This document shows positions 1 to 64,000 of a DNA stretch of 64,000 bases, one piece after another. The DNA is from Voacanga thouarsii (taxonomy: Eukaryota > Streptophyta > Magnoliopsida > Gentianales > Apocynaceae), in NCBI GenBank assembly GCA_026120185.1, contig JANUWF010001475.1, forward strand, positions 682,001 through 746,000. The letters run 5' to 3'. The notes under the pieces are model-generated. The model worked only from the letters and a program-made list of their open reading frames with translations. It was not told the origin of the DNA and did no database searches. Position 1 is the first letter of the stretch; every line of letters begins with the position of its first letter. The position numbers were made by a program, and so were the translations under genes.

Positions 1-1629
1 CACGATACATTTATTAACCAGGTCGTGTTCGGATTGACCTATCGAGTGTAATTATCTCAAATTAATACGATTCGCCAACTCGAATACGACACGATTGCCA
101 CCCCACTTTCTTCGCAAGATTCACTTCTCATGACGACAGATTAATCCATTTAATATCTAAAATTTATAATTTCTAATATTTTTATATATAATGAATCTTT
201 TTATTGTTATATTATCTAATAAAATTATAATTTATTAAGGACTCATTCTTTTCAAAATATTTGTTCATACAATTTTTTTATTTTGTTTCAAAATACTTGT
301 TCATGTACATATTTTTAAAACTAATGATTAATTTTTTCCTATTTTATCCCTATTCATTCTAAGTTAACTACATAACTTTTTAAAACTCTTTTTTTTCTTA
401 CTTTTTGGGAATTTTCACTAACCAATAACTATCATATTTTTAATATAGATAAAATAAAAATTTTATCTAAATTATAATATTATTTTTAACACTCTTAATC
501 TGTGTATAAACAGTTTCATGAACAAATATTTTGAAACGAAATGAATAACTTTTAATTATTTTTTGTAGTACAAATTCTAATAAGTGAAGTTCGAGTGTAG
601 TAAAAACATTATTTTCAAAATCCACATTTTGTTAAGTTTTAAATTAAAATATTAACTCCCAAAATTACACATTTAAAGTAAAAATACTCATCACAAAGTA
701 TAATATAAGAAATTAACGAGTATTAATCAATCTTCAAGAATCAAACACACATACTTACATTTAATCTATTATTTAATCAACCAATTAAAGAGACAAAATA
801 ATTACTTTAAGAAACTAACAAATACAACTTCGCACAAGATTAACATAGAGAACATCAATGAGCAATATGAGGAGTAAAGACATATACTTTGGACAAAATT
901 CTCAAAAATATACCAAGCATCAAATAACACACTCAATATCATTAATTTACCACCAGTCTAGCACCCACAAGGATTACTAATGACGAATTTTATTCTTTTT
1001 CGCGTTATGGATTTCTATATTCTAATAAAATTAATAGATATCTCTATTTCATTAATTCAACCAAAAGATGTATTAAAGTCATCAGTCCCAATTAAACTTA
1101 GAATAAATAATGCTCACATTTCCAAGTGATATTGTTAATTCCTTTTGATTACAAATTTTTATTATTCCCCTGTTACCTCTATCTCTCTCTCCCCCGTTAA
1201 TCAAAGGAAAACAATTATTAAGTTGATTGAATTGGAACACAATCCTCTAACCTATCTCTTGAGTTAATTAAAATAAAGTAACACAGAATAATCATTCAAA
1301 ATAATAAACCCAAACAATCAATACTATAAATCATTAATTAACTGATCAAAGAGTAAAAACTTAATACAGATCATAATCTTGGGTTCAATCTTCAAAATAC
1401 AATTAGCACAACTAAAATAACATTATCAATTGAAAAAAACAGGGAAAAAAAAGGTAAGAATAACACTCATGCACAAGCCAAATGTTCTTCTTCTCTATGA
1501 CTCCTCTTTCGAACAATATTCTTATTCACACTCAAATTCACACAAATTACCTAAATAGAGTAAGATTATGTAACTTGAACGGCTCTACTTAGTGTGCACC
1601 AAGTGACCCTACTCGGTGTTTAAAATTTC
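1..1629. other. AT-rich intergenic DNA
   Basis: I see no coding region here. The stretch is AT-rich with many short A and T runs. It contains one MITE-like inverted-repeat element (listed separately) and ends at the start of an LTR at 1630. Confidence 0.6.
241..548. mobile_element. MITE-like element, family A copy 1
   Basis: The two ends are imperfect inverted repeats: the left arm contains CAAAATATTTGTTCAT and the right arm contains ATGAACAAATATTTTG. There is no coding capacity, and the length is about 300 bp. A clearly related copy lies at 30402-30701, with the same interior order (a CTATTT/CTATTC-type block, a TTCTTACTT-type block, then AACACCCTTAATCTG or a close variant). This is the form of a non-autonomous Tc1/mariner-like (Stowaway-type) element. 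The boundaries are approximate. Confidence 0.6.
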
Positions 1630-2592
1630 TGTTGGAATATATACCCTCTATATTAATTTATTTGATGTAATTATCGTATTTATTAATAAATGAATTTATT
1701 CTCAAAATTTATCTGTGAATTTATATTTTATTTGTGCACGATTTTCGTTTAGAAATGACCCATTGTATTTAAGTAAGTGATCTATATAAATTGTAGTCTT
1801 TTACAGTAAGGTATGGATCACGGGTTACTTAACACATAAATGTTTATTCTTAACCGATTAATGAGAATGGAAATCTCATCATGTATATGTTATTGTGTTA
1901 TGAATTTCAAATACGGAATAGCTTACCTTTAGCCAATAAGTAGTCCACTCACTTCATAGTATGAGCGTATTTCGAATACGTAGAATATGACATGTAATAG
2001 TAGTTTCTAAAAGTACTATTTAAAAGAAACACAGACTATTACTGCTACAGCGCGGACTAATACTCTACCGCTTGAGTATGAGTTGGTAGTCTGACGAAGT
2101 TAGAAGCATATACTTTGATATAATATAGTTGAGGTTCTTTCGTAGAACCAATATACTTGTATATTGGGTATATGTGATTAGTTAGTTAAGACAGACTTGT
2201 ACAAGATAACTTTTATGCTATATCGCCCCTTGTGTCTGTTCAAATGATCTAATTAGCCAGGGTCATAGGGAATATAACTTGGATGTTTACTTTAGAGTAA
2301 TTCCCTTGAAAAGTGAAAACATTCAAAAAATCGTGAATCATTTGATTGGAGGTCTAAGGATGGTAAATGTCTATTAGAGATGTGTTAGTACATTATTCCT
2401 CTCTAATTGCACGGTGATGTGTAGAGGGGTATTTTAGTCATTATACCTGTAGGTCGAAGACTTTGCTAACGCAACATTGTCCATGATATCAATATTTTCT
2501 TATAGTGATATTAGGTTAAAATGCAAAATATAGCTATTTTATATAGTAGGGATATTTTGATCATTTTAGTAGTTAAGACGATGTGTCTTTTG
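1630..2592 (+). mobile_element. Solo-type LTR, family L, copy 1 (5' part, interrupted)
   Basis: The sequence begins TGTTGGAATATATACC and is the reverse complement of the 3' part of the LTRs at 2593-4081 and 53676-55709, with substitutions. At 2588-2592 it is broken by insertion of a second LTR of the same family. It resumes at 4087, where a GGAATGG..CCTTAAGTC stretch matches the corresponding part of the 53.7-kb copy read on the other strand. Its orientation, TGTTGG to CA, is opposite to the inserted copy. No gag or pol lies beside it, so it is either a solo LTR or a relic of an old element. Confidence 0.75.
2588..2592. repeat. Target-site duplication TTTTG (left)
   Basis: TTTTG lies immediately before the TGAGGGAG start of the inserted LTR and is repeated at 4082-4086 directly after its CCAACA end. 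A 5-bp duplication is the expected footprint of LTR retrotransposon integration. Confidence 0.8.
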
Positions 2593-4081
2593 TGAGGGAG
2601 ACGTGTAACAGGGGAGCATGCTGGGTTACGAAAAAAAAAAACCGAAGAAAAATAAAACCAAGCCTTAAAGGCTATACAGAAGTGTGAAGATCATACATTT
2701 GCGCTCCTTAACCCTTCTAGGTTGAGTAAGAGCGGATTGAACGACTGGAATCGCCTCGCTTTATCCACTTGAGGAAGCTTCTGGTTGAACACCCGCTAGC
2801 CTTCTACTCCGCCTTGTTTGCATGAACGCCTAGCTTTCCAACTCTCGGGATATTCATCAGCCTAACCTCTAGTCGGTGAACACAACAGAGAAGAGGAATG
2901 GTCTCAAGTGTTCTTGATTCACTTGCTATTGATTAGCCAAAGAACCAAGAATAACAATAGAGGAAAGAAGGAGAGTCTGAGAGAGAGAGACTCGAGAACC
3001 AGATAGGGGACGTGAGTCTCTTGTGTGTGAAGGGAATTAGGGTTTTTCTTTTTCTAAAGAGTTGTTTATAAGTTAGCCAAAATTAGTTAGGACTTACGGG
3101 TTATTTTGAGGACCAAAAAGACACATCGCCTTGGCTGCTAAAATGACAAAAATACCCCTGCTATATAAATAGCTGTATTTTACATTTTAAATATTTCCTA
3201 ATATCACCATAAGGAAATATTGACCCCAAGGACAATGCTGCATTTGCAAAGTCTCTGACCTACAGGTGAAATGACTAAAATACCCCTCTACACATCACCG
3301 TGCAATTAGAGAGGAAGAATGTACTAACACATCTCTAATAGACATCTACCATCCTTAGACCTCCAATCAAATGATTCACGATTTTTTGAATGTTTTCACT
3401 TTTCAAGGGAATTACTCTAAAGTAAACATCCAAGTTATATTCCCTATGACCCTGGCTAATTAGATCATTTGAACAGACACAAGGGGCGATATAGCATAAA
3501 AGTTATCTTGTACAAGTCTGTCTTAACTAACTAATCACATATACCCAATATACAAGTATATTGGTTCTACGAAAGAACCTCAACTATATTATATCAAAGT
3601 ATATGCTTCTAACTTCGTCAGACTACCAACTCATACTCAAGCGGTAGAGTATTAGTCCGCGCTATAGCAATAATAGTCTGTGTTTCTTTTAAATAGTACT
3701 TTTAGAAACTACTATTACAGGTCATATTCTACGTATTCGAAATACGCTCATACTATGAAGTGAGTGGACTACTTATTGGCTAAAGGTAAGCTATTCCGTA
3801 TTTGAAATTTATAATATAATATCCTAAACATGATGAGGTTCCCAGTCTCATCAATAGGTTAAGAACAAATGTTTATGTGTTAAATAACCCGTGATCTATA
3901 CCTTACTGTGAAAGACCACCATTCACATGGATCACTTATTTAAACACAATGGGTCTGTTCCATACGAAAATCGTGCACAAACAAAAAGTAAGTTCATAAA
4001 CAAATTCTGAAAATAAATTCTTTTATTAAAATATTCGATTTTACATAAGAAACATAGTCTAAGAGGGGATACAATCCAACA
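2593..4081. mobile_element. Solo LTR, family L, copy 2, inverted inside copy 1
   Basis: This 1489-bp segment starts TGAGGGAGACG, ends ATCCAACA and is flanked by TTTTG on both sides. TG..CA ends with a 5-bp duplication and no internal gag-pol are the marks of a solo LTR left by LTR-LTR recombination. It aligns along most of its length with the 2034-bp LTR at 53676-55709 but lacks about 545 bp of that copy, the stretch corresponding to 54168-54718. Because it lies in reverse orientation inside an older family member, about 960 bp at 1630-2592 and 3120-4081 form a long imperfect inverted repeat. Confidence 0.85.
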
Positions 4082-4726
4082 TTTTGATCCCCGGAATGGT
4101 CCTTAAGTCATGAAGAATCTGGATTAAGGAATTGGTCTTGATATTTATGGGTTTTATTTTATTAGTCTAATTTATTATTGTATTATAATAGACTAAAAGA
4201 TTCGAGAGAGAATATTTATTTTATCTAATTTAATTGGTTAATTAATTGTTCAAGGCCCAAGACCCAAATTGAATAATTAAAAAATTAATTTGGATATAGA
4301 TTAGGTAAAATGTATGAAATTTTATATTGGTCTATTTAGGCTTGTTAATTATTTATTGAGCTATTTAATAAAGTTCATAAAATAAATAATTGAGATTTAT
4401 TATTTATGAGTATTCAAACCCAATAATAAAAAATTTATCTGGCCAATGAATAAGATCAAGAGTAAAATAAAAATTTAAAAATGAATTAACTAATATTAAA
4501 TTAATTAAATAATATTAAATAAATAAATAAATAAATTATTAAATTAAAAAAAGGGACAACACATGATGGATCCCGTGTTATTCTGTATGAAGGATAACAG
4601 AAAGCATGAATGCTGTCTGTTTTCACGCAAATGGATGTACTCTCTTGGGGTGTGGAAATGAAAGATAAAAAATGAAGTTGTGATGCCTTTCAATTGTTGA
4701 TTGGAGCAATTGGACTTCTGCATTCA
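4082..4726 (+). mobile_element. Solo-type LTR, family L, copy 1 (3' part)
   Basis: After the TTTTG duplication, 4087 to about 4450 continues the LTR broken at 2592. GGAATTGGTCTTG, TCTAATTTATTATTG and TTGGTTAATTAATTG match, in order, the reverse complement of 54170-54720. Beyond about 4450 the similarity fades. I place a tentative end at 4726 because TTCA is followed by ATTTC, the same five bases that precede the LTR start (1625-1629). This end is uncertain; some faint similarity to the family may continue to about 4.9 kb. Confidence 0.5.
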
Positions 4727-7700
4727 ATTTCATTTTCACATAAACACAAACTCAAAAATATCACAGAGAGAAAGTTTCGTTGAAGCTTTTACCAAAGTTG
4801 ATCAAAACCCAATATTCAAACTTTCACCGGCTGTGCTACGGGCACCATTTCGGAAGATTGAAAGCTTCACGTGGATAAGACGCAGTAGACGTTTGTAAAG
4901 ATATGAGCCACTAACCTCAAATATCCTTATACAAACATACCAAACAATTGGTTGACTGAATTCCACATACCAAACAACTTTCGATTTTTTCCTTTTGAAC
5001 GAAATAGTCACCGTTTTCTTTGAACATTTTTTTTCCTTCGTTTTTCCCTTTTCACTTTAACTCTTTCTTTCATCGATAGAGGTCCATAGTGGTTAGAGAA
5101 TACCCTAACGGTCAGGAGTTAACAAATGTGATAAGTGTTTGATACGAAGGAATCGATGGTTAGTTAGTGTGCCCATGGAACAAGTAGACGCCCGTTTAGG
5201 AAGTGCTATCAAATCCAAATCAAACTTCGGTTACTCAAATAAAACGTCCTAAAAGTAAGTACTTCTAAATTTTGACTTGAAACAAATTTTAATTTGCTAT
5301 CTTCCGTTACATATTTATTTTTCTCGCGATCCTTCAAAGCAATCATTTGAACACAATTTCTCAACAAATTAAACACAAATGACATAGACAATTTAGACAA
5401 ATTTAATCCCTATCAAATTCCAAAAAATAAAGTCATTCTCATTGCGCAAAAAATTTCTTTTTAAGGGAAAAATAAACATATCAATTGCTCACGTACAATT
5501 GGAATTACTTTTCTTAGTTGGAGTTTATACAAAAAAAGATAATTATGGACCACTTGACAAATTATAATTTCATTAGGGATTATAATAGTAAAAAAAATAC
5601 TAATAATGAAAATATTACAAGTATTAAATTTTAAGAATCAAATAAATTGAATTCTCTCTCATGATCCATTTGCCATGACTTTTTTTAAAAAAATAAACCG
5701 TCAAGAAAATTACTACTACTAAGTTATAGCAGACATTACAAAAAATTTTAAAATTTTTATTTTTAAGTTAATCAAATTTAATGTTTTAAAAGAGTCTTTT
5801 TCACTTCTATTTTTTTAAATTATAATATTATCCTTTAACGTATCTTTCTTTATATATATTTTGTCCTATTAACCCACACTTTTGCTTCCGTCCCTAGTAA
5901 GAGTCAAATATTACTTAAATAATTTCTATGACTTATAATTTAATTTGCATGCCTCGTGTCTTCTAACTAACAACTATAAAAAAAATTATTTTTTTATATT
6001 TTTAAATTAATAAAAAATTCAATATATGTTAATGTGTATACTGAGATACATCTAATGGGTAGAGGAGAATAATGTTCCAAAAGTTTTTTTTTTCAAACAT
6101 TAAATTTCTCTTAGAAAAAAAAAATTATAGAGAAACCCTTCTAAATTTTAGTTGATCTAAAAAAAAAACTCTAAAAGTTATGAGGTTATTATTTAATATT
6201 TTTAATGTAATTTACCTTCCTCAATTTAAAATTTTTTATTTCATCTTGTGTGTATATATGTTTTGAGAATAAACAATGAATGAACTATCGAAAAATATGC
6301 TCACAATTTAAGAAAATGTTATGTGATAGAAAGTTTTATTATGAGATATTTGTAAGTCAATTATTGATTGACAAGAGAATTGAATATAATCATTTTCTTG
6401 AACCCCATAGTTGATAATGATACAAGTGAATTTACAATCCATTTTTTCCCCTATGCTTCAAACAAAAACGATTATATATATAGAAAAAATTAACACCTAA
6501 AAATATTAAAAATTATAATAGAACTCATAATAATCGATCAATCATTTGAAATTATGTAGATCTATAGGTAATTATTGCATCATATTTAAAAAAAATAACT
6601 TTCTAGTATTCATAATTGTCATTTTGTAGTAATTACACTTTTTTAGCTAAATAGAGAAATGGTCAAGACAATATTAATACATAGTAAAATTAATTTTCTT
6701 AGTTCCATTGTCATAGGTTTAAAAAAACATAAATTTAAAATTAAAAAATAAACTATCATTATAATATTGATAAATCAAATTAAAATTAAGAAATGATTTT
6801 TTTATTAAAACGCACAAGTACAACGAATACTTGTGAGGACAGTCAAATCCCGGTTGGCGCGGGGATGCTCGAAGGAGCATGAACCGGAGAGGTAACCAAC
6901 CGGAGACGAAAGAAGCCATCCATTGTTGAAAAGTCATTGAGCGGGTCCCACAAGACCCGCAACTAGCATTCGATTCGTAACTGTACTTGCGTGGACTCAT
7001 TCATATGTTATCATCACAAACGAAGAAAACAGAGTGGGCAGCGCTCTCCCAAGTCCCAAGTCCCATGTCAGTAATTTCTCCATTTTTTTAAGTTTTTCTA
7101 TTTCGGTTAGCATTTCTACTCTTGATTGATTTTTTATTTTTTTGTAGAGAATTTCTTGAAAATTGCTGTAGAACAAAAATATCTAGACAAGTTTATCATC
7201 ATCATCATCATCATCATCATTATTATTGCCTTCTTGATTCTGTTTGCTTTCATGAAAAAGAAAGAAGATAAAAACTTGGCTAGTGGGTCGAAGTTTCCTT
7301 GAAACTTCTCTGGGTTTTAAGGGCCTTCTCTTTGTCTGCGTGTTGGAAGGATTTGGTGATTGCTATAGGGATTGACTGGACTCTTGTGGAGTGGTCTCAG
7401 TACTCTTTTGTTTTGGCATGGGTGAATAATTTCGTCTTCTTTTTTGCAGTAAAAAGGATTTCAATGCAGCCCTTCTTCTTCACTTCGAGTTTGGTAATCC
7501 TTGTGCGCATTTTCATTTTACTCATGCTGATGGGCTTCTCATATGTTTCCCTTTTGTAGTTTTGTTCTTTTCTTTTTTTGTTTGAGGTTGTCTATCGTGG
7601 TTTAATCTGTTTTGAATATAGACATATGACTAGTTTTGTTATTTTTGGCTTCTTTTTGAAAGATTTTTTTAATGAAAAATTTGCTTACAATTATGAAATT

Positions 7701-8516
7701 AGATTAAAGTTGTTAGCTTTTCTTTGTTTCGGAGGGAGAATTGGACTTTGCTAGGTTAATTGGCTAGGTAGCTGAGGAGTTTTTATTTTTATTTTTATTT
7801 TTTTGGATTCAGGTTGTGTTCAGGCTAAACAGAGTTAAAGATAGGTGCACCATTCGGGAAAGGCAACTTTAGAAAGTTAGAATTGTCGCAGAAATTCTCT
7901 AATTTTCTTTTGGGTTTTGTAGATATCAGGATAAAAGTGCGAAGTGTTAGTGCTGTAAAAGTTTTCTGTTTATTGCTACCGTTTTAATTCACCTTCCCCT
8001 GTGGCTGCCTTGTTACTACCAAAAAAATTCTCATTGCTTTTATTAGACTCTGCTCTGGGAATTAAGTCTCTGGTTCACACTTTTTACACTGGATGATTAT
8101 GGGACAATTTTGTTTCCAATCCGTTTCAAAGTTGCAAGTTAATATTGCTTTCCATGTCTTGCCCGCATTTCTTCAGACACTGATCTTAACACATTCAATG
8201 TAGTTACCTAATTTGCTTTCATGACCGACATGATTGTATGATGTACTTATATCCGTAATATTGCCTCATCTATTTTGTCGATTCTTCTTTTGAAGGCAAA
8301 TGCATAGTGTCAGATGTCATACTTTTAAGTTGTTTCTGCAATATTTTTGTATTGCTGTGTGACAAAATGGAAATAATATTACGAGGTTTTCCTATTGTTT
8401 CCATGGGTGCTTTTTTATTACTCTTAAGGTGCAAATGATAACTACTTTTGCAGGAACAACTCCCTTATTCATTTTAGGGATTAAAGTTATACGGCATTTT
8501 CGTGCATGAGCGAGTT
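4727..8516. other. Intergenic DNA and CNGC upstream/5'UTR region
   Basis: No coding region is supported. 5.2-6.8 kb is AT-rich with poly-A and poly-T runs. The sequence becomes more mixed from about 6820, as expected for a promoter and transcribed leader. A (CAT)n microsatellite lies at about 7197-7220. A strong acceptor-like tract ending TTTTGCAG at 8453 precedes the CNGC start codon by about 60 bp. I infer a 5'UTR intron ending there, with a leader exon at roughly 6.9-7.1 kb. Confidence 0.5.
7197..7223. repeat. (CAT)n microsatellite
   Basis: Eight or more consecutive CAT units followed by TATTATT lie upstream of the CNGC coding region, probably within its 5'UTR intron. Confidence 0.85.
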
Positions 8517-11500
8517 ATGGATTACCGGCAAGAAAAGTTTGTCAGGTTTGTTTCTGTGATCCACAATACTTCAACTGTATGAGATATTTTGTTGGATTCA
8601 AGGTAGCATTTGAAACTAGTTTCTTTTTTTTTTTTTAAAGGTACATGGTACTTAAAAAAGATGAAGAGACTATGAATTATGGTAGCTATAAAATAGATAG
8701 AAAAATGAAGTTTGGAAGATTAATTTATTCTAGAATATTGACAGGTCTGCTAGCAAAGTTCAGCACAGGAAGGTCAACAATTGTTTTCCGTAATACACGA
8801 TAGAGAATTTTCAGAAAGAAAAAGAAAGCAAGATTTTTAATTATTCAGAACGGTGGTAATTGGTAGCACTGAACATATATTCCTGCCTTTTAGCATGACT
8901 TTTTGTTGCCAAACAAGAGGTTCTGGTTGGATGTAATTTTTAATTATCAACGAGTTTGTCTTTAATTTCTAATGGGGTTCCTGGTTTAGTGTGTTTTCCA
9001 ATATTCATTAACTAATTTTGTTATACAGGTTCCAGGATTGGAAATCAGAAAAGAGCCCTCATGGTGGACTTGCTAACGAAGAAAAAGTTCAGTTGGGAAA
9101 ATTCAGAGGAACCCTAAATTCAGTTTCGGATATGTTTCATGGAGGCTTTGAAAGTGGTTCTGGAAGGATCAAAGGCTTAAAAGAATCGCTCAAATCCTTC
9201 TCACTTGCTAGCCTGCTGCCTGGAGACTTGGGACATGGGAAAAAGATTCTTGATCCACAAGGCACATTCCTTCAGAAATGGAATAAAATATTTGTGCTAT
9301 CATGCATTGTTGCTGTCTCTTTGGACCCTTTGTTCTTTTACATTCCGATCATTGATGATGAAAATAAATGCCTTACTCTAGACAAAACATTGCAGATCAC
9401 AGCTAGCGTGTTACGTTCTTTTACCGACATATTTTACCTGATTCATATCATCTTCCAATTTCGGACTGGTTTCATTGCCCCTTCGTCACGTGTGTTTGGA
9501 AGAGGTGTTCTAGTTGAAGATTCTTGGGCAATAGCGAAGCGATATTTGTCATCCTACTTCTTGATTGACATTCTTGCAGTACTCCCACTACCACAGGTGA
9601 GAGAGATCAGATGGACCTAAGACTGTTAATAAATCTTACCTTAGAAATCTATAATTAGTAAAAGTTTCCTGAACAGTCCTTGACCATTGATCTTGCATGG
9701 CAACATGCAGGTTAATGGTTTCATTATGCCTTTCATGTTTCTTGGGATTCTTTCCGTTATATATCAAATGTGAATTTTCTTGTCAGGCCATGTTCGCAAA
9801 GATGGAGTGTACTTGAAGAATCTTCTGTAGAGAATTTTACTTAATTAAACTTTTGATTGAAATTAATCAAATTTCCCTGATTTGCAGTACAAGTACTTGA
9901 TTTCTATTTTGCTTGCAGTTGGCATTTACTTTGGTGTATGAAACTGTCTTTATTGAGAGATGATATAAATGGCTCACTTCACTTACTGCTACATAGCTTG
10001 TAGAACAGTATTTTTAATAGAATTTGTGTTTTGAACAATTTGCAATATATGGATGGAGTCTAATCATGTTGTAACCCTCACAGGCTGTAATTCTGATTGT
10101 CATTCCTAGGATGAGAGGTGCAAGATCTTTGAACACAAAAAATTTGTTAAAGTTTGTTGTGTTTTTCCAATACATTCCAAGGGTTCTTCGAGTTTATCCT
10201 TTATATAAAGACGTGACAAGAACTTCTGGCATACTCACTGAAACAGCATGGGCTGGAGCAGCATTTAATCTCTTTCTGTATATGCTTGCCAGTCATGTAA
10301 GTTCTCTTAATAAATATTTTATTGGTTGACTGAGAGCCTATTCTGTTTTTCCCTAAATGCTTGGTAGTTATTGAAGTTTTGTCTAGTTCACAATTCCTTT
10401 CTGTTGGAAGAATTCTTTCATCTATAGCTAATACTTCTTTTCAAAAGATATCTCCACTGATATCTATGTATACCTTTTCCTGACTTTTTAGTGAGTATTT
10501 AATAAGGAAGAGATCATGCGATGATCATTTCCCTGCAATTGCAGCACTGGATTGGTCCTATTTCATTTTGTGTATTTTTCAATTTTTTCAATGTCATTCT
10601 CTTTATGAATTGATTTCTCCACTCTTGTAGCTACTGGGAGCTTTTTGGTACTTGTTCTCTATAGAACGCGAAACTACATGTTGGCAGAAAGCTTGTGGCA
10701 ATCAGTCTGCTTGCCGTCATGCTTCACTGTATTGTCATGATGATCACACAAAATTCAAGACATTATTGAATAATTCCTGTCCAATACAAACACCAGATCC
10801 TGAGATTTTTAATTTTGGGATATTCCTTGATGCCCTACAGTCTGGTGTAGTGGAATCAACAGATTTTCCTCAGAAGTTCTTTTATTGTTTCTGGTGGGGT
10901 CTTCAAAATTTGAGGTAATCATGCACAGTTTTCTTCATTACAGCTGAATATTTATCATCATGCATGTTGCTAAATTCGTTTAATTATTAAACAAAAGCCA
11001 ATGAAGCATCAAATGAAATTTTTAGGATCCTCTATTGGTCACATGGTATAATGCTACTTTCGAGTTATCCAAAAGAACGTTTCTCCCAGCTCCTGCTACC
11101 TTGGTAGACGACATTCCTTAAAACTTTTTGGATGAAGAACAGTAAAAAAGCGAGAAAAATTTTGTTGTTTATGTAGTAAAGATGTATTTCTCTTTCAGAA
11201 TTTCTGCTTTATCAGCTTTTGCATTTTGTGTTGGCACTTGATAGAATGGGGGACTGTTGTTCTCTCTTTCATGGGCACCTGCGCAGTTAGATGTATTTTT
11301 GTTTCCATAACCTACTGGTCATGTGCCATTGTTGTTTTGGCATGTTGTAAGAGATTTCCTTAGTTGACAAGGAACATTCAGGTTAGTATTTTCAGTCCTG
11401 TTCCCTGAATATAGCCTTTAAAGTGAAATTTGAAAGGAAACTATCCAAAGTATTTTGTAACATGATAGAGACCTCAAAGGAGGAAATTATTTCATGTTCT

Positions 11501-14126
11501 CAGTGGAATACAAGCAGATATAACAATTGCAGAAGAAAAGATGCTTTGTTTTGGACTATTAGCTTTTGAGGTTTTTATGACATTCATCTTTGCCTTGGTG
11601 GAGTTGGAATTGTACTTTTTTATTTTCTCTTATCATAGTTTCATATATATCATTGGCTTTGTTTGGAGTGCACAATTCATTAGTGTTCCATCCTTTTCAT
11701 TATATAACTCATCTCAAAATTTTTCTTCTCTGAATTATCTGTTGCATTTGAACCTTCTGATTCAGCATGCTGCATATTCTCGCATCATTTTGCTACAGTT
11801 GTGCATATGCCCTTAAATTTTCTCTGCTTTGCGGTTGTGCTGTGTTCACATTCTAGTATGAGATATTTGTCCTTTTCATGTTTGCAGTTCTCTGGGTCAG
11901 AATCTCAAAACAAGTACCTTTGTCTGGGAAATCTGCTTTGCAGTTTTCATTTCCATCTCCGGCTTGGTGTTATTTTCATTGCTCATTGGAAATATGCAGG
12001 TGGATCATCTATCTCCATATTAGTTGCTTAGACTGTTTTTGTGGCAGAAATCTATGTACTTAATACCAGTACTAGGTTGAGAAATTCTTAATTATCTTAT
12101 TCTCATTACCATTGCATGGGGTAGATAATTCTTTTTTTCTTTCCAAGGATGGAGGATCTGCAAGTTAGTATGGAAGAATCGTCAACAGCTGGCATACTGT
12201 TGATGCTGCTTTAGTGGGAGTTAAATGAAAAATGGTTGTGGTAGCATCAGTTACTGGTTTGGTTTAAATTCACATGGGATTTTGAAGTATCAGTTTTAGT
12301 GAATGAGTCATTTGTCTTTAGTTTTTTAAAGAAAGGCCTGCTTAGAAATGTTCTTTGAATGCTCGCATTAGAGAAGGTATTGGAAGCTGGGATTTGGGGC
12401 TGCAGGGGAGGCTTAATATAAACACAAGGCCCTGGCTAGAAGCTTTAGTTATTTATTTATGTTTCTTGTTCTGGGCTCTAAAGTCTTTACATGCTTGTGT
12501 TTCACCAGACGTATCTGCAGTCTACTACATTAAGATTAGAGGAGATGAGGGTGAAAAGACGGGATGCAGAGCAGTGGATGGTCCATCGCCTGCTCCCTGA
12601 CAATCTAAGGGAGCGGATCAGGCGGTATGAACAATACAAATGGCAGGAAACTAGGGGTGTTGAGGAGGAAAATCTGATTCAAAACCTCCCCAAAGACCTT
12701 AGAAGAGATATAAAGCGACATCTTTGTCTGGCTCTGCTTATGAGAGTGAGTTTTTTGGTTTATTTTCAAAACATGAATTTTATTTTTGCTACTATATGGA
12801 AACTAGCATCTAAGATGCATTTATTCAAATAAGAAAATAACATAATAAATATTACTCCCTCTATCTGAAATTGGCATCCAAATTTCTTTTCTTGCCGGTC
12901 TCAAAATGAATATCCACTTTCTGGAATAAACATTTTCATTATAAATTTTCAACTATTATGCACACTCAAAAGGAAAAAGATGGATGTGAGACAAAGTAGT
13001 ATACATTCGTCATATTTTTATTGGTTTAGTGTAGGGTAGTAAGGTCAAATGTGTTCCTAGATCTTTGTGATTTGGGGCAGAGGGAGTATTAAACTTATGC
13101 CTTGTTTTACCTGCTTTATATTGCAAGATATCAGTGGTTTTGTTCCTGTCAGCTTCTTGACTAAAGAGTCTCACAAGGTGTTGCTCTATTTATGAATATG
13201 CTGACCATCATCATTATGATGTTTTAATCTTTTTACGTTTATTAACATACAAATATTTTGGCATATTGGGTAGACAGATACTTGTTTCAGATGCTGAAGA
13301 ACCATTAATGATTATCTTCTGCAATATGTTTTATCCCTTTTGTGTGATAATGGCATATGATTTTTACTATTGATGCTTGTTCATGAATTGTTGTCAACTC
13401 TTTTTTCCCCAAATTATCATATTTAAGGTGCCACTGTTCGAAAAAATGGACGAACAACTTTTGGATGCATTGTGTGATCGTCTTAAGCCAGTGCTATACA
13501 CTGAGGACAGCTATATTGTGAGAGAGGGTGACCCAGTTGATGAGATGCTATTTATTATGAGGGGCAAACTGTTGACAGTGACAACTAATGGAGGAAGGAC
13601 AGGGTTCTTCAACTCAGATTATCTAAAAGCTGGTGACTTTTGTGGAGAAGAGCTGCTCACTTGGGCCCTGGATCCCCATTCATCATCTAATCTTCCAATC
13701 TCAACCAGAACAGTCCAAGCTCTCTCAGAAGTTGAAGCATTTGCATTAGTGGCAGATGATTTGAAATTTGTGGCCTCTCAGTTCCGACGACTCCATAGCA
13801 AGCAACTCCGTCACACATTTAGATTTTACTCGCAGCAATGGAGGACTTGGGCTGCTTGTTTTGTACAAGCAGCGTGGCGCCGCTATTCCAGAAAGAAGTT
13901 AGAAGAATCTCTTCGTGAAGAAGAAGACAGATTGCAAAGTGCACTGGCAACAGGTGGTGGGACTTCCCCCAGTTTAGGCGCCACCATATACGCTTCACGG
14001 TTTGCTGCTAATGCACTTCGTGCTATACGGAGAAATGGTGCTAGAAAAACAAGGATGGTGGAGAGAGTATCACCAATTATGCCCCAAAAACCGGCAGAGC
14101 CTGATTTTACTGCTGAAGATAATTAA
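8517..14126 (+). CDS. CNGC1: Cyclic nucleotide-gated ion channel, group I (CNGC1-like), 7 coding exons
   Basis: This encodes a plasma-membrane cation channel subunit gated by cyclic nucleotides and calmodulin, of the plant Ca2+ signalling type. Coding exons are 8517-8545, 9029-9596, 10084-10296, 10631-10914, 11888-11999, 12509-12745 and 13428-14126. All junctions are GT-AG, the phases agree, and together they give 713 aa, close to the roughly 716 aa of Arabidopsis CNGC1. The tiny first exon encodes MDYRQEKFV. S1 lies near residues 97-115. The pore exon ends at GLQNL and the next begins SSLGQNL, giving the plant GQN selectivity filter. The phosphate-binding cassette with GDFCGEELLTWAL is near 546-561, and an IQ-type calmodulin site (QAAWRRY) is near 628-634. 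No frame breaks are seen. A MITE sits in intron 6. The exact orthologue among group I (CNGC1, 10, 13) is not settled. Confidence 0.95.
12855..13086. mobile_element. Stowaway-type MITE in CNGC intron 6
   Basis: The element begins CTCCCTCTATCTGAAATT and ends GATTTGGGGCAGAGGGAG. These ends are inverted repeats with the CTCCCTC Stowaway signature, and TA lies on both sides. It is about 232 bp, non-coding, and entirely within the intron between 12745 and 13428, so it does not affect the reading frame. Confidence 0.85.
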
Positions 14127-14951
14127 TTAGCTTGCCAAGCATTGTTTGAGCAATTGTATCATTTGATGTTTCAGTGTGTATATTCTATTGTACGTGTAAA
14201 GCCTTCCACTTTTGGTATCTGAAACTGAAACGATAGTCTTAGCCACCAAGTGTCTTACGAACTGAAGAATAGTTCTCATTCTCTGTATCGATTCTCTACA
14301 AGAAATGATCGAGCTGCTTTAGGCCTTATAGAAATGCCTTTTCTGGATGTTTGGGTGTGCCTTTTTCATCCTATTCGTGCTTATTCTTCATACTGCATGA
14401 TATTTAATTTCGAACGTAAGAAGATTCTTTTTTTTTTTTTTTTAAATTTGGTGGTGTTGGGGGGCTCTGAATCTTTTACGTAGGATATTGACGGAACAAT
14501 TTTAATATTTTTTAAATAAAATTAAAATTTTTAGAAGAATTGTTTTAAAATTTTATTTTTTGTTCTTTCAAAAATTTTTTAAAAAGTCTTCCTGAGTAGA
14601 CGAACTTGTAAACGGTAGCATTCTGTATTCCTAGGATATAATTCTTGATTTTGTAATTTATATCATCTCCAACAAAGATGGTAAAACAGTTGCAATAGAA
14701 TGTTATTTAAAAATTATAATATTATTTTATAACTATTTTTTTATATATTTTATTTTTTCGATTTTAAATTTCTCGTCTCTTCCCTGCCTAAGGAGGAAGG
14801 CAAGCAGATATCCGCCCCTAAATAAATTGAATCAATCTACAAGAGGTTTTGGCTAGTTTGATATTACTATTTTACTCTTATTAAATACATGATGGTAAGT
14901 TTTAGAGGTATGTACATTAATATTTATTCTTAAATAAATTTAAAAAAATTT
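14127..14951. other. CNGC 3'UTR and intergenic DNA
   Basis: The CNGC stop is followed by a plausible 3'UTR. From about 14430 the sequence is AT-rich with a T15 run. No gene is seen before the copia-1 target duplication ATAAT at 14952. Confidence 0.6.
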
Positions 14952-14956
14952 ATAAT

Positions 14957-15298
14957 TATTATGAATTATTGGAATTTTTATTAATTAGTGGAGGCTCCAC
15001 TAATTATGGATTTATGTGAATTATTAGAAGATTTTTATGGATGTCCACCATTTAGTGGAGACACCACTAATTAAGATTAGTGGAAGATGATGTATGCTAT
15101 GATATAATCCACTAATTAGAGCTCTATAAATAGAGCTATTCTCTAAGTTTGTAACACACCATTATTTTGTGAAAGAAAAATTAGTAGAGAAAATTGTGAG
15201 AGAAAAGAAAGAGAGAAATTCTTGTGCAAAATAGTTAGAGTTTTATTAGTGTGTAGTGTGAAGATTTTATTCTAACACTACCCTAATTTTTTATAACA
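14957..15298 (+). repeat. copia-1 5' LTR
   Basis: 342 bp, from TATTATGAATTATTGG to TTTTTTATAACA. A TATA box, TATAAATAG, lies at 15125 within a palindromic AGAGCTC..GAGCTATTCTC setting, and a polypurine GAAAGAGAGAAA stretch follows. The first two bases are TA rather than the usual TG; the same is true of the 3' LTR. Confidence 0.92.
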
Positions 15299-15306
15299 CG
15301 TTATCA

Positions 15307-15380
15307 GCACGAGTCTCTACCGGTACAAAAGCCAGAAGACTAAGCACGAGTTTCTGCCGTTACCAAAGCCGGAAGACGAG
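15307..15380 (+). repeat. Tandem 37-bp leader repeat of copia-1
   Basis: Two direct copies, 15307-15343 and 15344-15380, each start GCACGAGT and contain AAAGCC(A/G)GAAGAC. They lie just after the 5' LTR where the primer-binding site is expected. No TGG-starting tRNA complement is visible; the sequence after the LTR is CGTTATCAGCACGAG. The related copia-2 has the same leader with the same kind of duplication, so the feature belongs to the family. Confidence 0.7.
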
Positions 15381-15399
15381 TACGCATTTATTGATCTCT

Positions 15400-16257
15400 A
15401 TGGCTAACATCGCGAAACTCGAATTTGTAGCCCTTGATATTTACGGAAAAAATTATATGTCATGGGTTCTCGATGCGAAATGCATCTAAATGTCGAAGGC
15501 CTTAGTGAAACTATTCAAGCAAATAATAGTGCATCCGCACAACACAAGGCTAAAGCTTTGATTTTTATTCGTCGTCATCTCGATGAAAATTTGAAAATAG
15601 AATATCTTACCGAAAAAGATCCATATGGCCTATGGGTAAATTTAAAAGAAAGATTTGACCACCTGAAGATGGTCGTACTACCTCTCGCACGGTATGAATG
15701 GTTGCACCTGAGGTTGCAAGATTTTAAAACCGTGAATGAATATAGCTCCGCAATGTATAAAATTACATCTCAATTAAAATTATGCGGAGAAAAAGTGAGT
15801 GATGAAGATATGTTGGAGAAGACATTCTCCACCTTTCATGCCTCGAATATTGTCCTGCGACAACAATATCGAGAAAAGGGGTATACAAAATTTACTGATT
15901 TAATTACTGCCCTCCTCATTGCGAGAGAAAAATAATGAGTTATTATTGAGAAATCATGAAGCCGGACCAAGCGGCTCTACGAGCACTCCCGAAGTGAATG
16001 TTGTTGGCTCCGAGCGAAGCCATCGTTATAGTCGTGGTCGTGGCCGTGGCCGTGACCGTGGTCGTGGTTATGGTCGTAGACACGCTCGATATTTCCCTTA
16101 TCACAATTATAATCAAGCTGTGAGAAATACTGGCCACTGAAGTGGAGCGAGAAAAGATCAAAAGGGAAAAGAAAAAGAAATTGAAGAAAAGTATGAGGAT
16201 ATATGTTATAGATGTGGCATGAAAGGTCATTGGTCACGAAAGCGTCAGTACGGCTAA
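15400..16257 (+). pseudogene. copia-1 gag (UBN2-type), frameshifted
   Basis: This is the retrotransposon capsid protein. The start ATGGCTAAC at 15400 opens a frame that breaks near 15472, where one base is missing relative to copia-2. The main gag body runs 15462-15935, with the LARYEWLHLRLQDFKTV-type helix typical of copia gag. A basic, arginine-glycine-rich stretch follows at 16035-16085. A CCHC zinc knuckle lies near 16205-16250, but its last cysteine reads as arginine (CYRCGMKGHWSRKR). Stops at about 15935, 16138 and 16257 interrupt it. Confidence 0.85.
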
Positions 16258-16554
16258 GCATTTAGTTGAATTGTATCAAGCTTCATTGAAAAATAAAAAT
16301 GTGGAAGCAAATTTTTCTCAACATCCAATAAATAATGCTGAGGATGACGATAGTGATCCTGAAGATCTTAATATCAATATTACCCATATGGATGTATCGG
16401 ATTTTTGAACACCCGGACGGTAGGATAGACCATTTAATTGGTGATGGCGGTGTCCAAAAGAACTAAAGCCTCACCACTGATATTTTTGTATTTTCATTTT
16501 CATTCTATTCTAATAATATTTACGTTTACATATATATATTTGTGTTCGGATAGG

Positions 16555-19500
16555 CTGTTATTAATGATGATGTATGCATTATTGATAGTGGAACTACACA
16601 CACCATACTAAAAAATGAGAAATATTTTTACGATCTCAAAATGGGAGAAATAAATATTTATACGATAAACGGTAGTGCAAATGTAATTGAGGGCTCCGGA
16701 AGAGCTAGTATATTGTTGCCTAAAGGAACAACAATTATTATTGATAAGGCACTATTTTCCTCAAAATCCGAGAAGAAATTTATTGAGTTTTAAAGATATC
16801 ACGAGAAATGGGTATCATGTTGAAACAAATGAGGAAAATGGGATTGAGCATCTTTTTATTACTCAAATGCATTTGGGTAAGAAATCGGTATTAGAAAAAG
16901 CTGCCGTCTTTTTCTCTTGGTCTATATTTTGTAAAAATACGTACAATTGAAATTCATCATCTAGTAAACCGGAAGTTTGCTGATCCTATTACTTTTAGCA
17001 TTTGGCATGACCGGTTGGGTCATCGGGATCTACCATGATGAGAAGAATCATTGAGAATACACATGGTCATCCTTTAAAAAATAAAAGGATATTAACATCG
17101 AGAAAAATTCGCATGTCTTGCATGTTCCCTAGGAAAATTAATTGTTAAACCATCACCGGTAAAAGTAGGAGGTGAAAGTCCTACATTTCTCGAAGCAGTT
17201 CACGGAGATATTTGTGGACCTATTGATCCACCATGTGGACCGTTCAAATATTTTATGGTCTTAATTGATGCATCATCCCGATGGTCACATGTATGTTTAT
17301 TATCTACTCGCAACTCTGGCGTTTGCGAGATTACTTGCTCAAATAATTAAATTACGAGCACAATTTCCGGACCATCACATTAAAAATATCCGTTTGGATA
17401 ATGTTTGGTGAATTTTCATCACATGCTTTTGATGCATATTGCATGTCAATTGGGATTAATGTTGAACATCCTGTAGCTCATGTTCACACACAGAATGGTC
17501 TTGCTTGAATCTTTGATTAAACGATTACAATTAATTGCTAGACCATTATTAATGAAAACAAATCTCCCAACATCTGCACGGGGACATGCTATTCTACATC
17601 TTTGCAACACTTGTACGTATAAGACCAGCTAGTTATCATAAATTCTCTCCTTTGCAATTGGCTTTTGGGTCGAGAACCAAATATTGCTCATTTAAGAATT
17701 TTTGGGTGTCTTGTATATATTCCAATTGCACCAAACCAACGTACAAAGATGGGTCCTCAAAGAAGAAAGGGGATATACGTTGGATATGATTCTCCCTCTA
17801 TTATCGGGTATGTTGAACCCACGACGGGAGATGTATTCACGACAAGATTTGCTTGATTGTCATTTTGATGAATCATTATTCCCTAAATTAGGGGAGAACC
17901 AAAACGAGCATAAAAAGGATCTTGCTTGGACAACATCATTAAATTATCTTGATCCGCGCACAAGCGCATGTGAACTTGAAGTTCAAAAGATAATTCATTT
18001 GCAAAGCATTGCAAATCAAATGCCAGGACGCTTTTGTTGACTCCGGAAGAGTTACAAAATCGCATATTCCGACTATAAATGCTCCTATTCGAATTGAAGT
18101 TCCAGTGAGAACAAAATATTATACCTATAGGCTGCTTGAGTCAAAAACACGCCGGAAGCGTGGCCGACCTCTTGGTTCTAAAGATAAAAATCCTCGAAAG
18201 AAAAGAGGATTAAATGATCCGAGAAGATCATATTGAAGAAAAGAATGATAAAGACCAAGAGAGAGCTGATGACAAAGAACCGAGAAGTTGATGAAAGTAA
18301 CACTTGAAATTTCTATCAATTATACCACTTCAGGTAGAAGTTGGAATCGGATAGAAAGCTGTTATTGATAATATATTTGCATACAATATATCTCTTGATG
18401 TTACACGGGATAATGATGATCCTGAACCAATATCGATTGATGAATGTCGGCATAGAAAAGATTGGCTGCAATGGAAAGATGCGATTCAATCGGAGTTAAA
18501 TGCAGCGGCAAAACGTGAAGTCTTCGGACTGCGGTCCGAACACCGAGAAGGTATAAAACCTGTTGGCTACAAATGGATATTTGTGCGAAAGCGCAATGAA
18601 AAGAGTGAAATCGTTCGATATAAAGCGCGATTAGTAGCCCGAGGTTTTTCACAAAGACCAGGTATTGATTATGATGAAACTTATTCTCCTGTTGTTGATG
18701 CTATTACACTCCGATATCTTATCGGTTTGGCGGTACATGAAAAGATAGATATGCGCCTATTAGATGTTGTCACTTTGCTTACTTGTATGGAAATTTAGAA
18801 AATGATGTTTACATGAAAATCCCGAAGGATTTCATATGCACGAAGCATATAAACATTATCCTCGTGAAAATTACTCCATCAAGTTGCAGAAATCATTATA
18901 TGGCCTGAAGCAATTCGGGCGCATGTGGTTTACACGTCTTAGTGAATATTTATTGAAAGCGGGATTTAAAAATGACCAGGTATGTCCATGCGTTTTTATT
19001 AAGAAATGCTGGTTCTAAATTTGTGATATTAGCTATATATGTTGATGATATTAATCTTATTGGAACTCTGAAGAGCTCCAAGAAACAATTGATTATTTAA
19101 AAAGAGAATTCGAAATCAAGGATTTTGGTAAAACCAAATTTTGCCTTGGTTTACAAATTGAACATTTGGAGAGTGGAACATTTATTCATCAATCAACATA
19201 TACGACAAAAGTGCTAAAAAGATTTTACATGGACAAAGCACATCCATTGAGTATTCCAATGATCGTGCGATCATTAAATGTGGATAAAGATCCTTTCCGA
19301 CCTCAAGAAAATGATGAAGAACTCCTTGGTCTGAAGTACCATATCTCGGTGCAATTGGTGCATTGATGTATCTTGCTAATAATACACGACCTGATATTGC
19401 TTTTCTTTGTCAATTTATTAGCAAGATTTAGTTCTTCACCAACACGACGACATTGGAATGGAATTAAACAAGTCATTCGATATCTCCAAGGTACAATTGA

Positions 19501-20063
19501 TCTCGGATTATTTTATTCAAATAAAACCGAGTCCAACATTGATAGGTTATGCGAGATCTTTGGTTATTTATCGATCCACATAAAGCACGTTCTCAAACGG
19601 GCTATCTATTTACATGTGGAAATACTTGCTATATCATGGCGTTCTACGAAACAATCTATAGCGACTACTTCTTCAAATCATGCTTGAAATTATAGCCATT
19701 CATGAAGCAAGTCGAGAATGTGTATGGCTAAGATCCATGATTCATTATATCCGAGAAAGTTGTGGATTATCATCAATCAAAGGTATTCCAACTCCTCTTT
19801 ATGAAGACAATGCAGCTTGCATAGCTCAATTACGAGGAGGATATATTAAAGGAGATCGGACAAAACATATTTCACCAAAATTCTTCTTTACTCATGAACT
19901 CCAGAAGAAAGGTGAAATTGATGTGCTACAAATTCGGTCATGTGATAACCTCGCAGATATTTTCACGAAGACTTTACCGACTGCAACATTTGAAAAGTTG
20001 AGATATAAAATCGGTATGCGTCGGTTTAAAGATTTAAAGGAATCATCTCATCAGGGGGAGTAA
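16555..20063 (+). pseudogene. copia-1 pol (protease-integrase-RT-RNase H), many frameshifts
   Basis: Domains appear in Ty1/copia order but in shifting frames. The protease site DSGTTHT is near 16585, and an integrase zinc-binding HDRLGH segment is near 17005-17030. The integrase core and C-terminal pieces span about 17190-17860. RT starts near 18440, has KARLVARGFSQ at 18618-18650, and has YVDD near 19036-19050. RNase H spans about 19520-20060 and ends HQGE. At least six frameshifts or stops separate the pieces. The polyprotein is nonfunctional as read. Confidence 0.88.
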
Positions 20064-20187
20064 TAAATGGACATATAGAATAGTGTACTCTTTTTCCTTC
20101 ACTAGATTTTTTTCCCACTGGGTTTTTATCTAGTAAGGTTTTAACGAGGCATATTCTTTATGTAATGGATGGACATCCAATGGGGAG

Positions 20188-20529
20188 TATTATGAATTAT
20201 TGGAATCTTTATTAATTAGTGGAGGCTCCACTAATTATGGATTTATGTGAATTATTAGAAGATTTTTATGGATGTCCACCATTTAGTGGAGACACCACTA
20301 ATTAAGATTAGTGGAAGATGATGTATGCCATGATGTAATCCACTAATTAGAGCTCTATAAATAGAGCTATTCTCTAAGCTTGTAACACACCATTATTTTG
20401 TGAAAGAAAGATTAGTAGAGAAAATTGTGAGAGAAAAGAAAGAGAGAAATTCTTGTGCAAAATAGTTAGAGTTTTATTAGTGTGTAGTGTGAAGATTTTA
20501 TTCTAACACTACCCTAATTTTTTATAACA
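20188..20529 (+). repeat. copia-1 3' LTR
   Basis: 342 bp, the same length as the 5' LTR. It starts TATTATG directly after the purine tract TGGGGAG and ends TTATAACA before ATAAT. I count five differences from the 5' LTR. Confidence 0.92.
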
Positions 20530-20534
20530 ATAAT

Positions 20535-21370
20535 GATCTATTTTAAAATAAAGAGAGTAATAATTATTTTCTTTTTAAAAATTGGCACGTGAATTAACCA
20601 ATTATGTTTCCATGCTTACTAAGTTCCAATTAAAATCACTAAAAAGTTGATTTTCTCCATCACGGTTAAATGTTGAAACAATAGAGATTTAGTATTTAAT
20701 TTGGGTTATTGTATTCATTTCGCAATTAGCGAGAGTACCCAGGCAAGAGTAGAATACAAAAAGGTTAAAATTAAATTTTACAGAGATGTGATAAGATTTA
20801 CTTTTCAATTTTGCTCGAAATTGGATCCATTTAAAATTTTTTATTTTCAACTTGGTTGGGAGTTGATTCTTTTGAATATTTTATTTTATTTTGATCTAGA
20901 GTAAAATTACGAGCGAAAAAAGATCCTAACGGTATTTATTGAATAATTAATGAAGCGATAAATTAAGAATATACGTAATAGATGTATTATTAATTTATAA
21001 AATTGATAAGTATTTTTAATATAATAAAAATAAAAATTGTTTATATTCTTTTTAAGATAAAAAAAAAATCATGACCAGTTGATTATTGCGAGTTTTTACT
21101 ACTACTAATTAGCTAACTAACTCTAGTTTGCTCTTTTGGAATCTACCAACCATGGTAAATCGAGACAATAAAGAAGAAAAGAAACTATCCCAACCGCTGT
21201 GACCTTCCCCATGCAGCCACGGCGGCAGCGCTCACAAATCCTATGTGTATCGGGAAATTTCACATAGACCCGGTAGGAAATTGAAACCCTTCTCCTGTTT
21301 CCTGTGGGATGCTGATTTTTGCACATTAGTTCCTTTCCTTCTCGAAGGAGATGTGTCCATCTTTTCCAGC
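20535..21370. other. Intergenic DNA upstream of SKP1
   Basis: AT-rich with no supported gene. The last 250 bp are less AT-rich and probably hold the SKP1 promoter. Confidence 0.5.
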
Positions 21371-21378
21371 TATATAAT
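21371..21378 (+). promoter_or_regulatory. TATA box of the SKP1 gene
   Basis: TATATAAT follows CCAGC and lies 105 bp before the ATG. Transcription would then begin near 21400 and give a leader of about 75 bp. This is inferred from position and motif only. Confidence 0.55.
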
Positions 21379-21475
21379 CCCCCGAAGCAATAAACCTCTG
21401 TCACAAACAAATTCTCCAGGGAATTCGAATTTCTTTGGCAGGGAATACGAACTTCTTTGGTGCGGAATCATCATC

Positions 21476-21937
21476 ATGGCAGAAGAGAAGAAAGTTTTGT
21501 TGAGGAGCAGAGATGAACAAGAATTCATTGTTGAAGAAGCTGTGGCTAAGAAGTCCCAAACCATCAAGAGCATAATGGAGGAGGAGGACGGCTGCGAATC
21601 CCTCGTCTTTCCGCTGCCCAATGTCGACGGAAAGACGCTGGCAAAAGTGTTGGAATACTGCACTAAACACGCCGCGGATCAACAAGTTAAAGCAGAAGAG
21701 CTCAAGAAATTTGACGAAGAATATGCCGACGTAGATACGGATGCTCTTCATGATCTTCTCTTGGCTGCGAATTATCTTGATATAGCGGATTTGTTGGATT
21801 TGTTGTGCGAGAAGGTTGCCTCAATGATCAGAGGCAAAACCCCAGAACAGATTCGGGAGATATTTGGCATCCAGAATGATTTTACCAAGGAGGAGGAAGA
21901 AGAAATCAGGAAGCAAAATCCTTGGGCTTTTACGTAG
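21476..21937 (+). CDS. SKP1: SKP1-like protein, SCF ubiquitin ligase adaptor
   Basis: SKP1 bridges Cullin 1 and F-box proteins in SCF E3 ligases in the nucleus and cytosol. The intronless 153-aa frame starts MAEEKKVLLRS. The N-terminal BTB/POZ-like fold covers about residues 1-65, including the VDGKTLAKVLEYC helix. The C-terminal F-box-binding helices follow, with LLLAANYLDIADLLDLLCE and the family ending NDFT..EEEEEIRKQNPWAF. I chose the ATG after CATCATC because it matches family N-termini; the same frame is open upstream but not family-like. Length and motifs are normal. The family is multigene, so the exact paralogue is unknown. A copia element ends about 950 bp upstream. Confidence 0.95.
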   Translation: MAEEKKVLLRSRDEQEFIVEEAVAKKSQTIKSIMEEEDGCESLVFPLPNVDGKTLAKVLEYCTKHAADQQVKAEELKKFDEEYADVDTDALHDLLLAANYLDIADLLDLLCEKVASMIRGKTPEQIREIFGIQNDFTKEEEEEIRKQNPWAFT

Positions 21938-22420
21938 TTTAGTGTTTCAGTTCGTGCTTTTTCTTATTATTTAGGGGTTCAGTCAATTGTTTTGAATTTC
22001 CACTGTCATTGATGTAGATGCAATTATTATAATTAAGTTTATCAATTAATATACTTGTTTTTGTTTCTTTAAAATTTTTGACTATGGAGGAAGTTGATGG
22101 GTATTCTCCAAGATGGTCATTCTATTTACGACCACGAAAAACAATGCACTACCAATTCTGAGTTGGTTCAGAAATAGACATTGCAATTCATCAACTCATG
22201 TCTATGGTTAACTACTGAGAGAGATATATTGCAAAAGATAACATAATCAAACAAGAAAAGTTGGAACATTGATATTTGCTATTTGAGATTTTTAATTCAA
22301 CCCGGGGTTTATACATCAACGAATATAACTCCCAATATTATTGCAATTTTCTGGATAAAGCGATCGACTGAAGCCACATCAGATAATGTGTAGAGAAACA
22401 GCATTTGGTAATGCTAAAGT
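21938..22420. other. Intergenic region between convergent SKP1 and SPMS
   Basis: Holds the probable 3'UTRs of both genes. No other feature is seen. Confidence 0.55.
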
Positions 22421-27905
<5,485 letters not shown>

Positions 27906-29310
27906 AAACTATCTTTTTCTTCTTTGGATCCAGTCTCTAGTTGCCTGTATTCCACTAGAATATCATCATACAACAAGCTGGAAAAAATACACGCAGACAC
28001 AAAAACTGCACTCGGGGGGGGGGGGGCTTGGTGTTAAGGAGAACAGTATCAGCACTGAAACTTTTCACATCTCAACTCTTTGAGGAATCCCAGTTAACTA
28101 AGCCTATAAAATGTATAGAGTTAATATTCACAATAACTATCATGTCTTCATTGAAATTTCTGAAATTGGACGAAAATAAGAACAAGAAAGGCTACAAACA
28201 AAGTACAGATTTTTTATTTTATTATAATTTTTTTTGAGAGGTTTGGGGGGGGGGGTGGGGGACGGGGGGTTAAAAAAGGGAGTTAATCAACAAAGTTCAG
28301 ATATAATCAATTGAAAAAAAAGGGTCTTCACTAATTTAATAGTAGCAGCAGTGACCAACCAAGTAACGCCAACGGAATGAGAATAAGGTTTTAAATAGAA
28401 GGAATCATCAAAACACACCTAGAACCATTACTACTGGTTCAGGTCAAAACAAATAAATTAGATTAATACATTTTCCAACTGGCGTGTAAAAGCAATTAAT
28501 TATAAACAAATAAGGAACAGTAGAATATGCAAGAAAAACTACACTGCAATCAGAACCACAAGCAAGCAAGAAGCCGTCTCTTTGTTTACTTTTTCTTCAT
28601 TCCATGCCCCCTCCAAAAATCAAAATTGTCCACTCAATCGAGCAAAGCTCCGAATGGATTGTTCAAGAAACTTTCCAAATGAACTGCGTAAATTTCACAC
28701 CAAATACAAATTCCACTAAGGAGAGGAACAAATCTCATCCTAAAATCAAGTTTCATTTCTCAATAAAATTAAGCCTAGAACAACAAACAACAAAACTAAA
28801 GCTTTAAATTTTACCGCCAGATCAAATTTACCGCTGGAGTTGTTTAAGAAACCATACGAAAAAATAATCCTTTGCATGCTCAAAAACAAACATTCAATGC
28901 TAGGGTTCAACATACCTACCGGAGCAACAACTTCGTCGAATATCAATGAACTCCAGAGGTTAAAAAAAAAAAAAAAGCAGAAAGGGGGGAAACTTTTTCT
29001 AAACACGCGGGAACATAACAAGCCAATAATGCCGACAGAAGAGAGGATGAAAAAAGGTAGAGACATAGAAGAAATCATGCCTGATACTAATGGCGGAGTA
29101 GCAGTTTCTTCTGCTCGTGAGTTTCTGTGGACTAATACAGACGATTTTACAGCAATATATGCAGTGACCTATGCGCTTACACTTTCCCTGCAAGCTGAGA
29201 AGAGAATCCGAGAGAGAGAGAGAGAGATTGCGGTGGCGAGTTTCCCTCCTCTGCGTCTTGTGTCGTTTGGAAAGTTGAGCTGAGAAAGCTGCGTTTGGAT
29301 GATGACAATG
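27906..29310 (-). promoter_or_regulatory. SPMS 5' leader with a 1.2-kb 5'UTR intron (inferred)
   Basis: Reading the minus strand, a leader exon ends AAAGT before GTAAGC (donor at 29180), and a pyrimidine tract ends CCAG at 27979. This implies an intron at about 29180-27979 and a second leader exon at 27978-27906. That exon holds a minimal upstream frame (ATGATGATATTCTAG). The intron contains G12 at 28015-28026 and a G-rich run at 28245-28269. Transcript data are needed to confirm the model. Confidence 0.5.
28245..28269 (+). repeat. G-rich, G-quadruplex-capable run
   Basis: Runs of eleven, five and six G are separated by T and AC within 25 bases. A separate G12 run lies at 28015-28026. Both are in the inferred SPMS 5'UTR intron, so the SPMS RNA would carry C-runs and the template strand the G-runs. 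Confidence 0.75.
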
Positions 29311-29331
29311 GCGTAAAGGGAGGGATGTGTT

Positions 29332-29340
29332 TATATATAG
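29332..29340 (-). promoter_or_regulatory. Probable SPMS TATA box
   Basis: Read on the minus strand this is CCTATATATAAAC, about 30 bp upstream of a plausible transcript start near 29300. Position and motif are the only evidence. Confidence 0.45.
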
Positions 29341-30119
29341 GAATAAAATATTTTGTAGCGCACTAATCTCTGTCGCTAATTTCCAATGAATTGACTAATA
29401 CGTCCTCGAGAGCGGTGGTACGTGTCCTTTTAAACTTGGGGTTTAATTGACAAAAAAAATGATCCGTAAAGGTCGTGTCGCGATAAGATGGAAACAGAAT
29501 CAGCAAAAGTGACTGAGGAATAATAATGTTAGGCGTATCTCACTTTATATTTATTTATTACTACATGATACGGTGCGTTTTACTTTATGTTATAATTAAA
29601 TAATTTTTTTGATAATTATTATATAATTATAACATATCATATTATTTCCTTTACTCTATATTGACTAAATATTTAATAATTTTTATCATATTTAAATAAA
29701 TTTATATTAATTTAATACTTATCAACTGATATATTTATATTCAAAACTAAAAAAAAAATCTACTTTTTTAAAACAAAAAGTTTAACTTAAATGATTCATT
29801 ATTTTTAAAAAATATCATTTATTTACAATGTATTATATTTTTTTAATCTAATATATTTTTTATATAAAAATATTTTAATCAAATAAATTAATTTAGAGAT
29901 ACGAGAATGTTGTACTAATGAGTATTTGGAATTACTTCAAGAGGGAAGTGATATCATATGTAATTTAAGTTGTATATAATATAATATTTAATATATTATA
30001 ATAATATTTAGTATGTTAAAATATAAAATTATGACTTTATTAATGCCACATTAGTATATTTTTTGTATGTGTGCAGTGATCACAAATAAAGTATAAAAAA
30101 ATGACAATATAAATAATTA

Positions 30120-30399
30120 CTATCTCCGTTTTACAATATAAGTCGTTTTAGATTTGAAAATTTTTTTCACAATATAAGTCGTTTTACAGAGTTTTATTAA
30201 AATTTATTACTTTTTCTAACTCTACTTCTCGCTGCAATCTTTCTTTTTCAACTATTATGACCTAACTCTATTTAATTATCAAATTAGATGAAGATTTAAT
30301 TAAAAATATTTTTAAAAGTTTAGTTTTAAAATTATTTAAAATTTATGGAACCTTAATTTCATACATAAGTCTAAAACGATTTATATTGTGAAATTGAGA
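30120..30399. mobile_element. Stowaway-type MITE, family B copy 1
   Basis: The left end is CTATCTCCGTTTTACAATAT and the right end, read on the opposite strand, is TATCTCAATTTCACAATAT. Both lead into an AGTCGTTTTAGA or AATCGTTTTAGA block. TA flanks both sides (30118-30119 and 30400-30401). About 280 bp and non-coding. A second copy lies at 49862-50103. Confidence 0.8.
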
Positions 30400-30401
30400 T
30401 A

Positions 30402-30701
30402 CTTCATCCAGTTTCAAAATATTTGTTCATGAAACTTTTTTGTTTTGTTTCAAAATACTATATATTTCTAAAATTAATTATTAATTTCTTCTCATTTTAC
30501 TCTATTTATTCTAAGTCAATTACACAACTTTTCAAACCTCTTTTCTCTTCTTACTTATTGAGAATTTTTACTAACTAATAACTATTATATTTTTAATATG
30601 ATAAGAATATAAATTTTATCTAAATTATAGTATTATTTTTAACACCCTTAATCTGTATGCAAATAGTTTCGTGAACAAATATTTTGAAATGGATAAAATA
30701 G
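30402..30701. mobile_element. MITE, family A copy 2
   Basis: It begins CTTCATCCAGTTTCAAAATA and ends in ATTTTGAAATGGATAAAATAG, forming an inverted repeat, with TA on both sides. The interior matches the copy at 241-548. The left TA is the same dinucleotide that closes the preceding family B element. Confidence 0.75.
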
Positions 30702-32877
30702 TATTTTTCATGCGCCACAAGAAAAATTTATGTTTCATACATATAAAAGTTTGTCCAATTATAAGAAAACTTAGACAATGACGAGTAATTTTAGTTGGTG
30801 TTTTGTTCTCTGCCGACAACTCAATTCCTTTTGCCTCTTTGATATCACAAGTTAAGGTATTTTTTATAACTCACTTAAATATTTAAAATTAATTGAATAA
30901 ATATTTATTTTATTAAGTACATTTGATAACGATTAATATTAAATATTTAATTAATTTAAGTATATTTGATAACATATTTTTCTATTATTTAATTAGTTAA
31001 GACATACTAAAATCTTATTATAAAATTTAAGTGAATTAAATGTTATTTAAATCTGAATTTTAAATATGCAAAAATAGTCATCTAATTATTAATGTTTTTT
31101 TAATATTTAATGTAAATTATACTCAAATATAATATAAAAATAAATTATAATTAATTCATATTTTGAATTTCAGATTCATTATTAAAATTTTAATTTTTAA
31201 AATTCAATACTTAAATATTTAAATTTCAATTTTATCTGACTTAGAATGACCGGACACAAATACCCTTAACTACTAAGAATGGAACAGTACACAACTCCTC
31301 CTCCTTCTATGTCCAATTCCTTAAAAAATAGGTATATATTATTATAACTTGAGTTATTTTTACCTAACTTATTATAGACGGTGAAGAGAATTAAGTTAGT
31401 ATTACTGTATTAGGAAGCCAACATCAACTAAAATTATTGATCATCATCCAAGATGTTCCTCTTTATCTAAACTTATTGTAAATATTTTACATAAACTTTT
31501 ATATGAATGAAGTGAAATATTTTTTCATATTGTGGGGGTTTTAAAAAATTTATTTACATTATAATTTTTTATTGTTTATTTATAATACTTTGCACGCTAT
31601 AAAAAGTAGTCAATGCTAAGTTAGAAACAAAATTGGAAAGATCGTGACATATTCCCTGGTACCAAACATGTTGTCATAAGTGCATCTAGTCACAAGCGAA
31701 ATTGGACATCTTTTATTTATCTAGAAGGATATGATTAAAAAAGATTTAAATTTTGAAGGATAAAATTAAAAAAAATTAAAATAAAAATACTATTTATTAG
31801 AATAAAATAAGATAACCTAAATAATTTTTATTTTTATAAAAAAATTAATTAAAACATTACTCATTTTTAATACATTACACACACTCTATATATTTTTTTT
31901 CAAAATCCAAAATTATTTTTTTATAATTTCATCACCTTTATAAAATGGTGATCATTTGACATTTGTAATGTTGGCTAGGTGAGAAGAACTAATGGGAAAT
32001 TGATATCATTTCAAAAGCCAACTGCCAATAAAAGCGTGGCTTAATACAGCGGTATCATTGTTTTTTTTTTTTTAAGATAAATTTTAAATTAATTATAAAA
32101 AATATATCAATCAAATCATTTAAATATTACTTTATTCAATTCAATCTTCATGAATACAAAAAATATCTCAAATTAATCTTTCAAACAATTCAAAATATAT
32201 ACTATACAACCTAATACAAAATATAGACAATTCACTTTCTACAAAAAAAATTTCTCATTCGCCATTACGTGTATTATGCTAATCGACTAGCTATGTTCCA
32301 ATAAGGACAGAACCAAAAGTTAGAAATTGAAATGGCAAAATTATATTAAGAGAATATTATTAGAAAATTTTTAAGAGAATAAAATATAAATTTTAAAAAA
32401 AGTTTTAAAAATTTTAAGGCAAATTTCAAAATTTTTTAAATTTTTTGGAGGGAAGGTGTCCTTTTATGGTTCCAAGGGTCCATGTACCGTGTTCCTATAG
32501 TCCGTATGCTTCTGGGGCGACTATTATGCATCTGGGGCCGTACGGTAACTTGCGCGGCCAGTTGATGGCCCATATGAAAAATAACGAAAATTCAACGTTC
32601 GAAAATGTAGTCATGTGTGAATTTTTTTTTTTTTAGTAGAAGGACGTCGCTTTGATATTTATATAATCATGTGAAATGTTCATGTGAACTCAAATGACCG
32701 CACAAGTTGTCATATCACAATTTGCGCGGCCTCGGATCCGACTATTATAAGGTGGATGGGGTAAAATTAGTCTAAGGCACCTTCCATCGGTGACAGGGAA
32801 CTCAGAGTTCGAACGGCCAGCTAGCAAAGCCCATATGTTGCTTTGGTTCTTCTAGACTTGGATAATCTGTCTACTTC

Positions 32878-34722
32878 TGTAAATACCCAATTCAATTGAT
32901 TATGGATTCTGTATTTTAATCGACTCATAAAGTGATTTTTTTTATTATGACCCATGAGATAACTCATAGGTTTTAGGAGTCATGAGAGATTTAATTAAAT
33001 TGAGGGATGTGTTTGTTACTTAATGTTTTTTAAAGTTAAACCTACGCCTTAATCTAAACGACGTTGTTTGGTTTTATTATCAGTTGCCCAAAGCAATCAT
33101 TCAAGAGTTCTAGACTCTGGGGAAGAAAGCTTTGGCTTGCTTCAATCGTGAAAATGAGTTCTATTGGCTTCGACTATTAAATTAGTTAGAGATTGAGGAG
33201 TAAATATTAGGAGGTTCTCTTCCTCTTTATTTCTGAAATTCTAGATAATAAGGTTAATTGATTCATTGGGTTTTAGTTCCTTGGATTGATATTGATATTG
33301 TGTGGTTTGATATTAGGAAGCGATTGTGTAGAGTAATTAACCCGGATTGGACATATTAGTCTGACTTTTGAGGTAAGTAGTTCAGGCATTTTCTATTTTT
33401 CAAAATATTTTACAATTTATATTTTTCGTATAGAATTTGGGAATTAAGTTTGGTTATTTTATTCTCATTTTGAATCATAGTATCACGTGATATGTGTTTA
33501 ATGGCTCATGAGATTAAAGAAGGAGAGGAAAAACATGTTCTGAAATTTGTTTGTGTGACTGAAATCCCTCTCGACCAATAAGAAATATAAGTCTGGCTTC
33601 CCAGACGTGATAAATAGTTAGGACTGTTATCAGTGATCCTTCTCTTAATTTGAGATTCATGAGTCTTTGTTTGTTGTATCTTCAATTCTGATCATGATGT
33701 TGGGAGAAAAAAAAAAATGAAACGAAAAGGGGTGTGAACTTCTATTGATTTCATTGCCTGGTGATTTGCAGCTTTTCGGTTGCTATACGTTGGGGCATCT
33801 GATGTCTCAAAAAAAAAAAAAATCCTTTTGGTTTTGGGATGTTGACCGCAAAAGCATTTTTGCAAATGATGAGGGTCATTGCTTGGACAGTATTCATTTA
33901 AAAAAAAAATCCAAATTATTTACATTATTTTCCCTGTATATAATACTACCCTAGCAGAAGATGACAAAACAGAAAATGGACCAACATGCTTGGTTTCTTA
34001 AATATAATAAGCATGGTGGTTTTTTTCAAATTGTTTTGTAGCGTCTGACTTCCTTACCTATTTTTGGGCTTAACATACTTTGCTTTGAATGAAATTAAGG
34101 TGATTAGTTTTAATTTGGAATTGAATTATACTTTTATTCTATTTTTATTTTTATTATTTTTTTATCTAGGTGATAGCTTTGTTTTATTTATCATTAGACT
34201 AAGTCCTATATTAATTGTATAAAAAAAAAAAAACTCTGTTCCATCTAATTGTTGGGTACTATTCGATGTGTTTTATTGAAGGATATTATAGGTAATATTA
34301 TCTTTCCCAAGAAGATGTTTGGACTACTTATTGGGCTAGTGTAGCTTATTCCATTTAACATTTCGCATATTTTGATCAAGAATATGAAGAAAATTGTGCA
34401 GACGGATGTGATTAGACTACGCTTTTAGATTGATTGGCATTTTGAGAGTTTTTACTTATTATGATTTTTACTTTAGTTTAGACAGTGTTATTTGCGTTAA
34501 TTATTAATTAAGGTTGAGTACGACATTGGTTATATTAAAGATTTTATATTTTGTTCATGAAATTTTATTTAAGAATGTATGTTTTTTTCCCCCCTTTCCT
34601 TTGGAGGTGATGACTTCAATTAAAGTGATTTTTTTTTTGTGTTAGAGGCTTAGTGTCTTTTTTGAGATGCTGCCGTATAATGTTTCGGGTACGGACTCGG
34701 GTTCCGACTTCAGGACGTTACA
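32878..34722 (+). repeat. gypsy 5' LTR (1845 bp)
   Basis: Runs from TGTAAATACCCAATTC to GACGTTACA. It aligns with the 3' LTR at both ends but contains about 1.15 kb (33313-34466) that the 3' copy lacks. Confidence 0.88.
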
Positions 34723-34726
34723 TTTA

Positions 34727-34740
34727 GTGGTATCAGAGCC
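34727..34740 (+). other. gypsy primer-binding site (tRNA-iMet)
   Basis: TGGTATCAGAGC lies a few bases after the LTR end. It is the standard complement of the 3' end of plant initiator methionine tRNA, used to prime minus-strand synthesis. Confidence 0.9.
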
Positions 34741-34911
34741 CCTAGGTTCATAATCTTTAATATTAAGTTATGATTTAATTTACTACGAATCCTAAGATAG
34801 GATAGGATATCAGATGTTTTATGTCTAACTATTATGATTTATTATTAGTAGTTTTATTTATTCATTTGACCCCGAAAAAAAATCCTTTAATTATTTTATC
34901 TATCTACTTAT

Positions 34912-35217
34912 TGTTATAAAATTTTGATAGTGTCAGAATAAAATCTACACAATAAAAAAATTCTAACTATTCTTTGCACAAAAATTTCTTCAAATTTCTC
35001 TCTTTCTTTTCTCTCATAATTTTCTCTCACAATTCTTTCACAAAAATAATGGTACATTTCAAGTTTAGAGAATAGCTCTATAACTATTTATAGAGTTCTT
35101 ATTTAGTGGAATACATCATCTTCCACTAATATAAATTAGTAGTGTCTCCACTAAATGGTGGACATCCATATAATTCATAATTAATGGAGCTTCCACTAAT
35201 TCAACATATTTATAACA
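34912..35217 (-). repeat. copia-2 3' LTR
   Basis: 306 bp. On the minus strand it runs TGTTATAAATATG to AATTTTATAACA and is preceded by a purine tract ending GGGGG. It differs from its partner by indels, including a duplicated ATAATTTTCTCTC-like block, so the two copia-2 LTRs are more diverged than those of copia-1. Confidence 0.88.
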
Positions 35218-35484
35218 CCCCCATTTGGATGTCCATTACATAAAGAATATGTCTCGTTAAAATCTTATTAGATAAAAACCCAGTGGAAAAAAATATTAGT
35301 GAAGAAAAAATATTGCACTATTCTATACGTCTGTTTATTGCTCCCCCTGATGAGATGATTCATTTAAATCTTTTAACCGATGCATACCGATTTTATATCT
35401 CAACTTTTCAAATGTTGCAGTCGGTAAAGTCTTTGTGAAAATATTTGCGAGGTTGTCACATGACCGAATTTGTAGTATATCAAT

Positions 35485-37513
35485 TTAATCTTTCTTCTGG
35501 AGTTCATGAGTAAAGAAGAATTTTGGTGAAATATGTTTTGTCCGACCTCCTTTAATATATCCTCCTCGTAATTGAACTATGCAAGCTGCACTATTTTCAT
35601 AAAGAGGAGTTGTAATATCTCTGATAGATGATAATTCACCACTTTCTCGGATATAATGAATCACTGATCTTAACCATACACATTCTCGACTTACTTCATG
35701 AATGACTATAATTTCAGCATGATTTGAAGAAGTAGCTGCTATAGATTGTTTTGTAGAACACCATGATATAGCAGTATTTTCACATATAAATAGATAACCC
35801 GTTTGAGAACGTGTTTTATGTGGATAAGATAAATAGTCAGCATCTACATAACCTATCAATGTTGGACTGATTTTATTTGAATAAAATAATTCAAGATCAA
35901 TTGTACCTTGGAGATATCGAATGACTTATTTAGTTTCATTCCAATGTCGTCGTGTTGGTGAAGAACTAAATCTTGCTAATAAATTGACAGTAAAGACAAT
36001 ATCATGTCGTATATTATTAGCAAGATACATTGATACACCAATTGCACTGAGATATGGTACTTCAGGACCAAAGAGTTCTTCATCATCTTCTTGGGGTCGA
36101 AAATGATCTTTATTCACATCTAATGACCGGACGATCATTGGAATACTCAATGGATATGCTTTGTCCATGTAAAATTTTTTTAGAACTTTTGTTGTATATA
36201 TTGATTGATGAATAAATGTTCCACTTTTCAGATGTTCAATTTGTAAACCAATGCAAAATTTAGTTTTACCAAAATCCTTGATTTCGAATTTTTTTTTTAA
36301 ATAATCAATTATTTTTTGGAGCTTTCAGGAGTTTCAATAAGATTAATATCATCAACATATATAACTAATATCATAAATTTAGAATCAGATTTCTTAATAA
36401 AAACATATGAACATACCTGGTCATTGTTAAATTTCGCTTTCAATAAATATTCATTAAGACGATTGAACCACATGCGTCCAGATTGCTTTAGGCCATATAG
36501 TGATTTCTGCAACTTGATAGAGTAATTTTTACGAGGAGAATGTTTATATGCTTCAGGCATGCGAAATCCTTCGGGGATTTTCATGTAAACATCATTTTCT
36601 AAGTTTCCATACAAGTAAGCAATGACAACATCTAATAGGTGCATATCTATCTTCTCATGTACTACCAAATTGATAAGATATCGGAGTATAATAGCATCAA
36701 CAATAGGAGAATAAGTTTCATCATAATCAATACCTGGTCTTTGTGAAAAACCTTGGGTTACTAACCGTGCTTTATAGCGTACGATTTCATTATTTTCATT
36801 GCGCTTTCACACAAATATCCATTTGTAGCCAACAGGTTTTACACCTTCTGGTGTTCGACTGCAGGTCTGAAGACTTCACATTTTGTTAGTGCATTTAACT
36901 CCGATTGAATCGCATCTTTCTATTGTAGCTAATCTTTTCTATGTCGACATTTATCAACTGATATTGGTTCAGGATTATCATTATCCTGTATAACATCAAG
37001 AGATATATTGTATGTAAACATATTATCAATAATTGTTTCTATCCGATTCTAACTTCTACTGGAAGTGGTATAATTGATAGAAATTTCAGTGTTATTTTCA
37101 TCAACTTCTGGTTCTTTGTCATCAATTCTCTCTTGGTCTTTATCATTCATTTCTTCAATATGATCATCTGGATCATTTAATCCTCTTTTCTTTCGAGGAT
37201 TTTTATCTTTAGAACCAAGAAGTCGGCCACGCTTCTGGCGTGCTTTTCACTCAACAATTATAAATATAATCTTTTGTTCTACTGGAACTTCAATTTAAAT
37301 GGGAGTATTTATAGCTGGAATATACAATTTTGTAACTCTTTTGGAGTCAACAAAAGCAGCTGACAGTTGATTTGCAATACTTTGCAAATAAATTATCTTT
37401 TGAACTTCAAGTTCACATAGCTTGTGCGCGGATCAAGATAATTTAGTGATATTATCCAAGCAAGATCTTTTTTACACTGTTTCTATTCTCCCCCTAAGTT
37501 AGGGAATAATGAT
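35485..37513 (-). pseudogene. copia-2 reverse transcriptase-RNase H remnant
   Basis: The minus strand carries RT and RNase H matching copia-1: an EKIDMHLLDVVIAYLYGNLEND segment, YVDD near 36350, and RNase H with SWCSTKQSIAATSSNHAE near 35700-35780. Frames are broken around 35860-35925, 36170-36300 and upstream of 36670. Homology to copia-1 stops at about 37514, inside the segment corresponding to copia-1 17870. Confidence 0.85.
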
Positions 37514-37689
37514 TTCACAAGAGAATAATGGAAAAAAAAAAAAAAGAAATGTAAGAACATTATGAGTAATACTACATACAGAACAAGTAGGAAATGTCAA
37601 GAAATATATTAAAAAAAATCTCTATATTATTACTATTTTTTTTTTTGTTTCTCACTCTTCTCGGTACCATCTTTTCTCCTTCCTCCTCG

Positions 37690-37807
37690 TCTTTTCTTCT
37701 CATCGTCCCTCCACCTATCATCTATCTCTTCTTCTTCCTATATATATATAACTATATATATTTCAGTCATTAGTCATTAGTAAACTTAAAAAAACCACAA
37801 ATCAGAG
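37690..37807 (+). promoter_or_regulatory. Possible promoter/leader of the RKD gene
   Basis: A pyrimidine-rich CT tract is followed by CTATATATATATAAC at about 37738-37752, roughly 60 bp before the ATG at 37808. This could be a retained native promoter with a TATA box, but AT repeats are common here. Confidence 0.35.
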
Positions 37808-39090
37808 ATGGGGACTTGTAATTCATTTGAGACATGGTCAAATTTTGAATTGGTTTCTCAAGAAGAAGATTTTGATATGTTTTCCTTTCCAAACCAACCG
37901 CTTTCTCTTAATTTCAGATGAGATACTTTTGAGGGATTCTTCTTTTTTTAGTGTGCTTGATAATGAAATTAAACTCTCTTTTGGTTTGTTGTGATGTAAA
38001 TCAATGGAAATTCTGAATATGCTGCTTTGGATTTTCAATTTGATCTACCCATTCAAAAGACTGCTTTTGATACTGTTCCTCTGAATGAGAATATACTTGT
38101 GCATGATCATTTCTACTCCTTAATGAATTTTGAACAAAGCTAGAATATGATTCAAGGTTATCATACATTCAAACATGAATTTTGAATGGTATTACCCTTA
38201 CTGATATTGTTTTTCTTTTTTTAAGAGAAATAATGAGTGGTATTGACAATGAATTCGGAGTGAGTAATCATGAAATGCATCTTGAATTTAATATCGAAAT
38301 TCAATATATTGTTTCAGACAAAATTCCTATGGAGAAGAAGATGATTAAGAGGCAGAGAAATGAGAAGGGCAATAGCGCTAAGACACTATCAAGAGCAACC
38401 ATTTCAAAGTACTTTTACATGCCAATCAAGAGAACGACCAAAGAACTGAATATTGGCTTAACATTTCTCAAGAAAAGATGTAGGGAGTTAAGAATTCGTC
38501 AATGGCCTCACAGAAAGTTAATGAGTTTGGAGACCCTAATCAAGAATGTTTAGGTTCTCTCTCACATACTTATAAACTTACGTCACGGATTTGTAAGCTA
38601 TGAAGAGTAAATAATGACTGGAATGAATGTATCTCCACCGATGATATGTAGAAATCCCTCCGATTTACAGAAGATGCAAAATGAAGAAGAAGAAGGACAT
38701 ATGGCTGAAAAGAAGTTGAGAGAAGCCATTGAGATACTGGAACGTGAGAATAAGTTGATGGAAGAAATTCCTAATACGCGGTTGGAGGACCAAACACAGA
38801 GACTGAGACAAGTATGCTTCAAGGCCAACTATAAGAAGAGAAAACTCGAGGGGATGATAAAATCTTAAGACTCATTTCGCAGTAACTTCACGGCTAATTC
38901 TGCTGCTAGTCTAGATTCTGGCCAAAGGGAAAAGAAAGAAAAGAAGGATGTCAAAAATGAGGATCTGAAATCTATAATTGCTAACTATTTGTCTTCCTCT
39001 AATGCAAATATTGAAAAAGAAAAATTACAAACATTCATCCAAAATTTATTAGCTCTATTGAAAAAGAGCAATTACAAGCATTCATCTTAA
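37808..39090 (+). pseudogene. RKD-type RWP-RK transcription factor gene captured in copia-2
   Basis: RKD proteins are plant nuclear DNA-binding factors known from egg-cell and embryo programmes. ATGGGGACTTG at 37808 opens an acidic N-terminal segment that reaches a stop at about 37917. Matching coding fragments in other frames continue to about 38150. The RWP-RK domain lies in one open stretch ending 38553: LSRATISKYFYMPI, then TFLKKRCRELRIRQWPHRKL. A second stretch to 38868 has the RKD C-terminal coiled coil (KKLREAIEILERENKLMEE) and LRQVCFKANYKKRKL. A gap at about 38545-38660 with GT and AG edges suggests a retained intron. After TAA at 38866-38868 the same frame stays open to 39090. The N-terminal stops suggest a decaying gene, but the domain itself looks intact. 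Confidence 0.8.
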
Positions 39091-39259
39091 AGCTCACATG
39101 AACACCAGTGAGATGAATGAAAGAAATACAAGTGAACACCAAACTTATGATCAAGACGATATATATATTTTTTTCTGAACTGTTAGTAGTAATGTAGTAT
39201 ATTGACATCCGAATGTAACATCGCAAAGATTTGATGCTTATTATTATTGGAAATATCAT

Positions 39260-40030
39260 TTTCCCTTAGTATCTTCTCTGTTCTACATCAGGTGGCCAGT
39301 ATTTCTCACAATTTGATTATTACTGTGATAAGAAAAATATCGAGTGTGTCCATGACCATAACCACGGCTACTGCCACAATTACTACTATAACGATGGCTT
39401 CTGCTGGAGCAAACAACATTTACTTCTGAGAGTATTGTTGAGCTAATTGGTCTGACTTCATGATTTTTTAATAATAACTCATTATTTTTCTCTATAATGA
39501 AGAGGGTAGTAATTAAATCTGTAAATTTTGTATACCATTTTTCTCGATATTGTTGCTACAAGACAATATTCGAGGTATGAAAGATGGAGGATGTCTTCTC
39601 TAACATATTTTCATCAGTAACTTTTTCTCCGCATAATTTTAATTGAGATGTAATTTTATACATCGCGGAGCTATATTCATTCATGGTTTTAAAATCTTGC
39701 AACCTCAGGTGCAACCATTCATACCGTGCAGTGGGTAGTACGACTATCTTCAGGTGGTCCAATTTTTCTTTTAAATTTACTCACAGAAAATATGGATATT
39801 TTTTTGTAAGATATTATATTTTCAAATTTTCGTCGATATGACAACGGATAAAAATCAAAGCTTTGGCCTTTTGTTGTGCAGATGCACTATTATTTTCTTG
39901 AATAATTTCACTAAGGCCTTCAGCATTTAAATGCATTTCTACATCGAGAACCCATGATATATAATTCTTTCCAAAAATATCAAGGGCCACAAATTCGAGT
40001 TTAGCAAGGTTAGTTATAGGGATCAATAAA
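39260..40030 (-). pseudogene. copia-2 gag remnant
   Basis: The minus-strand sequence matches copia-1 gag: LARLEFVALDIFGKNYISW-like start (the ATG reads ATA), the KAKALIFIRCHIDENLKI segment, then YEWLHLRLQDFKTMNEYSSA. It degenerates through the glycine-arginine region at 39300-39430. A frameshift lies near 39780-39830. Homology ends at about 39255. Confidence 0.85.
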
Positions 40031-40119
40031 TGCGTACTTATTTTCTGGCTTTTGTAATAGTAGAGACCTGTGCTTTAGTCTTCTGGCTTTTATAACGGTA
40101 GAGACTCGTGTTGATAACG

Positions 40120-40406
40120 CATTATGAAATTTTGGTAATGTTAGAATAAAATCTACACAATAAGAAATTTCTAACTATTATTTGCATAAGAATTTCTTTA
40201 AATTTCTCTTTTTCTTTTCTCTCACAATTCTTTTACAAAAATGATGGTACATTTCAAGTTTAGAAAATAGTTCTATTTATAGAACTCTTATTTAGTGGAA
40301 TACATCATCTTCCACTAATATAAATTAGTGGCATCTCCACTAAATGGTGGACATTTATATAATCCATAATTAGTGGAGCTTCCACTAATTCAACATATTT
40401 ACAATA
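40120..40406 (-). repeat. copia-2 5' LTR
   Basis: 287 bp, minus strand, beginning TATTGTAAATATG at the 40406 end. The leader next to it (about 40040-40119) carries the same duplicated GAGTCTCTACCG..AAAGCCAGAAGAC motif as copia-1. Confidence 0.85.
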
Positions 40407-40484
40407 CTTATTTATTTAAATACTTAGTTATTTATCCTGGTGATATTAATTATCACATTATTACTTATTGTAGGTGCGAGATAG

Positions 40485-41729
40485 ATGGCTCGTGAGGGAA
40501 GGCATGTAAGCGATGGTGAGGGTCTTAATAGTGAATCAGATGACATGAGCGTGCCACTGTAGAATAGGGACGAAGGATACTACGTCAACCGACAAGTGGA
40601 ACCAGTCAACATGTGTCGATGCCACTACCGGGCTTCCTCTACAAGTTATACCAACAACTATTCCTGGGCTAACGTCATCTGAATTAATGGTGACTTTAAA
40701 TATGATAGCACAAGTTATACAAAATCAACAACAAGTGCAGCAAGAACAACAGAGATTGCAACTAGAGCAGGAACAGAGGCAACAAAGACTGACATTGGGG
40801 TCTAGAGCACATTATGAATGACTTAAGAAGGTGGGAATGCCTACTTTTGATGGAATTGCAAATCCGTTAAAGACGAGCAAGTGGTTGGCAGAGTTAGAGG
40901 AAAATGTTGAGATCCTAGAGATACCTGATGATGTCAAGCCAAAAATTGTACCTCCATTCCTAGTTGGAGATGCAAACTAATGGTGGAAATGGACAAAACT
41001 AGCGTATACTCAAGATGAGAGATTTATGACTTGGGGGTATTCAAGAAGGCATTTCTCAATCACTACTTTCCTGTGGCAATCAGATTACAAAAACAAAATG
41101 AATTCTTTGATTTGATACAGACAAAAGGGATGAGTGTTGTTCACTATGGATCACGATTTAATTCTTTGGGACAGTTTGCACCGGAGATCATGGCCAGTGA
41201 AACACTTAAGCTGCAACAGTTTGAAAATGGATTGCAAAGGAGAATTAAGAATCGACTATCCTCGATACCCTCGAAGAACTATAAATAATCCTATACCAGG
41301 TGTCTACACATTGAGGCAGAGATTAAGAAAGGTGATGCTGAAAGGGAGAAGAAGAGACTGAAACCTATATTCAGTCAGGGCCAAGGTTCAAGACCAACAG
41401 GACCCCCGGCAGCAAAAAGGCGTCCATTGCCCAAAACTACTCCGGCAGTAGCTTCTTATGATAAAAAGAAGCTTTGTGAGACTTGTCAGCGAATACATCC
41501 CGGTGAATGTAGATTGAAGATTGAGACTTGTTTCAAGTGTGGAAAGATAAGGCATCGTATTGGGGAGTGTCCGATGATGGCTCAGGAAGCATCAAGACTT
41601 GCTACTCAACCGATCACGAGGCCAGCAGAGCAAAAAAAGCTGAATGCTAGGGTTTTTGCGCTAACTCAACAAGAGGCTGAGACTGCGGATGATGTGGTTA
41701 TAGGTATCATACTAATTAATTCTATATAA
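40485..41729 (+). pseudogene. gypsy gag with zinc knuckle, broken
   Basis: ATGGCTCGTGAGG at 40485 opens the capsid gene but meets TAG at about 40560. The retrotransposon gag domain is readable at about 40960-41290 (KKAFLNHYFP, then FNSLGQFAPEI). After a frame change, the CCHC knuckle CFKCGKIRHRIGEC lies at about 41530-41570. A further stop at 41727 separates it from protease. Confidence 0.85.
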
Positions 41730-41732
41730 GCT

Positions 41733-44700
41733 TTGACGCTCTTTGATTGTGGTGCCACCCATTCTTTTGTATCTCAACGTTTTGTCAAAACTCTAAAATT
41801 AGCCCCTACCTCTTTAGTTGATCATTTTCATGTATCTATTCATAGTGAAAAAGTTTTAGTCTCCAAGCTTGTGATAAGGGGATATAGGGTAGAGATTGGA
41901 AATGAAGTGTTAGATGCTGATCTCATCCATATTCCAATGGTGGATTTTGATGTGATTCTCGGAATGGATTGGCTCTCTTGCAACTGTGCAATGATTGACT
42001 GTAAGGGCAAAAAGGTAAAATTTTCAATTCCAGAGAAAGACGAATTCTATTTTCTGGGAGGTTTGGAGAAGTGGGCGAGCAAGTTGAAACCAATAATATC
42101 AGCCATAAAGGCATGAAGAGATCTTCAAAATGAATGTGAAGGTTTCTTAGCTTACGCATTGAATACTCAGAAGAAGGAGCAAACATTTGAAGACAAACCA
42201 GTAGTATGTGACTTTTCAAATGTATTCCCAGAAGAATTACCAGGACTACCCCCTGAGCGAGAAGTAGAGTTTGAGATTGTTTTGATATCGGGAGCTGAAT
42301 CAATCTCGAAGGCTCCGTACAGAATGGCACCTGCTGAATTACGAGAATTAAAAACACAACCGCAATAATTATTGGATATGGGATTTATACACCCAAACGT
42401 GTCCCCGTGAGGAGCTCCAGTTTTATTTGTGAAGAAAAATGATGGTAGTATGAGACTCTGTATTGACTACCGTGAATTTAATAAGACCACCATCAATAAT
42501 TGGTACCCGTTACCCCGGATAGATGATCTCTTTGACCAGCTGAAAGGTGCTTATGTGTTTTCCAATATTGACTTGCGCTCTGGATATCATCAGTTAAGAA
42601 TTAAGGCAGAAGATATACCCAAAAGTGCTTTCCGAACTCGTTATGGATATTATGAGTTTATAGTCATACTATTTGGAATGACTAATACCCCAGTAGCATT
42701 TATGGACCTGATGAACTGGGTCTTCAAGCCTTAGTTAGATAAGATTGCAGTGGTATTTATTGATGACATTCTGATATATTCATCGTCCGACGAAAAGCAT
42801 GTGGAGCATTTGGCAGTGGTTTTGCAGACCTTGTGGAAGGAGAAATTGTACGCGAAATTTAGTAAGTGTGAATTTTGGCTCAGGAGTGTTGTTTTCTTGG
42901 GTCATGTCATATCTGAAAATGGAGTAGTTGTAGATCCTAAGAAAGTAGAAGCCATAGTAAATTGGGCTAGACCAACTAATGCATCTGAAGTGAGAAGTTT
43001 CTTGGGGTTAGTTGGGTATTATCGGAAGTTTGTGGAGGATTTTTCAAAAATTTCAAGACCGTTAACCCGACTTACCCAGAAAAAGACCAAATTCGAGTGG
43101 AATTCAACATATGAAACTAGTTTTCAGGAGTTGAAGAAAAGGTTGACGTTCGCACCTGTACTTACACTACTATCTGGATCAGGAGGTTTTGTAATCTATA
43201 GTGATGCGTCAAAGAACGGTTTGGGTTGTGTGTTAATGCAGAATGGGAAGGTTATAGCCTATGTGTCAAGACAATTAAAGCCTTATGAGCAGAATTATTC
43301 CACTCACGATCTTGAGTTAGCTGTAGTGATTTTTGCTCTAAAGATCTGGAGGCACTACTTGTATGGAAAGCCTTGTGAGGTGTCTACGGACCATCAAAAT
43401 TTGAAATATTTGTTCACCTAAAAGGAATTTAATATGCGTCAGCGGAGATGGCTAGAGCTGCTTAAGGACTATGATCTGAAGATCAACTATCATCCGGGGA
43501 AAGTCAACAAAGTAGCTGATGCATTGAGTAGGAAGATCAATAATACCCTAGCAGCTATGATCACTCATCAGAGACAATTGATATTAGAATTTGAGAAATT
43601 GGAAATAGAAGTAGGAGGGTCTGCAAAAAGATATGTAGCAGCTTTGACGTTGCAACCAACCTTGGTGAAACGAATAAAGACGACTCTAGGTATGGATGCT
43701 AGTTTAGAGAAGAAGAAGAAGGAAGTTTGTGATGATCAGCAAGCAGATTTCTAAATTCATGATGACGGGAGTTTGAGGTTTAGAGGAAGATTATGTGTAT
43801 TTGACCATCTAAGTTTAAAGGCTAAAATTTTGAAAGAAGCGCATAACTCTAAGTTGTCGGTACTAAAATGTATAGGAATTTGAAGAGAAACTTTTGGTGG
43901 AGCAGAATGAAGAGGGAGATAGCGGGATATATCTCTCGGTGTATAGTATGTCAGCAAGTGAAGGCCGAACACCAAAGACCAGGAGGATTGCTAAAACCTT
44001 TGGAGATATCTATATGAAAATGGAAGCATATCACTATGGACTTTGTTGTTGGGTTGCCAAGATCAAGGTTGGAGAAGGATACTATTTGGGTAATTGTAGA
44101 TAGACTGACTAAATCCATACATTTCTTGTTAATGAAGGCTATAGCAACAATGGATGAGTTGGCAAATATGTACATGAAGGAAATAGTGCGATTACACGAC
44201 ATACCAATTAGCATTATGTCTGACAGGGATCCACGGTTTATTTCACGATTCTGGAAGAGCTTTAATAAAGTTATGGGGACTACAATATCACTTAGTACTG
44301 CATTTCACCCTCGAACTGATGGGCAATCCGAACGTACCATTCAAACGTTGGAGGATATGTTGCGGGCATGTGTGATGGATTTCAAAGGTAGTTGGGTTGA
44401 TCATTTAATGTTGGTAGAGTTCTCTTATAATAACAGTTATCAAACAAGTATTGAGATGGCTCCATATAAGGCATTGTACGGGAGGAGGTGTAGGTCACCG
44501 GTGTGCTGGGATGACGTTGGTGAGAGGATAATTATTGGACCGGAACTAGTACAAATTACCTTGCAGAAAGTACCATTGATCCGCGAGCGAATTAAGACAG
44601 CGCAAGATAGACAAAAGAGTTGGGCAGACAGCAAAAGGCAACCATTGGAGTTTAAGGTGGGAGAGAATGTGTATATTCAAATTTCTCCTATTAAGGGGGT

Positions 44701-45117
44701 GATGAGATTTAGAAAGAGTGGAAAGTTAAGTCCCCGTTTCGTAGGGCCTTATGAGATTCTAGAAAGAGTTGGGGAACTCGCTTATTGTTTGGCTTTACCA
44801 CCGGCACTGTTTAAGGTGCATGATGTTTTCCATGTTTCTCAATTGAGGAGATACATTTCAGATCCAAGTCATGTGTTAGAGGCTGAATCATTGAAAGTGA
44901 TTGAAAGCTTGTCGTACGCGAAGATTCCTTTGAGGATCGTAAATCGTAAGGAGTAGGTATTGCAAAGACGTATTATCCCCTATGTCAAGGTCCAGTAGAC
45001 AAATTATACGCCTCGCGAAGTTACATGGGAATTGGAGGAGGACATGCGCAAGAAGTATCCATCTTTGTTTGACTTGGAAGGTACGTATAAGTTTCGAGGA
45101 CGAAACTTTTGTAAGAG
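41733..45117 (+). pseudogene. gypsy pol (protease-RT-RNase H-integrase), broken
   Basis: Protease has FDCGATHSFVSQ near 41740, with Cys where Ser or Thr is usual after the catalytic Asp. RT spans about 42300-43100, with [21 protein letters not shown] and FIDDILIYS (42756-42782). RNase H follows, with [13 protein letters not shown] and [11 protein letters not shown]. Integrase covers about 43760-44950, with VIVDRLTKSIHFL, SDRDPRF and HPRTDGQSERTIQTLE supplying the D,D,E residues. Stops at about 42115, 42366, 42733, 43419, 43752 and 44954 break the frame. Confidence 0.9.
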
Positions 45118-45125
45118 AGGTGGAA

Positions 45126-45825
45126 TGTAAATACCCAATCCAATTGATTATGGGTCCTGTATTTTAACCGACCCATAAAGTGATTTTTTTATTATGACCC
45201 ATGAGATAGCTCATAGTTTTTAGGAGTCATGAGATATTTAATTAAGTTGAGGGATGTGTTAGTTATTTAGTATTTTTGAAAGTTAAACCTCCGCCTTAAC
45301 CTAAACGACGTTCTTTGATTTTATCATCAGTTGCCCAAAGCGATCATTCAAGGGTTTCAGACTCTGGGGAAGAAAGCTCTGACTTGCTTCAATCGTGAAG
45401 GTGAGTTCTATTGGCTTCGACTATTAAATTAGTTAGAGGTTGAGGAGTAAATATTAAGAGGTTATCTTCTTCTTTGTTTTTGGAATTCTAGATAATAAGG
45501 TAATTGATTCATTGGGTTTAGTTCCTTAGATTGATATTGGTATTGTGTGGTTTGATGATTTTTACTTTGGTTCAGACACTATTGTTTACATTAATCTTAA
45601 GATTGAATAAGATATTAATTATATTAAAGGTTTTATATTTTGTTCATGAAATTTCATTTTAAGTAAGATATATATATATATATATATATATATTTAAAGT
45701 AATAGAACTCAATTAAAATAATTTTTTTAAATTAGAGACTTATTATCTTATTGAAGATATTGTCGTGTAACATTTTGAGTAAGAACTCAAATTTTATTTC
45801 GAATTTCAAATTCGGGTCGTTACCA
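45126..45825 (+). repeat. gypsy 3' LTR (700 bp, internally deleted)
   Basis: It starts TGTAAATACCCAATCC directly after the purine tract. It matches the 5' LTR to about GTGTGGTTTGAT (45550) and then jumps to the part equivalent to 34467, ending GTCGTTACCA. The deletion junction shares a short GAT(T) match. An (AT)n run lies at 45669-45692. Confidence 0.87.
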
Positions 45826-45995
45826 ACATCAATATCTTCAAAAGCTGTCAATGGATTCGGCAACAGACACGAAGGATTAAGTTTGATCAGAAAATGAAAC
45901 TGTCACAAGTTACTATAGCGGATCAACAGAGAGCCAGGCAACTTAAAAATGAAATATCAAAGGAAAATTAGTGGAAATATACAACATTTTCATTA

Positions 45996-48900
45996 TCATG
46001 TTTGTCGCTGGGCGAAATCTGGCACACAAGGGCTTTTGATTAGCATGCTCGGTCTTCTTCGTAACCCGACAACAATAACGCTAATATTGTCTTGGCTACC
46101 TCGGGCAATTGCTAGTTCGGCCAATACCGCAGCCGCATCTGCAGCAGAAACTCCATTTTCAGTAGTTTCACTTGTTCTTTTTCCATTCACCATCTCTTCA
46201 CTATCAGCCGTCTTTATTTGACCATCTAAGCATCTTCTCACCACATTGCATGCAACGTCGTTAGAAACCACGTCCCACAAACCATCGCTAGCTAAGATCA
46301 AGAACTCGTCTTCGCTAGATCTTTTGTTCACTATGACTTCGGGGTCTGATATCACGTATGGTTTCAGATAGCGATCCCCTATGATCCAATTTCGAGTTTT
46401 CGTGAGTAGAAGGGCATATACAAAAGAAAATTAATTACTCCATTTGTCTACTCTACAAGCGGAGGGAGAGATAGTACAACAACAACAAATTAAGTCTTAA
46501 TTTTAAATAACTTGGGGAGAGAGAGAGTAAAAAATAAAAATAAAAATAATTTTATAATTTAGATGAAATTTTAAAAATACTTCTTTAAAAAGTTTCAATT
46601 TTGTTAAAACATAATTAAAATTTTCAAAAATTCTGGAAGGTAACCAATATCGGCCTGACTCTACTAGGTGAGAGAGAAAATGTAACATGAATAGAGAGGA
46701 TGTATCTGTACACATACCTATGGATCTGGACGTGGCAAGTACTCCCATGACCCGCTGGCCATTCCAATTTATGACTCTCCCTCCAGAGAGCTCTATTCTC
46801 TCCAACTCTTCAAATCTGTCAGGCTGGGCAATTGTGAAATGCCCGTCAGCAGAGTAATACTACAGTTGAAAAAAGAAAATACTACAGCAGCGCCGCCTTC
46901 TCTGTCTCTCTCTCTCACACACACACAACACACACACCCCACGCCTCTTTTTTCAGCGGAAAAGGTAAATTTATAAAAAATTTTATATACATCCAATATA
47001 CGTATATTAAATATATTAATTAATTATATTATATATAATAAATATTATTTATAATTTTATCTATAAATAATATAACCATTGAATGCACCAAAAGACATGC
47101 ATGAAATTTATTTGCATACATCAATAATTAATATTTTTAATAAAAAAATTAAACTATTTAATCTCTAAAACATAATATTTGTAATATTTTTGTCTTTAGT
47201 ATTTTTTTTTACCATTATGATCTTTAATAATTTTTTTACCATTATAATCCATAATTTTTTATTTTTTTACCTAAAAATCAATCATTATGATCCCTAAAAA
47301 TAAAAATATTAAAAACCATAATGGCAAAAAAAATCATTAAAGACCATAATAATAAAAAAAATATTATAAACACCGATATTACTTTTTAAGATTAGTCACA
47401 CTAAACTTCTTAAATTTCTCTATCTTTAAGTCTCTCAACAAAATCACAAATCAAATCTCTCTGCTCTATCTTCCCTCCTCTCACCTTTAATGTCAAAAAA
47501 AATAAAAAATTTCTTAAATAATTAATCACTCTTGTACTTAATAAATTTAAAGACATATAATAAAAAATATTTATTAATTTGAATATTCTTAATTTGTATT
47601 TAAATAATTAAAAAATTAAATAATATGAAATTAAAAAAATACTTAAATTTCTCCAATCTTCTTATTACGAATAGAAGCCCGTACTGAATCAAGCCTCCCG
47701 TGACCTAAGGTGAATCTCTACGTCTAATTATTGAGAGAGAGAACCACTAGAGAAAATTTAAGGCATCTAAAGTACCTCCAGCACAAAGATGTAGGTGCTG
47801 ACTCAATTCCTCCCGCTGCCACTACTTGTTGTTATTAAAATGAAAACCTTAATGTTAGATGGTTATGCCTGAAGCTAAAGCTAGATTAATTGGATGCTTG
47901 GCTCATCAGGAAGGTCTATCAAGGCAGAAGGCTGCAAATCGCTGGGTCACCCAAGGCTTAAATTGTAATATAGATCCGATTTACAAAGATCATATATTAA
48001 AAAATTATATTTTATATAATAAAAATTATACAATATAATCTCGTGAATTCACATATCTATAATTTCTCCACCACCCTAGCCGATGATCATCATCGGTGCA
48101 GCAGAGGAGAGTAAAGAATGTTATCGGCAGTATATCGCTGTTCTCCTCCTCCCTCCTCCCCTTCCCTTCATTTCAAACAAATTTGCAACTACAAATTATT
48201 CAAGTTTTCCATGTAATCTATTAAAAATATTATAGTATTCCTCATGAAAATATATACTATACCAGGCGAAGGAAAAAAGTATTTGGACAGAATCCAAGAA
48301 TCACATAAAATCATGCACCTTTATCGAATAAGAGGGCATGTAAAATTGTGGGCAGCTACCTTATGATCGTTGGACAAAGGCACGGCAACTCCTCCTCGTG
48401 AAAGCACAGCTCTAGAGTCCCCACAATTCGCAACCACCACATCTTCCTCTCCAACCGCCGCCACAACAGCTGTGGATCCCATTGTCGCCACTGCTGCCCC
48501 GTTATTGTTCACCTCCTCATCGATCTTGTCAAAGCTTTCCAGCATCACCTTCTGCCAGTTTATACTGCCCCCAGAGCTCTCATCTTCTTCTTGCAGTACT
48601 CTCTCGGCTAACAGCCTGTGCAGGCGGTCACGGCAAGCATGCGCTACACGTGACCCTCCATGACCATCGTAAACTCCAAAAAAATCATATCTTTTTGATC
48701 CTTTTGTCAAAAACCCCAACTCCACCGCAACTGCATCCTCCATTTCTCTCCTTCTGCCTATCACAGAAATCGAGCCATGTGACCAGTATCTAACATCCTT
48801 TGTGTTCTCTCTCGCTATATTATTGTCATCTACAAAAGTAGATGCCCCGACAATAACAATATCTTCCTTCGTTAACTGATTATTTGAAGGTCGTCTGGCA

Positions 48901-49172
48901 AACGATAAAGACACATCTGCTGCCGCTTTTCTCTCTGAACATTCTTTTTCTACTTCATCTGATTGTTTGCTGTCCACTAATTCACCGTTTCCTGATCTCT
49001 TCCTCTTGAAAAACCCAGATTGTAATTGGTCCAGCGACTTCGACCGCCGAAGTGCCAATCTTTTGCGTCGTATGCACCTCTGTTTTTCCCCATCTCGTTC
49101 GACGATGGAAGAAACAGTTCTCCGGCAACCAGTCTCCGGCCCAGGAGACGTGCGCCTTAAGTTTTCAATCAT
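45996..49172 (-). CDS. Clade A protein phosphatase 2C (ABA co-receptor type), 3 exons
   Basis: Clade A PP2Cs dephosphorylate and hold SnRK2 kinases inactive until ABA-bound PYR/PYL receptors inhibit them. Exons are 49172-48360, 46823-46718 and 46378-45996, GT-AG, giving 433 aa. A basic, Ser-rich N-terminus precedes the phosphatase domain from about residue 132. Metal-binding motifs are [23 protein letters not shown] (D169, G170), [17 protein letters not shown] and [17 protein letters not shown] carries the tryptophan (about W291) that inserts into the ABA-receptor latch, so receptor inhibition should be possible, unlike AHG1. The [12 protein letters not shown] context resembles HAI-type members, but I do not assign a paralogue. 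Intron 1 is 1.5 kb and holds a hairpin repeat. The gypsy element ends 170 bp past the stop. Confidence 0.95.
47195..47375. repeat. Hairpin-forming inverted repeat in PP2C intron 1
   Basis: The left side (TACCATTATGATCTTTAATA) is mirrored by the right side (ATTAAAGACCATAATAATA), with the centre near 47285. The repeat is imperfect and AT-rich with no coding capacity. It is probably an old MITE. Confidence 0.55.
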
Positions 49173-49358
49173 GACGGGCGAAAACGAGGCGACATCTCAT
49201 ATCTGCCATTCGCGTGGCGACGGCGGATGATGGATCCTTCATCTCACTAGACAATCTGGAATTCTTCGAACGAATCTGGACCGTGGATGGATAAGTCACC
49301 AGCTGGTGACACGCGGCGCTCTACTTACTGAGAAACACAGTGGGGACTCAAGGAAAAA

Positions 49359-49645
49359 CACACGTGTGGGGCTGAGATGCGTTGGGGTGGGTACGTGGCA
49401 AGAAATATCTCGCTTTACTTGATATGGTGTGGCCGTAATGTGGGCTCCCATGATCTCTAGAAGTAATCACGTGGCGCATTGTTTCGCTCCCAGTACTTCT
49501 CCCTGTGGTCCCCACTGAGTATCTTTTTGCGGTTTGGTGGACAAGAATCAACAATTGTTAACTAATCTGATCTTAAGTGGGGACCACAGGGATACACGTG
49601 TCGGGACCGCTGGCAGTGTGGTCAATCAGCGGCTACTACGTGTTC
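49359..49645 (-). promoter_or_regulatory. ABRE/G-box cluster upstream of PP2C
   Basis: Within 290 bp there are CACGTG at 49361, ACGTGGC at 49393, CACGTGGC at 49468, CACGTGTC at 49595 and ACGTGT at 49638. ACGTG-core elements of this type bind ABF/AREB bZIP factors, and clade A PP2C genes are known ABA-induced feedback regulators. The cluster lies 190-470 bp above the start codon. Function is inferred from motif and position. Confidence 0.7.
49501..49591. repeat. Perfect 16-bp inverted repeat in the PP2C promoter
   Basis: CCCTGTGGTCCCCACT at 49501-49516 is the exact reverse complement of 49576-49591, with 59 bp between. It sits inside the ABRE cluster. A third partial copy (AGTGGGGAC) is at 49340. 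It could be a small MITE or a paired regulatory site. Confidence 0.7.
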
Positions 49646-49861
49646 CCGTGAGTGGGTATGTTGCGCTTTTAAACCCTAATGTTCTGAATTTTGTGAAAAT
49701 TGAGCGGCATGCACGTTTGTCATTTTCAAGAAATTACACATATAAAGAAAGTTTTTACATCACTATAAAATTATAGTAACAAAATAATATTAAAAATTAT
49801 AGAGTTTATTTTGAGATATCAAAAGCATTGAAAATCTTGTTAAGTTTTCATAGTAACACTA

Positions 49862-50103
49862 CTTCTATTTTATAATATAAGTCATTTTAGATTTATATAC
49901 AAAGAATAAAAATTCATAAATTTTAAAATTAAAATTTTAAAAATATTTTTAATTAAATTTTTATTTATTTTAATAATTAAATAAAATTGAATCATAATTA
50001 GTAGAAAGATAGAGATGGTATAGAGAGATAGAGTTAAAAAAAAATTATAAAATGACAAATATTACAAAGAAACTTTATAAACCTAAAATCACGGTGAAAT
50101 AGA
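49862..50103. mobile_element. Stowaway-type MITE, family B copy 2
   Basis: The ends, CTTCTATTTTATAATATAAG and CACGGTGAAATAGA, are imperfect inverted repeats with TA on both sides (49860-49861 and 50104-50105). It matches the interior pattern of the element at 30120-30399. Confidence 0.65.
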
Positions 50104-50105
50104 TA

Positions 50106-51699
50106 CTTTTAAAGTAATAAAATAATTTTAATAGTAAGTATGATTAACTAGTCAATCACCTTTTTTTTAGTAGATCAAAATAGGCATACCATGTTTCTTC
50201 TCTCTTCTTTCTCTCCATCCATTTTTCTCCGCCAAAGCTTTCTTCTTCCCAACGCCTAGTTGTAGAGCTTGGTTAGATTGGAGCTCCGTCTGCCAGAACT
50301 TAAAGTTTAGTCAAAGTTCCTGCTTTTTTCTCTTATTTTGTGTTTTTCACCTCTTTTTTATCCACAAACCATAACAATCTTGTTTTTTAGTCTCATTTAT
50401 CAAAATACAATATTTTTGACGTGATATTTTTCCCCAATATACTTAGATAAGAGTTGGATATTTTGTTTACTCAAAATTCATTTAATACCCGTTGAGTTGA
50501 ACATTTTTTTCATTTTGTATCTTTTTCTTAGACAATTTTCAAAGTTACTTATACATCTAAAGCCTTCTAAATTATTGCCTAGAAGGTTAGATAAGTTTGA
50601 ACTTTTCATGCTAGTGTTGTTTGAGGATAGCAAAAATGGAAAAATTTTTACATAGATTATAAACTCGGACCATATGCATTGAAGAATTGTATCGTACGTA
50701 TAACTTTTATTGTATAAAATATAACTCTTCAATACATATGATCTCTATAAATTGGGTCCATACTAGAATTTTCGACAATAAAGAGACTATAGAACGATTT
50801 ATTATGTGTTTGTTTTTTTTTTCTTTCTATTATACTATACTTAGAGTTTTAGAATGTAGTATGTTACTATAGATCTAGTAATTTCTCCGTATAGTTTGAT
50901 TCTTTTTTAATGAATGCATTTACTTATTAAAAAAAGGATCAAAATGGGCATCCTATGTTAATAATAGATATTTACTTAAACTATTCTCATATGTTATTCA
51001 CCTTTTTTGTTATAGTTCTATTTGCAATCCGAATTTTACATTGACCCTTTAAGCTCAAGTGTCTTTGTTGGGTTCAAACATTTTTAAGTCCAAATATTCT
51101 CACGATGCCCAAACTAACAACAAAACATAGGTAAGATAATGAAAAATAACTCTAGCGTTACTGTAACTATATTATGGATTTAATAACACTTACATAAACA
51201 ATTTGACCACTATCATTGTTGGATAAAAATAAATATTATACGTTGACAATAAATATTTATACTATTCATATATGTCATGTACAACTTTTATTAGAATTTC
51301 TTGTGTAATAGTCTCACGTAAAATTAAAAATAAAAAATAAAAACGTTATGAGTTTGATGGTACTCAAAATACATTATTTGACCATTGTAATTATTGAGTA
51401 AAAATGAACATCTCATATTAAGAATGCGTACTTAGATTTATTTTTACATTTCATTTATAAATTCTATCAGGATTTAAGTTTCACCGATTATAAATATAAA
51501 ATAAGAAAAAAATAATAAAAAAAATTACAAAATTTTTTAGATGAAAAATAATTTTATATTAAAATAATTTTCAAAAAATGGCAGTTGTTTGAAAATAGAT
51601 GAAATTTTATACAACAACAATAGGAATTTCAACTACCTTAGTTGTGAAGTAAGTTTTGTAGAAAGTTAGTTGAAAAATTACAGCTGAAACTGATGCAAG
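50106..51699. other. AT-rich intergenic DNA with a diverged tandem duplication
   Basis: No gene is supported. About 51200-51355 and 51378-51535 look like two diverged copies of a 160-bp unit: each starts TTTGACCA, passes GAGTAAAAAT or GATAAAAATA, and ends in an A-rich block after a TTTCACCG- or TCTCACG-like motif. Confidence 0.45.
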
Positions 51700-51964
51700 G
51701 GCTGCAAATGCAGCAGAAAGCAATCTAAGACTTACCTGCATAAATTTATCCTACATATATCCCATCTGATTCTGACATTATGCCACATGAAAGTCCCCAG
51801 TGATGATATCTCACAGCCTCATTCCAAGATCCTGCACTTATCCCTCTGGGGCAACAAAAGGCTGGGGAGGCATCTTCAAGCATAGGGCTTGACTACATAA
51901 ATTTGGGCTTTTGAAAGGCCCACTATTTTTGAGGAGATTGGACTAATCTACTCAATTTATCAGC

Positions 51965-53670
51965 CTAGAAATTTTGATCTTCATTAATATGCTCAATAAA
52001 TACATTAAATCCATTTCCTACAAGAAAATCCACAAACTTAAGCCATCTGTGATGAGATAGCTTGGAGTTAGTCATTTTATTATAAAAGGCGACAATCGAT
52101 TTGCAATCAATGCGTAATGTAAATTTCTTGTTATTTCTGACATGTATGGAAATTTTATTTAATACATAAATACATGCAAGGATTTTAACATCTGTTGCAC
52201 TCACTTGGCTTTTATATAAGCCACTACAATATCCAGCTATTTTTTCTTCTTTTCTGGAGGCTTCTTTGAATGGCTTCCATTTAAGAATTTCTCCCCATCC
52301 TTCTAAACATCCATCAGCTTCTATTACTATGTAAGCTGAAATAGGGGCTAGATCTAATGGTGGAAGATTTTTAAATATTTCTTTTATTTTAGCTACTAAC
52401 TTCCAATCTTGGTCATTAAACTTCCTTTGGCCTTTAATCCTAGTTTTAGCATAGAGTGGTCCTACTAATTTACTATAATTAGGGATATATTCTCTACACC
52501 AATTTAGTAATCCTAAGAAAGATCTTAATGATGTTATATCATTATCAATGATTTCTTTCTCAGCTATTGCCTTAGCAAAGTGTTCTTGTAATTTAATTTG
52601 ACCTTTGCCTATAATAATTCATAAGAATTCTATTTGAATTCTACTAATAGACATTTTATTTTTCGATAGTACCAACCCATTTTTAATGCATTCATCAAAA
52701 AATATTTTTAAATGCTTGATATGATCATTTCTGCTTTGATTAAAAACTAAAACATCATCAATATAGCAGACTACAAATGGATATTTTTTGAATACATTAT
52801 CCATCTTTCTTTGGAACATAGAGGGGGCATTTTTCAGACCAAAGGGCATGACTCCATTTGGTAGCAGTCTAGGGACCACTTTCTTCATGCATAGCTATCT
52901 GCCAAAAGCCTGATTTTAAATCAAATTTAGAATAAATAAGACTACCTTTTATTCTTTGAATTAGCAGGTCTTTATTTGGAATTATATAACTATCTGCTCT
53001 TGTATTGTCATTTAACCTTTTATAATTAAAGACCATTCTACTCTTTCCTCTTACTATTTCACTATGTTTCCTAACTATGAAAGCAGGAATTCTATGAGGA
53101 CTATTACTATTCTGAATTACTTTGAGATCTAGTAATTCTTTGATATGCATATTTATATCTTCTAGGTCTTTAGGAGTATAAGTCATCGCCTTATCCTTGA
53201 TAATTAATTCAGTATTAATAATGTCTAATTTACAAAGGATTTTGTTTTTAGACCAATGTTCTGTGAGGTTTTCTCCAATTATCTTCATGGCCTCTAATTT
53301 AGATAGATTTTGTTCAATATCTGTATGGTTATGTAAAATTCCTAAATTAAAATTTACTTTATTTGAGTCATATGTTGTTTTAATTTTTTCATACAACTCA
53401 TATTCAAAAAAATCATTTTCAATATCATCAAAAGTTTCACCATGCATAATGCTTTCTTGTGGAACTTCTGATTCTATAGAGTTTAATTCTCTGGAATAAG
53501 GTGAGCTAAGGATTGCATTAGCTCTTTTAAAGAAAGTGACCTTATTTCCTTCAACTATTATTCCACCATGAAGATTTTTGATGAAATTCATTCCTATGAT
53601 TAATTGATAATTCATGGAAGATACCCATGTTGTGGGTAGATAGTATTTTTCTGCATTAAATTTTATTGTA
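51965..53670 (-). pseudogene. Endogenous caulimovirid protease end, RT and RNase H
   Basis: The reading runs from the protease C-terminal region (53615-53400) through RT, with a palm segment at 52870-53100 and the YIDD catalytic motif near 52760, into RNase H at about 51965-52250. The frame changes at about 52870-52890 and again between 52205 and 52619. Codon use is AT-rich, like the rest of the insert. As read it is not one frame. Confidence 0.85.
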
Positions 53671-53675
53671 CAATC

Positions 53676-55709
53676 TGAGGGAGACGAAAACAGAGAGCAT
53701 GCACTGGTAGCGTAAAAAATTAAATAGAGAAAAATAAAACCAAGCTTTAAAGGTTATACGGAAGTGTGAAGATCATACATTTGTGCTCCTTAACCCTTCT
53801 AGGTTGAGTAAGAGCGGATTGAACGATTGGAATCGCCTCGCTTTGCCCACTTGAAGAAGCTTCCGATTGAACACCCGCTAGCCTTCTACTCCGCCTTATT
53901 TGCATGAATGCCTAGCTTTCCAGCTCTCGGGATATTCCTCAACCTAACCTCTAGTCGGTGAATACAACAGAGAAGAAGAATGGTCTCAAATCTCCTTGGT
54001 TCACTTGCTATTGGTTAGCAAAGCTCCAAGGAGAAACCAAGAAGAGGGAGGCGTGAGAGAGGGAGCTTACGTGAGGCTCTCCAGAGAGACGTGAGTCCTC
54101 TGTTGGGTAGGGAAAACTAGAGTTTTTCTTTTTCCAAAGAGTTGTTTATTAGTTAGCCAAAATTAGGTCTCTCATTATCTGATAAACATATCCCCGGGAT
54201 TTCAAAACACTCGGATGTTATCCTGAGAATCAGTTTGGCCTAACCCTAAACTCCTCTTAACCGTATCTGGAAAAACCCTAAGGTCCAAGCTATTGGGTCA
54301 GAAAAATATTTATTATTTTCCTTGGACCCAAAAGGCCCAAAATAATAAACATTAATTATTTATTTTCTGGGCTTACATAAATAACCCAATAAATAATTAA
54401 TGAGCCCAAATGAACCAAAATAATTAATCTTTAATTATTTATTTCTTGGGCCTATATAAATAACTCAATAAATAATTAAATATTAATTATTTCCCCTAGT
54501 TTAAGCCCATGTTAATTTTCTAATTATTCATACTGGACCTAGGCCTTAAATAATTAATTAACCAAATAAACTAGATAATTAATTTTCTCTCAACTCCTAT
54601 TTTATTTATTTATTTATTTTATTCCAGTCCAATAATAAATTAGACTTCCTGAATAAAATTAAATAAAATTAAATCATCTTCAACTGAGACCAATTCCTCA
54701 ACCCAAAAGTATTTAGGACTTACAGGTTATTCCGAGGACAAAAAAGACACATCGCCTTGGCTGCTAAAATGACCAAAATATCCCTGCTATATAAATAGAT
54801 GTATTTTGCATTTTAAATATTTCTTAATATCACCATAAGGAAATATTGACCCCAAGGACAATGCTGCATTAGCAAAGTCTCCGACCTATAGGTGAAATGA
54901 CTAAAATACCCCTCTACACATCGCCGTACATTTAGAGAGGAAGAAGTGTACTAACACCCCTCTAAATGACATCTACCATCCTTAGGCTTCTAGTCCAATG
55001 ATCACGACTTCCTGGAGTGTTTCCGCTTTCCAAGGGAGCTACCCTAAAGCAAACATCCAAGTCATGTTTCCCAGGGCTCTGGGCATTTTAGACCATTCGG
55101 ACAACCACAAGGGGCGATATAGTGCAGAAACTATCTTGTACAAGTCTGTCTTAACTAACTAGTCACACACATCCAACATGCAAGTATATTGACCCTACGA
55201 TAGAACCTCAACTATAGCAAATCAAAGTATATGCTTCCAGCTTTGCCAGACCACCAACTCATACTCAAGTCGTAGAGTACTAGTCCACGCTGTAGCGGTA
55301 GTAGTCTAGGTTTCTATCATATAGTACTTTTAGAAACCACTACTATAGGTCCTGTCCTACGTATTCGAAATACGCTTATGTTGTGAAGTGAGTGGACTAC
55401 TCACTGGCTAAAGGTAAGACATTCCCTATTTAGAATTCATAACATAATAACCTAAACATTATGAGATTCCCAGTCCCATCAATAGGTTAATAACAAATGT
55501 TTATGTGTTAAATAACCCGTGATCCATACCTTACTGTGAAAGACCACCATTCACATGGATCACTTATTTAAACACAATGGGTCTGTTCCAAACGAAAATC
55601 GTGCACAAACAAAAAGTAAATTCACAAATAATTTCTGAAAATAATTTCTTTTATTAAAATATTCAATTTTACATCAGAAACCTAGTCTAAGAGGGCATAC
55701 AATCCAACA
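53676..55709. mobile_element. Solo LTR, family L, copy 3, inside the pararetrovirus
   Basis: A 2034-bp segment beginning TGAGGGAGACG and ending ATCCAACA, flanked by CAATC at 53671-53675 and 55710-55714. It has no internal coding region. It is the longest and best bounded copy of the LTR family also seen at 1630-4726, and includes the 545-bp block missing from copy 2. A CTATATAAATAG motif lies near 54788-54800. It interrupts the viral polyprotein within the protease. Confidence 0.9.
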
Positions 55710-55714
55710 CAATC

Positions 55715-57097
55715 TACCAATCTATCATCTAATTTTCTGACATTTCCTATAATGTCAATTACATTTGTTCCTGTATCTGATTTAATTCTATACTTTGGGG
55801 GCACTAAATCTTTATGTATATGAGACATTGTTGCACCCATATCTATTATTGCTGACAAGGTGATGGTGTGTTTGTCAGGAAATTCTATTGTACAAATAGT
55901 ATTTAAAAGATTATTTGACCGATATTTACCTATGGTTAAATTTTCTAGATTTTCAGTAGGTGTAAGAATAGATTCTAAGCTATTTTGTTCAACTTCTTCT
56001 ATTCTTATTCCTTTCTGTCTTCTGTCTTTGTTTTTGCAGATACATTCTCTAAGACTTTCTTCCAAATTATCTATATATTTTTGTAATATTCCTATGGTTT
56101 TGAGGTGAGTATTTACCTGCTGTTTTAGTGTGATTTCAGGTACTTCTTCCTCTTTTTGTTCCATTTTATGACCCATGTCATAATTGAATTTATTATTTGC
56201 ACAAAATCTACATACTGCCAAGTAACAAGTCGTGCAATGTGTTCTATGTTTTTCTATTAAAAATTTAAGGCAAATTTCACACCTATCTTTTATTTTTGTG
56301 AAATCTTTCCAAGTATGTTGACATATACTAAATTTGTCAAAATTTACTTTATACTTATTTTGTAAAAATACTAGGTTATTATCTAAATTCCAGTCTTCAT
56401 TCATGTTTAAAAGATTCATATCTTCAAAATCTTTTAACCTATCTATCATATCAGTAACACTGAAATAACTCATTATGTCACTGTCATTATCTGCTTCATC
56501 CCCATCCAATGAGACAATATCATATTCAGGATCTTCTGACTCATTATTTGGAAATATATTTATTTCAAGAGACTTATATATATTTAACCTATCTCTCTTA
56601 ACCTTTTGATTTCTACATTGGTATGCAAAATGACCTATTTCTCCACAAACATAACATTTACATTTTTTGGGTGGTTTGTGAGTTTTAAATCTCTTAACTT
56701 GACTAGTTCCTGGTCTTCCTTTTTTATATGTTTTACTCCTCTTTAATTTCTTTGTCGTTTCTTCTTTTACATAGGACATAGGAGTATAAATATTCTTACA
56801 ATAATTATAATTCTTAATTTGTCTATCTATCTCCTTTTGAGTGCATTGTTCTTTGAGATAGTTAAACAGGAATTGAATTCCGCTAGTAATACCTACTACC
56901 GGTCTTCTGCCAACAGATTCTTGCCATTTTTCACTAACTACTTTTCCCAAAGGGTTGGGTAATTTTGCAAAAACCTTTTCACTTAGTTCTAGATCCCAAC
57001 TTCTACCAGTCTGAGATGCTAATTCTAAGTATTTTTGACTAAATTTATCCAAGTCTAATAAATTTGGATCTACTTGTAAAATTTCAAGATCTTTCAT
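55715..57097 (-). pseudogene. Endogenous caulimovirid coat protein and protease start
   Basis: An open stretch of about 460 codons on the minus strand. The N-terminal part resembles the caulimovirid coat core. A basic run then leads to the zinc knuckle CYVCGEIGHFAYQC, followed by acidic segments and the second Cys cluster. The protease begins with the active-site region containing IIDMGAT, which has Met where Thr or Ser usually follows the catalytic Asp. The frame is cut by the solo LTR, which supplies the last few codons before the stop at 55682. Confidence 0.85.
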
Positions 57098-57114
57098 AGC
57101 TTGATCTTGAAGAT

Positions 57115-57807
57115 CTATTTGTCCCCTATAATTATTTGTCTAATTTGACTTGTTATATTTTGGGGATTTTCAGCTAATTCTAGTAATTGTTTATAAGATT
57201 CTGAATATTTTGTTCCCCAGTCAATAAAGTATTTTTTCATAGATTCCAAAAGATTTTCTATGAAGTTTACTACTTGTTTTGTTGTCATATTAAGATTTAC
57301 TCTTTCTAATGCATTTAATGCATCAGCTTCCCATCTATCAATAACTTCTGGCCATTTTTGGGGATGGAATGATGGCAGGATTAAAACACTCCCTCCTTTA
57401 TTTTGGGAAGGTAAATTATAGATATTCATTGGAATATCTGATAATCCTATATTTTTCTTAAAATTGTATACCTTTCCTCCATCCTTAGTTGGCTCTAGTT
57501 TTGAAGGTTCTCTTCTAGGCAACTGAGTGGTTCTGGAAGATGGTACTCCACCTTCAAGCATCTCAACAACTTCATTCATGGGAGGCCGGTCTTCGGGCAG
57601 CATTTGAATGCTCCAAAAGGCTACCATGATCATCTTCTTTAACTTCTTCAATTCTTCAGCGGTGGCATTTTTTATCTCCGTATCCTCTCCCCCTTTCTGC
57701 TGGCCGCAAACCAATTCAGGATAGTGAACTATTGAGCTTATATTTTCAGCACTGTTCTTTATCTTGCCTGCCATTTCCATAAAAAAAAACCCCATAACTA
57801 TAAACAT
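57115..57807 (-). other. Fusion reading frame: kinase C-lobe to pararetroviral sequence
   Basis: One open frame of 230 codons begins in the kinase C-lobe (LPEDRPPMNEVVEMLEGG, at about 57550-57610) and continues without a stop into caulimovirid coat-region sequence. The junction is near 57545-57550, just where the normal kinase tail (PPKPFL-type) should follow. The frame ends at 57115, before a frameshift into the long coat-protein frame. It is a product of insertion; nothing shows it is translated. Confidence 0.7.
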
Positions 57808-59828
57808 CAGCCCTATACGAGACTTTCCCTATATTTTTATAGTAAAATTCTGGAGCCATGTTACCCACTACGGGATACAATTTAACAAGGCCAAAATCGG
57901 AGATCTTTGGATTCAAATTTTCATCAAGAAGGACATTGTGTGGCTTAATTCCAAAATGAAGAGTGTGCATGTCACAGTTTCGATGCAGATGATCAATGCC
58001 ACGGGCTACTTCAAGAGAGATTCCAAACACTTTCTCATAGCTCAGGGAGAAGGACCCTTGCTCTCTTGGTACATTGATGTATTGCTGGAGAGAACCATTA
58101 GGCATGAAATCATATACTAGTGCGCGTTTCTCACCTTCAAGGCAAAAGCCAATTAGTTGCAGCACGTTACTATGGCGAACTTTTGCATGGCCAGCCACTA
58201 CATTTGCAAATTCTTGTGCAGAAGACATGGATTTGTCTATCATCTTTACAGCAATGGGAGGACCACTTCGAAGCTTCCCTTTGAACAAGGTTCCATAGCT
58301 TCCTATCCCTAATCTTTCTTTGAAGTTACTGGTCATCTTCTTGATCTCGGAATAACTGTAACGAATAGCTTTGCAGTCATTTTGTTCTTCGAATAGACCT
58401 TCAATGTATTCATATCTTGATAAGTACTTTCTCCTCCTCCATTTATACACAAGTAACGCAATCAGGCATGGAAACCCACATAAGAATCTTAATCCTAAAA
58501 GTGCACCTGTAATTAGTATAGAACTTTAGTACTCTCCATCTCTGCTTGGTCTATGGATATATTATATATAAGCAGGGGATGAACCTTACCAATAGCTATG
58601 CCTCCAATTATTAGAATGATTGCTTGCAAAGGGCAAAAAAGATTGTCAGAGTATGAATATCTAAGCTCACAAATATGAAACAAGGTTATTCAGAGAGTAA
58701 TACTTACGTCCCCAGTACTCCAATTGACCTGCAATATCCAAGCAAAACAGAGTCAGCCCACGGCAAAAATTGTATATCTTGCATTAGTTTCTGCAGTAAA
58801 AAACGAGACCAAACATGCAATTCTTGTAGAATCATTCTAATAGTTGGTAATGCAGCAATGGTATCATGTTTCCACTATTCGTTTCTTAACTAAGTAGACC
58901 ATGAAAAATAGGGGAAACGACCAATTTCTTCTGTTTCAAGAAAAAGTAATCCATCGAAAAATTTATGATCTTCTCTGGTTTTTCAATCGACGTTCGTTTG
59001 TTTTATGGATCAGAATCAAGAAAAGCTAAAACAAATATTACGCACAGCGGAAACCGAGTTGTGAAATTGGGACGTCTTCGCTGCAGTAGGGGTAGCGGTA
59101 GGGGCTGCAAACAACAGAATTGTCTTGAAGACTGCAGCCACCATGTCCGCGGTAACATTCTGCACACAAGGAATAAATCCAAGAAAGCTCGATCCCATAA
59201 GCCAAAGCCTCATGAATGCTTGATAAAGAGGAGTAATCGGTTGAAAGCGAGCGTGTGGCTCGAATCACCATCCCAACGCTGCAGGACTCCTCCAAATCCG
59301 ACAGGGATAGCTCGTCTCCCACCACAATATAGGTGTGAATTTGCATAGAGTTGGATAAATGGCTGCCATTTCTGTTACTGCAGAAACTAATATCCACAAA
59401 GCGAGAAGAATTTACAGGATCTAGACACTGGATAAATACTAATGGAATGTTGGGCTCTGAATATCCATTGTAAATGTCGCTCGAAATACTATCTTCAGCA
59501 GAATTAACGGAAAAGAACAGGTATTGTTATCTTCTACAGCAGAATCAACTACCCGTATTGTGTAGCGATCATAATCAATTGACTGAAAATAGTAACTTCG
59601 AGAATTCAAGTTCAGTATAGTGTGATCATTCTGGCAGTCAAGTTCGAAGTTGGGATTGCCACAATTCCTCGGATCACTTTTCAAACGAAAAGGAAAGGTT
59701 ATGTTTTCGATATTTCCACAAGAAGAAGGAGAACACATAGAATTGTTCTGGGCATGGCAGCTGGTTTGGGAAAAAACAAGTAAAAGAAGAATCATGGTAG
59801 TTGTGGAAGAGAGGCTGCTCATCCACAT
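57549..59828 (-). pseudogene. LRK10-like receptor kinase pseudogene 1
   Basis: A wall-associated-type receptor kinase. The signal peptide (MILLLLVFSQTSCHAQ) and GUB_WAK cysteine domain (CSPSSCGNIENITFPFRLK) are at 59520-59830. A frameshift near 59520 separates them from the rest of the ectodomain (59040-59515, with SCSVGMVIRATRSLS). The membrane segment is at about 58440-58510, and the kinase runs from 58400. The glycine loop GIGSYGTLFKG and Lys (AVKMI) are present. The catalytic loop reads HFGIKPHN, so the Asp is Gly. About 16 residues of the activation segment are missing before MAPEF. A run of nine A at 57780-57788 shifts the frame. The 3' end joins pararetroviral sequence. Confidence 0.88.
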
Positions 59829-60471
59829 ATCTGAACTAGTTAGATTTCTGTAGCTTTCTTCCAAGAGTCTCATAAATTGGAAGAGAATGCATATAGCTAC
59901 TGTGTTGAATTCTGCGAACTGAATGATTAGGACATTTGACCAAATTAAACCATCTTTGATCGCATAATATTTTAAAGGTAACTGATGCTCTCTAGACAAC
60001 ACGATAAGGCCTAATCATGATTATATCAGAAACCTTGGGAATCAACTACGGATTATGACGAAGGAAGGAATAAACTACCCAATACTTAATTGTTGGGGTG
60101 CTCTTCCTAATCACCCACCTTGGGTTGTCGATGCCCATTCTGATCTTGATCAAGAGTTTTTGACCAAATGCTCTGGTGACTTCTGACCGTTGAAGTAAAT
60201 CCTCAAGTTCTTAGAACCGTGTTTTGATTTGTTATACGCGTTATCTGTCTGAGTGCTAATTCTAGGAAAACAAGAAATTGATGGAAAGTCAAGAATCGAG
60301 AGATTTCAGACATTTTTTCAAAAGTGGATGGATACAGTTGAACTCGCTGATAACTCGTCCGCCTGAATTTCATCACAGGAGAAAACAGAAACAGACCGTG
60401 ACGAGTAAGAAGAAGCATTGCCTTCTGCACAGTTTGGACTCATTCCTATTTTCCTGGTTCACTTCTTAGTC
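59829..60471. promoter_or_regulatory. Shared upstream region of divergent kinase genes 1 and 2
   Basis: About 640 bp between two head-to-head LRK10-like genes. No clear TATA pair was identified. A TTG at 60418, in frame with gene 2, precedes a hydrophobic stretch that looks like a full signal peptide, so the original start may have been there. Confidence 0.4.
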
Positions 60472-62602
60472 ATGCTACATCTTGCAGTTGCTGTTGCAGG
60501 AACGGAACTAGTACGAGTACAAGATGAGTGCTCACCAGCGAGCTGTGGGGACTCTGGCATGGTCATCCGGTCCCCCTTTTGGCTAAAAGACCGTCAGCCA
60601 GATTACTGTGGCTACCCAGGCTTTGGGCTGTCCTGCTCCAAAAACAACACTACCGAGTTTGAGCTCCAACTGCCAGTAAAATAACCACTAAAGAATTTTG
60701 TGCTTCCAGTTTCAGTTAAGGTATCAATCCAAGAAATCAATTACAAATCTCAAATGATGAAAATTTCTGCCCTGAATGCTTCTTGTCTTCCAAAGGAACT
60801 TAGTGTGAACTCCTCTGTTTTTCCATTCGAAATTGCTGAGGAGTACCCTTCTGGCTACACTTTGTTCAATTGTTCATCCAGTTACACTCAGAAGCATCCG
60901 GACATTGGAAATGAGGTTACTTGCCTCAGCGGTCATGGTTATCATGTCCTTGGTTTCCCATCTTTTTATAGCATTTCAGACCTTCCCTTATCTTCTTGCA
61001 CAAAGATGTACGACATATCAAATTTTCCATTGGAAGTGTTCAATGGGCTACAGGAATATAGTTCTAATGAAACCCATGTCCACTGGTCTAGACCATCGTG
61101 CGCACCTTGTGAAGCCGCAGGAAAATATTGTGAGTTGAAGAACAATGACACTCGGCAAGATATTCAATGCTTCGACATCCCTAAATAACCTCACCAACCT
61201 GGGCATAGAAAAGGTACATAATCTTTCACAGCTTGATTGTTCTGTGGTCAAATTGGGCCATTTTCATTTAACTACCAGCCTTAAAGAACATCACCGGCTA
61301 CGTGTTTTAACTCCTGGTAACCTGACGCTGGGAAACGGCCATTGTCCGGTAACAGCAAGAGTTTATGTTACCCAATTTGTGGAATTTTAAAAAACACTTT
61401 ATTGGCCTAATGAAAATGTTATGTTTTGCAGGAGCGTCAAAGAGTTTAGTAATTATACGTAAGTGGTTTATTCAGTCTCTCTTCAATCTTTGCTCTGTGA
61501 ATCTGTGTTTAAGGGTTTATGATTTGATGATCAAATTGCAGGCACAGCAGTGGGCCTGTTAGTCGTTTTGGCTATCGTTTGTGGAGTGTCTGGTGTGATC
61601 AGCTTAAAAAGAAAGAAAGAAGATCAAAAGAAAACCAAAATGTTCTTGGAGGACTACAAAGCTTTTAGGCTTATAAGTCTCTCTTATGCTGATATTAAGA
61701 AAATCACAAACCAATTCAAGGAGAAGCTAGGTCAAGGAAGCTATGGGAGGGTGTACAAAGGGAAGCTCCAGAATGAGATTATTGTTTCTGTGAAGGTGCT
61801 TAACAATTTTGGGGGAAATGGTGAAGAATTCATCAGCTACGTGAGAAAAATAGGAAGAATCCACCACGTGAATGTGATTCGTTTAGTTGGGTACTGTGCA
61901 GATGGGAATAGACAAGCTCTGGTATATGAGTTCATGCCAAATGACTCACTTGAAAATTTTGTTTCATCTGAAAATCAAATCCACTCATTTGGTTGTGAGA
62001 AATGGAAAGAGATTGCTATTGGCATAGCCAAAGGCATTGATCAGATCCACCAAAGATGCAACCAGCAGATTCTTCATTTAGACCTCAAACCACAAAATAT
62101 CCTCCTAGATGAAAACTATAATCCCAAGATCACTGACGCTGGTCTAGCAAAACTGTCCTCCAAGGAACTAAATGTACTGTCCATGATTGCTTCTCAAGGA
62201 GTGACAGAATTTGTTGCTCCAGAGGTGCTCTCCAGTAACTTTCACAATGCATCAGATAAATCAGATGTCTACAGCTTTGGCAAGTTACTGTTTGATATGG
62301 TTCGAAGAAGGAAGATATCCCATGATGGAGCAGAGCAGAGCAGTCAAATTTACATTCCAGAATGGATGTACAATCAACTAATTATTGGAGAAGATGCAGC
62401 CACCCAATTTGATAGAGAGGAAAACAGTTACATACACAAGAAACTAATAGTCATTGGCCTTTGGTGCACTCAGGGGTATCCGGGGGATCGTCCTACCATA
62501 AATGTTGTAATTCAGATGCTAGAAGGAGAGAACATGCCTATCATGCCTACAAATCCCTTTCTTTCCAGAAGTTCGAAGCAGCCTAATGGAACTGAGGATT
62601 GA
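60472..62602 (+). pseudogene. LRK10-like receptor kinase gene 2, with in-frame stops
   Basis: Exons are 60472 (or 60418)-61213, 61432-61458 and 61542-62602, GT-AG with matching phases. The ectodomain has GUB_WAK (CSPASCGDSG, then DYCGYPGFGLSC) and a WAK-associated C-terminal part (SCAPCEAAGKYC). The membrane segment is GLLVVLAIVCGVSGVI. The kinase has GQGSYGRVYKG, the Lys in VSVKVL, HLDLKPQN and a C-lobe ending GDRPTINVVIQMLEG. TAA at 60682-60684 and 61186-61188 interrupt the ectodomain while the frame resumes unchanged. The alpha-C Glu position reads Tyr (SYVRKIG) and DFG reads DAG. The first ATG lies inside the signal peptide. This is probably a decaying gene, but the 350-codon kinase exon is uninterrupted. 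Confidence 0.75.
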
Positions 62603-63605
62603 AGCCAATTCGACAGAAGGCATTGATGCATTTCTTGAACAAGATAAAAGCATCATCTAACCAGAGACAAGTTCCAGTGAAGCAAATCTGTATCTTTGTG
62701 CATTGTAAATACTCAGCCACTGGATTTCTTTGACCCATTCTGCTGATCTTCTAAAGCCAGAGCATTGAAATAATTTGCAATTTATTATGCTGGAAAACAA
62801 ATTTTATATGGAAAGCATCATTTGCAAAACTAATTAATTTAGCATTAGCTTGCACAAACCATTTTATGCCAAATAGTGCAATAAGATTCAAAATCTAGTT
62901 ATACAAGATTTTCTTGCCAAAAATTAAAGATAAGACTTCTTTTGTTGAGAATTTATCTAGCATGTTCCCATAAGTAAAAGTTCGGGAAAAAAAAAAAAAG
63001 AAGAACAACATTGTGTTTTCTTCTTCAAAGAGCTCCAGTGGAAATTGTACATTGGAATGTCTCAATTCAAAAAATAATTCATGGGGAACTTCGGATATTA
63101 TCTCTCAAAATGCATTGCAAATGAAATACCATCTCGGCTCTGTTGGTAATTTTGTTGATAAAATTCTCAATTTCAAAGTCAATCTTCTACGAAGAGAAGC
63201 ACCATGGCCTATCCGAGCTCCAGCACTTGGAAAGCTTAAACAGATCAGTATACATTTCTTCAGCGTGGTACGAAGGAAATATGACCTAAACAATTAACAA
63301 CTGGGGAGGGCCAATTAATTGCATTTCAAAAGTTCCGGATTCTTATTGTGGAACTACCCTTTTTCTTGTCCTGTTTCCTCTCATTTTGTGTACTTCTTAA
63401 ATTTGTGAAGGTGTTAGAGTCAAGGCGATTCTTCTAGGAAAAGAAACAAGAATGCAAATTACCAACTGAACAAGGAATAGACTCAAATTTTACGGAGAAA
63501 AAGTTTAAAATATCATAACAAGAGTACTTTCAAGAGCAGGCAGCCTAAGTTAATTACACAGCTATCTACAATATCTTTTAGCACAAATAAACGTCCTAAC
63601 ATAAT
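62603..63605. other. Intergenic region between kinase genes 2 and 3
   Basis: The two genes converge here, so 3'UTRs are expected. There is an A12 run at 62987-62999. A 95-codon open stretch at 63013-63297 has no recognisable domain and I do not call it a gene. Confidence 0.5.
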
Positions 63606-64000
63606 CTATGACTCAATAGAAAGAACTGATGATTCTCTATGTTTTGTGTGCATCCCATGATCTTCAGCTATCTCACGCGGAGCAACGAAAGGTTTTGGGG
63701 GCATAAGCAAATGTTCAACATCTCCTTCAAGCATCTCAACAACTTTGTTCATAGATGGTCTGTCAGCAGGCTTCATCTGTATGCACCACAAAGCTCCTAT
63801 GATCATCTTCTTTACCAACTTCCCCTCTTCAGCAGTGACATATCCCATGTCTATGTCCTTTCCCTGACTAAGTTGATCATAAACCCAAGAAGGGAAGTAA
63901 ATTTGGCTTACAGGCTCAGCAAATGGACTTATATTCTCTCTTCTGCTAGCCATTTCCATCATCAACATTCCAAAACTGTATACATCAGCTTTGTATGAGA
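63606..64000 (-). CDS. LRK10-like receptor kinase gene 3 (C-terminal part; runs off the window)
   Basis: This is the C-lobe of a wall-associated-type Ser/Thr receptor kinase. Reading inward from the window edge it begins [20 protein letters not shown], continues with [11 protein letters not shown] and [22 protein letters not shown], and ends with MPPKPFVAP and a Ser-rich tail before the stop at 63606-63608. The normal PPKPF tail shows what gene 1 has lost. No breaks are seen in 131 codons. The rest lies beyond 64000. Confidence 0.9.

Follow-up and report, generated by a model that had tools for sequence, protein, structure and literature searches.

Elements such as Dasheng/RIRE2, LARD and TRIM have LTRs without a full pol and are mobilised in trans by a related family. 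Antisense genes present in many copies of a retrotransposon family have been described in maize Grande (gene23), rice RIRE2, Silene Retand and bean PvRetro13 (PMC7264820). According to the available part of that source, the additional ORFs of the Grande gene23 type are located downstream of pol, before the 3' LTR, and are without similar host genes; the role of antisense ORFs in plant LTR elements is given there as unknown, and some of the proteins are nuclear. Host genes captured inside LTRs are likewise on record, in maize Bs1 (named in PMC7264820), in a rice and sorghum survey in which captured copy pairs expanded along with the element (PMC3726574), and in a review of transduced host genes (PMC13317346); such genes are reported to be single or few in number within a genome and mostly in sense orientation (PMC7264820). 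RWP-RK genes overlap intact LTR elements, with dated insertions, in pearl millet, a grass, where the accessible text of PMC10011142 describes the gene-LTR association but no dedicated RKD-family structure, no replaced pol and no such copy number as is reported below. For elephant grass, PMC10472707 ascribes the growth of the RWP-RK family to genome duplication; its accessible text contains neither LTR nor transpos as a term.

The Ty1/copia family described here, from Voacanga thouarsii, carries an RKD gene of the RWP-RK class. Unlike the Grande gene23 type, it holds its gene between gag and reverse transcriptase (RT), in place of protease (PR) and integrase (INT), and the gene has introns and clear host homologues. 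Unlike transduced genes, the gene is complete, antisense and intron-bearing, and its junction is found in thousands of copies. Unlike Dasheng/RIRE2, LARD and TRIM, the element has retained RT/RNase H and contains a regulatory gene of the host. Our searches of the open-licence PMC literature turned up no description of an RKD-carrying retrotransposon family.

The window, a stretch of 64,000 nucleotides of contig JANUWF010001475.1 within which all unprefixed positions are counted, contains a copia element of 5,495 bp on the minus strand at 34912-40406, with CTTAT as the target duplication on both sides. Its 3' LTR (34912-35219, minus strand, left on the plus strand, with CTTAT at its left edge) is the direct-repeat partner of its 5' LTR (40120-40406, minus strand, right on the plus strand, followed by CTTAT), at a K2P distance of 0.104. 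LTRs with a 5-bp target duplication and a copia-type RT (PF07727, E 1.5e-22, 36309-36668) are the marks of Ty1/copia. The RT and RNase H part of pol, fragmented in this copy, occupies 35485-37513 (minus strand), and truncated gag with its leader occupies 39256-40119 (minus strand); between them, at 37514-39255 on the plus strand, lies a block with an RWP-RK domain (PF02042, E 2.3e-18, 66.3 bits against a cut-off of 29.3). The RKD gene is thus antisense to copia. The first-pass annotation had proposed both the boundaries, LTRs plus CTTAT, and an antisense RWP-RK block between gag and RT, and in both respects it described the element correctly. One capture breakpoint is the RT/RKD junction (37506-37529); the other is at the left end of the gag part, where the zinc knuckle is gone. 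The gag protein match in the window copy contains three stops, and in the RT region no stop is common to half or more of 17 aligned copies in the three frames sampled.

Other features of the window surround this element. Direct repeats at 32878-33236 and 45126-45483, 12.2 kb apart and 90-92% identical, enclose RT- and integrase-like ORFs (read by eye) at 41031-44956, and the RKD copia may have inserted into a gypsy-type element of which these repeats are the possible LTRs. The region 52869-57097 (minus strand), with a caulimovirus coat-protein domain (E 4.7e-24), a zinc knuckle and a weak RT below the cut-off, is by its domain content the remains of an endogenous plant pararetrovirus. Host genes are found at 9018-14126 (a cyclic-nucleotide-gated channel, whose best named matches come from various eudicots), 48321-49172 (a PP2C) and 57115-62602 (receptor-kinase-like frames, recognised by eye).

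A second copia in the window (14957-20529, plus strand, 5,573 bp, its LTRs 98.5% identical) has protease and integrase; it provides the reference for the part that was lost and is a candidate helper family member. The RKD element resembles it at 81% on the gag side and at 87% from RT to the 3' LTR, and the stretch 37515-39258 has no match in it. At the replaced place the full copia has Pol_BBD, SH3_retrovirus and a weak rve match (E 0.059, below the cut-off), as well as a zinc-knuckle motif read by eye. Searches with three of its protease/integrase frames gave no PR/INT match in any of 25 RKD-family loci, namely 21 of subfamily A (the window included) and four partial loci of subfamily B. The unmatched stretch and this count bear out the earlier proposal that zinc knuckle, protease and integrase had been replaced, with element length, as also proposed, nearly unchanged (5,495 against 5,573 bp). 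Because PR and INT match in 0 of 25 loci, the RKD element is a non-autonomous derivative; an autonomous one has all enzymes of the gag-PR-INT-RT-RH series. The PR-INT stretch of the full copia is 97-100% identical at all 40 places scored (its own copy included) out of 2,098 first-look candidates, a pattern indicating that the full family is abundant and young, the product of a very recent burst. Its related LTR, gag and RT sequences make it probably the helper of the RKD element.

The captured gene is complete, with four exons, three GT-AG introns and 1,011 nt including the stop (336 codons). All of its exons are on the plus strand, and the start, stop and splice sites can be followed through 20 aligned copies (L025 dropped). 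Exon 1 (37808-37917, 110 nt, ATG at 37808) has its ATG in 19/20 and its donor GT in 19/20; exon 2 (38005-38156, 152 nt) has its acceptor AG in 19/20 and its donor in 20/20; exon 3 (38225-38553, 329 nt), which encodes the RWP-RK domain (PF02042), has its acceptor in 14/20 and its donor in 19/20; and exon 4 (38671-39090, 420 nt), which encodes a coiled-coil-like C-terminus similar to those of RKD proteins, has its acceptor in 15/20 and its TAA stop in 19/20. A processed transduction, passing through cDNA, has its introns removed, and here three introns are kept. The first-pass annotation had argued from retained introns for capture of genomic DNA and not of a cDNA, and the splice dinucleotides across the aligned copies confirm that the introns were retained.

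The window copy of the gene is dead, with three premature stops and one canonical intron of three (intron 1 has an AT donor and an AA acceptor). An open and spliceable RKD with three GT-AG introns occurs in 3 of 45 aligned copies (L019, L042 and L044); the remaining 42 include some that are cut, such as L032, and the RKD of L046 is open with two non-standard acceptors. The L019 product is 336 aa long, and its best nine database matches, all from asterids, are RKD-like and 46-49% identical over 88-93% of it; none of the best 120 of 768 database matches exceeds 55% identity. Aligned with six RKD relatives, the L019 protein is 47-51% identical, with similarity from the N-terminus on and about 30 C-terminal residues more than most of the six. 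Its RWP-RK domain and its similarity from N- to C-terminus place the gene in the RKD subfamily, on the evidence of L019, the window copy being broken. The length of exon 1 ranges between 107 and 278 nt among uncut copies in L042, L046 and other subfamily B loci, and its repeated motif around NAEDFDMFSFPNQPLLPN is a coding minisatellite in the captured gene.

The 1,742-bp block, used as a query, gave 3,658 first-look candidates in its own genome, of which 40 places were scored (47 aligned pieces, the full-length matches being 81-89% identical). In 20 of 20 loci taken around the next-best matches the block sits inside the same element, colinear and with the RT side, the gag side and the right LTR; the left LTR is absent from the stretch examined in L009, L011, L016 and L028, and L009, L013 and L025 are interrupted by other sequence. 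One of these loci, L016 (C464:1903932-1913431), holds two adjoining RKD elements in opposite orientation. A genome-wide count used the best conserved 24-mer of the RT/RKD junction, nine bases of which are common to the full copia and the remainder block sequence, and which lies within two mismatches in 20/20 copies. With up to two mismatches allowed over the 1.35-Gb genome, it has 1,301 + 1,274 = 2,575 matches, and the reversed-pattern control has none. In the eight other copies inspected, the same two junctions are present, altered by scattered base changes.

Target sites could be compared in the 14 elements (of 21) whose two ends are verified by LTR alignment, a set that leaves out L021 and L026, both missed by the end pattern. 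All 14 are different. The 5-bp flanks are identical on both sides in eight elements, differ by one mismatch in five and by two in one, as against 0 identical and 7 with one mismatch in 182 mismatched pairs used as a control. Fourteen different flanks in 14 elements therefore represent separate insertions, and since independent insertions have the junctions in common, no assembly join lies at them. Two doubts voiced in the first reading, that the block might be found only here and that the assembly might be joined at its edges, are answered by the 20 loci and the genome-wide count in the first case and by the junctions common to independent insertions in the second.

A tree built from 20 copies of the block is star-like, with a median end branch of 0.048 and inner branches of 0-0.009; its bootstrap did not reach stable values. 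LTR K2P distances have a median of 0.104 and range from 0.051 to 0.153 (17 elements; L025 on 200 sites), and the median corresponds to an LTR age of 4.0 My at 1.3e-8 per site and year or 7.4 My at the alternative substitution rate of 7e-9. The former rate is also employed in PMC10011142. The shape of the tree suggests that the RKD family spread as a burst.

A second set of loci, from an RWP-RK scan of the genome, consists of subfamily B (22 copies, selected by RWP-RK domain score) and subfamily C (3 copies). Mean distances are 0.147 between A and B, 0.094 within A and 0.077 within B, where the closest pair differs by 0.018. The capture is older than the A/B split, because the alignments of subfamily B loci L030, L031 and L033 run across the RT junction. 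Residues 1-61 of gag find no match in 4/4 partial subfamily B loci; gag frames are broken in many subfamily A copies too, so broken gag is not peculiar to B. Exons 1 to 4 most often measure 110, 152, 329 and 420 nt in A and 164, 155 (or 164), 320 and 432 nt in B, and the modal introns differ between the two by 4, 1 and 28. In subfamily C the three copies are in agreement on exons 2 and 3, while their exons 1 and 4 share no length.

The same scan bears on the donor. Of 3,618 first-look RWP-RK places 150 were scored, and 26 loci were taken, covering 27 of the 150; 25 have the intron-bearing block and two are host RKDs of another type. Element flanks were seen, among the 25, only in L030-L034. 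No donor RKD was found among the 27 places examined, nor, among the matches listed in a search with a Catharanthus RKD (123 candidates scored of 6,356), was there an intron-bearing gene clearly closer than the element copies. The host RKD-like genes of another type are L029 (C486:91900-95400) and L030:6880-7367, the latter about 3.6 kb from an RKD-carrying element. The Catharanthus query also revealed an intronless RKD group, whose 71 best rows are continuous over the border of the last two exons (for example, query residues 92-291 in 555 bp and 40-288 in 729 bp). These copies are dispersed, 47-72% identical to the Catharanthus RKD and carry stops in 65 of 71 cases; examples in the same genome (G000) are C817:3446967-3447521, C821:3409909-3410637 and C940:783164-783616. 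The group would appear to be a separate, spliced RKD amplification.

Comparison of the subfamilies suggests that the RKD reading frame was kept. Fixed indels between A and B measure 3, 57, 3, 15, 9 and 12 nt in exons (six of six multiples of three) and 1, 5, 2, 6, 8, 8, 23 and 8 nt outside exons (one of eight); the difference has a Fisher p of 0.0023, with the runs 46+11 and 2+13 each treated as one indel (57 and 15), and with the non-coding 6 and 8 kept as two indels, a choice that favours the null. When A is compared in turn with B1, B2 (a split of B made by hand) and C, all fixed exon indels are multiples of three and none of those outside exons is. There is no true fixed stop between A and B, where 3.0-4.3 would be expected; codon 282 was considered as one and rejected, having undergone several changes and reading CAA, CCA or CTA in group A. 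In-frame exon indels and the lack of a fixed stop together imply that the reading frame was apparently held, presumably by selection, while amino acids changed freely. The claim of selection is weakened because subfamily B was chosen by RWP-RK score, so that lineages with a ruined domain would go unseen; five of the six exon indels fall outside the scored exon. The indels are few (six), and exon 1 is repeat-rich.

The substitutions show no sign of purifying selection on RKD amino acids, either within A or in the fixed A/B differences. With the mutation spectrum of the non-coding columns as the yardstick, the observed over expected N/S within A comes to 0.95 (0.78-1.18) in the CDS and to 0.65 (0.42-1.06) in the RWP-RK domain. 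These changes look neutral, as expected for dead copies. Fixed A/B substitutions comprise 48 N and 10 S, a ratio of 4.7 against an expected 2.81 (p 0.076 one-sided, 0.136 two-sided), and a mild excess of amino-acid change in RKD is possible. An MK-like ratio of 2.47 (1.54-4.21), against 1.23 (0.80-1.93) and 0.82 (0.51-1.40) in the wrong frames, was computed on a group of 25 that mixes B and C, and supports only a lack of amino-acid constraint. NG86 dN/dS was set aside because wrong frames yielded similar values: it gave 0.57 for RKD (with an exon model off by one) and 0.46-0.66 for wrong frames or strands, and RT read on the wrong strand gave 0.32-0.40.

Much of this would also fit a gene that is a mere passenger of a well-mobilised element, its in-frame indels reflecting a few lucky master copies and the way in which B was sampled. 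Neutral-looking substitutions within subfamilies, fixed substitutions free of amino-acid constraint, the 42 of 45 aligned copies that lack a fully open, spliceable frame and the ascertainment of B by domain score all speak for such a passenger. It does not readily account for exon indels that are in frame six times out of six, five of these lying beyond the exon by which B was chosen, against one in eight elsewhere, or for zero fixed stops where 3.0-4.3 had been expected, and we hold it to be a possible but rather doubtful explanation.

We think it probable, instead, that a single capture of RKD at the DNA level was followed by spread in trans and by retention of the gene, under selection, as an accessory gene. 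A Ty1/copia lineage would have taken in a complete RKD gene once, along with its promoter side, its three introns and its 3' flank, and the gene, lying antisense, took the place of the zinc knuckle, protease and integrase. That the capture was single is argued by the same junctions in the eight other copies inspected and in the RT-junction alignments of L030, L031 and L033. The antisense orientation, combined with introns and upstream sequence, suggests that the gene came from DNA or from an RNA read through in antisense. One route would need no template switch: if a host RKD locus lay antisense between 5' and 3' copia fragments, read-through from the 5' LTR over that locus would yield an RNA in which the introns of the antisense gene stay unspliced. 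The resulting chimera, retaining LTRs, part of gag and RT/RNase H, would be incapable of polyprotein processing or integration alone, and would depend on PR and INT provided in trans, the probable supplier being the full copia family to which it is closely related. The "gene-carrying, trans-mobilised" family of the first-pass annotation accordingly stands as gene-carrying and multi-copy, while its trans-mobilisation is deduced from the absence of PR and INT. Diversification into at least three subfamilies, with the RKD frame kept by selection, would then make RKD an accessory gene and not cargo alone.

RKD genes have egg-cell roles. RKD4 has been used to start somatic embryogenesis in Arabidopsis (PMC9731469). 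The accessory gene could accordingly be imagined as a selfish totipotency factor, the retrotransposon family carrying and maintaining its own regulator of germline or zygote, an extension that we consider unlikely. The RKD protein, made from its own opposite-strand promoter, would promote an egg-cell or embryo-like state, or else would open the element's LTRs in those cells whose new insertions are inherited. The fast amino-acid change in RKD would then reflect conflict with host control, and the intronless RKD group and the LTR-associated RWP-RK expansion of pearl millet would be parallel recruitments.

The block might instead act as RNA, by forming dsRNA or by serving as promoter for an antisense transcript with a tuning effect on the element, with no part for a protein. 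The gene is indeed antisense to gag-pol, and a role of this kind is discussed for antisense ORFs in PMC7264820, but such a role needs no indels in multiples of three, no open frame of 336 codons and no GT-AG introns, and we regard it as improbable. Still harder to credit is a second mobile element, or a gene carried by a Helitron or MULE, that nested in copia and then spread: the block boundaries are sharp and gene fragments within other transposons are common, yet simple nesting would not delete zinc knuckle, PR and INT, and a scan of two ORFs of the block matched no family other than RWP-RK. A single late insertion or an assembly artefact, for which nothing was found in favour, has practically no chance of being correct and is ruled out by 2,575 junction matches against a control of 0 and by distinct target sites in 14 of 14 verified elements.

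A captured and probably retained RKD gene has consequences beyond this genome. The accessible text of PMC7264820 argues that antisense extra genes are unlike captured host genes, and the RKD family is a counter-example, one with a traceable kind of origin in which an intron-bearing host regulator is found at thousands of places, with evidence for the keeping of its frame. The element is a case for the entry of an intron-bearing gene into an RNA-based element, and RWP-RK gene counts may be inflated by transposons. It also makes testable whether a retrotransposon gains from carrying an egg and embryo regulator.
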